Shown piece by piece: positions 1-64,000 of a stretch of 64,000 nt of DNA; positions within the stretch are counted from its first letter, which is position 1, and every line of letters starts with the position of its first letter. The DNA is from Trichobilharzia regenti (Eukaryota; Platyhelminthes; Trematoda; Strigeidida; Schistosomatidae). Location: positions 42,939,459 to 43,003,458 of the forward strand of contig OX235265.1 of the NCBI GenBank assembly GCA_944472135.2. Reading direction: 5' to 3'. The notes beneath the pieces are model-generated. The model was given only the letters and a program-made list of their open reading frames with translations, did no database searches and was not told the DNA's origin. The translations under genes were made by a program, and so were the position numbers.

Positions 1-1374
1 AGCAGCTTTGGAGAGTTAATCAATGTTAGATGAGCGGGACGAGGTAGTCGGAAAATGGAGATGGCTCCAGAAGCGCCAGGGGCCATCTGAGATGACAGCC
101 ATCTCCATTGTTGTACGTCGTGCATGTGTTTTTCACAAGCAGTGCCGGTTTCCAGCTCCGGAACACCGTGTACCACCATAGAGGTGGAAGGCATCAGTTC
201 CGGTGACTCCCTCGCCATATTTCTGACGGCCCATGGTCTATCTTGCCGCGCTCTTATGTTAGAACTTCTGTCCAGGGCTAGTACCTGAGCCATTAACAGT
301 ACTTTTTCGGCCTCTTCGGCAGAGTCCAGTGTAACCCGTAATGGGGGTGGCTTACCCTGAGGCGTGTGGACACCCCTGTACAGTCTGCACAGTTTTGCTG
401 AACTAATGTTCAGACCTAGTTTGCCGCACAGGTTGGACCACTGTTCCTGATCAAACAGGGCCCGTTGTTCGAGCAAGCTATCCGTGCTCACAGGTACGTT
501 AAAGAGGATGAGAGAGTTAGACCGACTACCCTCAGACTTAGGTTTTGCCTTCGGCTTCTTGCAGTCCTTTGCATCATTAGCAACATTAGGCTTCGTCGGT
601 ACCTGGACAGCCTTTTTTGTGTTGCCAGGCTTGCTAGTGGATGCAAGTGGTGCCTTTGTAATTTTGCCCTCCCTGATGTGGATGGAACCTTGCTAATCTT
701 CACCTTGTGAGAATTGGCATTTCCAGTCAGTAGGGCTGGTGTGTCCTTCTTTAAGTCTTTGACCAGTTTCGGCAGTGCGAGTTTAGCAGGGGGGAGCTGC
801 ATGATACTGTGTTGGGGCACAAGAGCATGTTATTTCTGCTATCCGCAGACACGCTTTGTGGGACTATGCCAGGGCGACAAAGTGGACACACGTACCAAAA
901 CCATGGGCATGGGTTATTTCTCATAAACTCATAGTATGCTTTCGGTACTTCTTTGTCACAACGGCAGTGCACCCATCGTTTGCAAAAATTACATTCAAAC
1001 GCTGAATCAGTTTTAGAAACTGTGATGCTGCACGCCTGGCATTCATCCCCTTTCCTTGATGACGCCTTCGAGGTCTTATGACGTCTTGAACGTTTCCTTT
1101 TAGGCTTGATGTGTTTCACACACTGGCCTACAGTTGATGCAGGTGTAGAATTCTGTCCTTGTGGTATTGCCTGTGCCGTTTCAGTACTAGACTGTGGCAA
1201 TGCAGGCGTTGTATCAGGGCAGACTAAAGCTACACGAGTCTTTAGGATCGGTATGCGGGAAGGGGTTGAAATCCCTGGATTTTTTCCTTCCCTGGCTGAA
1301 GCCCTTGTGACTACAGAGTACGGTATTCTAGTGGCTTTTTTAAGGCTGCTTTCAACAACCATATTAACAATCAC
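1..1374 (-). pseudogene. CR1-type retrotransposon ORF1 (PHD finger + RRM-like), decayed, runs off the left edge
   Basis: On the minus strand an ATG at 1374 opens a frame that reads to 751. It encodes a basic stretch followed by a PHD-type Cys/His cluster (CQAC...CNFC...WVHCRC...CPLC, about residues 112-165). PHD-like fingers in ORF1 are known for CR1-clade non-LTR retrotransposons. Downstream, the coding sense continues in a second frame (about 820-660) and then a third (about 660-1). That third frame encodes a block SLILFNVP...LCGKLGL...PLRVTLDSAEEAEKVL, typical of the RRM-like nucleic-acid-binding part of ORF1p. So there are two frameshifts and the protein is broken. The likely product was an RNA-binding chaperone of the retrotransposon RNP. 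The ORF2 that should follow lies outside the window. The exact CR1 family is not determined. Confidence 0.7.
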
Positions 1375-1737
1375 TATAAATTATGCTATGTACGTCTAAG
1401 AGAGCAACAGTTTCTAACCAAAAGAGCAAGAATAAGACTGAAAAAGTGTAAGGCAAGGAAAAGAAAAGGTTTTCGACTTTACCTAGTACTTTCTGAATGA
1501 TCGGCTTCACGGCAATCACGTGGTAGACCAACAAGTCTTGTTTCTCTGAACGAGTGAGGAAGATGCTGCTACAAAAGTAGCACCTGAAGCTTTGGCAGTA
1601 GTTCGAGACAGCTGGACTTACCACACAGAGATTTACTATGTAAGTAATGGTTGAATTAAATTCACCGGCTAGGAAGATCAGGTTTCCCAAACGGATAATT
1701 CACAGAATTGGTATTTTCCGGTTGGAGAGGAAAAAGC
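1375..1737. other. Short region upstream of the ORF1 remnant, no gene recognised
   Basis: Between the start of the ORF1 remnant and the palindrome boundary. It may be the 5' untranslated part of the minus-strand CR1 element. A 108-codon minus-strand frame (1364-1690) has no recognisable domain and a hydrophobic, non-coding-like composition. Confidence 0.4.
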
Positions 1738-2789
1738 CTCATGATGAAATCCTGTAACACGGAAGTCTGTTTTACCTATTGACATTGAAGCAACCAAGTT
1801 GTATCGTTATTCTTCACAAAACGCAACTTACAAAACCTCATTTGAAGTTTCCCATAATAAACAAGTAAAAATAGAATTTTAAAATCAGCTGATTTGCACA
1901 CAAGCTATGCACACACACCGAGAACTACAGTGGCGATTCGCATAATTTGCATAAAATTACGCAAAATGTGAATAGTGTGAACCATCATGAAAGTAATTCA
2001 GAGTATGTCCCGTTCAAAAACACAAAGCATAACCCACGAGGGGAATGTATGCATTGAATCAAATATGCTCAAGTAATAAGCAAGAGTTCAGTATCACATA
2101 ATTAACGTGGCATAAGATTATTAGTATACTAGATAATATGCTAGCAAAGATTAACATATCATCGTTATTATAAAAACACAACCTTGGTTAACTATGGGCA
2201 CCAAGAGATGTGCCACACGAAATCTCATAGTGTGTGCGAGGGTCAGTATACTGCCTACATGCCCGGACCGAAGTAGGTGGCTGTTTTAAGGGATCATCCC
2301 CGAACTTTGACTTGAAGTCTGATCCACGACACAGTGGAGCAGCATCAAAAACTACGTTCTTACGGTCTACAGTGGCCAAAACAGATGTGCAGGCGATTTT
2401 ATGCTTTGCGATACTGGAGCCCATGTACATCATAGGTTCGGAATCATGGTTTTCCAGCTTCCCTAGGTAGACCACTATGTACACCGGCCCGGATGTAAGC
2501 GCCAGAAGTTCAGATTCACCCTTTTGATTTTTTGAGGAAGCGGGAGGATTGACAACACGACCGAGACTCTAGAAGTTAGCTAACCCTATCAAAACAAAGC
2601 CACAGTACACTCACCTTCATAAAATTTCATCCTGGACAACATTTCTTTTTCGAAAAGATTTGGAACAAGTTTGTAAACAATAGCCTGCAAAGCACGATCA
2701 GGACGAATAGCATAGTGTCGTTTGGTTTTGTGTAGAAGTGTTTCACAAATTGGACATGTCGTTTAATGCTGAAGATACGTTAAAATGCA

Positions 2790-3148
2790 TCTCAATGTAG
2801 TTGAAGATTGAAAGATCAATTCATGGTTGTTTGCTCAAACCCAACTTCCCCAATTTTCGCGGAGGCATCGATCAGCAGGTCATCGTCTCATCGGTCGCTG
2901 ATCAGTAAGGAGTCAGGAGAAAACCGTCAGAAGTAATATTGTGATTTATTATTGTAATATTTGTTCATAGACCTTAGTTGTAATATTGGTTATATGTTGG
3001 TGTTATAAAAAATAATTCTCGAATCGCCAAACTGCGTTCTGGCTTTTGCGTCCGCTTGTACTAAGCGTTTCTGAGAAGCTTCGAGGGACAGCGTGAGTCC
3101 CAGCGTAGCAATAGCTGGGCATTAACGGTTTACGAGACGTGACTGACA
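2790..3148 (+). repeat. 5' LTR of the element at 2790-6450
   Basis: 359 bp, ending ...gtgactgaca. The same LTR family recurs at 6092, 19884, 22879, 26474, 40194, 52221 and 56520. The sequence after it enters gag at codon ~57, so the leader and gag start have been deleted in this copy. Confidence 0.88.
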
Positions 3149-4789
3149 CACGGTGTTTCGACGGAAACCCAGCTGATTATTTACAGTTTGTAAAGGAGTT
3201 TGAGATCATGCTGAGTAGTATTTTTATTAAGTGATGAATTGAAATTGATGTATTTGATGAGGTACTGCACTGGAGATGCTTCAAGAGCTATACAGTGCTG
3301 TAAGCTCATGTCCCCTACTGAGGGATACTCTGAGGCCAGAAATATACTACGTCAAAGGTTTGGAAGAACTTCGATGATTGTAGAGAAATTATTCGAGGCT
3401 GTTAAGGGTGATGCTGTTCAATCACAAGATGACTCCAAGGCACTCTCTGAGTTTTTGTTTAGTCTGTCGACTTACAAGAATGCATTGGTTTCGACGAATT
3501 GCATGAGTGACCTCAACTCGAGTTTTATACTAGAAGTAATAGCAAGACGCCTACCTACTCGACTGCAAAGGAAGTGGGTGAAGATAAGCTCCCGTACAGA
3601 CGATGAAGGTATCGAACCGAAGTTCGACGATATCCTGTAACTGGTAAAAGATAGCGTCAATCTATCTATGAGCAAGTTTGCCAGTCTATTGCTTCTCACC
3701 CCTAGAATAGAGCAGTCTGAGAGCAAAATGCAATCATTGATGACGAAAGGGTCTCCGAGAGGTGGATACCGAGAAGGCTCTATGGTGTCTAGTAATGCAT
3801 ATGCATTACTTAGTGAGTGTAACAGGTTTCGTAGTACATCGTCAACAGATAGGTTACAAGATGCAAGACAAACACGGTTGTGTTTTACACGTTTGCATGT
3901 AGTGCATAAAAAAGTGAACTATAAACCTGTGATCAAGTTCAGTGATAAGCTTAAAGTAAACTCCAGGCCTGACTCCGAATTGTATGACGACAAGAGTGCG
4001 GTCAAGGTGTCTGTAGTTGCAACTGGTAAGCCATTGTTGAATAGAGTGTCACAGAATAGAGTTGCTGCTTCAGAGTGCAGTTCTGACTCCACAACTTTAC
4101 AAGGTGTTACTAGTCAGAGTGAAGGTATAAAACCTTTTAGGATTTGTGAGGAAGAACCCAAATCACCTACTGCTGTTGATAAAGGTTTTGAAAATGATGG
4201 AGTCGACCAGATAGATGACGGTAAATTGAATATTTGTGATAATGATCATGATAGTGCACATTTGTCTTTGGTTGATCATGATGAGATAAGGGGAATGCCT
4301 ACTACTGCTGAGTTGAATAAAGGTTCTGTACAACTACAACGTGAAGTAGAATTAAATGGAGATGCAGTTGCAGAGGGTATGGATACTTGTGAGACCGTCA
4401 GTGTGATTGATCAGCGAGTAGCCCACCTATCATCAGATGATAGTGCTAAACGCGAACTAAAAGTAAAAGACAGCAGTGGTGGTAATCTTGCAGTTAGAGA
4501 ATTTTCTGAAAGCCGAACAACAACAGCTTCTGATGCACCGCTACGTTCATCAACTGATATCAATCAGTTGTCGTTTGTGTTGTCATCCACAATGAGAAGG
4601 ACGCTTATCAACTCGAGTACCTTGTGCAATGACTTTGATAGTATTGGTGCATTTGAAAGGACGAAAGTCAATGGCCAGTTTAGTGAGGATCAGCCAGGTG
4701 TGTACGAGAGGGTAATTCTTAAACCGGCTTGTACGAATAAAAGCCTTTCAAGTTACTATTTGAATGTGATTATCTTTGGTGTAAATTAA
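3149..4789 (+). pseudogene. Bel/Pao-like gag, 5'-deleted and disrupted
   Basis: Homologous to the 601-codon gag at 23374. It starts directly after the LTR at the RCFDGNPADY motif, so about 56 N-terminal residues are missing. A frameshift lies near 3215-3235 (SSIF versus SSFLL). The in-frame reading 3239-3640 ends at a TAA that replaces a lysine codon of the ILKLVKD motif, and the same frame continues to 4789, where the C-terminus SYYLNVIIFGVN is intact. The family core (DUF1759-like Bel/Pao gag) is recognisable from MYLMRYCTGDA onward. The zinc-knuckle region is also degenerate here (CFTRLHVVH...NY). Confidence 0.85.
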
Positions 4790-6091
4790 CCTGTAGCCAA
4801 GCTTGGTCGGTCACATACGTCGTATGTTTGCTAGTCATCCACATTCCACGATACAATGAAATGGGCGTGTCACCGTTCAGATTTGAGGATATAGCTGATA
4901 GAAGGGAGTCAGCAAATGAACTCTGTGACGATTTTCCAACCTAGGGCGTCAACCTAAGATGGGTTGTAGGCGTACTGCTGTAAGTCCTACAATTCTTCAA
5001 AGGGTAGCGCATCAACAAGCAGCCCAACGTGCTTGGTGTGTGATTTTGTACACATGTTCATGTTGCATATGCTGGATTGATATCATCTTTCATCTGTCTG
5101 TTGATAATTTTTGTTTGTGTACGGACGTCTTCCACTTGTGTTATCAACCTGAGAAGGAATGTAGGCGTACTGCTGTAAGTCCTACAGTTCTTCAAGGGTA
5201 GTTCATCAAGGCAGAAACCACAACATTTGATGTCTTGATTGTACATATGTTTGTGTTAAATAATTGAGTGGGTTTCAAATAATGTAATTGTTCGTTAATC
5301 TCGTTTGTGTCCCGACATTCTTCAACCTACAATCGTCAACCTGAGAAGGGTTGCAGGCGTACTGATGTAAGTCCTGCGATTCTTCACAGGAATTCCATCA
5401 AGACATGATCTGCGAGGTTATGTGTACTGTTTGTATATACGTGTGGTGTGTCATATCAATTGGTGATTTTGGATTCATTGTGTTTACTCGTTGTTTTCGT
5501 ACCTTGTTGTTATTGCATAATTTTGTTAAAATTTTCGTTGTGCTTACTTCTGAAGTTGATTCTAGTCTTCTGCATTCGTGAGTGAATTGATTGATGTTAA
5601 AGACAGCAGATGGGTCGTATACGCCGGGGAGGCTATTGCTGAGAATGATATGCATACGGAGATAATTGTTAGCTGCGGTCCCACACACCGGCGAGAAAGA
5701 GTGTAAACGACTGAGGCTCGCATACGTCACCGTTACTAGAACTGAGGCAGAATGAGTGACAAGCGATTGCAGTGGTAATTGGTAGTGAGCAGATAAGAGG
5801 ATGTTCGAAGAGTATCATGAGGTGCTGCTATGGTCACGTTTCATTCTGCAGGAGTCATTCTAGCAAGTGGCGATTGTGTTGCAAGATGTCAGGAGGTTAC
5901 CTTTGACTGGAAGGCGCAGGTCGTCATCGATGTGTGAGATTGTGCTGTGAGTATGCCTGTGGTGTGTTGGCTTTTCTGTTTGTTTTCCATTTCAGCTTTG
6001 TCCGTGTGACCGAGGTTCTCGCAATGGCATCCAAGTCAACGTGTATTGGTCGTGATGGAAAAAAGGAATGGATCCGTTTTTTGCCGGGGAG
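4790..6091 (+). other. 3' non-coding internal region of the gag-only element
   Basis: About 1.3 kb between the gag stop and the 3' LTR with no credible ORF. In autonomous Bel/Pao elements pol would occupy this position. It contains three ~190-bp diverged repeats carrying hairpins (see 4964-5378) and ends in the polypurine tract. Equivalent copies are 20243-21536 (inverted) and 25180-26473, with partial copies at 40858-41340 and 51726-52220. Confidence 0.75.
4964..5378 (+). repeat. Three-copy structured hairpin repeat in the element's 3' region
   Basis: Hairpins at 4964-4992, 5160-5186 and 5352-5378, spaced about 195 and 192 bp, each preceded by caacct(a/g)aga and followed by ttcttca. The outer stem is TTGTAGG/CCTACAA in copy 1 and TTGCAGG/CCTGCGA in copy 3. 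The T-A pair has become C-G on both sides, which suggests selection for RNA pairing. An inner TAC...GTA stem with a four-base loop is kept in all three. Confidence 0.7.
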
Positions 6092-6602
<511 letters not shown>

Positions 6603-7129
6603 CTAATTCGAAGGAATGTGTCCATGGATTTATCAATTCATCAAAGATTTTTCAAGGAACATTGGTTACTGACAGAAGTAACAAAAACGGCTGAAATCTC
6701 ATCAAAAGTGATGCAACTACGACCTGCGAATTAGAAAACAAATGTAAGACAAGGAATGTGAGAGGATGAAATGCAAGTAGACTATTGGCCACATTAATGT
6801 GAAAAAAAATTGTGATATTACCTAGGTATCCAGAAGTAAAGCTCAATATATGTCCACTACTTATCAGTTATAGAACACAAATGCTCAAGTTATTGATCAA
6901 ATCTCCGGACCATACCAAAACGACAACTGAACTAGGTTGTGTGAACAATCCTGCTAAAAAGATTATCACACGACTATTATCACGGCATACATAACAAAAC
7001 ACGCATCAACAAAAGCATTATTAAGCTACCAGTTAAGGAATACTAACCCGAACCCCTGGATGCAGGATTAATATGAAATAACGAATTACAATTAATATTA
7101 CAACATCAGTATACTGTTAAAACTAGAGC

Positions 7130-9076
7130 CGGAGTCAGCACAACCTAAGAAAATTTTCTCGTACATGAACTTCAGGAATAAGATATCTAGTGGAGTCCCA
7201 TACCTGACTATTCACAATGACAATCAAAACAGACAAAGAAAAATCAGAAACAGTGGCAGACTACTTCTCCCAAGTCTTTACACAGGAGTCATCACTCCCT
7301 ATAGGATCAACTCTGGTTGCATCAGAGGAATACGGGATATTTTTTTATTTATTTTTTTTATTTTTTTATTTTTGATTTACAGCTTGATTCCACACTGTAT
7401 TTTCGGTACAAGTATGGAATTTTCAGCATGGATATCGGTAGCCCAAATTTTGCAGGCCGACCATAGATATCAGATGTGCGTCGGTGCGGGCTCGAACCCC
7501 GGACCATGTGCATGGTCGGCGAGAGAACTAACCACTGTGCCACCGACATCGACTAAAACATCGTACTCAACTGCCTAACGAAACTAGATGCAGGGAAATC
7601 AATGGGTCTTGATAATCTTCAGCTAAGGCTTCTCAAGGAGCTATCAGCTCACATAGCCGGCCCATTGACCACGATCTTCAGGCCATCTCTCCTAAATGGA
7701 GTGTTACCACGTGACTAGAAAGACGCCATATTAATATCACCCACAAAGTAGGATCAAGACAGCCCTACAAGTTACAGGCCTATTAGCCTCACCAGCACTT
7801 TAATCAAGACACTGGAAAGAATCATTAAGAAAAGTGTCATGGCATATCTGGAAAACAACAAAATGTTATCCAGATCACAGCACGGCTCCCGAAGAAACCT
7901 CTCATATCTGTCAAATATCCTCACTACAAGAGAAAGCTGGGTCAAATCAAGAGACAACAGAAGACCCGTTGACGTCGTCTTCATAGACTTCAGAAAAGCC
8001 TTTGATAAAGCTCCTCACAAAAGACTACTCATAAAGTTGGAAAGTCCTGGTATCAAAAGCAGATTACTAAACTGGCTCAGGGAATTCCTCATAAATAGGA
8101 GGCATAGGGTCGGGACCAACCCGAAACTCTCCACCTGGACAGCAGTGCACAGCGGAGTACCACAAGGCACGGTACTCGGACCTCTCCTATTTATTTTGTA
8201 TATCAACGAGTTATCTCTGCCCACCCATTCCCATGTGGTCCTATACGCAGATGACTTAAAAACCTGGGGATAGCTGAAGGGCGGCAGTGATACACTCAAG
8301 TTGCAAGGAGACCTCAATAAATTGTCACATTGGTTCAGAGGATGCTTCCGATCAATACAGAGAAATATGCAACCATGCGCATCGGACACAAGTATCAGAC
8401 TCTGCGGACTAGAGTGAACAAAACTCTCACCGGTTCAGACTCACTTTGATTTAAGTGTCATACTTAGCAACGATTTAAAAACTACAGCGCACTGTCGCGC
8501 GGTGGCTGCACGTAGTTTTAGATCTTTATGGGCGATTTTCAGGGCCTTTTCTAGAAACACCAGAGATATGTTCGCCTCCTTATATACATCTCTGGTGAGG
8601 TCAAGACTAGAAAACTGTATCCAGGCAGCCAGTCCTTATCTTAAAGGGGACTCACACATTCTAGAAAGGGTTCAAAGGAAGACAACACGTATGGTTCTCG
8701 GCATGACTAACTTACCACACAAGTAACAACTAGACAGTTGAAATCTCTTCTCCCTGTCATAACGTAGGCAGAGAGGAGATTTAATCACAACGTTTAAAAT
8801 TTTAAATAATCACTACGGACCTGACCTATTCTCTCTTTTCCTTCCCAACAGGTCGGAACACCTCGGAGGACATAGTAGGAGAGTTCAAAAGCCAAGAAGA
8901 AATCATACTGCTGTTGAGCACTGGTTTTCACACAGAGTCATAAAATCTTGGAACCGACTGCCAGAAGAAGTACTGTCTGCAACCTCAACTGATTCATTTA
9001 GAAGGGTTTGGACAACCACAGCCTCAGCCAATAAATCTGAAATCTATGAGTTCATTAGAAATGGATGCATCTAGGT
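7130..9076 (+). pseudogene. CR1/jockey-type reverse transcriptase fragment (left copy)
   Basis: 5'-truncated ORF2. Recognisable motifs in order are SYRPISLTSTLIKTLE (~7775), VDVVFIDFRKAFDKAPHK (RT motif A, ~7970-8025), SGVPQGTVLGPLLFILYINEL (motif B, written here as the family hallmark SGVPQG...LGPLLF, ~8150-8210), YADDLKTW (motif C with both catalytic Asp, ~8245), and a C-terminal FSHRVIKSWNRLPEEV block (~8930-8970) ending at a stop near 9074. Several stops and frame changes (about 7720, 7750, 8272, 8725) and a SINE inside make it non-functional. The inverted twin is at 58910-60660. Confidence 0.8.
7339..7545 (-). mobile_element. tRNA-derived SINE inserted in the left arm only
   Basis: Read on the minus strand, it starts near 7545 with a pol III A-box-like TGGCACAGTGG (about 7532-7542). 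A B box follows, GGGTTCGAGCCC (about 7489-7500). It ends at 7339 in an A-rich tail of the (AAAATAAA)n type, seen on the plus strand as a long T/A tract. The corresponding place in the right arm (~60440-60465) lacks it and has a short gattccgtt instead. The internal RNA polymerase III promoter and A-rich tail are typical of SINEs, which rely on LINE reverse transcriptase. Confidence 0.72.
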
Positions 9077-9596
9077 CATCAACAGTCTCCAGTTATTAGG
9101 CCTTAGAGTCTTGAAGACCTCAACCGATTAATCCCCCCCTTCTCAAGTGGCTCAAACCAATAGTCGAAAGCCTCATGGACTGACACCGTATTTTGGCTTG
9201 ACCGACCCGAACTGCTGTCTATTCCAATTGAGGACCAGATAGAATTGCTCAACAAGCTTTGCTGTGCACCACTTCCATCCCACAGACATAAAGAATGACG
9301 GAGAGGGCTGCTGCGCAGTAAACACATTGGCTTTGACAATTAGCTGGAAATGGCAATAACACCAGGAACGACTTGAGTCGGCAAATTCTAGAAGAGCCTT
9401 CTTACACACCGGATACTGCAGGATCATCTTTCATTTGACAGCGACGAATTGCATAATGAGCATACTAGGATTTCTATCTCTTCGCTTACATAAGACTACT
9501 GAACCCACAAATTTAAATACTAAATTAGTCAAGCTGGTCGCCATATGATTATCACAGGAAGATTTGTATCCCTTTTTATATACTAGGACAATCAAT
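9077..9596. other. Non-coding part of the left palindrome arm
   Basis: Mirrors 58390-58909. No domain is recognisable; the short frames on both strands are identical in the two arms and look like chance ORFs. Confidence 0.4.
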
Positions 9597-11367
9597 CGTC
9601 CCTTCTCAATAGAATTGAAGTGTTGAGAAATATAGGCCTCAGAAACAAAGAAATGCAGTCCATTCATGCACTGCATAACCCAGGAGAAATAGCCAAACTT
9701 TTTAAAAGTAGGTTGACGAACTTCAAAACACCCTATCCGAAAATAATATACTTAGACGGCATTGCTTACGAAAGTGATGAGGCGATATGTGAACTGTTTA
9801 GCAAGCATTTCGCCAGATTATACACCTTAGAGAACGATGAGGTCGTGGATTTCCCACGTAAAACAGACGAATGTTTAAGTGACATAATTTTCACCACACA
9901 TGAGATCGATAAAGCTGTCGCAAATCTTAAGCTTGGTAACACTACTGGTCCAGACGGTATATCTTCTGTTTTGCTGAAAAAAGGTGGTAATGACATGAGT
10001 TTACACTTACTCAAGTTATACTCAATTCCATTAAGCGATGGAACATACCCTAACTGCTGGAAGAAGTCTTATATTGTACCTACCCATAAATACGGGCCTA
10101 TAGCTGATATCAACAACTACCACCCCATCAACATCACGTCTGTAGTTTCACGTGTAATGGAAAAGATAGTTAAGACTCAAATCATTCAGTACTTGCTGTC
10201 AAATGACCCACTATCCCCATCCCAATACGGTTTCTTAAGTAGAAGGTCGTGCATAACTTGCCACTAAGATTATTTTGACTACATTACACAAAGCATTGAT
10301 AATGGGCGTTCGGTAACAACATTGTTCCTCGACGTTAGCAAGGCCTTCGATAAAGTCCCACATATCAGACTCCTAACAAAACTCCAATCCTACGGAATAA
10401 CCGGAAAGCTTCACAAATGGATAAGTTCTTTTCTCACAGAAAGACAGCAATTAGTCAAAATCAACCACCGGCTGTCTTCCTCAAAGCCGATAACCAGTGG
10501 TGTAATACAAGGTAGTGTTCTTGGCCCTATTCTATTCCTCTTATTTATAAATGACATAGTCTATGTAATCAAGTACGGCAAGCCATACCTTTTTGCAGGT
10601 GATCTCAAGATAGTATATGATTATGGGTACGGTGACATGAGCGTCGAAAGCAAGATCCAACAAGACTTAAATGATCTAGGCGATTGGAGCGAAAAGTGAC
10701 AACTGACTTTCAACCCAGACAAGTGCGGTATTACCCACCTTGGACGCCGGAAACCGATAATGTGCCTATATATGTACGGCAAGCTCCTCTCAAAACTGAA
10801 CACAGTCACAGATCTCGGGATAACATACTCAGATTTATCCTTTTCCGATCATGCAAACAAGGTTGTATCTGATTGTAAACGACTTACTGGCTTTGTACTG
10901 CGTAACTTCTACACCAAAGAAGCAAGATTAGCTATATATAGGACATGTATCCGTCCCAAACTTGAATATTGTGCTCTCTTATTTAGTAACCTCAGGTCTG
11001 TAGACAGAAAAAAATCGAAAGTGTCCAGAGATTCGTCACGAAACGCATAATAGGGTTCGACCAACAAGTGGAATATGTTGACAGGTGTGTACGTCTGAAA
11101 TTAGAGCCTCTGTGGTTAGGGAGAGTGAAGTGCAACTTATTTCTACTCCTCAAAGTCATTAGGAAACATTGCTACAGTAACTCATCCATAACGTGGGAAA
11201 ATATTAAATCATATCAGCTGCGAAACCACGACTACCTTGTCAAGGTGGCTACCCACAGAAAATCCATTAGGGCAAACTTTTTCACCATAAAATATTGCAC
11301 TCTTTGGAGCCAACTACCACCTGAAATAAGATGTTGTGAAAACCCTGATGGGTTCAAACGAGCCTAG
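9597..11367 (+). pseudogene. CR1-type reverse transcriptase, 5'-truncated and inactivated
   Basis: Reading in shifting frames: 9620-10267 (linker and RT start, with TGPDGISS and NNYHPINITSVVSRVMEK), 10322-10699 (motif A LDVSKAFDKVPHIRL, motif B SGVIQGSVLGPILF), 10760-11050 and 11068-11367 (thumb and C-terminal region). The catalytic motif C reads FAGD instead of FADD (near 10595), so the first aspartate is lost. Stops at 10267 and 10699 and later frame changes add to the damage. It is a different CR1 subfamily from the elements at 42-55 kb. Confidence 0.8.
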
Positions 11368-11999
11368 AAAGACACTTTAACATGTCCACCCTAGCTCGTC
11401 TAAAAGACCACAACTGTTGGCAGAACGGAAATTGAAGGCCAGTCCAGTCTTCAGTATAGTCACATACGTATATCTCGACTCTAATACTCACGCAGCGAAC
11501 GTTAACTAATTTATTGATTTCTATTCTCTATACTTTTCTCTTTAAAAATGTTCAACACGCGCGCTCTTCGACTACTGCGCTACATTTTGCTTATAAATAA
11601 AAAACTCTCGTTTCTGTAAAATTTTATGCCAAGAGTTTGTGGAAACTATCACAATTATTTAACTTTCGAACACTGAATCCAAGCATACAATCTTATTGAC
11701 AGATAATACATATAACTAACTATTTGGATTTGTGGAATTTTTAAACATTAACACATCTATAATTGTATATATTGTTGGATTTACATGTTCAAGTTGCTCC
11801 AAGTCAGTGAGTTTATGGTTGAGATATCATTTTAGTTAACTGTGCTGAACTATATTGCATGTTGTTTTATTGTATAGTTGTTGTCGCTTTTTGCCCTTTT
11901 TTCTGTGAACTGTTTCCTTTGTTGATGTTGTTCTCATTGTTTGTCCGTTATTTTCCGATTTTGAGGGGAGCAACCCAAAAAGTCGCTTCTCTCTAAACT
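11368..11999. other. Non-coding, probably the 3' tail of the CR1 fragment and the RTE leader
   Basis: AT-rich with no ORF of note. It probably holds the 3' UTR of the CR1 remnant and, near its right end, the 5' UTR of the RTE element; the border is not visible. Confidence 0.35.
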
Positions 12000-14900
12000 T
12001 TAACTTAATGTAATCATTCCTTTCTCAGGCGTGAGGCTAGCAACCCCACCCTGTAAACAAAATTGCTAAAGAAACTTCAGTACGATGAACCTCTTTGCAC
12101 CAAAAGAAAAAGTCTGTGTGGGAACATGGAACGTCCGAACTATGTACGAGACTGGGAAAGCTGCCCAGATCGCCAACGAGATGAAAAGATACGGAATACA
12201 AGTGCTGGGAATATGTGAAAGCAGATGGAATGGGAGTGGACTCACCAAATTGTCAACGGGTGAGTCAGTGATCTACTCCGGTCACCCAGAAGATAACCAC
12301 ACGCACACCGAGGGCGTGGCTATCATGATGTCACCAACGGCAACGAAAGCCCTGATACAATGGGAGGCGATTTCGTCCAGGATAATGACCGCCAGATTCA
12401 ACTCCAAAGGAAGGAAAGTGTCAATCATACAATGTTATGCACCCACAAACAACGCAGACCTCGAAAACAAAGAAGAATTCTACAGGCAACTACAGGCAAC
12501 AATGGACAATACTCCAGCTGGCGACATGAAAATACTAATGGGAGACATGAACGCCAAACTGGGACCAGACAATACAGGAAGGGAACTCATCATGGGTAGA
12601 GAAGCTCTAGGAGAAATGAATGAAAACGGAGAACTCTTCGCCGACTTCTGCGCCTTCAACGAACTGGTGATTGGTGGCAGTGTATACAAGCACAAAGATA
12701 TCCACAAGGCTACATGGGTGTCACCAGACGGGCAAACCAAAAACCAAATCGACTTCATCTCAATCTCAAGGAAGTGGAGGCGCAGCCTACTGGACACAAA
12801 AGCAAGAAGAGGAGCAGACGTTGGCTCAGACCACTATCTCGTACAAGGGACAATCCAAATCAAATTAAAAGCTTTCAGGGAATCAGGAGCTGCAGATAGA
12901 CCACAAGCCAAGTTCAACACTCAAAAGCTGAAGGACCAGGCTACAAAGGACATCTTCATTGCAAGCATAAAGGACAAAGCCGAGACACAAATCAACACCA
13001 GCGAAAAGGTCAGCGTCGAAAAGCACTGGAACAACTTGAAAACGGTGTGGAGCCAAACCTGCATAGAAATTCTAGGCAGAAAAAAGAGACAGGACAAACA
13101 GTGGCTCACTACGGACACTTGGAAACTAATAGAAGAGAGAAGGACAGTGAAGCAAAAGATTATCCAGTGCACTGACGAGCAACAAAAACAGGAGCTGAAT
13201 GCAAGCTACAATACACTGAACAAAAGAGTGAAGAAGAGTGCCAGGGAAGACAAAAGAAAATATTATGAAACCATGGCAAACGAAGCAGAACAAGCTGCAG
13301 GCAAAGGAGACCTCGCCACACTCTACCAAACAACTAGGAACCTTTCGGGCAAACGTTCGACACAGATTAAGCCAATAAAGGACGACAATGGAAAGTCAAT
13401 CACCAAAGAGGTGGAACAGAGAAAGCACTGGGTTGAACACTTCAAAAGACTTCTAAATCGTCCGCCACCTACAACACGTCCAGCAATACCAACAACGGAA
13501 GCAGAACTACCAGTGAACACTGACCCCCCGACGAAATCAGAAGTCCTGAATGCAATCAAGATGCTAAAAGCTGGGAAAACACCGGGACCAGATGGAATCC
13601 CAGCAGAGGCTTTGAAAATAGACCCAGAGACAACAGCGGACTTGATGACACCACTGCTGGAGAAGGTGTGGAAAGAGGGCAAAGTACCCGAGGATTGGAA
13701 GAACGGATACTTATTCAAACTTCCAAAGAAAGGAGACTTAAGTCAATGTAAAAACTGGCGTGGAATTATGCTTCTGTCCATTCCAAGCAAGATACTAAGT
13801 CGCATCATCCTGGAGAGAATCAAACAAGCCCTAGATGAAAAACTTCGTCCGGAACAGGCTGGATTCAGGAGAAACAAATCATGTATTGATCAAATCGCCA
13901 CTCTACGGATCATCATTGAACAAAGCTTGGAATGGCAGTCACCTCTCTATCTCAACTTCATCGACTTTGAAAAGGCCTTCGACAGCGTCGATCGAGAGGT
14001 CATTTGGAAACTACTTCGCTACTACGGGGTCCCATCGACAATTATACACCTCATCCAACAGTTATACGACAATGCTGCATGCCAAGTAATCCACAACGGG
14101 AAACTTACGGAAGCCTTCGAAGTGAGGACGGGAGTGAGGCAAGGCTGTCTACTATCACCAATGATCTTCCTGATTGCAATTGATTGGATAATGCGACAGA
14201 CAACGGCAACCAACGAGGGAACAGGCATAAAATGGACTGACACAAAAGACTTGGAGGATCTGGATTTCGCCGATGATATATGTCTGATTTCCCATAAACT
14301 GGAAGATATGCAAGTGAAAAGTAACAAGTTGGCAGAAGAAGCATCAAAGATAGGACTTCACGTGAACATAGATAAAACAGAGATGATGAAGATTCCTAGC
14401 CAACATCAACAGCAACAACAACAGACAACAATAAGCATAAATGGGAAGAACCTGAAAGAAACAACCTCCTTCACCTACCTGGGAAGCATCGTCTCAACTA
14501 CAGGCGGAACTGACGAGGACATCAAAGCCAGAATCGGAAAAGCAAGACAAGCTTTCATTACTCTCAAATCTGTGTGGAGGTCAACAGCACTCAGCATCAA
14601 AAATAAGATCCGGATTTTCAACTCCAATGTGAAGTCAGTGCTACTATACGGATCAGAGACTTGGCGAGTCATAAAGAGCATCTCAAACAAACTTCAAACC
14701 TTCATTAACAGCTGTCTCCGCTCAATACTCAAGATCAGATGGCCAGAAAAGATCAGCAACAGGGATCTCTGGGAGCGAACCAATCAGGAACCGATTGTGA
14801 AACAAATAGGCAGAAAGAAATGGAGATGGATTGGCCATACGCTGAGGAAACCATCAAGTGACATCACTAGACAAGCCCTCGAGTGGAACCCGAAAGGGAG

Positions 14901-15082
14901 GCGGCGAGTTGGTCGTCAGTGCGAGGGTGACTTGGGGGAGGTCATGTGGAGAGGAGATGAAAGCAGGTGGGCAGACTTGGAGCGGGGTGAAAAAGTTGTC
15001 AGAAAACAGAAGGCAATGGAGGTGCACAGCTGAAGCCCTATGTTCCTCTAGGAACTAAAGGATACAATAATAATAATAATTT
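12000..15082 (+). mobile_element. RTE-clade non-LTR retrotransposon (SR2-like), nearly full length
   Basis: A single long ORF with N-terminal AP endonuclease and C-terminal reverse transcriptase, followed by a very short 3' UTR and an (AAT)n tail at 15065-15081, which is the RTE hallmark. The 5' border is approximate. It is nested in the left-arm-specific block. Confidence 0.82.
12085..15033 (+). CDS. RTE-type endonuclease/reverse transcriptase polyprotein, 982 codons
   Basis: The apurinic-like endonuclease spans about residues 8-255: [22 protein letters not shown] (~152-159) and SDHY (S248-D249-H250), so the catalytic signature is complete. Reverse transcriptase spans about 480-780: [47 protein letters not shown] (motif A), [10 protein letters not shown] (motif B) and LDFADD (motif C, F728-A-D-D731). 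A C-terminal segment follows with YLGSIVS and [10 protein letters not shown]. It would nick target DNA and copy its RNA by target-primed reverse transcription. The ATG at 12085 is the first in frame and lies just ahead of the endonuclease. Around 14905-14930 the reading shifts. The expected C-terminus (VTWGRSC...EALCSSRN) lies in the next frame, ending at 15058, so the last ~40 residues of this ORF are out of frame. Catalytic domains are intact. Confidence 0.85.
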
Positions 15083-16868
15083 TCACTAAGCTGTGTTGAT
15101 AAAAGTAACACTGGAAATAATTATAATGTCATCCACACCTTTTAATATTTTACATATGTATATACTAATATAATAATGCTTATTAATCATGCATGTTCAA
15201 TTCTTAAATTGGATTGTTATTAAAATACTTAAAATGATTAGAATATCTATGCGGAAAACGTTCTCTTGCTTAATCACGCTTGTTTCCCTTATTACACTCA
15301 ATTATTGAGCCTAGTGTGTTATTTGATATACGAATTATATTACTGACTATACTCTTATCATATCTGGTTTCATTTACTCTACGGCTCCCTGTAGACTAAC
15401 TACCATTCTTCAGTATACACACACTGCAGTTTTGTTAACCAAATGCCAAAATTTTGTTGGTTCTGTGTTAATATCTTTTTATAATATGTCTAGACACGTT
15501 ACTTTTCAATGTTAGATGTTTACTATATATAAGTACACTAAGTCCTGCCAGCCGGCCTTACCTTCAGTTCATACTACCTACATTGATCCCTAACTATAGT
15601 GTTCCGCTGAATCTTGCTCCACTATTCACAAAACCTATTCCTTTTACTCTTTAAGTTTTTGACTTCTTATAAAGTAATCTGTTCATTAGGATGCATGTAC
15701 ACGTACATAATATGTTCATAAAGATATACGTGGAGACCTATTGGAAGCACTCATTAAGAAAGCTAGGGAGATGGAATATGGGGTACGAACATGTCTGGTA
15801 CCAAGCAGTATATTTGCGGTAGCCACAATAATCACAGTCTCAGAGCCTAACATCAAAACACGAGGGAGTGTGGTGCTAGCTGATCAGTAGATATGACGGT
15901 GGTCACTAAGGTGAATCACTCCATTCTTCAGGAACAGCAATATGCAATTTGAAGGCTCGAGATATTTCTGATTTTTATGAGGGCATAGATCTTAATCTTG
16001 AAAAAGATAATAACGAACGCCTTGAAAGATCATGCCTCTACCTTTAAATATATACCATTCGCTCAGCTTATTGTTGAGATGCGACCATGTGAGCTCTGCA
16101 CAGATTTATGGGGCATCTTATAAATTGACTTGCTGTCCATTGTCAGAACTTTAAACTTCACAATGTCTTATCTCATTCATTTTCTAATAACGTCTTTACT
16201 TGATCCTCATCATATTCCATTAAACCTAACATTTTATAGCTCTATATGAATTTGATTCGACTTGTGCTATTCCTATTCTCTGGAGGGTACGGTTGTGCAC
16301 CAAATAGACGAAAGGGCATGAAATAAAAACAACTGGCTTGAAAATAATTGTATTGAAGTCAAAAGTGGACATCATGATGGTACGAAGTATATTGGTATCA
16401 TTATACATTGCAAATGAACGTTGTCGGCCTAAGGATTAATTACTTCCCCATTCTGTTTACTATATAGATGTGTTTATCAATGATATGTTGCACTTGCTGG
16501 ATTTATTACACTTTAATGATTCACATTAGCACTTTAACTTTTGTAAAACGGCTTCCAATCCCTTGTAAACGTTGTACTTACCTCAATATTGGTTGGTTAT
16601 CGTATGCCTACAACCACGGGATGAAAACGAAACGAATTCAGTTTTCCCGCGCAACCTGGAGGACAACTGTACAATTCAACAACTATACGGCCTGGTTCAG
16701 ACAATGAGTGTTTTTATTTATATATCAAATATTTAACTGTTGAAACATTATTAACTTGTAGACAATTTAAGATTTGACAATATACAATACTTGATCGTGC
16801 CTGTGAAAATGGCACGCATTTTCATGTAAATTTACGTTTATATGAAAATAAAAGCTATTACTATTATT
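15083..16868. other. Non-coding AT-rich sequence
   Basis: 1.8 kb with no recognisable gene, RNA gene or repeat motif. Frames of 60-79 codons (16226-16408, 16468-16707) lack any domain. It may be the 3' UTR of the CR1 remnant interrupted by the RTE insertion. Confidence 0.4.
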
Positions 16869-17187
16869 AATGATTTTCACCAGTCCAGTGGGACTACCCG
16901 AAATCTCGACATATCTGACAAACTTTAAACAAAAGTGCAACGTCAACCCCAAAAGTGAACTTCAATGAGAAACCCTGTTCGGATAACCAACTTAATGGTA
17001 AACACTAACTCTAAATCCAACTCTTTTGCTATGGCGCTAATATTCTGACCGGAAAACGGCTATTGAATGCCTAAAAAACAAGCTGACGAGTACACTCTTC
17101 CTTACCGTGCAAATAATATCAGTGACCACATACACTTGGTGACAAAAATAATCACAGCTAACCGCAGTCCATGACACTTAAAATGTC
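16869..17187 (+). repeat. Left-arm segment matching 58074-58392 inverted
   Basis: Near-identical inverted match. It joins the left-arm-specific block to the CR1 fragment. Its partner in the right arm is separated from the CR1 copy by the 3.1-kb right-specific block. Confidence 0.8.
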
Positions 17188-18721
17188 TTATACCCAGCTC
17201 AAAGATATACACAAGAGCCCAACTAAATTTGATAAGTTCTTTGGCACACTGGATATACTTGGCTGGAAACAAACTGTCACTGCACCCACAAGAGGTAATA
17301 ACGTACTAGACTTAATCTTCTGCTGCAATATAAGTCCCATTTCAACCCTAGTACGCTCTGAGTTTTCAGGGAGCGACCAGAAAACAGTGATGCGTGAACT
17401 GCCACTTCCACTGAGTAGCAATGCAGCTCATATCTCCACTTCACAACAAGTAAAATATAGGAACTATGGTAAGGCAAACTGGGCCTTAGTTGAGTCGATG
17501 CTAAGATCCTCCAAATGGGATGAATACTTCACTACTGATGACCTCCCGAGAGCCCTAACCATCTTATGCCATAACTCAAACACGTGCTTAGATGCTTTTA
17601 TCCCACTCCAAACACTAAAGGTTTTCTCACATAGAAAGTCATTCAAAAAACCAAAGGATCGTATGAAACTGAAGAGACTCTCAACAAGTTACTTCAAATA
17701 CCACGACTTTGGCACTCTAGGTCTAATACTTAACACCCTTAGCTCCATCTCACAGGCTGGAGATTTCCGTATGAGGAATGAAGAACGCACCGCAGTAGCC
17801 AGTCCTGCTGGAGTGTATGCACTCACAGAAATCTTAAGGAAGCGAATGAATCGCAAAAATCACAGCACTTCTCTCCTCATAGACAAAGATGGGCTGTGCA
17901 CTAACTCTGCACACATATGTGAACTATTCAACAAAACGTTTGCAAGTAACTACCTTAAGCCCTCAGTCCAGTTACTTGATATACACCCTGCTACTAATAT
18001 GGCACAAACTCCGTCTGCACTCACACCAAACCAAGTTAGCACTGTTGAATTCAATTACACTAATATTAACCAAACTATAAGAACCCTCAAAAGTTCAAAA
18101 GGTTTTGGTACTGACGGTATGTCATCCTATTTTTATAAAGATGGTGGCCCTGACATTCCTCTACTGCTGCTTAAAATATTCACAACGTCCCTAGAAACCC
18201 AAACTTGCCCTGATATATATATGCTTAAACACAAATCTGGCTCGAAAACAGATTTCGGTAACTACCGGCCGATCAATATCACACCTATCGCATCTAGAAT
18301 AATGGAGAGACTAGTTAAAGATAACCTGATCAAACATATGCCTGGCTGCCACATTATAATTCCGAACCAACATGAATCCCTAAAATCCAGATCTTGTTTA
18401 GCATGCCACCCAGACTTCTTTAAGTTTGCGACCAGCAGTCGTGACAGACGGCAACTAGCACTTATCATCTACTTTGACATTTCTAAGGCATTTGACCGTG
18501 TCGACCATTTACTGCTAATACACAGGCTGAACTCCTTAGGAATACGTGACCCATCATTAGGATGGCTTAAATCATACATTAACAAAAGGTGCCAAATAAT
18601 TAAACTCGGGTCTGTAACTTCCAAACCTAGCCCAATCAATTCTGGTGTAGTACAAGGTAGTGTCATTGGATCCCTCCTATTTGCACTATATATCAATGAT
18701 ATATGCTTTCAATGCAGTTGA
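17171..18721 (+). pseudogene. CR1-type ORF2 fragment, cut at its 3' end by an LTR
   Basis: 516 codons covering the end of the endonuclease (GNNVLDLIFC, then GSDQKTVMRE) and most of the reverse transcriptase: NYRPINITPIASRIMERLV, YFDISKAFDRVDH (motif A) and SGVVQGSVIGSLLF (motif B). The endonuclease SDH triplet reads SDQ, losing the catalytic histidine. The RT ends at LYINDIC, before the catalytic motif C, where the LTR at 18706 begins; the last few codons are LTR-derived. Near-identical to 53444-55096 (inverted) and to the 5' half of 48045-50594. Confidence 0.85.
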
Positions 18722-19070
18722 CGATTCAAGAATCAATTCATGATTGTTTGCTCAAACCCAACTCCATATTTTTCACGGGAGTCATCAATACGGAAAACGT
18801 CGTCTCATCGTTCGCTGTTCGGTGAAAGAGAGAAAACTATCAGAAGTATTATCGTGATTTATTGTTATAACATTTATTCGTAGACCTTGTGTATAATAAC
18901 CTTATTGTTGGTTACATATTGGCGAAGGAATAAAGGATTCTCGAGTCGCCAATCAGTGTTTTGGTTTTCTCGTTGGTTAATACAAATGGTTTCTGAAAGT
19001 CCTCCAGGAACAGCGTGAGGTCCAGTGTACTGAGACCTAGACATCGACAGTTTATGAGAGTTGGTTGACA
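18706..19070 (+). repeat. LTR of a diverged Bel/Pao-like subfamily (about 365 bp)
   Basis: Alignable by eye with the 359-bp LTR family but clearly diverged; ends ...gttggttgaca. It is followed by a leader and gag. The inverted twin is at 53095-53459. It interrupts the CR1 ORF2 in both arms, so this insertion predates the palindrome duplication. Confidence 0.78.
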
Positions 19071-19178
19071 GTTTCTGATAGTTTTGGATAGTTTCTGTTC
19101 GTCTTTCCTCGTGTCTGCCCGTCTTCTTTGGACAAATGTTATCTGGAACTTTACTGGACTGTTTGGTCAAGTTTAGTG

Positions 19179-19883
19179 ATGTCTAGGTCAAAGAAGGGAC
19201 AAAGCGTCTTGGAAGCAGACGGGAAAGTAAGCAATGCTGAGTTGCTTGTTTATTGTAATGATATGTATAATGCTCAGCATGATGAGTCTGTTGTTCATGG
19301 TCCGCCGTCTGGAGATAATAGGAATTTTAAACTGCCTAAGTTCGAGCCTCGGTGATTCGGCGGAAACCCAGCTGATCATCCACAGTTTGTCACAGAGTCT
19401 GAGGGCAAATTGGGTGGTTTTGTAATAAATGAGGAAATCAAGTTATTGTATTTATTAAGATATTGCACTGGAGACGCTTCAAGAGCTATACAGTGTTGTA
19501 AGGTTGTTCCCGCGAACGAAGTGTGGTGAGAGAAGGCCGTGAGACAATATGAGCACGGCTGATTCAACAACCAATCACTGCAAAGTTAACGTGGCAAAAT
19601 ATGATTCGCAGATGGAGAACTCTAATTGTCGAGGAATCCTGAATCAACCAATCAGAAGAGTGCGTTTGTCTGCCTAACTTCTGATAAACAACCAATCAGA
19701 TAGCTGCGCTTGTCTACTTGCATAAGCTATAATAATGTATGTAAAATATGTATAAAAACGTGTTGAATTTCATAATAAAACGATCTGTTGCCAGGCCCTT
19801 GTCGTCTGTTGTTACAGAAGGATAAATTGAGGCTAGGATTATACTGCGTCAAAGATCCGGAACAGCATCAATGATTAAATGAA
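19179..19883 (+). pseudogene. gag of the diverged Bel/Pao-like subfamily, truncated
   Basis: Starts MSRSKKGQSVLEADGK, homologous to MPGSKKGQSVLDANRK of the main family. A TGA after LPKFEPR (19353-19355) breaks the frame. The sequence continues in frame with GGNPAD and YLLRYCTGDASRAIQCC, is interrupted by the solo LTR at 19522-19816, resumes with an RQRSGTASM segment and stops abruptly at 19883, where the terminus of a minus-strand LTR begins. The inverted twin is 52580-52986. Confidence 0.8.
19522..19816 (+). mobile_element. Solo LTR of a different (Gypsy-like) retrotransposon
   Basis: 295 bp starting TGTGGTGAG and ending GTTACA, flanked by the 4-bp duplication gaag (19518-19521 and 19817-19820). 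It contains a TATA-like tataaaaa (~19751) and an aataaaa poly(A) signal (~19773) in plus orientation. The matching right-arm site (~52636-52650) has the uninterrupted gag sequence. The length and 4-bp duplication fit Gypsy-type elements such as schistosome Boudicca, but I could not compare sequences. Confidence 0.75.
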
Positions 19884-20242
19884 TGTCAGTCTCGTCTCGT
19901 AAACCGTTAATGCCCAGCTATTGCTACGCTGGGACTCACGCTGTCCCTCGAAGCTTCTCAGAAACGCTTAGTACAAACAGACGCAAAAGCCAGAACGCAG
20001 TTTGGCGATTCGAGAATTATTTTTTATAACACCAACATATAACCAATATTACAACTAAGGTCTATGAACAAATATTACAATAATAAATCACAATATTACT
20101 TCTGACGGTTTTCTCCTGACTTCTTTCTGAACAGCGACCGATAAGACGATGACCTGCTGATCGATGCCTCCGCGAAAATTGGGGAAGTTGGGTTTGAGCA
20201 AACAACCGTGAATTGATCGTTCAATCTTCAACTACATTGACA
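19884..20242 (-). repeat. Main-family LTR, minus orientation
   Basis: 359 bp. The outer end TGTCAG sits directly on the truncated diverged gag. The inner end is followed by the reverse-oriented polypurine tract (ctccccggc), marking it as a 3' LTR. It is the counterpart of 52221-52579 in the right arm. Confidence 0.88.
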
Positions 20243-20947
20243 CTCCCCGGCAAAAAACGGATCCATTCCTTTTTTCCATCACGACCAATACACGTTGACT
20301 TGGATGCCATTGCGAGAACCTCGGTCACACGGACAAAGCTGAAATGGAAAACAAACAGAAAAGCCAACACACCACAGGCATACTCACAGCACAATCTCAC
20401 ACATCGATGACGAACTGCACGTTACAGTTGAACGCATTCTCATTCAACAAAATCGACACTTGCTAGAATGACTCCTGCAGAATGAAACGTGACCATAGCA
20501 GCACCTCATGATACTCTTCGAACATCCTCTTATCTGCTCACTACCAATTACCACTGCAATCGCTTGTCACTCATTCTGCCTCAGTTCTAGTAACGGTGAC
20601 GTATGCGAGCCTCAGTCGTTTACACTCTTTCTCGCCGGTGTGTGGGACCGCAGCTAACAATTATCTCCGTATGCATATCATTCTCAGCAATAGCCTCCCC
20701 GGCGTATACGACCCATCTGCTGTCTTTAACATCAATCAATTCACTCACGAATGCAGAAGACTAGAATCAACTTCAGAAGTAAGCACAACGAAAATTTTAA
20801 CAAAATTATGCAATAACAACAAGGTACGAAAACAACGAGTAAACACAATGAATCCAAAATCACCAATTGATATGACACACCACACGTATATACAAACAGT
20901 ACACATAACCTCGCAGATCATGTCTTGATGGAATTCCTGTGAAGAAT

Positions 20948-21362
20948 CGCAGGACTTACATCAGTACGCCTGCAACCCTTCTCAGGTTGACGATTGTAGG
21001 TTGAAGAATGTCGGGACACAAACGAGATTAACGAACAATTACATTATTTGAAACCCACTCAATTATTTAACACAAACATATGTACAATCAAGACATCAAA
21101 TGTTGTGGTTTCTGCCTTGATGAACTACCCTTGAAGAACTGTAGGACTTACAGCAGTACGCCTACATTCCTTCTCAGGTTGATAACACAAGTGGAAGACG
21201 TCCGTACACAAACAAAAATTATCAACAGACAGATGAAAGATGATATCAATCCAGCATATGCAACATGAACATGTGTACAAAATCACACACCAAGCACGTT
21301 GGGCTGCTTGTTGATGCGCTACCCTTTGAAGAATTGTAGGACTTACAGCAGTACGCCTACAA
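20948..21362 (-). repeat. Hairpin triplet, inverted copy
   Basis: Hairpins at 20948-20974, 21140-21166 and 21334-21362 on the minus strand, the same three as at 4964-5378. The C-G for T-A exchange of the third hairpin is preserved. Confidence 0.68.
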
Positions 21363-21536
21363 CCCATCTTAGGTTGACGCCCTAGGTTGGAAAATCGTCA
21401 CAGAGTTCATTTGCTGACTCCCTTCTATCAGCTATATCCTCAAATCTGAACGGTGACACGCCCATTTCATTGTATCGTGGAATGTGGATGACTAGCAAAC
21501 ATACGACGTATGTGACCGACCAAGCTTGGCTACAGG

Positions 21537-22842
21537 TTAATTTACACCAAAGATAATCACATTCAAATAGTAACTTGAAAGGCTTTTATTCGTACAAGCC
21601 GGTTTAAGAATTACCCTCTCGTACACACCTGGCTGATCCTCACTAAACTGGCCATTGACTTTCGTCCTTTCAAATGCACCAATACTATCAAAGTCATTGC
21701 ACAAGATACTTGAGTTGATAAGCGTCTGTTTCATCGTGGATGACAACACAAACGACAACTGATTGATAACAGTTGATGAGCGTAGCGGTGGATCAGAAGC
21801 TGTTGTTGTTCGGCTTTCAGGAAATTGTCTACCTGCAAGACCACCACCACTGCTGTCTTTTACTTTTAGTTCGCGTTTAGCACTATCATCTGATGATAGG
21901 TGGGCTACTCGCTGATCAATCACACTGACGGTCTCACAAGTATCCATACCCTCTGCAACTGCATCTCCATTTAATTCTACTTCACGTTGTAGTTGTACAG
22001 AACCTTTATTCAACTCAGCAGTAGTAGGCATTCCCCTTATCTCATCATGATCAACCAAAGACAAATGTGCACTATCATGATCATTATCACAAATATTCAA
22101 TTTACCGTCATCTATCTGGTCGACTCCATCATTTTCAAAACCTTTATCAACAGCAGTAGGTGATTTGGGTTCTTCCTCACAAATCCTAAAAGGTTTTATA
22201 CCTTCACTCTGACTAGTAACACCTTGTAAAGTTGTGGAGTCAGAACTGCACTCTGAAACTGTATCTCATATCTTCTTTGGTGTCGTTTGTTACACTCTAT
22301 TCAACATTATCTTACCGTTTGCATCTGCAGGCTTCTTCACTGCACCATTATCGTCACACAATTCGCAGTCACACCTTGATTTCACACTCAGCTTACCAGG
22401 AAACTTGGTTACAGTTCGCTCTTGTGTGCAACTCGTGCAAATTTGTAAACCGCAACCCTGTCTGTCTCGCAACTTGTAACCTATCTGTTGGGGACGTCCC
22501 ACTAATGCTGTTACACTCACGAAGTCTATGTGGACTGCTAGACACCATAAAGCTTTCTCGATATCCGTTTCGCTGAGACCTTTCCGTCATAAATGATTGC
22601 GGTTCGCACTCAGACTGCTCTATTCTAGGGATGGGATGCTAGATACTGGCAAACCTGCTCGTAGATTGATTGACACTACCTCTCACCAGTTTCAGAATAT
22701 CATCGAACATTGGCTCAATACCTACATCATCTATACGAGAGCTTATCATTACCCACTTACTTTGCAGTCGAAAAGGTAGGCGTCACGCCAATACACCTGG
22801 TTCGGAACTTGAGTTCAGATCACTCATGTACTTCATCGAAAT
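21537..22842 (-). pseudogene. Bel/Pao-like gag remnant, minus strand
   Basis: The C-terminal 187 codons (21537-22100) are open and end in SYYLNVIIFGVN. Upstream the coding sense continues to about 22250, then becomes patchy and more diverged (22290-22850) with frame changes. It is joined at about 22842 to LTR sequence at roughly gag residue 170, so the N-terminal third is missing. The zinc-knuckle region again retains H and the last C (NLHELHTRANC) without a proper CCHC. Confidence 0.75.
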
Positions 22843-22878
22843 CTATGAACAAAAATTACAATAATAAATCACAATACT
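22843..22878 (-). repeat. Left piece of a minus-strand LTR split by the nested element
   Basis: 36 bp of mid-LTR sequence ending acaatact, which continues on the other side of the insertion at 40706. The 5-bp duplication at the junction is atact (22874-22878) versus atata (40706-40710); the LTR consensus there is atatt. Confidence 0.65.
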
Positions 22879-23228
22879 TGTCAATGCTGTTGAAGATTGA
22901 ACGATCAATTCACGGTTGTTTGCTCAAAACCAACTTCCCCAATTTTCGCGGAGGCACCAATACGACAGTAATCGTCACACCTATCTCTGTTCAGAAAGAA
23001 GTCAGTAGAAAACTGTCAGAAGTAATATTGCGATTTGTTATTGTAATATTTGTTCACAGACCTTAGTGTTTATATGTTGGTGTAACCATAAAGAATACTC
23101 GAGTCAACATTTGATGTTTTGGTTTATTCTTCCGTTATTACTCAGCGTTTCTGAAAAAATTCAAGGGACAGCGTGGGCCCGAGCGTAGCGAGAGCTGGGC
23201 ATTAACGGTTTATGAGACGTGACTGACA
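22879..23228 (+). repeat. 5' LTR of the plus-strand gag-only element
   Basis: 350 bp, TGTCAATG...CTGACA, shorter than the 359-bp LTRs by a small internal deletion near ttagtgtttatatg. It is followed by a leader beginning gtttctgacagttgaaac. Confidence 0.85.
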
Positions 23229-23373
23229 GTTTCTGACAGTTGAAACAGATTCTGGCGGATTCCGAGAGTTGGCGAAAGTTTGGACAGTTTCCGTTCATCT
23301 TTCCTGGTACCGGTCAAGTCCTCTTTGAACAAGCAATATCTGGGACTGTTTTGGAATTGAGTCAAGTTCAACA
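23229..23373 (+). promoter_or_regulatory. Leader between LTR and gag, with a possible primer-binding site
   Basis: 145 bp. The stretch tggcggattccgag, starting about 30 bases after the LTR, has the TGG start expected of a tRNA primer-binding site, but it lies further from the LTR than usual. Tentative. Confidence 0.25.
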
Positions 23374-25179
23374 ATGCCTGGGTCAAAGAAGGGACAGAGC
23401 GTCTTGGATGCAAACAGGAAAGTAAGTCATGGTGACTTGTCTGTTAATTGTAACGATGTGTCTGATGTTAAGCATGATATGGTTGATGTTACTGATTCGC
23501 TGTTCAGGGATAATAGGAACATCAAACTCCCTAAATTTGAACCACGGTGTTTTGATGGAAACCCAGCTGATTATATACAATTTGTAAAGGAGTTTGAGAT
23601 CATGTTGAGTAGTTTTCTATTAAGTGATGAATTGAAGTTAATGTATTTGATGAGATATTGCACTGGAGATGCTGCAAGAGCCATACAGTGTTGTAAGTTT
23701 ATGAAGCCAAAAGAGGGCTACAATGAGGCTATGAGCATATTACGTCAAAGGTTTGGAAGACCTTCAATGATTGTAAGGAACGCATACGAAGCTGTCAAAG
23801 GTAACCGCAGTCAGCTTCGAGATGACTCCAAGGCACTTACTGAGTTTTTAGATAATCTTATGACTTATAAGAATACCTTGATTTCTATGAATTGCATGAG
23901 TGACCTCAACTCGAGTTTTATACTAGAAGTAATAGCAAGACGCCTACCTACTCGACTGCAAAGGAAGTGGGTGAAGATAAGCTCCCGTATGGAGGATGAG
24001 GGTATCGAGCCAAAGTTCGACGATATTCTGAAACTGGTAAAAGATAGTGTCAATCAATCTTTGAGCAAGTTTGCCATTATATTGAATCTCACCCCTAGAA
24101 TAGAGCAGTCTGAGAGTAAAATGCAATCACTGATGACGAAAGGGTCTCAGAGAGGTGGATATCGAGAAGGCTATATGGCGTCTAATAATGCATATAGACC
24201 TAGTGAGTGTAACAGATTTCGTAGTACATCCTCAACAGATAAGTTGCAAGATGCAAGACAAACACGGTTGTGTTGTACACGTTTGCAAGAGGTGCATAAA
24301 AGGGTGAGCTGTGAACCAGTGAGCAAGTTCAGTGATAAGCTAAATGTGAACTCCAGGCCTGACTCCGAATTGTGTGACGATAACGGTGCGGTCAAGGTGT
24401 CTGTAGTTGCGACTGGTAAGCCATTGTTGAATAGAGTGTCACAGAATAGAGTTGCTGCTTCAGAGTGCAGTTCTGACTCCATAAGTTTACAAGGTATTAC
24501 TAGTCAGAGTGATGATATAACAGCTTTTAGGATTTGGGAGGAGGAACCAAAATTGTCTACTTCTGTCATTGAAGAGTTTGAAATTAATGAAGTCGACCAG
24601 ATAGATGATGGTAAATTTAACATTTGTGATAATGATGATGATACTTCACAGTTTTCGTTGGTTGATCACGATGAGATGAGGGATATGCCTACTACTGCTA
24701 AATTGAACAAAGGTTCTGTACAACTACAACGTGAAGTAGAAATAAATGCAATTGCAGTTTCAGAAGGCATGCATACTAGTGAGACCGTCATCGTGAGTGA
24801 TCAGCATGTAGCCCACCTATCATCAGATGATAGTGCTAAACGCGAACTAAAAGTAAAAGACAGCAGTGGTGGTGGTCTTGCAGGTAGACAATTTCCTGAA
24901 AGCCGAACAACAACAGCTTCTGATCCACCGCTAAGCTCATCAACTGTTATCAATCAGTTGTCGTTTGCGTTGTCATCCACGATGAAACAGACGCCCATCA
25001 ACTCAAGTATCTTGTGCAATGACTTTGATAGTATTGGTGCATTTGAAAGGACGAAAGTCAATGGCCAGTTTAGTGAGGATCAGCCAGGTGTGTACGAGAG
25101 GGTAATTCTTAAACCGGCTTGTACGAATAAAAGCCTTTCAAGTTACTATTTGAATGTGATTATCTTTGGTGTAAATTAA
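23374..25179 (+). CDS. Bel/Pao-like gag protein, 601 codons, intact
   Basis: Longest intact gag in the window; it would form the capsid-like particle that packages element RNA in the cytoplasm. A short N-terminus MPGSKKGQSV is followed by a DUF1759-like Bel/Pao gag core at about residues 50-230: LPKFEPRCFDGNPADYIQF, YLMRYCTGDAARAIQCC, ILRQRFGRPSMI, ARRLPTRLQRKWV. Residues 300-313 (CCTRLQEVHKRVSC) have the spacing of a CX2CX4HX4C zinc knuckle, but the second Cys is Arg (R303). Residues 380-601 are acidic and Ser/Thr-rich and resemble no domain I know. No protease or pol follows. The start was chosen because the array copies share it and it follows the leader directly. Confidence 0.85.
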   Translation: MPGSKKGQSVLDANRKVSHGDLSVNCNDVSDVKHDMVDVTDSLFRDNRNIKLPKFEPRCFDGNPADYIQFVKEFEIMLSSFLLSDELKLMYLMRYCTGDAARAIQCCKFMKPKEGYNEAMSILRQRFGRPSMIVRNAYEAVKGNRSQLRDDSKALTEFLDNLMTYKNTLISMNCMSDLNSSFILEVIARRLPTRLQRKWVKISSRMEDEGIEPKFDDILKLVKDSVNQSLSKFAIILNLTPRIEQSESKMQSLMTKGSQRGGYREGYMASNNAYRPSECNRFRSTSSTDKLQDARQTRLCCTRLQEVHKRVSCEPVSKFSDKLNVNSRPDSELCDDNGAVKVSVVATGKPLLNRVSQNRVAASECSSDSISLQGITSQSDDITAFRIWEEEPKLSTSVIEEFEINEVDQIDDGKFNICDNDDDTSQFSLVDHDEMRDMPTTAKLNKGSVQLQREVEINAIAVSEGMHTSETVIVSDQHVAHLSSDDSAKRELKVKDSSGGGLAGRQFPESRTTTASDPPLSSSTVINQLSFALSSTMKQTPINSSILCNDFDSIGAFERTKVNGQFSEDQPGVYERVILKPACTNKSLSSYYLNVIIFGVN

Positions 25180-25353
25180 CCTGTAGCCAAGCTTGATCGG
25201 TCACATACGTCGTATGTTTGCTAGTCATCCACATTCCACGATACAATGAAATGGGCGTGTCACCGTTCAGATTTGAGGATATAGCTGATAGAAGGGAGTC
25301 AGCAAATGAACTCTGTGACGATTTTCCAACCTAGGGCGTCAACCTAAGATGGG

Positions 25354-25768
25354 TTGTAGGCGTACTGCTGTAAGTCCTACAATTCTTCAAAGGGTAGCGC
25401 ATCAACAAGCAGCCCAACGTGCTTGGTGTGTGATTTTGTACATATGTTCATGTTGCATATGCTGGATTGATATCATCTTTCATCTGTCTGTTGATAATTT
25501 TTGTTTGTGTACGGACGTCTTCCACTTGTGTTATCAACCTGAGAAGGAATGTAGGCGTACTGCTGTAAGTCCTACAGTTCTTCAAGGGTAGTTCATCAAG
25601 GCAGAAACCACAACATTTGATGTCTTGATTGTACATATGTTTGTGTTAAATAATTGAGTGGGTTTCAAATAATGTAATTGTTCGTTAATCTCGTTTGTGT
25701 CCCGACATTCTTCAACCTACAATCGTCAACCTGAGAAGGGTTGCAGGCGTACTGATGTAAGTCCTGCG
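25354..25768 (+). repeat. Hairpin triplet, third copy
   Basis: Hairpins at 25354-25382, 25550-25576 and 25742-25768, identical in layout to 4964-5378 at an offset of 20390 bp. Confidence 0.7.
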
Positions 25769-26473
25769 ATTCTTCACAGGAATTCCATCAAGACATGATC
25801 TGCGAGGTTATGTGTACTGTTTGTATATACGTGTGGTGTGTCATATCAATTGGTGATTTTGGATTCATTGTGTTTACTCGTTGTTTTCGTACCTTGTTGT
25901 TATTGCATAATTTTGTTAAAATTTTCGTTGTGCTTACTTCTGAAGTTGATTCTAGTCTTCTGCATTCGTGAGTGAATTGATTGATGTTAAAGACAGCAGA
26001 TGGGTCGTATACGCCGGGGAGGCTATTGCTGAGAATGATATGCATACGGAGATAATTGTTAGCTGCGGTCCCACACACCGGCGAGAAAGAGTGTAAACGA
26101 CTGAGGCTCGCATACGTCACCGTTACTAGAACTGAGGCAGAATGAGTGACAAGCGATTGCAGTGGTAATTGGTAGTGAGCAGATAAGAGGATGTTCGAAG
26201 AGTATCATGAGGTGCTGCTATGGTCACGTTTCATTCTGCAGGAGTCATTCTAGCAAGTGGCGATTTTGTTGAATGAGAATGCGTTCAACTGTAAGGCGCA
26301 GTTCGTCATCGATGTGTGAGATTGTGCTGTGAGTATGCCTGTGGTGTGTTGGCTTTTCTGTTTGTTTTCCATTTCAGCTTTGTCCGTGTGACCGAGGTTC
26401 TCGCAATGGCATCCAAGTCAACGTGTATTGGTCGTGATGGAAAAAAGGATTAGATCCGCTTTTTGCCGGGGAG

Positions 26474-26675
26474 TGTCAATGTAGTTGAAGATTGAACGAT
26501 CAATTCACGGTTGTCTGCTCAAACCCAACTTCCCCAATTTTCGCGGAGGCATCGATCAGCAGGTCATCGTCTTATCGGTCGCTGTTCAGAAAGAAGTCAG
26601 GAGAAAACCGTCAGAAGTAATATTGTGATTTGTTATTGTAATATTTGTTCACAGACCATAGTGTTCATATGATGG
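26474..26675 (+). repeat. First piece of the split 3' LTR (plus-strand element)
   Basis: 202 bp following the ccggggag polypurine tract. It ends in gatgg (26671-26675), the left target duplication of the array insertion. The rest of the LTR is at 40553-40705. Confidence 0.82.
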
Positions 26676-26880
26676 TATAAATCACGTCTCAAAAACCGTT
26701 AATGCCCAGCTCTCGCTGCGCTCGGGCCCACGCTGTTCCTTGAAGATTTCAGAAATTCTTAGTTATAGCGGACGAAAAAACCAAAACACCGATCTGCCGC
26801 TTGAGATTTCTTTATTGTTACACCAACATATAAAAATTATAACTGAACTAAGGTCTGTAAACAAATATTACAATAATAAA

Positions 26881-28032
26881 TCATAAGATTACTTCACTCT
26901 GACTAGTAATACCTTGTAAACTTGTGGAGTCAGAACTGCACTCTGAAGCAGCAACTCTATTCTGTGACACTCTATTCAACAATGGCTTACCAGTCGCAAC
27001 TACAGACACCTTGACCGCACCGTTATCGTCACACAATTCGGAGTCAGGCCTGGAGTTCACATTTAGCTTATCACTGAACTTGCTCACTGGTTCACAGCTC
27101 ACCCTTTTATGCACCTCTTGCAAACGTGTACAACACAACCGTGTTTGTCTTGCATCTTGCAACTTATCTGTTGAGGATGTACTACGAAATCTGTTACACT
27201 CACTAGGTCTATATGCATTATTAGACGCCATATAGCCTTCTCGATATCCACCTCTCTGAGACCCTTTCGTCATCAGTGATTGCATTTTACTCTCAGACTG
27301 CTCTATTCTAGGGGTGAGATTCAATATAATGGCAAACTTGCTCAAAGATTGATTGACACTATCTTTTACCAGTTTCAGAATATCGTCGAACATTGGCTCG
27401 ATACCCTCATCCTCCATACGGGAGCTTATCTTCACCCACTTCCTTTGCAGTCGAGTAGGTAGGCGTCTTGCTATTACTTCTAGTATAAAACTCGAGTTGA
27501 GGTCACTCATGCAATTCATAGAAATCAAGGTATTCTTATAAGTCATAAGATTATCTAAAAACTCAGTAAGTGCCTTGGAGTCATCTCGAAGCTGACTGCG
27601 GTTACCTTTGACAGCTTCGTATGCGTTCCTTACAATCATTGAAGGTCTTCCAAACCTTTGACGTAATATGCTCATAGCCTCATTGTAGCCCTCTTTTGGC
27701 TTCATAAACTTACAACACTGTATGGCTCTTGCAGCATCTCCAGTGCAATATCTCATCAAATACATTAACTTCAATTCATCACTTAATAGAAAACTACTCA
27801 ACATGATCTCAAACTCCTTTACAAATTGTATATAATCAGCTGGGTTTCCATCGAAACACCGTGGTTCAAATTTAGGGAGTTTGATGTTCCTATTATCCCT
27901 GAACAGCGAGTCAGTAACATCAACCATATCATGCTTAACATCAGACACATCGTTACAATTAACAGACAAGTCACCATGACTTACTTTCCTGTTTGCATCC
28001 AAGACGCTCTGTCCCTTCTTTGACCCAGGCAT
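26881..28032 (-). CDS. Truncated gag, array unit 1
   Basis: 383 codons. Residues 1-379 match the intact gag at 23374; the final EVIL and the stop are encoded by mid-LTR sequence fused to gag. Contains the gag core (50-230) and the degenerate knuckle C300/R303/H308/C313; lacks the acidic C-terminal 220 residues. Unit-specific change K214M in the EPKFDD motif. Farthest from the full LTR, so the oldest end of the array if it grew by LTR exchange. Confidence 0.8.
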   Translation of the reverse strand: MPGSKKGQSVLDANRKVSHGDLSVNCNDVSDVKHDMVDVTDSLFRDNRNIKLPKFEPRCFDGNPADYIQFVKEFEIMLSSFLLSDELKLMYLMRYCTGDAARAIQCCKFMKPKEGYNEAMSILRQRFGRPSMIVRNAYEAVKGNRSQLRDDSKALTEFLDNLMTYKNTLISMNCMSDLNSSFILEVIARRLPTRLQRKWVKISSRMEDEGIEPMFDDILKLVKDSVNQSLSKFAIILNLTPRIEQSESKMQSLMTKGSQRGGYREGYMASNNAYRPSECNRFRSTSSTDKLQDARQTRLCCTRLQEVHKRVSCEPVSKFSDKLNVNSRPDSELCDDNGAVKVSVVATGKPLLNRVSQNRVAASECSSDSTSLQGITSQSEVIL

Positions 28033-28382
28033 TGTTGAACTTGACTCAATTCCAAAACAGTTCCAGATATTGCTTGTTCAAAGAGGACTTGACCGGTACC
28101 AGGAAAGATGAACGGAAACTGTCCAAACTTTCGCCAACTCTCGGAATCCGCCAGAATCTGTTTCAACTGTCAGAAACTGTCAGTCACGTCTCATAAACCG
28201 TTAATGCCCAGCTCTCGCTACGCTCGGGCCCACGCTGTTCCTTGAAGATTTCAGAAATTCTTAGTTATAGCGGACGAAAAAACCAAAACACCGATCTGCC
28301 GCTTGAGATTTCTTTATTGTTACACCAACATATAAAAATTATAACTGAACTAAGGTCTGTAAACAAATATTACAATAATAAA

Positions 28383-29534
28383 TCATAAGATTACTTCACT
28401 CTGACTAGTAATACCTTGTAAACTTGTGGAGTCAGAACTGCACTCTGAAGCAGCAACTCTATTCTGTGACACTCTATTCAACAATGGCTTACCAGTCGCA
28501 ACTACAGACACCTTGACCGCACCGTTATCGTCACACAATTCGGAGTCAGGCCTGGAGTTCACATTTAGCTTATCACTGAACTTGCTCACTGGTTCACAGC
28601 TCACCCTTTTATGCACCTCTTGCAAACGTGTACAACACAACCGTGTTTGTCTTGCATCTTGCAACTTATCTGTTGAGGATGTACTACGAAATCTGTTACA
28701 CTCACTAGGTCTATATGCATTATTAGACGCCATATAGCCTTCTCGATATCCACCTCTCTGAGACCCTTTCGTCATCAGTGATTGCATTTTACTCTCAGAC
28801 TGCTCTATTCTAGGGGTGAGATTCAATATAATGGCAAACTTGCTCAAAGATTGATTGACACTATCTTTTACCAGTTTCAGAATATCGTCGAACTTTGGCT
28901 CGATACCCTCATCCTCCATACGGGAGCTTATCTTCACCCACTTCCTTTGCAGTCGAGTAGGTAGGCGTCTTGCTATTACTTCTAGTATAAAACTCGAGTT
29001 GAGGTCACTCATGCAATTCATAGAAATCAAGGTATTCTTATAAGTCATAAGATTATCTAAAAACTCAGTAAGTGCCTTGGAGTCATCTCGAAGCTGACTG
29101 CGGTTACCTTTGACAGCTTCGTATGCGTTCCTTACAATCATTGAAGGTCTTCCAAACCTTTGACGTAATATGCTCATAGCCTCATTGTAGCCCTCTTTTG
29201 GCTTCATAAACTTACAACACTGTATGGCTCTTGCAGCATCTCCAGTGCAATATCTCATCAAATACATTAACTTCAATTCATCACTTAATAGAAAACTACT
29301 CAACATGATCTCAAACTCCTTTACAAATTGTATATAATCAGCTGGGTTTCCATCAAAACACCGTGGTTCAAATTTAGGGAGTTTGATGTTCCTATTATCC
29401 CTGAACAGCGAATCAGTAACATCAACCATATCATGCTTAACATCAGACACATCGTTACAATTAACAGACAAGTCACCATGACTTACTTTCCTGTTTGCAT
29501 CCAAGACGCTCTGTCCCTTCTTTGACCCAGGCAT
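28383..29534 (-). CDS. Truncated gag, array unit 2
   Basis: 383 codons, same architecture and LTR-encoded tail as unit 1, with the family lysine at 214. Carries the silent Asp-61 codon variant (ccatcaaaac on the plus strand) also found in units 3, 5 and 6. Confidence 0.8.
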   Translation of the reverse strand: MPGSKKGQSVLDANRKVSHGDLSVNCNDVSDVKHDMVDVTDSLFRDNRNIKLPKFEPRCFDGNPADYIQFVKEFEIMLSSFLLSDELKLMYLMRYCTGDAARAIQCCKFMKPKEGYNEAMSILRQRFGRPSMIVRNAYEAVKGNRSQLRDDSKALTEFLDNLMTYKNTLISMNCMSDLNSSFILEVIARRLPTRLQRKWVKISSRMEDEGIEPKFDDILKLVKDSVNQSLSKFAIILNLTPRIEQSESKMQSLMTKGSQRGGYREGYMASNNAYRPSECNRFRSTSSTDKLQDARQTRLCCTRLQEVHKRVSCEPVSKFSDKLNVNSRPDSELCDDNGAVKVSVVATGKPLLNRVSQNRVAASECSSDSTSLQGITSQSEVIL

Positions 29535-29884
29535 TGTTGAACTTGACTCAATTCCAAAACAGTTCCAGATATTGCTTGTTCAAAGAGGACTTGACCGGTA
29601 CCAGGAAAGATGAACGGAAACTGTCCAAACTTTCGCCAACTCTCGGAATCCGCCAGAATCTGTTTCAACTGTCAGAAACTGTCAGTCACGTCTCATAAAC
29701 CGTTAATGCCCAGCTCTCGCTATGCTCGGGCCCACGCTGTTCCTTGAAGATTTCAGAAATTCTTAGTTATAGCGGACGAAAAAACCAAAACACCGATCTG
29801 CCGCTTGAGATTTCTTTATTGTTACACCAACATATAAAAATTATAACTGAACTAAGGTCTGTAAACAAATATTACAATAATAAA

Positions 29885-31036
29885 TCATAAGATTACTTCA
29901 CTCTGACTAGTAATACCTTGTAAACTTGTGGAGTCAGAACTGCACTCTGAAGCAGCAACTCTATTCTGTGACACTCTATTCAACAATGGCTTACCAGTCG
30001 CAACTACAGACACCTTGACCGCACCGTTATCGTCACACAATTCGGAGTCAGGCCTGGAGTTCACATTTAGCTTATCACTGAACTTGCTCACTGGTTCACA
30101 GCTCACCCTTTTATGCACCTCTTGCAAACGTGTACAACACAACCGTGTTTGTCTTGCATCTTGCAACTTATCTGTTGAGGATGTACTACGAAATCTGTTA
30201 CACTCACTAGGTCTATATGCATTATTAGACGCCATATAGCCTTCTCGATATCCACCTCTCTGAGACCCTTTCGTCATCAGTGATTGCATTTTACTCTCAG
30301 ACTGCTCTATTCTAGGGGTGAGATTCAATATAATGGCAAACTTGCTCAAAGATTGATTGACACTATCTTTTACCAGTTTCAGAATATCGTCGAACTTTGG
30401 CTCGATACCCTCATCCTCCATACGGGAGCTTATCTTCACCCACTTCCTTTGCAGTCGAGTAGGTAGGCGTCTTGCTATTACTTCTAGTATAAAACTCGAG
30501 TTGAGGTCACTCATGCAATTCATAGAAATCAAGGTATTCTTATAAGTCATAAGATTATCTAAAAACTCAGTAAGTGCCTTGGAGTCATCTCGAAGCTGAC
30601 TGCGGTTACCTTTGACAGCTTCGTATGCGTTCCTTACAATCATTGAAGGTCTTCCAAACCTTTGACGTAATATGCTCATAGCCTCATTGTAGCCCTCTTT
30701 TGGCTTCATAAACTTACAACACTGTATGGCTCTTGCAGCATCTCCAGTGCAATATCTCATCAAATACATTAACTTCAATTCATCACTTAATAGAAAACTA
30801 CTCAACATGATCTCAAACTCCTTTACAAATTGTATATAATCAGCTGGGTTTCCATCAAAACACCGTGGTTCAAATTTAGGGAGTTTGATGTTCCTATTAT
30901 CCCTGAACAGCGAATCAGTAACATCAACCATATCATGCTTAACATCAGACACATCGTTACAATTAACAGACAAGTCACCATGACTTACTTTCCTGTTTGC
31001 ATCCAAGACGCTCTGTCCCTTCTTTGACCCAGGCAT
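29885..31036 (-). CDS. Truncated gag, array unit 3
   Basis: 383 codons, protein identical to unit 2. Shares with unit 2 the silent variant near codon 61 and a following LTR variant (gctatgctc for gctacgctc), suggesting that these two neighbours were copied from each other. Confidence 0.8.
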   Translation of the reverse strand: MPGSKKGQSVLDANRKVSHGDLSVNCNDVSDVKHDMVDVTDSLFRDNRNIKLPKFEPRCFDGNPADYIQFVKEFEIMLSSFLLSDELKLMYLMRYCTGDAARAIQCCKFMKPKEGYNEAMSILRQRFGRPSMIVRNAYEAVKGNRSQLRDDSKALTEFLDNLMTYKNTLISMNCMSDLNSSFILEVIARRLPTRLQRKWVKISSRMEDEGIEPKFDDILKLVKDSVNQSLSKFAIILNLTPRIEQSESKMQSLMTKGSQRGGYREGYMASNNAYRPSECNRFRSTSSTDKLQDARQTRLCCTRLQEVHKRVSCEPVSKFSDKLNVNSRPDSELCDDNGAVKVSVVATGKPLLNRVSQNRVAASECSSDSTSLQGITSQSEVIL

Positions 31037-31386
31037 TGTTGAACTTGACTCAATTCCAAAACAGTTCCAGATATTGCTTGTTCAAAGAGGACTTGACCGG
31101 TACCAGGAAAGATGAACGGAAACTGTCCAAACTTTCGCCAACTCTCGGAATCCGCCAGAATCTGTTTCAACTGTCAGAAACTGTCAGTCACGTCTCATAA
31201 ACCGTTAATGCCCAGCTCTCGCTATGCTCGGGCCCACGCTGTTCCTTGAAGATTTCAGAAATTCTTAGTTATAGCGGACGAAAAAACCAAAACACCGATC
31301 TGCCGCTTGAGATTTCTTTATTGTTACACCAACATATAAAAATTATAACTGAACTAAGGTCTGTAAACAAATATTACAATAATAAA

Positions 31387-32538
31387 TCATAAGATTACTT
31401 CACTCTGACTAGTAATACCTTGTAAACTTGTGGAGTCAGAACTGCACTCTGAAGCAGCAACTCTATTCTGTGACACTCTATTCAACAATGGCTTACCAGT
31501 CGCAACTACAGACACCTTGACCGCACCGTTATCGTCACACAATTCGGAGTCAGGCCTGGAGTTCACATTTAGCTTATCACTGAACTTGCTCACTGGTTCA
31601 CAGCTCACCCTTTTATGCACCTCTTGCAAACGTGTACAACACAACCGTGTTTGTCTTGCATCTTGCAACTTATCTGTTGAGGATGTACTACGAAATCTGT
31701 TACACTCACTAGGTCTATATGCATTATTAGACGCCATATAGCCTTCTCGATATCCACCTCTCTGAGACCCTTTCGTCATCAGTGATTGCATTTTACTCTC
31801 AGACTGCTCTATTCTAGGGGTGAGATTCAATATAATGGCAAACTTGCTCAAAGATTGATTGACACTATCTTTTACCAGTTTCAGAATATCGTCGAACTTT
31901 GGCTCGATACCCTCATCCTCCATACGGGAGCTTATCTTCACCCACTTCCTTTGCAGTCGAGTAGGTAGGCGTCTTGCTATTACTTCTAGTATAAAACTCG
32001 AGTTGAGGTCACTCATGCAATTCATAGAAATCAAGGTATTCTTATAAGTCATAAGATTATCTAAAAACTCAGTAAGTGCCTTGGAGTCATCTCGAAGCTG
32101 ACTGCGGTTACCTTTGACAGCTTCGTATGCGTTCCTTACAATCATTGAAGGTCTTCCAAACCTTTGACGTAATATGCTCATAGCCTCATTGTAGCCCTCT
32201 TTTGGCTTCATAAACTTACAACACTGTATGGCTCTTGCAGCATCTCCAGTGCAATATCTCATCAAATACATTAACTTCAATTCATCACTTAATAGAAAAC
32301 TACTCAACATGATCTCAAACTCCTTTACAAATTGTATATAATCAGCTGGGTTTCCATCGAAACACCGTGGTTCAAATTTAGGGAGTTTGATGTTCCTATT
32401 ATCCCTGAACAGCGAATCAGTAACATCAACCATATCATGCTTAACATCAGACACATCGTTACAATTAACAGACAAGTCACCATGACTTACTTTCCTGTTT
32501 GCATCCAAGACGCTCTGTCCCTTCTTTGACCCAGGCAT
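31387..32538 (-). CDS. Truncated gag, array unit 4
   Basis: 383 codons, protein identical to unit 2. Carries the ccatcgaaac form at codon 61. Confidence 0.8.
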   Translation of the reverse strand: MPGSKKGQSVLDANRKVSHGDLSVNCNDVSDVKHDMVDVTDSLFRDNRNIKLPKFEPRCFDGNPADYIQFVKEFEIMLSSFLLSDELKLMYLMRYCTGDAARAIQCCKFMKPKEGYNEAMSILRQRFGRPSMIVRNAYEAVKGNRSQLRDDSKALTEFLDNLMTYKNTLISMNCMSDLNSSFILEVIARRLPTRLQRKWVKISSRMEDEGIEPKFDDILKLVKDSVNQSLSKFAIILNLTPRIEQSESKMQSLMTKGSQRGGYREGYMASNNAYRPSECNRFRSTSSTDKLQDARQTRLCCTRLQEVHKRVSCEPVSKFSDKLNVNSRPDSELCDDNGAVKVSVVATGKPLLNRVSQNRVAASECSSDSTSLQGITSQSEVIL

Positions 32539-32888
32539 TGTTGAACTTGACTCAATTCCAAAACAGTTCCAGATATTGCTTGTTCAAAGAGGACTTGACC
32601 GGTACCAGGAAAGATGAACGGAAACTGTCCAAACTTTCGCCAACTCTCGGAATCCGCCAGAATCTGTTTCAACTGTCAGAAACTGTCAGTCACGTCTCAT
32701 AAACCGTTAATGCCCAGCTCTCGCTACGCTCGGGCCCACGCTGTTCCTTGAAGATTTCAGAAATTCTTAGTTATAGCGGACGAAAAAACCAAAACACCGA
32801 TCTGCCGCTTGAGATTTCTTTATTGTTACACCAACATATAAAAATTATAACTGAACTAAGGTCTGTAAACAAATATTACAATAATAAA

Positions 32889-34040
32889 TCATAAGATTAC
32901 TTCACTCTGACTAGTAATACCTTGTAAACTTGTGGAGTCAGAACTGCACTCTGAAGCAGCAACTCTATTCTGTGACACTCTATTCAACAATGGCTTACCA
33001 GTCGCAACTACAGACACCTTGACCGCACCGTTATCGTCACACAATTCGGAGTCAGGCCTGGAGTTCACATTTAGCTTATCACTGAACTTGCTCACTGGTT
33101 CACAGCTCACCCTTTTATGCACCTCTTGCAAACGTGTACAACACAACCGTGTTTGTCTTGCATCTTGCAACTTATCTGTTGAGGATGTACTACGAAATCT
33201 GTTACACTCACTAGGTCTATATGCATTATTAGACGCCATATAGCCTTCTCGATATCCACCTCTCTGAGACCCTTTCGTCATCAGTGATTGCATTTTACTC
33301 TCAGACTGCTCTATTCTAGGGGTGAGATTCAATATAATGGCAAACTTGCTCAAAGATTGATTGACACTATCTTTTACCAGTTTCAGAATATCGTCGAACT
33401 TTGGCTCGATACCCTCATCCTCCATACGGGAGCTTATCTTCACCCACTTCCTTTGCAGTCGAGTAGGTAGGCGTCTTGCTATTACTTCTAGTATAAAACT
33501 CGAGTTGAGGTCACTCATGCAATTCATAGAAATCAAGGTATTCTTATAAGTCATAAGATTATCTAAAAACTCAGTAAGTGCCTTGGAGTCATCTCGAAGC
33601 TGACTGCGGTTACCTTTGACAGCTTCGTATGCGTTCCTTACAATCATTGAAGGTCTTCCAAACCTTTGACGTAATATGCTCATAGCCTCATTGTAGCCCT
33701 CTTTTGGCTTCATAAACTTACAACACTGTATGGCTCTTGCAGCATCTCCAGTGCAATATCTCATCAAATACATTAACTTCAATTCATCACTTAATAGAAA
33801 ACTACTCAACATGATCTCAAACTCCTTTACAAATTGTATATAATCAGCTGGGTTTCCATCAAAACACCGTGGTTCAAATTTAGGGAGTTTGATGTTCCTA
33901 TTATCCCTGAACAGCGAATCAGTAACATCAACCATATCATGCTTAACATCAGACACATCGTTACAATTAACAGACAAGTCACCATGACTTACTTTCCTGT
34001 TTGCATCCAAGACGCTCTGTCCCTTCTTTGACCCAGGCAT
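32889..34040 (-). CDS. Truncated gag, array unit 5
   Basis: 383 codons, protein identical to unit 2. Carries the ccatcaaaac form at codon 61. Confidence 0.8.
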   Translation of the reverse strand: MPGSKKGQSVLDANRKVSHGDLSVNCNDVSDVKHDMVDVTDSLFRDNRNIKLPKFEPRCFDGNPADYIQFVKEFEIMLSSFLLSDELKLMYLMRYCTGDAARAIQCCKFMKPKEGYNEAMSILRQRFGRPSMIVRNAYEAVKGNRSQLRDDSKALTEFLDNLMTYKNTLISMNCMSDLNSSFILEVIARRLPTRLQRKWVKISSRMEDEGIEPKFDDILKLVKDSVNQSLSKFAIILNLTPRIEQSESKMQSLMTKGSQRGGYREGYMASNNAYRPSECNRFRSTSSTDKLQDARQTRLCCTRLQEVHKRVSCEPVSKFSDKLNVNSRPDSELCDDNGAVKVSVVATGKPLLNRVSQNRVAASECSSDSTSLQGITSQSEVIL

Positions 34041-34390
34041 TGTTGAACTTGACTCAATTCCAAAACAGTTCCAGATATTGCTTGTTCAAAGAGGACTTGA
34101 CCGGTACCAGGAAAGATGAACGGAAACTGTCCAAACTTTCGCCAACTCTCGGAATCCGCCAGAATCTGTTTCAACTGTCAGAAACTGTCAGTCACGTCTC
34201 ATAAACCGTTAATGCCCAGCTCTCGCTACGCTCGGGCCCACGCTGTTCCTTGAAGATTTCAGAAATTCTTAGTTATAGCGGACGAAAAAACCAAAACACC
34301 GATCTGCCGCTTGAGATTTCTTTATTGTTACACCAACATATAAAAATTATAACTGAACTAAGGTCTGTAAACAAATATTACAATAATAAA

Positions 34391-35542
34391 TCATAAGATT
34401 ACTTCACTCTGACTAGTAATACCTTGTAAACTTGTGGAGTCAGAACTGCACTCTGAAGCAGCAACTCTATTCTGTGACACTCTATTCAACAATGGCTTAC
34501 CAGTCGCAACTACAGACACCTTGACCGCACCGTTATCGTCACACAATTCGGAGTCAGGCCTGGAGTTCACATTTAGCTTATCACTGAACTTGCTCACTGG
34601 TTCACAGCTCACCCTTTTATGCACCTCTTGCAAACGTGTACAACACAACCGTGTTTGTCTTGCATCTTGCAACTTATCTGTTGAGGATGTACTACGAAAT
34701 CTGTTACACTCACTAGGTCTATATGCATTATTAGACGCCATATAGCCTTCTCGATATCCACCTCTCTGAGACCCTTTCGTCATCAGTGATTGCATTTTAC
34801 TCTCAGACTGCTCTATTCTAGGGGTGAGATTCAATATAATGGCAAACTTGCTCAAAGATTGATTGACACTATCTTTTACCAGTTTCAGAATATCGTCGAA
34901 CTTTGGCTCGATACCCTCATCCTCCATACGGGAGCTTATCTTCACCCACTTCCTTTGCAGTCGAGTAGGTAGGCGTCTTGCTATTACTTCTAGTATAAAA
35001 CTCGAGTTGAGGTCACTCATGCAATTCATAGAAATCAAGGTATTCTTATAAGTCATAAGATTATCTAAAAACTCAGTAAGTGCCTTGGAGTCATCTCGAA
35101 GCTGACTGCGGTTACCTTTGACAGCTTCGTATGCGTTCCTTACAATCATTGAAGGTCTTCCAAACCTTTGACGTAATATGCTCATAGCCTCATTGTAGCC
35201 CTCTTTTGGCTTCATAAACTTACAACACTGTATGGCTCTTGCAGCATCTCCAGTGCAATATCTCATCAAATACATTAACTTCAATTCATCACTTAATAGA
35301 AAACTACTCAACATGATCTCAAACTCCTTTACAAATTGTATATAATCAGCTGGGTTTCCATCAAAACACCGTGGTTCAAATTTAGGGAGTTTGATGTTCC
35401 TATTATCCCTGAACAGCGAATCAGTAACATCAACCATATCATGCTTAACATCAGACACATCGTTACAATTAACAGACAAGTCACCATGACTTACTTTCCT
35501 GTTTGCATCCAAGACGCTCTGTCCCTTCTTTGACCCAGGCAT
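34391..35542 (-). CDS. Truncated gag, array unit 6
   Basis: 383 codons, protein identical to unit 2. Carries the ccatcaaaac form at codon 61. Confidence 0.8.
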   Translation of the reverse strand: MPGSKKGQSVLDANRKVSHGDLSVNCNDVSDVKHDMVDVTDSLFRDNRNIKLPKFEPRCFDGNPADYIQFVKEFEIMLSSFLLSDELKLMYLMRYCTGDAARAIQCCKFMKPKEGYNEAMSILRQRFGRPSMIVRNAYEAVKGNRSQLRDDSKALTEFLDNLMTYKNTLISMNCMSDLNSSFILEVIARRLPTRLQRKWVKISSRMEDEGIEPKFDDILKLVKDSVNQSLSKFAIILNLTPRIEQSESKMQSLMTKGSQRGGYREGYMASNNAYRPSECNRFRSTSSTDKLQDARQTRLCCTRLQEVHKRVSCEPVSKFSDKLNVNSRPDSELCDDNGAVKVSVVATGKPLLNRVSQNRVAASECSSDSTSLQGITSQSEVIL

Positions 35543-35892
35543 TGTTGAACTTGACTCAATTCCAAAACAGTTCCAGATATTGCTTGTTCAAAGAGGACTT
35601 GACCGGTACCAGGAAAGATGAACGGAAACTGTCCAAACTTTCGCCAACTCTCGGAATCCGCCAGAATCTGTTTCAACTGTCAGAAACTGTCAGTCACGTC
35701 TCATAAACCGTTAATGCCCAGCTCTCGCTACGCTCGGGCCCACGCTGTTCCTTGAAGATTTCAGAAATTCTTAGTTATAGCGGACGAAAAAACCAAAACA
35801 CCGATCTGCCGCTTGAGATTTCTTTATTGTTACACCAACATATAAAAATTATAACTGAACTAAGGTCTGTAAACAAATATTACAATAATAAA

Positions 35893-37044
35893 TCATAAGA
35901 TTACTTCACTCTGACTAGTAATACCTTGTAAACTTGTGGAGTCAGAACTGCACTCTGAAGCAGCAACTCTATTCTGTGACACTCTATTCAACAATGGCTT
36001 ACCAGTTGCAACTACAGACACCTTGACCGCACCGTTATCGTCACACAATTCGGAGTCAGGCCTGGAGTTCACATTTAGCTTATCACTGAACTTGCTCACT
36101 GGTTCACAGCTCACCCTTTTATGCACCTCTTGCAAACGTGTACAACACAACCGTGTTTGTCTTGCATCTTGCAACTTATCTGTTGAGGATGTACTACGAA
36201 ATCTGTTACACTCACTAGGTCTATATGCATTATTAGACGCCATATAGCCTTCTCGATATCCACCTCTCTGAGACCCTTTCGTCATCAGTGATTGCATTTT
36301 ACTCTCAGACTGCTCTATTCTAGGGGTGAGATTCAATATAATGGCAAACTTGCTCAAAGATTGATTGACACTATCTTTTACCAGTTTCAGAATATCGTCG
36401 AACTTTGGCTCGATACCCTCATCCTCCATACGGGAGCTTATCTTCACCCACTTCCTTTGCAGTCGAGTAGGTAGGCGTCTTGCTATTACTTCTAGTATAA
36501 AACTCGAGTTGAGGTCACTCATGCAATTCATAGAAATCAAGGTATTCTTATAAGTCATAAGATTATCTAAAAACTCAGTAAGTGCCTTGGAGTCATCTCG
36601 AAGCTGACTGCGGTTACCTTTGACAGCTTCGTATGCGTTCCTTACAATCATTGAAGGTCTTCCAAACCTTTGACGTAATATGCTCATAGCCTCATTGTAG
36701 CCCTCTTTTGGCTTCATAAACTTACAACACTGTATGGCTCTTGCAGCATCTCCAGTGCAATATCTCATCAAATACATTAACTTCAATTCATCACTTAATA
36801 GAAAACTACTCAACATGATCTCAAACTCCTTTACAAATTGTATATAATCAGCTGGGTTTCCATCGAAACACCGTGGTTCAAATTTAGGGAGTTTGATGTT
36901 CCTATTATCCCTGAACAGCGAATCAGTAACATCAACCATATCATGCTTAACATCAGACACATCGTTACAATTAACAGACAAGTCACCATGACTTACTTTC
37001 CTGTTTGCATCCAAGACGCTCTGTCCCTTCTTTGACCCAGGCAT
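35893..37044 (-). CDS. Truncated gag, array unit 7
   Basis: 383 codons, protein identical to unit 2. Private silent change at ~36006 (accagttgc for accagtcgc); ccatcgaaac form at codon 61. Confidence 0.8.
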   Translation of the reverse strand: MPGSKKGQSVLDANRKVSHGDLSVNCNDVSDVKHDMVDVTDSLFRDNRNIKLPKFEPRCFDGNPADYIQFVKEFEIMLSSFLLSDELKLMYLMRYCTGDAARAIQCCKFMKPKEGYNEAMSILRQRFGRPSMIVRNAYEAVKGNRSQLRDDSKALTEFLDNLMTYKNTLISMNCMSDLNSSFILEVIARRLPTRLQRKWVKISSRMEDEGIEPKFDDILKLVKDSVNQSLSKFAIILNLTPRIEQSESKMQSLMTKGSQRGGYREGYMASNNAYRPSECNRFRSTSSTDKLQDARQTRLCCTRLQEVHKRVSCEPVSKFSDKLNVNSRPDSELCDDNGAVKVSVVATGKPLLNRVSQNRVAASECSSDSTSLQGITSQSEVIL

Positions 37045-37394
37045 TGTTGAACTTGACTCAATTCCAAAACAGTTCCAGATATTGCTTGTTCAAAGAGGAC
37101 TTGACCGGTACCAGGAAAGATGAACGGAAACTGTCCAAACTTTCGCCAACTCTCGGAATCCGCCAGAATCTGTTTCAACTGTCAGAAACTGTCAGTCACG
37201 TCTCATAAACCGTTAATGCCCAGCTCTCGCTACGCTCGGGCCCACGCTGTTCCTTGAAGATTTCAGAAATTCTTAGTTATAGCGGACGAAAAAACCAAAA
37301 CACCGATCTGCCGCTTGAGATTTCTTTATTGTTACACCAACATATAAAAATTATAACTGAACTAAGGTCTGTAAACAAATATTACAATAATAAA

Positions 37395-38546
37395 TCATAA
37401 GATTACTTCACTCTGACTAGTAATACCTTGTAAACTTGTGGAGTCAGAACTGCACTCTGAAGCAGCAACTCTATTCTGTGACACTCTATTCAACAATGGC
37501 TTACCAGTCGCAACTACAGACACCTTGACCGCACCGTTATCGTCACACAATTCGGAGTCAGGCCTGGAGTTCACATTTAGCTTATCACTGAACTTGCTCA
37601 CTGGTTCACAGCTCACCCTTTTATGCACCTCTTGCAAACGTGTACAACACAACCGTGTTTGTCTTGCATCTTGCAACTTATCTGTTGAGGATGTACTACG
37701 AAATCTGTTACACTCACTAGGTCTATATGCATTATTAGACGCCATATAGCCTTCTCGATATCCACCTCTCTGAGACCCTTTCGTCATCAGTGATTGCATT
37801 TTACTCTCAGACTGCTCTATTCTAGGGGTGAGATTCAATATAATGGCAAACTTGCTCAAAGATTGATTGACACTATCTTTTACCAGTTTCAGAATATCGT
37901 CGAACTTTGGCTCGATACCCTCATCCTCCATACGGGAGCTTATCTTCACCCACTTCCTTTGCAGTCGAGTAGGTAGGCGTCTTGCTATTACTTCTAGTAT
38001 AAAACTCGAGTTGAGGTCACTCATGCAATTCATAGAAATCAAGGTATTCTTATAAGTCATAAGATTATCTAAAAACTCAGTAAGTGCCTTGGAGTCATCT
38101 CGAAGCTGACTGCGGTTACCTTTGACAGCTTCGTATGCGTTCCTTACAATCATTGAAGGTCTTCCAAACCTTTGACGTAATATGCTCATAGCCTCATTGT
38201 AGCCCTCTTTTGGCTTCATAAACTTACAACACTGTATGGCTCTTGCAGCATCTCCAGTGCAATATCTCATCAAATACATTAACTTCAATTCATCACTTAA
38301 TAGAAAACTACTCAACATGATCTCAAACTCCTTTACAAATTGTATATAATCAGCTGGGTTTCCATCGAAACACCAGGGTTCAAATTTAGGGAGTTTGATG
38401 TTCCTATTATCCCTGAACAGCGAATCAGTAACATCAACCATATCATGCTTAACATCAGACACATCGTTACAATTAACAGACAAGTCACCATGACTTACTT
38501 TCCTGTTTGCATCCAAGACGCTCTGTCCCTTCTTTGACCCAGGCAT
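37395..38546 (-). CDS. Truncated gag, array unit 8
   Basis: 383 codons. Private R58W in the FEPRCFDG motif; otherwise identical to unit 2. ccatcgaaac form at codon 61. Confidence 0.8.
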   Translation of the reverse strand: MPGSKKGQSVLDANRKVSHGDLSVNCNDVSDVKHDMVDVTDSLFRDNRNIKLPKFEPWCFDGNPADYIQFVKEFEIMLSSFLLSDELKLMYLMRYCTGDAARAIQCCKFMKPKEGYNEAMSILRQRFGRPSMIVRNAYEAVKGNRSQLRDDSKALTEFLDNLMTYKNTLISMNCMSDLNSSFILEVIARRLPTRLQRKWVKISSRMEDEGIEPKFDDILKLVKDSVNQSLSKFAIILNLTPRIEQSESKMQSLMTKGSQRGGYREGYMASNNAYRPSECNRFRSTSSTDKLQDARQTRLCCTRLQEVHKRVSCEPVSKFSDKLNVNSRPDSELCDDNGAVKVSVVATGKPLLNRVSQNRVAASECSSDSTSLQGITSQSEVIL

Positions 38547-38896
38547 TGTTGAACTTGACTCAATTCCAAAACAGTTCCAGATATTGCTTGTTCAAAGAGG
38601 ACTTGACCGGTACCAGGAAAGATGAACGGAAACTGTCCAAACTTTCGCCAACTCTCGGAATCCGCCAGAATCTGTTTCAACTGTCAGAAACTGTCAGTCA
38701 CGTCTCATAAACCGTTAATGCCCAGCTCTCGCTACGCTCGGGCCCACGCTGTTCCTTGAAGATTTCAGAAATTCTTAGTTATAGCGGACGAAAAAACCAA
38801 AACACCGATCTGCCGCTTGAGATTTCTTTATTGTTACACCAACATATAAAAATTATAACTGAACTAAGGTCTGTAAACAAATATTACAATAATAAA

Positions 38897-40048
38897 TCAT
38901 AAGATTACTTCACTCTGACTAGTAATACCTTGTAAACTTGTGGAGTCAGAACTGCACTCTGAAGCAGCAACTCTATTCTGTGACACTCTATTCAACAATG
39001 GCTTACCAGTCGCAACTACAGACACCTTGACCGCACCGTTATCGTCACACAATTCGGAGTCAGGCCTGGAGTTCACATTTAGCTTATCACTGAACTTGCT
39101 CACTGGTTCACAGCTCACCCTTTTATGCACCTCTTGCAAACGTGTACAACACAACCGTGTTTGTCTTGCATCTTGCAACTTATCTGTTGAGGATGTACTA
39201 CGAAATCTGTTACACTCACTAGGTCTATATGCATTATTAGACGCCATATAGCCTTCTCGATATCCACCTCTCTGAGACCCTTTCGTCATCAGTGATTGCA
39301 TTTTACTCTCAGACTGCTCTATTCTAGGGGTGAGATTCAATATAATGGCAAACTTGCTCAAAGATTGATTGACACTATCTTTTACCAGTTTCAGAATATC
39401 GTCGAACTTTGGCTCGATACCCTCATCCTCCATACGGGAGCTTATCTTCACCCACTTCCTTTGCAGTCGAGTAGGTAGGCGTCTTGCTATTACTTCTAGT
39501 ATAAAACTCGAGTTGAGGTCACTCATGCAATTCATAGAAATCAAGGTATTCTTATAAGTCATAAGATTATCTAAAAACTCAGTAAGTGCCTTGGAGTCAT
39601 CTCGAAGCTGACTGCGGTTACCTTTGACAGCTTCGTATGCGTTCCTTACAATCATTGAAGGTCTTCCAAACCTTTGACGTAATATGCTCATAGCCTCATT
39701 GTAGCCCTCTTTTGGCTTCATAAACTTACAACACTGTATGGCTCTTGCAGCATCTCCAGTGCAATATCTCATCAAATACATTAACTTCAATTCATCACTT
39801 AATAGAAAACTACTCAACATGATCTCAAACTCCTTTACAAATTGTATATAATCAGCTGGGTTTCCATCGAAACACCGTGGTTCAAATTTAGGGAGTTTGA
39901 TGTTCCTATTATCCCTGAACAGCGAATCAGTAACATCAACCATATCATGCTTAACATCAGACACATCGTTACAATTAACAGACAAGTCACCATGACTTAC
40001 TTTCCTGTTTGCATCCAAGACGCTCTGTCCCTTCTTTGACCCAGGCAT
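38897..40048 (-). CDS. Truncated gag, array unit 9, next to the complete 5' LTR
   Basis: 383 codons, protein identical to unit 2. It is the only unit preceded by a complete LTR (40194-40552), with a 146-bp leader between, so the one most likely to be driven by a full promoter. Confidence 0.82.
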   Translation of the reverse strand: MPGSKKGQSVLDANRKVSHGDLSVNCNDVSDVKHDMVDVTDSLFRDNRNIKLPKFEPRCFDGNPADYIQFVKEFEIMLSSFLLSDELKLMYLMRYCTGDAARAIQCCKFMKPKEGYNEAMSILRQRFGRPSMIVRNAYEAVKGNRSQLRDDSKALTEFLDNLMTYKNTLISMNCMSDLNSSFILEVIARRLPTRLQRKWVKISSRMEDEGIEPKFDDILKLVKDSVNQSLSKFAIILNLTPRIEQSESKMQSLMTKGSQRGGYREGYMASNNAYRPSECNRFRSTSSTDKLQDARQTRLCCTRLQEVHKRVSCEPVSKFSDKLNVNSRPDSELCDDNGAVKVSVVATGKPLLNRVSQNRVAASECSSDSTSLQGITSQSEVIL

Positions 40049-40193
40049 TGTTGAACTTGACTCAATTCCAAAACAGTTCCAGATATTGCTTGTTCAAAGA
40101 GGACTTGACCGGTACCAGGAAAGATGAACGGAAACTGTCCAAACTTTCGCCAACTCTCGGAATCCGCCAGAATCTGTTTCAACTGTCAGAAAC

Positions 40194-40552
40194 TGTCAGT
40201 CACGTCTCATAAACCGTTAATGCCCAGCTCTCGCTACGCTCGGGCCCACGCTGTTCCTTGAAGATTTCAGAAATTCTTAGTTATAGCGGACGAAAAACCA
40301 AAACACCGATCTGCCGCTTGAGATTTCTTTATTGTTACACCAACATATAAAAATTATAACTGAACTAAGGTCTGTAAACAAATATTACAATAATAAATCA
40401 TAGTATTACTGCTGATGGTTTGCTACTGACTTCATTCTGAACAGCCAACGATGAGACGATGTCTGTCGTATTCATGCCTCCGCGAAAATTGTGGAAGTTG
40501 ATTGTGAGCAAGCAAACGTGAATTGATGGTTCAATCTTCAACTCCATTGACA
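40194..40552 (-). repeat. Complete 5' LTR of the array insertion
   Basis: 359 bp, minus orientation, outer end at 40552 abutting the target duplication gttgg. Its U3-side part (40396-40552) occurs nowhere else in the array, because all other units carry only the 3' 218 bp. Confidence 0.85.
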
Positions 40553-40705
40553 GTTGGTGTAACCATAAATAATACTCGTGTCAACAATTGGTGTTTTGGT
40601 TTTTTCTTCCGTTATTACTAAGCGTTTCTGAAAAAATTCAAGGGACAGCGTGAGCCCGAGCGGAGCAAGAGCTGAGCATTAACGGTTTACGAGACGAGAC
40701 TGACA
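40553..40705 (+). repeat. Second piece of the split 3' LTR (plus-strand element)
   Basis: 153 bp including the 5-bp duplication gttgg; ends ...gagactgaca. It completes the LTR begun at 26474. Confidence 0.8.
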
Positions 40706-40857
40706 ATATAATTTCTGACGGTTTTCTCCTGACTTCTTTCTGAACAGCGACCGATAAAACGATGACCTGCTGATCGATGCCTCCGCGAAAATTGGGGAAG
40801 TTGGGTTTGAGCAAACAACCACGAATTGATCGTTCAATCTTCAACTACATTGACACT
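40706..40857 (-). repeat. Right piece of the minus-strand LTR split by the 22879-40705 element
   Basis: Continues the LTR fragment at 22843-22878; its outer end borders the reversed polypurine tract ctccccggc. 40858-41340 is the matching internal 3' sequence. Confidence 0.75.
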
Positions 40858-41340
40858 CCCCGGCAAAACCGGATCCATTCCTTTTTTCCATCACGACCAA
40901 TACACGTTGACTTGGATGCCATTGCGAGAACCTCGGTCACACGGACAAAGCTGAAATGGAAAACAAACAGAAAAGCCAACACACCACAGGCATACTCACA
41001 GCACAATCTCACACATCGATGACGACCTGCGCCTTCCAGTCAAAGGTAACCTCTTGACATCTTGCAACACAATCGCCACTTGCTAGAATGACTCCTGCAG
41101 AATGAAACGTGACCATAGCAGCACCTCATGATACTCTTCGAACATCCTCTTATCTGCTCACTACCAATTACCACTGCAATCGCTTGTCACTCATTCTGCC
41201 TCAGTTCTAGTAACGGTGACGTATGCGAGCCTCAGTCGTTTACACTCTTTCTCGCCGGTGTGTGGGACCGCAGCTAACAATTATCTCCGTATGCATATCA
41301 TTTTCAGCAATAGCCTCCCCGGCGTATGCGACCCATTTTC
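40858..41340 (-). mobile_element. Internal 3' fragment of a Bel/Pao-like element, cut by a CR1 insertion
   Basis: Matches the last ~490 bp before the 3' LTR of the gag-only family. Ends at ctgtcttta where an (AT)n tail of the minus-strand CR1 begins. Inverted twin 51726-52220. Confidence 0.78.
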
Positions 41341-42480
41341 TGTCTTTAATATATATATATTTCTTCCTGTTTATGCAGGATCATATCAATTGTATAGGCA
41401 TGGATAAGTTATTATATAAATTACACATAATTTGATGTATGATGAATTTACAGTTTGGTTGTTCTTTCTGACATTAGAGTCAGTCGGAACAGTCTACTAT
41501 AAAGTCTGTTTGTGTTATACATGAAGAGATATAGAAATATTGTCTTCGCATTAACAAAAACCCAGACATCAGATGAATGTAATACAAATATCTGGGAAAA
41601 ATAAAGCTTGAAGTCAATTCTCCTATATAACTTTGTTGTGAACAGCACCCTTGGCTAAAAGTTTATTGATGTATTATGTTGAGATCAGTGATATATTTAT
41701 TCCATTTTTTCAGCAGTCTTATCGTAGTTTTATAACAGGAAAGAAATTTGATCGTGGATGTGAAAACTAGATGAGGTCATGGTCAGTTGTTTTACTGCAT
41801 CAAATGGTGCCGAGGTCGATTCCAGAATTCTCCATTTGCTCCATTTGTGTCTGCATGGCGGACTGTATTCGTAAGTTCAGTAAAATGTTGAAAACTGTTT
41901 GAAAACCAGTTGCTTCTTCATTTCAGATCATGAATACTCATTTACAGCATGTTCGCCAGCGTCTTCAAATGGTAGAATTGGATCGTTCATGGAATTTGAG
42001 TGGTTATGAGATAGACGGTTTGGAATTAATCCTCATTTCAGTTTAGATGCAGGGTTGTTCGACCTCGACCAGAAGATGAATAGGAGCAGCAGAATACCAG
42101 AAAGAGAAAGTATGTGAACATGAAAAGGATATTAATGTATATATATAAATTTTTATGTCAATTGTATATCATACATTAGTAAAAATTTATCTAATTGTAG
42201 TTGTGTTTTCACGTATTTATGCGAAGTCTTAGAGTTTATTTAGTGTCATAATGTGTATTAATGAGTCTGAGCGTTTTAGTGTTCTAATGACTGATGCGTT
42301 TTAGAAATAAGTGATGGGTTCTGGTAGGGATAGTCATTGGGACAAAACAGTTTATATAGCAAGCGTTTGAAGGTTACAATAGAGTGACAGGTCCTATTTC
42401 TAAGGGTAAACTATTCCTGTATGTTCCGTACTAAGTCTTTATGCATCCATGCTGCTAGTTTATTTATAGTTTTTAGATTG
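41341..42480 (-). other. 3' untranslated region and (AT)n tail of the minus-strand CR1
   Basis: Mirror of 50595-51725, near-identical. No ORF; begins at the tail atatatata (about 41349). Confidence 0.65.
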
Positions 42481-45400
42481 CTAAGGGTGTTGAAGTGCGT
42501 CTTTTAGGTGCTGTAGTTGATTCGTTCTAGGAGTAAATAGTTTATTAATATAATCAGTAGAGTGAAACAGTCTGTATAGAGAGCGTTTGAAGCTTGTAAC
42601 CGAAGAGCAAGTTCTGACATCTAGGGGTAGGCTATTCCATATTTTAGAATACATGACTGTGAAGAAGTTTTCACGGAGTGTTGACTTAAAAGAATGAGTT
42701 GTCACTGTGGAAGTTTGGTTACGCAGATCGTAAGAACCTTCCTGTGCGAATTGTATGTCCCTGTTACCTGAGAATGATATTTTGTGAAGGACCTTAAAGA
42801 AGAATATTAGGTTTATAATAAGTCGCCTTGTCCAAAGTGGGTCAAGTTTTAGGATCATGCACCGTGAGATGTAGTCTTTCTTACAATCGTAGCCAAGTAG
42901 TTTTGAGGTAAAATATCGTTGGATACTTTCCATCCTTAGCTTGTCACGTGTGCGAGTGCTGCTTATAATAAATGGACAGTATTCTAGTAGTGGTCTGACA
43001 CATGTTTTGTACAGAATTAGCTTGGCTTCATTGTCGTGAAAGTTCCTGAGTATGCATCCTAAGAGCATCCTCGATTTTCTAGTCTGTGATGCTACTTGCT
43101 CAGAGAATGTCAAGTCACTAGAGTACCTCAGGCCTAGGTCAACGACACTTCGGAGTCTGGTTAGGTTAGCAGATTGAAGCGTTAATTTCAGGTCAATTGA
43201 GGGTGCACCGAAGCAGATCCAGCCACATTTGTTCAGATTAAATTGGAGATTCCATAGGGACGACCAAGCAGTCATTTTATCTAATTCCTTCTGCACTACA
43301 TTCTCGAAGTTCCCTAAGTCATCACATTGGAATGTATAAGCTACTTTTAGGTCATCTGCAAAGATGAATGGTTTCCCGTGCGTGAAGCAAGCGCATATGT
43401 CATTGATGTATAGTGTAAATAGGAGGGGTCCAATGACACTACCTTGTACTACACCAGAAGTGATAGGGCTAGGTTTGGAGGTTGCAGACCCGAGTTTAAC
43501 TATTTGGGACCTATTGTTAAGGAATGATTTAAGCCATCCTAATAATGGGTCACGTATTCCTAAGGAGTTCAGCTTGTTATTAGCAGTAAATGGTCAACAC
43601 GGTCAAATGCCTTAGAAATGTCAAAGTAGATGACAAGTACTAGTTGCCGTCTGTCACGACTGCTGGTTACAAAATTGAAGAAGTCTAGGTGACATGTTAA
43701 ACATGATCTGGATTTCAGGAATCCATGTTGGTTCGGACTTATAATGTTGCAGCTAAGCATATGTTTGATTAGGTTATCTTTGACTAGTCTCTCCATGATT
43801 CTAGATGCTATAGGTGTGATATTGATCGGCCGGTAGTTACTGACTTCAGTTTTCGAGCCAGATTTGTGTTTAGGCATATATATATCAGGGTAAGTTTGGG
43901 TTTCTAGGGACATTGTGAATATTTTAAGCAGCAGTAGAGGAATGTCAGGGCCACCATATTTATAGAAGTAAGATGATATACCGTCGGTACCGAAACCTTT
44001 TGAACTTTTGAGGGTTCTTATAGTTTGGTTAATATTAGCGTAAGTGAATTCAACAGTGCTAATTTGGTTTGGTGTGAGTGCAGATGGAGTTTGTGCCATA
44101 TTAGTAGTAGGGTGTATATCGAGTAGCTGGACTGAGGGCTTAAGGTAGTTACCTGCAAACGTTTTGTTGAATAGTTCACATATGTCTGCAGAGTTAGTGC
44201 ATAGCCTACCTTTGTCTATGAGGAGAGAAATGCTGTGATTTTTGCGATTCATTCGCTTCCTTAAGATTTCTGTGAGTGCATACACTCTAGCAGGACTGGC
44301 TACTGCGATGCGTTCTTCCTTTCTCATACGGAAATCTCGAGCTTGTGAGATGGAGCTAAGGGTGTTAAGTATTAGACCTAGAGTGCCAAAGTCGTGGTGT
44401 TTGAAGTAACTTGTTGAGAGTCTCTTCAGTTTCTACGATCCTTTGGTTTTATGAATGACTTTCTGTGTGGGGAAACCTTTAGTGTTTGGAGTGGAATGAC
44501 AGCATCTAAGCAGTGTTTGAGTTATGGTAGAAGATGGTTAGGGCTCTCGAAGGTCATCAGTAGTGAAGTATTCATCCCATTTGGAGGATCTTAGCATCGA
44601 TTCAACTAAGGCCCAGTTTGCCTTACTATAGTTCCTATATTTTACTTGTTGTGAAGTGGAGGTATGAGATGCATTGCTACTCAGCGGAATTGGCAGTGCA
44701 CACATCACTGTTTTGTGGTCGCTCCCTGGAAACTCAGAACCTACTAGCGTTGAAAGGGGGCTTATATTGTGGCAGAAGATTAAGTCTAGTACGTTATTAC
44801 CTCTTGTGGGAGTAGTGACAGTTTGTTTCCAGCCAAGTATATCCAGTGTGCCTAAGAACTTATCAAATTTAGTTGGGCCTGTGGGTATATCCCAGTTGAT
44901 TTCAGGTAAGTTAAAGTCCCCACATAGGATCTTATGATCGTATTGTAAGTCGGATAATTGCTCCAGAGTATTAATAAGTTGGGTCTCGTAATTACTAAAG
45001 GTGCCAGGTGCTCTGTAGGTGCATCCAATTAATGCTGTTACGTTATTTAAGTGTACATTAACCCATAGAGTCTCAGGCATGTTAAGTGTACTACTTTCTA
45101 GCTGTGATACAGTAAGTGCATTCAGAAAGTACATGAGACAACCCCCTCCCTTACCACCTTCCCTGTCACACCGAAAGTGTGTGTAGTTATCTAAGCTTAT
45201 TTCTTCATCCAGGATGTCCGAATGACACCAAGATTCAGTGATGACAATTACAGGGGGTTTGTATATTACTGTGAGTGCTCTGAGCATCGGCAATTTATTT
45301 AGAACAGATCTAGCATTTATGAGGATTAGGTAAAGATGAGAGTTGAAGTAGCATTTGAAGTATTTAAGTTCGTTAGTCAGCCCCGAATATGGTTCAGCAC

Positions 45401-45770
45401 CCAGTAGTTCTGCTGGACATGACGATCCTATGTTAAGAGGAGTTTCAGCATCATGCTCACCTATGTCTATCGAGTTGGTGTGTGCTGTTTTCGGTGAAGA
45501 ATTAGGAGTTGGAGTACTGGATTTGCTATAGACTAAGGAATTTTTATTTTTAGTTAGGTTACAGAAGTGGGTAGGGTTCTTTATTTGACCTATACTTGTG
45601 CAAGTGTCAAGTGTGCCTAATGGATACGGGTGCACTAGACCGTTCCTGTTTTCATGCAAGGAGGGAGCCAGCACTAGTGGTTTAGGAGTGTTAACATCCC
45701 TACCAGCTGTTTTTTCAACGCTGACAGGGACGCGGGGGATAAAAAATGATTGGATCCTTGTGATGACCAT
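42481..45770 (-). pseudogene. CR1-type ORF2 (endonuclease-RT), minus strand, several breaks
   Basis: Three open segments read 45770-44538, 44327-43569 and 43296-42481. Segment 1 has the endonuclease: LILINARSVLNK, VIVITESWCHSD, GDFNLPEINWD and GSDHKTVM, so the SDH triplet is present. Segment 2 has the RT start (NYRPINITPIASRIMERLV, YFDISKAFDRVDH); motif B lies between the segments. Motif C near 43355 reads FADDLK, intact. Segment 3 is the thumb and C-terminus ending at a stop before the 3' UTR. Breaks lie around 44330-44537 and 43297-43590. The inactivating damage is modest, so the copy is fairly young. Confidence 0.85.
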
Positions 45771-46560
45771 GGCTTATTATTCCACCTATTGTTTGATGCT
45801 AGTTGTGTCCTTGTGTGGGTTTCGTGTGTACTGCATTGTGGGTTAGTTCCCAGCAGACTTGTACCATATATCCGGTCAAAATTTGTTTGTGTGCCATACT
45901 CTGAAGACCCTGAGTTGTTGATAGCCGAGTTCTGACTATTACCACTTGTACTATTGAGGGTGACATTGTTGTGACATTGGATATTAGTGTGTGCCATGGT
46001 GCGATTTAGCACGTTGTGAGTGCTAATACTATTGACCGTGGGGGGTGTGGGCTTATTTAAGCTGCCACTGTTTTTGTTGGTATGATTTAGGGGCATATTT
46101 TCCTTATCTTTAGCAATGGAGTTATGGCTAGGAGAGGACAAAGTCGAATTTCGGGGGTTTTGACTTTTTTCCTGGGGTTATTTAGTGGCATTTTAGATTC
46201 TGCGGTGATGGGTGGTATGGTTTTATTATTTATTTGGTTACAGTCTAGTGGCCTTTCGGCTGGTGTTGCACTCTGATGGGATATTCTGTGTGTTTTGAGG
46301 GGGGTGATGCGGTGGGGTCTACTGTATCTTTCACAGGGTTGGGAATAATGGCTGCTTGCAATGTCCTATTACCTATTTCACAATTAGTCTTAGCGAGATA
46401 ATTGCATGCGCGCCTTTCTATGACTGTTTTGTCCACCCCGACCTTTATATGTTTGTAGTTTCTGGCTTGCGATAGGGTGTGTTGGGAGTGGATGAATTTT
46501 CTGGTCTCTGCCCGTGTTTCAAACTGAAAACGAATAGGACAACACAGTCAAGTTTGAACT
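45674..46560 (-). pseudogene. CR1-type ORF1 remnant upstream of the minus-strand ORF2
   Basis: The reading starts near 46560 inside the RRM-like domain (RFQFETRAETRKFI, VIERRACNYLAKT), changes frame near 46245-46141, and continues in an Asn/Thr/Ser-rich linker (46141-45674) that overlaps the ORF2 start. The N-terminal part of ORF1 is missing, so the element is 5'-truncated. Confidence 0.6.
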
Positions 46561-46804
46561 GTTGCGCTACAGATGTTCAGTTTCTGAGTGAATCATTTTT
46601 CCTTAATATTTTGGAAATTAGCCGCTTTCCTCACATTATCTAGTTATCCATAGTCAACAAGGATTGTATTGTATCAACTGAAACAACATATAGCATTTAC
46701 TCGTGAAATCTACATCAAGAATCTTCGGATACTCTATATAACCACGTGGAACTCAAGACTTTATCCACAGCAAACTCTGTAAAGGAAAGTCTGACTTTTT
46801 ATTT
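46561..46804. other. Short spacer at the palindrome axis
   Basis: About 240 bp between the divergent minus-strand and plus-strand ORF1 remnants. No feature seen. Confidence 0.4.
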
Positions 46805-47539
46805 TTGCAATATACATCTGTTTATCGTTGTTGTTTTGATACTTCGATAATACAGCTATCTTATTTTTATATCCTCAAGACTTTTTTTCCGGAAATTGTG
46901 AAGTTTCCTATTTCTGTAATGGTTAAGTCTATCAAACGTGTAAGTACTGTTAAGAGACTGAGATCTAATACTGGTCATCCATCTGAAGGCCTCAGCTCCG
47001 TTGACGATTCTACACGTTTTACACCAGCCACACTCAGAGTTATGGTATCTGATATCATGGAGGAATTGACAGAGAATGCGGCTTGTAGCAAAAGTGATTT
47101 ATTGACACTTCAGAAGTCAATAGCAGAACTACAGAGCAAGTTTGATAGCAGTATGCCTCTCACGCAACTGTGTGACCCATCACAAAACATCTGTTTTGAA
47201 TCACTAATCAAATCCGAGCGCATAATTGACTATTTGGCTGAAGAAGCTGTTAAGAGGATTATGTCTTCACATAACGTCTTGGCCTATAACATTCCAGACA
47301 GAGAGCCGATTGCCAAACTTGAGAATTCGTGTCTAAAGGCTTGTAATATGTCGTTGACAGAATGTCAGGTTTTGCGTCTTCGTAAGAAATCTGCAAACCA
47401 CCCGTGTCCTGTGTTTTTCAAGTTTAGGTCTACTGAAGAAGCCAGGAATTTTCTGAAATCTGGTAAGACAATATGCTCCTCAACAACATACACTAACATT
47501 AGGGTTGCACCTGATTTAACACCATGCCAAAATCGATGA
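46805..47539 (+). CDS. CR1-type ORF1 fragment (coil + RRM-like), 3'-truncated
   Basis: 244 codons; a start at the internal ATG of MVKSIKRVST (~46919) is also possible. A charged N-terminus is followed by a putative coiled segment (LLTLQKSIAELQSKF) and an RRM-like part with HNVLAYNIPDREP, LRLRKKS and PVFFKFRSTEEARNFL. This is the layout of ORF1p of CR1/L2-type elements. It stops at 47539, and ORF2 does not follow directly: the next segment (47610-48169) is a duplicated unrelated stretch. It is a different subfamily from the ORF1 at 45674-46560. Confidence 0.6.
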   Translation: MQYTSVYRCCFDTSIIQLSYFYILKTFFPEIVKFPISVMVKSIKRVSTVKRLRSNTGHPSEGLSSVDDSTRFTPATLRVMVSDIMEELTENAACSKSDLLTLQKSIAELQSKFDSSMPLTQLCDPSQNICFESLIKSERIIDYLAEEAVKRIMSSHNVLAYNIPDREPIAKLENSCLKACNMSLTECQVLRLRKKSANHPCPVFFKFRSTEEARNFLKSGKTICSSTTYTNIRVAPDLTPCQNR

Positions 47540-47609
47540 CGCTCAGAATGAGTAAACGCCGATAACTCTAAAAGGATAGCTGTAGATGATGTTCCGTGCG
47601 TTATTACGT

Positions 47610-48169
47610 CTAGTGCGCTAGATTGAGAGCATCAGTTCGTTCAGGGTTACGACCTTGTATCATTTTGAGAAATATCCTGTCATAACTAAGTTGCATATTT
47701 CCAACACCTGGTCTCAGTTAATGCCCCTATAATGTCTTAAATAAATACTCCATTCATTTGTTCCGGCTTCATATAATTAGGTGGTGCTCTAGCTGAAGGA
47801 TTTCGGTCAAGCATCCCCGCCATTTGGTACTCCGTCGTGTCACTGTCGTGCATGATAACTAGCTAGCTCAGCTTCCCCTTCAATCCGCGAGTTGGTTCCG
47901 AAATATATATCGTAATTTGGACAACCGGTTGTAGTCTTTTGCTTTGCCTTTGGTACGCGAGAATAAAATAAAATAGAAGTTGTTGGTATAAGAGCTTGCG
48001 TTAATATACCCAGTACTGTTCACGGACGTCTATAACGCCAACATTTGAAGGTCCATAGCCATCACAGTTTTATCAATCATCAGGCTGCGCACAGCACTTC
48101 TGGCGCTGATATATCTGTTTGCCATCAGCAAAGAGGAGTTCTTGGTATTATCTCCTCTCTGTCTTATAC
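47610..48169 (+). repeat. 0.56-kb segment duplicated inverted at 54982-55520
   Basis: Near-identical to the reverse complement of 54982-55520. No known element recognised; the last 125 bp form the N-terminus of the downstream 849-codon ORF. It marks the left edge of a tract copied from the right arm. Confidence 0.7.
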
Positions 48170-50594
48170 CAAGCTCAAAGATATACACAAGAGCCCAACT
48201 AAATTTGATAAGTTCTTTGGCACACTGGATATACTTGGCTGGAAACAAACTGTCACTGCACCCACAAGAGGTAATAACGTACTAGACTTAATCTTCTGCC
48301 ACAATATAAGTCCCATTTCAACCCTAGTACGCTCTGAGTTTTCAGGGAGCGACCAGAAAACAGTGATGCGTGAACTGCCACTTCCACTGAGTAGCAATGC
48401 AGCTCATATCTCCACTTCACAACAAGTAAAATATAGGAACTATGGTAAGGCAAACTGGGCCTTAGTTGAGTCGATGCTAAGATCCTCCAAATGGGATGAA
48501 TACTTCACTACTGATGACCTCCCGAGAGCCCTAACCATCTTATACCATAACTCAAACACGTGCTTAGATGCTTTTATCCCACTCCAAACACTAAAGGTTT
48601 TCTCACATAGAAAGTCATTCAAAAAACCAAAGGATCGTATGAAACTGAAGAGACTCTCAACAAGTTACTTCAAATACCACGACTTTGGCACTCTAGGTCT
48701 AATACTTAACACCCTTAGCTCCATCTCACAGGCTGGAGATTTCCGTATGAGGAATGAAGAACGCACCGCAGTAGCCAGTCCTGCTGGAGTGTATGCACTC
48801 ACAGAAATCTTAAGGAAGCGAATGAATCGCAAAAATCACAGCACTTCTCTCCTCATAGACAAAGATGGGCTGTGCACTAACTCTGCACACATATGTGAAC
48901 TATTCAACAAAACGTTTGCAAGTAACTACCTTAAGCCCTCAGTCCAGTTACTTGATATACACCCTGCTACTAATATGGCACAAACTCCGTCTGCACTCAC
49001 ACCAAACCAAGTTAGCACTGTTGAATTCAATTACACTAATATTAACCAAACTATAAGAACCCTCAAAAGTTCAAAAGGTTTCGGTACTGACGGTATGTCA
49101 TCCTATTTTTATAAAGATGGTGGCCCTGACATTCCTCTACTGCTGCTTAAAATATTCACAACGTCCCTAGAAACCCAAACTTGCCCTGATATATATATGC
49201 TTAAACACAAATCTGGCTCGAAAACAGATTTCGGTAACTACCGGCCGATCAATATCACACCTATCGCATCTAGAATAATGGAGAGACTAGTTAAAGATAA
49301 CCTGATCAAACATATGCCTGGCTGCCACATTATAATTCCGAACCAACATGAATCCCTAAAATCCAGATCTTGTTTAGCATGCCACCCAGACTTCTTTAAG
49401 TTTGCGACCAGCAGTCGTGACAGACGGCAACTAGCACTTATCATCTACTTTGACATTTCTAAGGCATTTGACCGTGTCGACCATTTACTGCTAATACACA
49501 GGCTGAACTCCTTAGGAATACGTGACCCATCATTAGGATGGCTTAAATCATACATTAACAAAAGGTGCCAAATAATTAAACTCGGGTCTGTAACTTCCAA
49601 ACCTAGCCCAATCAATTCTGGTGTAGTACAAGGTAGTGTCATTGGACCCCTCCTATTTGCACTATATATCAATGACATATGCGCTTGCTTCACGCACGGG
49701 AAACCATTCATCTTTACAGATGACCTAAAAGTAACTTACACATTCCAATGTGATGACTTAGGGTACTTCGAGAATGTAGTGCAGAAGGAATTAGATAAAA
49801 TGACTGCTTGGTCGTCCTTATGGAATCTCCAATTTAATCTGAACAAATGTGGCTGGATCTGCTTCGGAGCACCCTCAATTGACCTGAAATTAACGCTTCA
49901 ATCTGCTAACCTAACCAGACTCCGAAGTGTCGTTGACCTAGGCCTGAGGTACTCTAGTGACTTGACATTCTCTGAGCAAGTAGCATCACAGACTAGAAAA
50001 TCGAGGATGCTCTTAGGATGCATACTCAGGAACTTTCACGACAATGAAGCCAAGCTTATTCTGTACAAAACATGTGTCAGACCACTACTAGAATACTGTC
50101 CATTTATTATAAGCAGCACTCGCACACGTGATAAGCTAAGGATGGAAAGTATCCAACGATATTTTACCTCAAAACTACTTGGCTACGATTGTAAGAAAGA
50201 CTACATCACACGGTGCATGATCCTAAAACTTGACCCACTTTGGACAAGGCGACTTATTATAAACCTAATATTTTTCTTTAAGGTCCTTCACAAAATATCA
50301 TTCTCAGGTAACAGGGACATACAATTCACACAGGAAGGTTCTTACGATCTGCGTAACCAAACTTCCACAGTGACAACTCATTCTTTTAAGTCAACACTCC
50401 GTGAAAACTTCTTCACAGTCATGTATTCTAAAATATGGAATAGCCTACCCCTAGATGTCAGAACTTGCTCTTCGGTTACAAGCTTCAAACGCTCTCTATA
50501 CAGACTGTTTCACTCTACTGATTATATTAATAAACTATTTACTCCTAGAACGAATCAACTACAGCACCTAAAAGACGCACTTCAACACCCTTAG
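48045..50594 (+). CDS. CR1-type ORF2, 849 codons, chimeric and probably inactive
   Basis: An uninterrupted ORF, but a mosaic. Residues 1-~42 come from the unrelated duplicated segment. The CR1 part starts inside the endonuclease at SPTKFDKFF, so the catalytic N-terminal half is absent, and SDH reads SDQ. Reverse transcriptase is complete in layout: NYRPINITPIASRIMERLV, YFDISKAFDRVDH (A), SGVVQGSVIGPLLF (B) and FTDDLK (C, near 49715; both Asp present but Ala replaced by Thr compared with FADD in the inverted partner). The C-terminal region YLTRCMILKLDPLW-like to LKDALQHP is intact. Up to ~49670 it matches the copies at 17 and 54 kb; beyond that it matches 42481-43400 (2 of 271 residues differ). 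Confidence 0.8.
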   Translation: MKVHSHHSFINHQAAHSTSGADISVCHQQRGVLGIISSLSYTKLKDIHKSPTKFDKFFGTLDILGWKQTVTAPTRGNNVLDLIFCHNISPISTLVRSEFSGSDQKTVMRELPLPLSSNAAHISTSQQVKYRNYGKANWALVESMLRSSKWDEYFTTDDLPRALTILYHNSNTCLDAFIPLQTLKVFSHRKSFKKPKDRMKLKRLSTSYFKYHDFGTLGLILNTLSSISQAGDFRMRNEERTAVASPAGVYALTEILRKRMNRKNHSTSLLIDKDGLCTNSAHICELFNKTFASNYLKPSVQLLDIHPATNMAQTPSALTPNQVSTVEFNYTNINQTIRTLKSSKGFGTDGMSSYFYKDGGPDIPLLLLKIFTTSLETQTCPDIYMLKHKSGSKTDFGNYRPINITPIASRIMERLVKDNLIKHMPGCHIIIPNQHESLKSRSCLACHPDFFKFATSSRDRRQLALIIYFDISKAFDRVDHLLLIHRLNSLGIRDPSLGWLKSYINKRCQIIKLGSVTSKPSPINSGVVQGSVIGPLLFALYINDICACFTHGKPFIFTDDLKVTYTFQCDDLGYFENVVQKELDKMTAWSSLWNLQFNLNKCGWICFGAPSIDLKLTLQSANLTRLRSVVDLGLRYSSDLTFSEQVASQTRKSRMLLGCILRNFHDNEAKLILYKTCVRPLLEYCPFIISSTRTRDKLRMESIQRYFTSKLLGYDCKKDYITRCMILKLDPLWTRRLIINLIFFFKVLHKISFSGNRDIQFTQEGSYDLRNQTSTVTTHSFKSTLRENFFTVMYSKIWNSLPLDVRTCSSVTSFKRSLYRLFHSTDYINKLFTPRTNQLQHLKDALQHP

Positions 50595-51725
50595 CAATCT
50601 AAAAACTATAGATAAACTAGTAGCGTGGATGCATAAAGACTTAGTACGGAAGATACAGGAATAGTTTACCCTCAGAAATAGGACCTGTCACTCTATTGAA
50701 ACCTTCAAACGCTTGCTATATAAACTGTTTTGTCCCAGTGACTATCCCTACCAGAACCCATCACTTATTTCTAAAACGCATCAGTCATTAGAACACTAAA
50801 ACGCTCAGACTCACTAATACACATTATGACACTAAATAAACTCTATGACTTTGCATAAATACGTGAAAACACAACTACAATTCAGATAAATTTTTACTAA
50901 TGTATGATATACAATTGACATAAAAATTTATATATATACATTAATATCCTTTTCATGTTCACATACTTTCTCTTTCTGGTATTCTGCTGCTCCTATTCAT
51001 CTTCTGGTCGAGGTCGAGTAACCCTGCATCTAAACTGAAATGAGGATTAATTCCAAACCGTCTATCTCATAACCACTCAAATTCCATGAACGATCCAATT
51101 CTACCATTTGAAGACGCTGGCGAACATGCTGTAAATGAGTATTCATGATCTGAAATGAAGAAGCAACTGGTTTTCAAACAGTTTTCAACATTTTACTGAA
51201 CTTACGAATACAGTCCGCCATGCAGACACAAATGGAGCAAATGGAGAATTCTGGAAACCACCTCGGCACCATTTGATGCAGTAAAACAACTGACCATGAC
51301 CTCATCTAGTTTTCACATCCACGATCAAATTGCTTTCCTGTTATAAAACTACGATAAGACTGCTGAAAAAATGGAATAAATATATCACTGATCTCAACAT
51401 AATACATCAATAAACTTTTAGCCAAGGGTGCTGTTCACAACAAAGTTATATAGGAGAATTGACTTCAAGCTTTATTTTTCCCAGATATTTGTATTACATT
51501 CATCTGATGTCTGGGTTTTTGTTAATGCGAAGACAATATTTCTATATCTCTTCATGTATAACACAAACAGACTTTATAGTAGACTGTTCCGACTGACTCT
51601 AATGTCAGAAAGAACAACCAAACTGTAAATTCATCATACATCAAATTATGTGTAATTTATATAATAACTTATCCATGCCTATACAATTGATATGATCCTG
51701 CATAAACAGGAAGAAATATATATAT
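50595..51725 (+). other. 3' UTR and (AT)n tail of the plus-strand CR1
   Basis: Mirror of 41341-42480, near-identical with scattered substitutions. Ends in atatatatata, after which Bel/Pao internal sequence (ttaaagacag) begins. Confidence 0.65.
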
Positions 51726-52220
51726 ATTAAAGACAGAAAATGGGTCGCATACGCCGGGGAGGCTATTGCTGAAAATGATATGCATACGGAGATAATTGTT
51801 AGCTGCGGTCCCACACACCGGCGAGAAAGAGTGTAAACGACTGAGGCTCGCATACGTCACCGTTACTAGAACTGAGGCAGAATGAGTGACAAGCGATTGC
51901 AGTGGTAATTGGTAGTGAGCAGATAAGAGGATGTTCGAAGAGTATCATGAGGTGCTGCTATGGTCACGTTTCATTCTGCAGGAGTCATTCTAGCAAGTGG
52001 CGATTGTGTTGCAAGATGTCAAGAGGTTACCTTTGACTGGAAGGCGCAGGTCGTCATCGATGTGTGAGATTGTGCTGTGAGTATGCCTGTGGTGTGTTGG
52101 CTTTTCTGTTTGTTTTCCATTTCAGCTTTGTCCGTGTGACCGAGGTTCTCGCAATGGCATCCAAGTCAACGTGTATTGGTCGTGATGGAAAAAAGGAATG
52201 GATCCGGTTTTGCCGGGGAG
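51726..52220 (+). mobile_element. Internal 3' fragment of the Bel/Pao-like element (right arm)
   Basis: Equivalent to 40858-41340 inverted; ends with the polypurine tract gccggggag before the LTR. Confidence 0.78.
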
Positions 52221-52579
52221 TGTCAATGTAGTTGAAGATTGAACGATCAATTCACGGTTGTTTGCTCAAACCCAACTTCCCCAATTTTCGCGGAGGCATC
52301 GATCAGCAGGTCATCGTCTCATCGGTCGCTGTTCAGAAAGAAGTCAGGAGAAAACCGTCAGAAGTAATATTGTGATTTATTATTGTAATATTTGTTCATA
52401 GACCTTAGTTGTAATATTGGTTAAATGTTAGTGTTAGAATAAATAATTCTCGAATCGCCAAACTGCGTTCTGGCTTTTGCGTCCGTTTGTACTAAGCGTT
52501 TCTGAGAAGCTTCGAGGGACAGCGTGAGTCCCAGCGTAGCAAGAGCTGGGCATTAACGGTTTACGAGAGGAGACTGACA
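52221..52579 (+). repeat. Main-family LTR, plus orientation (right arm)
   Basis: 359 bp, TGTCAATG...GACTGACA; abuts the truncated diverged gag. Counterpart of 19884-20242. Confidence 0.88.
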
Positions 52580-52986
52580 TTCTTTTCAATCATTGAAGCT
52601 GTTCCGAATCTTTGACGCAGTATAATCGTAGCCTCAATGTATCTTTCGTTCACGGGAACAACCTTACAGCACTGTATAGCTCTTGAAGCGTCTCCAGTGC
52701 AATATCTCAATAAATACATTAACTTGATTTCCTCATTTATTAGAAAACCACCCAATTCGACCTCAGACTCTGTGACAAACTGTGGATGAACAGCTGGGTT
52801 TCCGCCGAATCACCGAGGCTCGAACTTAGGCAGTTTAAAATTCCTATTATCTCCAGACGGCGGACCATGAACAACAGACTCATCATGCTGAGCATTATAC
52901 ATATCATTACAATAAACAAGCAACTCAGCATTGCTTACTTTCCCGTCTGCTTCCAAGACGCTTTGTCCCTTCTTTGACCTAGACAT
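52580..52986 (-). pseudogene. gag of the diverged Bel/Pao-like subfamily (right copy)
   Basis: Minus-strand twin of 19179-19883 without the solo LTR: MSRSKKGQSV..., a TGA after LPKFEPR, then YLLRYCTGDASRAIQCC and RQRFGTASM, cut by the LTR at 52579. Confidence 0.8.
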
Positions 52987-53094
52987 CACTAAACTTGACC
53001 AAACAGTCCAGTAAAGTTCCAGATAACATTTGTCCAAAGAAGACGGGCAGACACGAGGAAAGACGAACAGAAACTATCCAAAACTATCAGAAAC

Positions 53095-53459
53095 TGTCAA
53101 CCAACTCTCATAAACTGTCGATGTCTAGGTCTCAGTACACTGGACCTCACGCTGTTCCTGGAGGACTTTCAGAAACCATTTGTATTAACCAACGAGAAAA
53201 CCAAAACACTGATTGGCGACTCGAGAATCCTTTATTCCTTCGCCAATATGTAACCAACAATAAGGTTATTATACACAAGGTCTACGAATAAATGTTATAA
53301 CAATAAATCACGATAATACTTCTGATAGTTTTCTCTCTTTCACCGAACAGCGAACGATGAGACGACGTTTGCCGTATTGATGACTCCCGTGAAAAATATG
53401 GAGTTGGGTTTGAGCAAACAACCATGAATTGATTCTTGAATCGTCAACTGCATTGAAAG
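53095..53459 (-). repeat. LTR of the diverged subfamily (right copy)
   Basis: About 365 bp, inverted twin of 18706-19070, inserted in the CR1 ORF2 before RT motif C. Confidence 0.78.
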
Positions 53460-55096
53460 CATATATCATTGATATATAGTGCAAATAGGAGGGGTCCAAT
53501 GACACTACCTTGTACTACACCAGAATTGATTGGGCTAGGTTTGGAAGTTACAGACCCGAGTTTAATTATTTGGCACCTTTTGTTAATGTATGATTTAAGC
53601 CATCCTAATGATGGGTCACGTATTCCTAAGGAGTTCAGCCTGTGTATTAGCAGTAAATGGTCGACACGGTCAAATGCCTTAGAAATGTCAAAGTAGATGA
53701 TAAGTGCTAGTTGCCGTCTGTCACGACTGCTGGTCGCAAACTTAAAGAAGTCTGGGTGGCATGCTAAACAAGATCTGGATTTTAGGGATTCATGTTGGTT
53801 CGGAATTATAATGTGGCAGCCAGGCATATGTTTGATCAGGTTATCTTTAACTAGTCTCTCCATTATTCTAGATGCGATAGGTGTGATATTGATCGGCCGG
53901 TAGTTACCGAAATCTGTTTTCGAGCCAGATTTGTGTTTAAGCATATATATATCAGGGCAAGTTTGGGTTTCTAGGGACGTTGTGAATATTTTAAGCAGCA
54001 GTAGAGGAATGTCAGGGCCACCATCTTTATAAAAATAGGATGACATACCGTCAGTACCAAAACCTTTTGAACTTTTGAGGGTTCTTATAGTTTGGTTAAT
54101 ATTAGTGTAATTGAATTCAACAGTGCTAACTTGGTTTGGTGTGAGTGCAGACGGAGTTTGTGCCATATTAGTAGCAGGGTGTATATCAAGTAACTGGACT
54201 GAGGGCTTAAGGTAGTTACTTGCAAACGTTTTGTTGAATAGTTCACATATGTGTGCAGAGTTAGTGCACAGCCCATCTTTGTCTATGAGGAGAGAAGTGC
54301 TGTGATTTTTGCGATTCATTCGCTTCCTTAAGATTTCTGTGAGTGCATACACTCCAGCAGGACTGGCTACTGCGGTGCGTTCTTCATTCCTCATACGGAA
54401 ATCTCCAGCCTGTGAGATGGAGCTAAGGGTGTTAAGTATTAGACCTAGAGTGCCAAAGTCGTGGTGTTTGAAGTAACTTGTTGAGAGTCTCTTCAGTTTC
54501 ATACGATCCTTTGGTTTTTTGAATGACTTTCTATGTGAGAAAACCTTTAGTGTTTGGAGTGGGATAAAAGCATCTAAGCACGTGTTTGAGTTATGGTATA
54601 AGATGGTTAGGGCTCTCGGGAGGTCATCAGTAGTGAAGTATTCATCCCATTTGGAGGATCTTAGCATCGACTCAACTAAGGCCCAGTTTGCCTTACCATA
54701 GTTCCTATATTTTACTTGTTGTGAAGTGGAGATATGAGCTGCATTGCTACTCAGTGGAAGTGGCAGTTCACGCATCACTGTTTTCTGGTCGCTCCCTGAA
54801 AACTCAGAGCGTACTAGGGTTGAAATGGGACTTATATTGTGGCAGAAGATTAAGTCTAGTACGTTATTACCTCTTGTGGGTGCAGTGACAGTTTGTTTCC
54901 AGCCAAGTATATCCAGTGTGCCAAAGAACTTATCAAATTTAGTTGGGCTCTTGTGTATATCTTTGAGCTTGGTATAAGACAGAGAGGAGATAATACCAAG
55001 AACTCCTCTTTGCTGATGGCAAACAGATATATCAGCGCCAGAAGTGCTGTGCGCAGCCTGATGATTGATAAAACTGTGATGGCTATGGACCTTCAA
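53444..55096 (-). pseudogene. CR1-type ORF2 fragment (right copy), cut by an LTR
   Basis: 550 codons on the minus strand. Same endonuclease end with SDQ and RT motifs A and B as at 17171-18721, ending LYINDIC plus LTR-derived residues. The N-terminal ~42 codons come from the same unrelated segment as in the 849-codon ORF. Apart from single substitutions (for example a His for Tyr at FKHHDFG), identical to 48045-49680. Confidence 0.85.
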
Positions 55097-58073
55097 ATGT
55101 TGGCGTTATAGACGTCCGTGAACAGTACTGGGTATATTAACGCAAGCTCTTATACCAACAACTTCTATTTTATTTTATTCTCGCGTACCAAAGGCAAAGC
55201 AAAAGACTACAACCGGTTGTCCAAATTACGATATATATTTCGGAACCAACTCGCGGATTGAAGGGGAAGCTGAGCTAGCTAGTTATCATGCACGACAGTG
55301 ACACGACGGAGTACCAAATGGCGGGGATGCTTGACCGAAATCCTTCAGCTAGAGCACCACCTAATTATATGAAGCCGGAACAAATGAATGGAGTATTTAT
55401 TTAAGACATTATAGGGGCATTAACTGAGACCAGGTGTTGGAAATATGCAACTTAGTTATGACAGGATATTTCTCAAAATGATACAAGGTCGTAACCCCTG
55501 AACGAACTGATGCTCGCAATCTAGCGGAAGGTATGTCTTCCGGTCGGTTGAACCACTGAAGTACACCAGAAAATCTATATTCTGACGAATGAACAAATTT
55601 TAGAAGCGTTTTTTCAGTGCGATGAGCCACTTTTTCCGAATTCGTATGTCTATAACGACGTTATATCATCCCAGGGGCAACGGGCTACTAAAGCGTAGCA
55701 ATGGGACTTTTATGTCGTTACGACGAGGAGTTTTAGTTGGGGAACAAGAGGCAGCATGAGAAACCTTGTCTCTAGGATGCCCGTTAGCTTAGAGAGCGAG
55801 TACAAATACATTTGGAAACATGACACCTATTGGGGACTGGCCTTGAGTTGCTCCTTCCTAGCGATCCGGTAGCCATGCTACATTAGGATGACCTACTTAC
55901 TATCATGAAAGTGGTGGTAGGACTGTGAGGAGAAAGTCAAGTACCATAGTTATGCGCTCGAAGAACTTGAGGGAGTGAGGCGGAGACAGAAACAGTACCA
56001 TGATAAGCAGAAGTAGGGAGCACACTTAAAGAGAGTTGACAGTATGGGTTTGACAACCAGGGACTGACAACAAGGGTCGAAGTAAACCTGAAGTACATCG
56101 GTCAGGCCCATTTACTCTGTACACAATTTTTTCAGCCTGGCATTTGTCTATATGGCCCACACATTCCCTTGACCCTTTTACTCCCTAGAAGTATTATTTT
56201 TCGGCTCATTTTCAGACTACTTAGTGCACTGCCAGGTAAAGTGATGACTCACAGTCTCAGCAGCAGCGCATCCCTAGAATGTACCAAATATTCGCATCGA
56301 GATAATTCGGTGCCCATTTGTGACTGTACTTCGCAAAGCCGCAATAGCTTATAAGGTGTGTATGCAGTGGTATCCCTTAACGATATGGAACTTTCCAAAA
56401 GAGGACTTTGAAGATAGCTCCAAGAGGTAATTGGATCAGTGCCCGCATGAAATATATGAATGTTGGACTCCTTGTCAGACAACGAAGATGGCAACACTTA
56501 AATCATAGCACTAAACAACTGTAAATCACGTCTCAAAACCGTTAATGCCCAGCTCTTGCTACGCTGGGACTCACGCTGTCCCTCGAAGCCTTTCAGAAAC
56601 TCTAGTACTAACGGACTCAAAAACCAAAAAACCGATTGGCGACTCGAGAATTCTTTATTCTAACACCAACATATAACCATCGTAATAACTAAGGTCTATG
56701 AACAAATATTACAATAATAAATCACAATATTACTTCTGACGGTTTTCTCCTGACTTCTTTCTGAACAGCGACCAATGAGACGATGACTGGTGTATTGATG
56801 CCTCCACGAAAATATAGGGAATTTGGGTTTGAGCAAACAACCGTGAATTGATCGTTCAATCTTCAACTACACTGACAACAGCAATATACTGAAGCGACCA
56901 CTTGCAAATAACTTATAAGACAAACACTAACCTTAACAAATTATTGACTGAAATGAACACTGGTGTGAACCAGGGGTCTGCAGCCCTACTTGAATACCGA
57001 AAATGCCAGAGATATGAGATCGATTCATTTACGACAGATCCAGTATCCTATATCCGATATCCCTTTTACTGGCTAGTGTAGACCGAATTCATTCCTTTTG
57101 GCTCGCTCCTTATTTGTAAGATAAAGTTCCCTGACTATCATTGCTTTGGTTGACTCTAGGGGGAGCATCTCGGAGTTTGACTATATTTGGGATGTAATAT
57201 GCATTGTATTAAGACCGTTTAACTGCTGTGAACGGATTTAATTCACTTCCCAGCTAGTCATTCGGTGTGGTTGAGAGGGAGGTTTTATAATTATAGCACC
57301 TGCGAGTACGCAAACCATTATGTGTACGGTTAGGATATTTTGATATAATGCATTCAGGTTAGAACTTATTGTTTACAAGTAGGTCGGGTGTGTTGTTTCT
57401 CTTTACCGTTTGATATTACAGAGGGATATTGGTATCTTCAAGGACGTTGGAAGGTTCGCTTGGTTGTAGTTATGATCTTAACTTTTTGCCAGTTGTAGTC
57501 GGGCTGTCGGGGTAAGATCTGTTCCTCCAACGGGGAAGAGTCGTTTTGAGTGTTTTTATTGTTATTGTGCCAACAACATTTAGTGATAATCGTGTTGGCT
57601 GGCGAAACTTCCATCCCAATTCTGGTTTTTTGTTCTCAGTCGGTTCAGTAGTGTATTTTTTCATTTCCCATTCCTTGCATTGTCTACTTAGTTTCCATGC
57701 TTTGTGTGATCTTTTACTTTGTAAATTGAATAAGTATACTGGCTACATGGATACTAAGGTGGTCTCAGGTCATTTCCAGTTCACAAGGGTACTTGTTAGG
57801 AGTAGAGTTGTTAACGATTCGCTTGGTGTAGTCCGAAGATATGGAATGTGTCTATGACTGACGTTCTACTAATTGAATAGTCAAAGAATCACTGATTTAT
57901 TTGTCAGTCATGTCATTCACCATGATGGAGGAAGAAAGCGCTACTGATCTCACAACTATTTCACGTAATATTCCAGTGTGGATCAGCTGGTGGGTTGTTT
58001 ACTGAGACTGGATGAAAGGATGTTTCCATTTGTAGATATACTTCTTTAATTCATTTATGATTAGTTAACTAAT
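54982..58073. other. 3.1-kb block private to the right arm
   Basis: Left-arm sequence crosses from the partner of 54981 to the partner of 58074 without it (overlap aca). It contains the segment shared with 47610-48169 (54982-55520) and a solo LTR (56520-56877). The remaining 55521-56519 and 56878-58073 show no recognisable gene; a 103-codon frame at 57546-57857 is hydrophobic and without domain. Insertion in the right arm or deletion in the left are both possible. Confidence 0.6.
56520..56877 (-). mobile_element. Solo LTR of the main Bel/Pao-like family
   Basis: 358 bp, minus orientation, starting tgtaaatcacg and ending actgaca. Flanked by acaac (56515-56519) and acagc (56878-56882), a 5-bp duplication with one mismatch. 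No internal sequence; formed by LTR-LTR recombination. Confidence 0.8.
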
Positions 58074-58389
58074 ACATTTTAAGTATCATGGACTGTGGTT
58101 GGCTGTGATTATTTTTGTCACCAAGTGTATGTGGTCACTGATATTATTTGCACGGTAAGGAAGAGTGTACTCGTCAGCTTGTTTTTTTAGGCATTCAGTA
58201 GCCGTTTTCCGGTCAGAATATTAGCACCATAGCAAAAGAGTTGGATTTAGAGTTAGTGTTTACCATTAAGTTGGTTATCCGAACAGGGTTTCTCCTTGAA
58301 GTTCACTTTTGGGGTTGACGTTGCACTTTTGTTTAAAGTTTGTCAGATATGTCGAGATTTCGGGTAGTCCCACTGGACTGGTGAAAATC

Positions 58390-61300
58390 ATTGATTGTCC
58401 TAGTATATAAAAAGGGATACAAATCTTCCTGTGATAATCATATGGCGACCAGCTTGACTAATTTAGTATTTAAATTTGTGGGTTCAGTAGTCTTATGTAA
58501 GCGAAGAGATAGAAATCCTAGTATGCTCATTATGCAATTCGTCGCTGTCAAATGAAAGATGATCCTGCAGTATCCGGTGTGTAAGAAGGCTCTTCTAGAA
58601 TTTGCCGACTCAAGTCGTTCCTGGTGTTATTGCCATTTCCAGCTAATTGTCAAAGCCAATGTGTTTACTGCGCAGCAGCCCTCTCCGTCATTCTTTATGT
58701 CTGTGGGATGGAAGTGGTGCACAGCAAAGCTTGTTGAGCAATTCTATCTGGTCCTCAATTGGAATAGACAGCAGTTCGGGTCGGTCAAGCCAAAATACGG
58801 TGTCAGTCCATGAGGCTTTCGACTATTGGTTTGAGCCACTTGAGAAGGGGGGGATTAATCGGTTGAGGTCTTCAAGACTCTAAGGCCTAATAACTGGAGA
58901 CTGTTGATGACCTAAATGCATCCATTTCTAATGAACTCATAGATTTCAGATTTATTGGCTGAGGCTGTGGTTGTCCAAACCCTTCTAAATGAATCAGTTG
59001 AGGTTGCAGACAGTACTTCTTCTGGCAGTCGGTTCCAAGATTTTATGACTCTGTGTGAAAACCAGTGCTCAACAGCAGTATGATTTCTTCTTGGCTTTTG
59101 AACTCTCCTACTATGTCCTCCGAGGTGTTCCGACCTGTTGGGAAGGAAAAGAGAGAATAGGTCAGGTCCGTAGTGATTATTTAAAATTTTAAACGTTGTG
59201 ATTAAATCTCCTCTCTGCCTACGTTATGACAGGGAGAAGAGATTTCAACTGTCTAGTTGTTACTTGTGTGGTAAGTTAGTCATGCCGAGAACCATACGTG
59301 TTGTCTTCCTTTGAACCCTTTCTAGAATGTGTGAGTCCCCTTTAAGATAAGGACTGGCTGCCTGGATACAGTTTTCTAGTCTTGACCTCACCAGAGATGT
59401 ATATAAGGAGGCGAACATATCTCTGGTGTTTCTAGAAAAGGCCCTGAAAATCGCCCATAAAGATCTAAAACTACGTGCAGCCACCGCGCGACAGTGCGCT
59501 GTAGTTTTTAAATCGTTGCTAAGTATGACACTTAAATCAAAGTGAGTCTGAACCGGTGAGAGTTTTGTTCACTCTAGTCCGCAGAGTCTGATACTTGCGT
59601 GTCCGATGCGCATGGTTGCATATTTCTCTGTATTGATCGGAAGCATCCTCTGAACCAATGTGACAATTTATTGAGGTCTCCTTGCAACTTGAGTGTATCA
59701 CTGCCGCCCTTCAGCTATCCCCAGGTTTTTAAGTCATCTGCGTATAGGACCACATGGGAATGGGTGGGCAGAGATAACTCGTTGATATACAAAATAAATA
59801 GGAGAGGTCCGAGTACCGTGCCTTGTGGTACTCCGCTGTGCACTGCTGTCCAGGTGGAGAGTTTCGGGTTGGTCCCGACCCTATGCCTCCTATTTATGAG
59901 GAATTCCCTGAGCCAGTTTAGTAATCTGCTTTTGATACCAGGATTTTCCAACTTTATGAGTAGTCTTTTGTGAGGAGCTTTATCAAAGGCTTTTCTGAAG
60001 TCTATGAAGACGACGTCAACGGGTCTTCTGTTGTCTCTTGATTTGACCCAGCTTTCTCTTGTAGTGAGGATATTTGACAGATATGAGAGGTTTCTTCGGG
60101 AGCCGTGCTGTGATCTGGATAACATTTTGTTGTTTTCCAGATATGCCATGACACTTTTCTTAATGATTCTTTCCAGTGTCTTGATTAAAGTGCTGGTGAG
60201 GCTAATAGGCCTGTAACTTGTAGGGCTGTCTTGATCCTACTTTGTGGGTGATATTAATATGGCGTCTTTCTAGTCACGTGGTAACACTCCATTTAGGAGA
60301 GATGGCCTGAAGATCGTGGTCAATGGGCCGGCTATGTGAGCTGATAGCTCCTTGAGAAGCCTTAGCTGAAGATTATCAAGACCCATTGATTTCCCTGCAT
60401 CTAGTTTCGTTAGGCAGTTGAGTACGATGTTTTAGTCGATGTCAACGGAATCTATCCCGTATTCCTCTGATGCAACCAGAGTTGATCCTATAGGGAGTGA
60501 TGACTCCTGTGTAAAGACTTGGGAGAAGTAGTCTGCCACTGTTTCTGATTTTTCTTTGTCTGTTTTGATTGTCATTGTGAATAGTCAGGTATGGGACTCC
60601 ACTAGATATCTTATTCCTGAAGTTCATGTACGAGAAAATTTTCTTAGGTTGTGCTGACTCCGGCTCTAGTTTTAACAGTATACTGATGTTGTAATATTAA
60701 TTGTAATTCGTTATTTCATATTAATCCTGCATCCAGGGGTTCGGGTTAGTATTCCTTAACTGGTAGCTTAATAATGCTTTTGTTGATGCGTGTTTTGTTA
60801 TGTATGCCGTGATAATAGTCGTGTGATAATCTTTTTAGCAGGATTGTTCACACAACCTAGTTCAGTTGTCGTTTTGGTATGGTCCGGAGATTTGATCAAT
60901 AACTTGAGCATTTGTGTTCTATAACTGATAAGTAGTGGACATATATTGAGCTTTACTTCTGGATACCTAGGTAATATCACAATTTTTTTTCACATTAATG
61001 TGGCCAATAGTCTACTTGCATTTCATCCTCTCACATTCCTTGTCTTACATTTGTTTTCTAATTCGCAGGTCGTAGTTGCATCACTTTTGATGAGATTTCA
61101 GCCGTTTTTGTTACTTCTGTCAGTAACCAATGTTCCTTGAAAAATCTTTGATGAATTGATAAATCCATGGACACATTCCTTCGAATTAGTGGCTTGTAGT
61201 CAACCTAAGCACTATGCATCGAGTTTCAGATGTTCCAGTTGTCGTCTTCAATCCACATTTGACGTGTAGTTTGTGCAAAGGATACTTAATCGATGCTACA

Positions 61301-62388
61301 ACAGTTGTTGAGTGTCTTCACTCTTTCTGTCGTAGTTGCATTTTAACGTATCTTCAGCATAAAACGACATGTCCAGTTTGTGAAACACTTCTACACAAAA
61401 CCAAACCACACTATGCCATTCGTCCTGATCGTGCTTTGCAGGCTATTGTTTACAAACTTATTCCAAATCTTTTCGAAAAAGAAATGTTGTCCAGGAGAAA
61501 ATTTTATGAAGGTGAGTGTACTGTGGCTTTGTTTTGATAGGGTTAGCTAACTTCTAGAGTCTCGGTCGTGTTGTTAATCCCCCCGCTTCCTCAAAAAATC
61601 AAAAGGGTGAATCTGAACTTCTGGCGCTTACATCCGGGCCGGTGTACATAGTGGTCTACCTAGGGAAGCTGGAAAACCATGATTCCGAACCTATGATGTA
61701 CATGGGCTCCAGTATCGCAAAGCATAAAATCGCCTGCACATCTGTTTTGGCCACTGTAGACCGTAAGAACGTAGTTTTTGATGCTGCTCCACTGTGTCGT
61801 GGATCAGACTTCAAGTCAAAGTTCGGGGATGATCCCTTAAAACAGCCACCTACTTCGGTCCGGGCATGTAGGCAGTATACTGACCCTCGCACACACTATG
61901 AGATTTCGTGTGGCACATCTCTTGGTGCCCATAGTTAACCAAGGTTGTGTTTTTATAATAACGATGATATGTTAATCTTTGCTAGCATATTATCTAGTAT
62001 ACTAATAATCTTATGCCACGTTAATTATGTGATACTGAACTCTTGCTTATTACTTGAGCATATTTGATTCAATGCATACATTCCCCTCGTGGGTTATGCT
62101 TTGTGTTTTTGAACGGGACATACTCTGAATTACTTTCATGATGGTTCACACTATTCACATTTTGCGTAATTTTATGCAAATTATGCGAATCGCCACTGTA
62201 GTTCTCGGTGTGTGTGCATAGCTTGTGTGCAAATCAGCTGATTTTAAAATTCTATTTTTACTTGTTTATTATGGGAAACTTCAAATGAGGTTTTGTAAGT
62301 TGCGTTTTGTGAAGAATAACGATACAACTTGGTTGCTTCAATGTCAATAGGTAAAACAGACTTCCATGTTACAGGATTTCATCATGAG
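58390..62388 (+). repeat. Distal part of the right palindrome arm
   Basis: Uninterrupted counterpart of 1738-9596. It ends inside intron 1 of the Polycomb RING gene. Contains 58390-58909 (non-coding), the CR1 fragment, the upstream region of the gene (60661-61213, no promoter motif identified), exon 1 and the first ~877 bp of the intron. Confidence 0.85.
58910..60660 (-). pseudogene. CR1/jockey-type reverse transcriptase fragment (right copy)
   Basis: Inverted twin of 7130-9076 without the SINE. Longest open piece 59715-60149 (minus) with RT motif A FRKAFDKAPHK, motif B SGVPQG and motif C YADDLK; one residue differs from the left copy (N for S in KLENPG). Broken elsewhere by stops. It lies about 550 bp upstream of the RING gene in opposite orientation. 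Confidence 0.8.
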
Positions 62389-64000
62389 CTGACATCAGTT
62401 AGAGAACCATTGGAAAACCTGGGAGTATTGGACAGCTGTCTCGTCTTAGTTTGGGACTCTTCATCAGTATGCACCCGCTGGGATTCGGAACCAGGACCTT
62501 CTGGTTACAAGGCGAGCTCGTAGACCATTAAGCCACTGGGATTCGATCCAATGGCCCTCCCATGAACTCTAACTTCTGCCAATTCACGACATAGCGCGAC
62601 CTCTAGCCAATGTATTCGGCGAGTATTTGTCCTCACACCCGACCTGCTGCACATAATATAATATAGCTTTAACTTTGTAACAGAATCTGCACTGTTGCAT
62701 ATGAAAATTCAGTAATTTAACCTTCATCGCATTGTGTAAGTAATGTGAACTTTTCCACTCCCCCTGTTATTACAACACTTGTTTCTTCTATGAACTTAAC
62801 TCAGTGGAGTTGTTTGGCTTATCGGCTCAAGCACTCAGCCTGTGGGTCACATGTTCGAGTCTCGCCTTATCTAATTCAACTGGGTAGTGTCATCAGACCT
62901 CACACGATAGGTGTGGTTCTTAGCCTGGTACATGAAAAATCTGCCCTTGTTAAGAGCTTAGACCAGCCGTAAACTTACCTCTTTTTCTGCCGTCTTGATA
63001 AATCCCTTCTTTGATTATATCCAGATTGTGTATTGTAATAAAGACTGTAATACTTAGTTGAGATTATGATGGATTCAATTTTCTGTTGTCACTCATGTGG
63101 AGTAGAATAGTGTTCTTTCCAGTGTAGTGTGTGTATTTGGCAGTAAGGCAGCTTCCTTAGAACTGCATATCTACAATTGACATTCTGTCTACAATTATTC
63201 TTAGTATTTTATTACTATTATTTTCATGCTTTCTGATTTTTGACTTTTCAGCTCATCCTTCCCTTCATAGTCGTTCACTTAGTCCTGAAAAGCGAGGTGA
63301 TATATCAATTAATACTTATGTGCTTCCAGAAGAAGATCGTCTAAGTATTGAACTTCGATACTGGGATCAAAATGAAGATAACATTGATGATTCTGGTAGT
63401 AAATTTTCCAGCCAGTCTGATTTATCTATTCTCCCTCCTGTTCAACCTACATTTTTACTTTGTCCACCTGAACTTACAGTGGGACATATTGAAAAGCTTA
63501 TTCGAATGAAGTTCAACTTGAAGCCGAGTGAGCATGATGTTTCCGTATTTTTTTCAGCTGATGATCTCTTTAATCCTGATCACACATTATCAGATCTAGC
63601 TTGCCTTTATGCTTGGCGTCGTCAACAACCCTTTAAATTGTATTTTACAATCAAACAAGCTACAAAAAATGAGTCTCCTGTTTTGATTGGACCTCAGTCC
63701 CCGACGAAAGTGGGTAATCTCAGTGAAGAGGGCATGGATAAATCTAATCTGCTTAACCAAAATACTAATTCTTGTTCTCTTAAACAGAAATCTAAAAATC
63801 TACCTGTGAATCCTGTACGCAAAAAACATGTGGACAATCATGATTTTGAGGCAAGCAATCATCCTTCTGAAACCTCTGTCTCCAATTCACAAACCTCGAC
63901 AAAATCATCTTGTAAAATATCACTTCCTACTCAATTTATGAAGTCAATCAGCTTATCATCTCCAATGTTAAATACTCCAAACTCTGTTTGCTCGTCTTTA
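61214..64000 (+). CDS. Polycomb-group RING finger protein (Bmi1/Mel-18/Psc type), partial: exon 1 and part of exon 2
   Basis: Exon 1 (61214-61511) starts [10 protein letters not shown] and encodes a C3HC4 RING at about residues 18-56 (CSLC...CLHSFC...C...CPVC), then HYAIRPDRALQ and RRKFYE. The donor is G|GTGAGT. Exon 2 starts after tttcag at 63252 (phase 1, completing an Ala codon) and continues AHPSLHS, as in Bmi1-type proteins. A RAWUL domain follows (about 63450-63655: FLLCPPELTVGHIEKLI, LSDLACLYAWRRQQPFKLYF) and then a Ser/Asn-rich tail, open to the window end. PCGF proteins pair with RING1 in Polycomb repressive complex 1 to ubiquitylate histone H2A and silence genes in the nucleus. WRRxxPFKL favours the PCGF2/4 branch over PCGF3/5. 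The product is incomplete here. The intron carries SINE-like repeats. Confidence 0.88.
62389..62575 (-). mobile_element. tRNA-derived SINE with hammerhead-like core (SmAlpha-like), in the RING gene intron
   Basis: Minus strand: an A-box-like TGGCTTAATGG, then a B-box-like GGTTCCGAATCCC (with one extra base), then CTGATGA (62461-62467), a GTCCC...GAC stem and CGAGAC (62438-62443). This is the order of a hammerhead ribozyme core (CUGANGA - stem II - GAAA), with GAAA changed to GAGA. Schistosome SmAlpha SINEs are known to pair a pol III promoter with a hammerhead. The core substitution suggests that this copy is inactive. It starts exactly where palindrome identity ends. Confidence 0.6.
62800..62985 (+). 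mobile_element. tRNA-like SINE, plus strand
   Basis: A-box-like TTGGCTTATCGG (62814-62825) and B-box GTTCGAGTCTC (62853-62863), spaced as in a tRNA-derived pol III promoter. Too diverged to fold as a complete tRNA. Ends are not defined. Lies in the RING gene intron. The rest of the intron, 62986-63251, holds only a T-rich stretch before the acceptor. Confidence 0.45.

Follow-up and report, generated by a model that had tools for sequence, protein, structure and literature searches.

How does part of one retroelement come to lie nine times in a row within what appears to be a single insertion? This question is raised by a locus in the window, the whole 64,000-nt stretch of Trichobilharzia regenti DNA analyzed here. 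We suggest, with a probability of about 0.8, that a gag-only copy inserted into the 3' LTR of a related element, underwent a short-homology deletion, and subsequently grew by unequal exchange until a single unit had become nine. The sequence-only reading of the locus had given the array a length of 9 x 1502 + 359 bp; consistently, we found nine exact 1502-bp units from 26676, followed by a 359-bp LTR at 40194-40552. The parts of the array are as follows:

26676..40552, minus strand: whole inserted array, with the 5' LTR on the right, nine units of gag fused to a partial LTR, and the 3' end on the left
40194..40552, minus strand: 5' LTR (359 bp), the sole full LTR of the array
38692..40193, minus strand: unit 9, first after the 5' LTR; gag 38897-40048, partial LTR 38692-38909
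37190..38691, minus strand: unit 8; gag 37395-38546
35688..37189, minus strand: unit 7; gag 35893-37044
34186..35687, minus strand: unit 6; gag 34391-35542
32684..34185, minus strand: unit 5; gag 32889-34040
31182..32683, minus strand: unit 4; gag 31387-32538
29680..31181, minus strand: unit 3; gag 29885-31036
28178..29679, minus strand: unit 2; gag 28383-29534
26676..28177, minus strand: unit 1, outermost, at the 3' end; gag 26881-28032

As had been proposed, the array combines one full 5' LTR with nine copies of the same 218-bp LTR part, each of which spans positions 143-359 of the full LTR and has one additional base in a T run, and the 383-codon gag is open in 9/9 units (383 aa each). Pairwise comparison of the nine units gave 0-9 differences per 1502 bases (mean 3.2), and that of units 2-9 alone 0-4 (mean 1.75). 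Near-identity of this kind would also be seen if the assembler had multiplied a single real unit or fewer. However, single-base variants follow a non-periodic order (unit site 325 reads C T T C T T C C C across the units in order, and a variant at partial-LTR column 175 is confined to units 3 and 4), the window contains zero N bases, the locus lies inside a 108-Mb contig, and separate arrays of the same family are present at several other loci; we therefore give very little credence to an assembly artefact. With its leader, open truncated gag, and AATAAA in the partial LTR, each unit could be a candidate transcription unit. The predicted structure of the Gag had a mean pLDDT of 39.5 and was set aside. 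The idea that the LTR carries a hammerhead or other RNA motif, as in a retrozyme, was dropped, as there was no Rfam match at the gathering score within the window.

The sequence surrounding the array identifies its target:

26671..26675, strand not assigned: left 5-bp target duplication, GATGG
40553..40557, strand not assigned: right 5-bp target duplication, GTTGG
22879..23228, plus strand: 5' LTR of the surrounding element, the last 61 bp identical to the array LTR end
23374..25179, plus strand: 601-aa gag frame, with DUF1759, of the surrounding element
26474..26675, plus strand: 3' LTR of the surrounding element, left part, 202 bp
40553..40705, plus strand: 3' LTR of the surrounding element, right part, 153 bp
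40706..40855, minus strand: part of an opposite-orientation LTR, probably the surrounding element's own target, with its other part at 22844-22878

The flanks of the array are the two parts of one 350-bp LTR (202 + 153 = 350 + 5), supporting that the array sits within the 3' LTR of a different copy of its own family, as one integration predicts; from the sister LTR of this element, we infer the empty site before the insertion. GATGG and GTTGG have one mismatch, and the chance of at least 4/5 bases matching is ~0.016; the split 350-bp LTR is the stronger evidence for a single insertion. Together, the duplication and the exactly split target uphold the earlier claim that the array behaves as one insertion. 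The accompanying claim that gatgg/gttgg bound the array holds insofar as both 5-mers flank it; however, the LTR terminus on the left is degenerate, and this terminus and the mismatch in the duplication also speak against our account. Specifically, the outermost LTR of unit 1 ends in TATAAA, while the other copies in the array end in TGTCAG. Because the solo LTR at 56520-56877 ends in a comparable variant, TGTAAA, the outer end of unit 1 appears to be an LTR end that was altered afterwards rather than a clean terminus. TATAAA resembles the sequence of the surrounding element, and we considered that the left boundary arose by a plain crossover in its LTR without integration; this was rejected because, on the right, the LTR ends exactly and does so at the same position in the target, and because of the TGTAAA end of the solo LTR.

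The complete family copies that we mapped consist of an LTR, gag, 1.3 kb of noncoding sequence, and an LTR, and are about 4 kb long without pol. The single copy at C2:86896067-86900033 has LTRs that are 99.2% alike, a gag ORF of 651 aa, and CTGAT on both sides as a perfect duplication; the copy at 2790-6450 of the window is likewise flanked by a perfect 5-bp duplication, ATGCA. A Pao-type pol (protease, reverse transcriptase, RNase H, integrase) is absent from the complete copies mapped and from the element surrounding the array, in which 25180-26473 contains no ORF of at least 150 aa; between gag and the 3' LTR, the complete copies have this same 1.3-kb region. The gag carries DUF1759 (PF03564, E 2.6e-13), a domain that we take to be linked to BEL/Pao elements.

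The sequence-only reading also held that gag is fused to a truncated 3' LTR and proposed a genome-wide search for the junction. Allowing up to three mismatches, the junction had nine matches in the 954-Mb assembly, all of them in the array, and the reversed control had 0. The fusion point contains GAAGT, which is present in the gag of some relatives (AGTGAAGTTATA) and in the family LTR (GTCAGAAGTAAT). A gag-only copy, thus, likely lost the sequence from mid-gag to mid-3' LTR by a short-homology deletion, either in reverse transcription or after integration, in an order of steps that we infer. The base following AAT at the fusion matches neither of the parent types observed, which argues against this account.

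The partial LTRs are informative about how one unit became nine. Unit 1 has five changes in the final 43 bp of its LTR part that are absent from the other units, and at three sites (columns 7, 8, and 114) unit 1 and the 5' LTR differ. The internal partial LTRs (units 2-9) have the unit-1 (3') state at 3/3 of the latter sites and the 5'-LTR state at 5/5 of the former (columns 176-217), in 8/8 copies in both cases. The 3'-type upstream and 5'-type downstream in the internal LTRs are what exchange between LTRs predicts, and the two-type LTRs fit the earlier proposal of expansion by exchange between the 5' LTR and the partial 3' LTR. By chance, perfect sorting of the eight diagnostic sites has a probability of 1/56, or 1/21 if the adjacent two are one event, and, taken alone, this is modest support. 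It is unlikely that the multimer instead formed before integration, by template-switching reverse transcription or read-through of a one-LTR circle, and was inserted whole. A single 5-bp duplication fits such an origin equally well, and the mechanism is discussed for plant tandem LTR elements (PMC11899658; PMC7215508); however, it predicts that the LTR parts were alike at insertion and that later changes are scattered, whereas five differences are bunched in the final 43 columns of unit 1, the 5' LTR homology has three within its first 114 columns, and the one further LTR difference is the site in units 3 and 4, with the units otherwise nearly uniform. Reinsertion by homology of a one-LTR circle would leave an identical LTR chimera. 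We favor that one fused unit likely became nine by unequal exchange of the full 5' LTR with the partial 3' LTR, and units were presumably added by exchange rather than through a circular intermediate.

Several other loci hold separate tandem arrays of whole family elements. These loci were chosen for clustered matches in a scan that scored 39 of 8970 candidates, with the window array not among them. The array at C3:95152035-95166808 has four units and five complete LTRs and is flanked by TCATT/TCCTT (one mismatch). In this array, the 14 sites at which the 5'-most unit alone differs all fall within internal positions 40-1549, and the 15 events private to the 3'-most unit all fall within 1763-3181 (ordering p = 2.6e-6), so that LTR-exchange chimeras are displayed more strongly than in the window array. 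Counting against exchange, the internal LTRs differ from both outer LTRs at LTR columns 335 and 339. The ordering is statistically clear here, though it is absent from the three other arrays tested (C5, C4, and a second C3 array; p = 0.87, 0.92, and 0.87). We therefore discarded the idea that it holds throughout the family, having found it in 1/4 sister tandem arrays, and its absence from 3/4 is a point in favor of multimers formed before integration. Both the window array and the first C3 array have the shared internal LTRs and the one bounding duplication by which tandem LTR arrays are recognized; the internal LTRs are complete in the C3 array, while every unit of the window array retains 217/359 positions.

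The array also likely shares sequence with its neighbor by conversion. Positions 23229-24512 of the surrounding element are 99.8% identical to an array unit (2-5 differences per unit over 1284 sites), while the best other copy for the gag tract reaches 95.9% among the 39 of 8970 candidates scored. In the U3 and middle parts of the LTR, the surrounding element and the array are 83.8% and 80.0% alike, and the last 61 bp of the element's 5' LTR match the array perfectly but its own 3' LTR at 90.2%. The array-type stretch comprises LTR end, leader, and gag, and stops exactly at the fusion point. This pattern suggests that the tract likely reached the surrounding element by gene conversion, and the array is somewhat the better candidate for the donor, a judgment that rests on few sites. 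At unit site 1183, G is present in the surrounding element and 8/9 units, and A in unit 7 and 12/12 relatives; the array, thus, keeps both states and the surrounding element only the derived one, arguing that the array was the donor. It is possible, if rather doubtful, that the tract moved in the opposite direction, from the surrounding element into the array, which may then have been a single unit: the tract identity itself has no direction, and site 325 tells nothing about it. For the latter site, we abandoned the argument that T is a shared derived state of the surrounding element and four units proving direction, because T is present in 5/12 relatives. Against the opposite direction, the last 61 bp of the element's 5' LTR are of the array type (GTGGGCCC, GTTTATGAG), as in the array's nearest LTR relatives on C2 and C8 and in the second C3 array, while its 3' LTR has GTGAGCCC and GTTTACGAG, like most other aligned relatives. 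Moreover, the changes at 116 and 1254 are private to the surrounding element, with the array state in 12/12 and 11/12 relatives, respectively.

Satellite DNA consists of long arrays, usually at many loci. The window array is not a satellite in this sense, with its junction at one locus, nine times; rather, it may be the first step by which a mobile element becomes a gene-bearing satellite, here in an animal genome. Because the scar of the founder insertion, its target, the junction, and the two-type LTRs lie together at one locus, the succession of events can be reconstructed. A bolder idea, which we regard as quite improbable, is that this is an active coding satellite at birth, in which nine truncated Gags interfere with the capsids of the parent and the array rewrites neighboring gags by conversion; if true, copy number would be controlled by recombination alone.

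Precedents exist for LTR elements in tandem and for tandem repeats derived from LTRs; the gag-coding form with a truncated LTR and a preserved insertion scar is new. A literature search of titles and the beginnings of abstracts, covering few subscription papers, found no flatworm array with tandem units that code for gag. For the maize centromeric retrotransposon repeats CRM1TR and CRM4TR, an LTR-UTR~LTR founder formed by illegitimate recombination has been proposed (PMC3648361). As in the window array, a unit consists of an LTR part and downstream sequence, and growth is attributed to conversion or exchange between LTRs; however, the maize units combine LTR with untranslated region, while ours have an open gag. 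In addition, no short direct repeats that would explain a one-step junction were detected in maize, while the window junction has a 5-bp shared word, and the window array retains a single full LTR and the target duplication, while the words "target site" are absent from the text of the maize paper (PMC3648361). In rice and other plants, tandem LTR retrotransposons lie head-to-tail in one target duplication, as the copies do here, and are read as a single insertion; they alternate LTRs with element internal regions, whereas the window array has a truncated LTR fused to gag in nine units (PMC11899658). This 2025 study, which also mentions kangaroo centromeres and Drosophila, states that it is open whether such elements are inserted in tandem or grow by later recombination (PMC11899658). 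Cassandra similarly forms up to 12 near-identical LTR-internal units, with the same two candidate mechanisms, but carries 5S sequences and no gag (PMC7215508). TR-GAG elements (Chaparro et al. 2015, cited in PMC10025401) are, like the fluke copies, non-autonomous LTR elements that contain a gag domain, and the C2 copy fits this type with two LTRs, gag, a target duplication, and no pol; TR-GAG was described in plants, while our family has a DUF1759 gag and a flatworm host (PMC10025401). Sinbad, a Pao/BEL element of the related fluke Schistosoma mansoni, has LTRs of 386 bp but is 6,287 bp long and includes protease, reverse transcriptase, RNase H, and integrase, none of which are present in our ~4-kb copies (PMC554778). 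The Gag of BEL/Pao elements has a triple Cys-His box (PMC554778). Among the Pfam matches of the fluke Gag, there is no zinc-knuckle family; by eye, this Gag has a C/H-containing stretch near residue 300.

We found that the array consists of nine units of 1502 bp from position 26676, followed by a 359-bp LTR at 40194-40552, and a lag comparison of the window reveals a single block that repeats at lag 1502, beginning at 26671 and reaching about 40.3 kb. This bears out the length of 9 x 1502 + 359 proposed in the sequence-only reading, as do nine open minus-strand gag frames of 383 aa each for its claim that every unit keeps gag; a DUF1759 domain is present in the single frame scanned. Units differ from one another at 0-9 positions over all pairs and at 0-4 among units 2-9, where unit 1 is the outermost, 3' unit and unit 9 adjoins the 5' LTR. 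The window (C4:42939459-43003458 in an assembly of 954 Mb and 548 contigs) contains no N bases.

The array is flanked by parts of a related element, the host:
22879-23228, plus strand: host 5' LTR, 350 bp, with leader and then gag downstream
23374-25179, plus strand: host gag frame, 601 aa
26474-26675, plus strand: first 202 bp of the host 3' LTR, left of the array
40553-40705, plus strand: last 153 bp of the host 3' LTR, right of the array

The 3' noncoding part of the host spans 1.3 kb without any frame of at least 150 aa. Because the two LTR parts sum to 355 bp, i.e., 350 + 5, the array sits within the 3' LTR of the host in opposite orientation and with a 5-bp target duplication; the GATGG/GTTGG reported from the sequence alone is thus the 5-bp overlap of a split 350-bp LTR. 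Duplications of 5 bp also bound the window copy at 2790-6450 (ATGCA/ATGCA), a solo LTR at 56520-56877 (ACAAC/ACAGC) and the family copy at C2:86896067-86900033 (CTGAT/CTGAT). The host itself is probably nested in another LTR, with parts at 22844-22878 and 40706-40855 and a weak duplication (ATACT/ATATA). Its 3' noncoding part contains three spaced repeats of ~110 bp (25339-25835) with a hairpin-like core GTAGG..CCTAC, which in one of them reads GCAGG..CCTGC; these repeats recur in a minus-strand copy (20881-21377). The 3' halves of the two family copies adjoining the array form a 2.2-kb inverted repeat, 97% alike (20046-22267 versus 24449-26670).

At the fusion site, the gag of relatives is of two types, ..AGTGAAGTTATAAAA.. 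or ..AGTGAAGATATA.., and their LTR mostly reads ..GTCAGAAGTAATATT(A/G)TG..; across the join, the array reads ..AGTGAAGTAATCTTATG.., in which GAAGT is a word common to the first gag type (AGTGAAGTTATAAAA) and the LTR, and the base following AAT matches neither parent type. GAAGT marks the join in the proposed fusion of gag to a truncated LTR. Each unit lacks roughly the C-terminal 270 residues of the family Gag, together with the 3' noncoding region and 142 bp of the LTR; AATAAA is retained in the partial LTR at an invariant place across units. In the genome-wide junction search that the sequence-only reading had suggested, a 34-base pattern with at most three mismatches gave nine matches in the whole assembly, all of them in the array, and the reversed control pattern gave none; therefore, the fused form has not spread in this assembly. 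A separate gag-to-LTR fusion at C273:146967-148196, which adjoins a normal unit and keeps gag to 1226 of the 1284-bp leader-gag tract, is independent of the array fusion. The surrounding segment, C273:146613-148552 (locus L025, 5614-7553), reads LTR, leader, gag to 1226 and then, with nothing in between, a complete LTR common with the normal unit.

If a single copy underwent unequal recombination between its 5' LTR and its partial 3' LTR, the array would grow, and each new internal LTR would be of the 3' type before the crossover and of the 5' type beyond it, while the outermost partial LTR would remain of the 3' type. Eight of the 218 columns distinguish the full 5' LTR from unit 1. Units 2-9 all match unit 1 at columns 7, 8 and 114, and all match the 5' LTR at columns 176, 202, 213, 215 and 217, implying a crossover between columns 115 and 175; the only other variable column is 175, in units 3 and 4 only. 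Perfect order is expected by chance in 1 of 56 cases, or in 1 of 21 if columns 7 and 8 represent a single event. The two-type LTRs of units 2-9 are consistent with the expansion originally envisaged; an array homogenised inside, with private changes limited to both edges, would give the identical pattern. Both the edge-change reading and LTR-LTR exchange need exchange after insertion.

Tandem arrays at other loci, picked for clustered matches and therefore uninformative on the frequency of such arrays, are as follows:
C3:95152035-95166808 (loci L009 and L010): tandem whole elements, four gag-only units, five shared LTRs, period about 3606, TCATT/TCCTT
C5:46.14 Mb: tandem whole elements sharing LTRs, three gag units
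C4:93.97 Mb: tandem whole elements sharing LTRs, three complete units, period 3595
C3:52.28 Mb: tandem whole elements sharing LTRs, three complete units, period about 7117, carrying an insert
C8: tandem elements sharing LTRs, more tangled arrangement

In the first C3 array, the 5'-most unit has 14 private sites, all within internal positions 40-1549, and the 3'-most unit has 15 private events, all within 1763-3181 (p = 2.6e-6; 31 other sites have different patterns). Because these zones are separate, the interior units are chimeras with a breakpoint between them. The LTRs have the same polarity at all four columns distinguishing the outer LTRs, and at columns 335 and 339 the internal LTRs are unlike both outer LTRs. 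This ordering is absent in the other three arrays tested (C5, C4 and second C3; p = 0.87, 0.92 and 0.87, respectively). Because the ordering tests differ in this way, unequal exchange as the mode of growth has good support in the first C3 array, is consistent with the data for the window array and is not shown for the three others. At C8:70980386-70981673 (locus L035, 4387-5674), a complete LTR adjoins a head-to-tail row of five partial copies that cover its first 187 positions, i.e., the first LTR half has been amplified alone. At C5:46133244-46139306 (locus L015, 2745-8807), three family LTRs at 2853-bp spacing precede three normal units, and neither gag nor the 3' region was detected between the spaced LTRs.

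Tandem LTR elements that share LTRs and are bounded by a single target duplication have been described in plants, in a study that leaves their mechanism open (PMC11899658), and also as the Cassandra arrays (PMC7215508); satellites in Lathyrus arise from tandem repeats within LTR elements (PMC7004042); and maize CRM1TR and CRM4TR derive from an LTR-UTR~LTR founder, a model close to that for the window array (PMC3648361). To these systems, the window array adds an open gag per unit, a shared-word junction and an intact insertion scar, in a flatworm.

The host and array LTRs are 83.8% alike in U3 and 80.0% in the middle; their leader and gag (23229-24512) are 99.8% alike, and this likeness stops abruptly at the fusion point. 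Among the other copies scored, the highest similarity to the array is 95.9%. The host 5' LTR is identical to the array in its last 61 bp, to which the host 3' LTR is 90.2% similar; the array-type LTR end (GTGGGCCC, GTTTATGAG), common to LTR relatives of the array on C2 and C8 and to the second C3 array, is absent from the host 3' LTR. Most simply, the shared tract reflects gene conversion. At site 1183, G is found in the host and eight of nine units, and A in unit 7 and all 12 relatives; at sites 116 and 1254, the host base is private and the array state occurs in 12/12 and 11/12 relatives, respectively. On these few sites, conversion from array to host is the more likely direction. Site 325 was rejected as a marker: T occurs in the host and units 2, 3, 5 and 6, yet also in 5/12 relatives. 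Conversion or recent copying is frequent within the window cluster, because the host 3' half shares long identical or near-identical stretches with two other window copies.

The 383-aa Gag has 52 protein relatives (49 from T. regenti, two from T. szidati and one with a name legible only as 'Trichob'), and the longest aligned family Gags have 637-663 aa. Four of the six database proteins in the alignment, from both species, end in DDFPT. By eye, a hydrophobic stretch conserved between the two species ends the longest Gags (C-terminal 60 residues of P0008 and P0015), and the host Gag stops earlier with a different C-terminus. An array unit and the window copy at 3149-4789 have a dN of 0.09 and a dS of 0.30, and the ratios to three other window copies are about 0.5-0.6; by these values, some constraint has acted on the gag family, whereas the array units are too alike for constraint to be assessed among them. 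The truncated Gag of the units could possibly be inhibitory; AlphaFold gave no usable Gag model. Complete mapped copies comprise LTR, leader, gag, about 1.3 kb of noncoding sequence and LTR, about 4 kb overall, and lack pol; we assume that a helper supplies pol functions. In the window copy at 2790-6450, the LTR runs straight into gag at about base 170 of gag, so that the leader and the beginning of gag are missing. Two related, inverted segments (17171-20680 and 51724-55096) each contain a family LTR and gag start alongside a reverse-transcriptase-like frame, which we take to be CR1-like.
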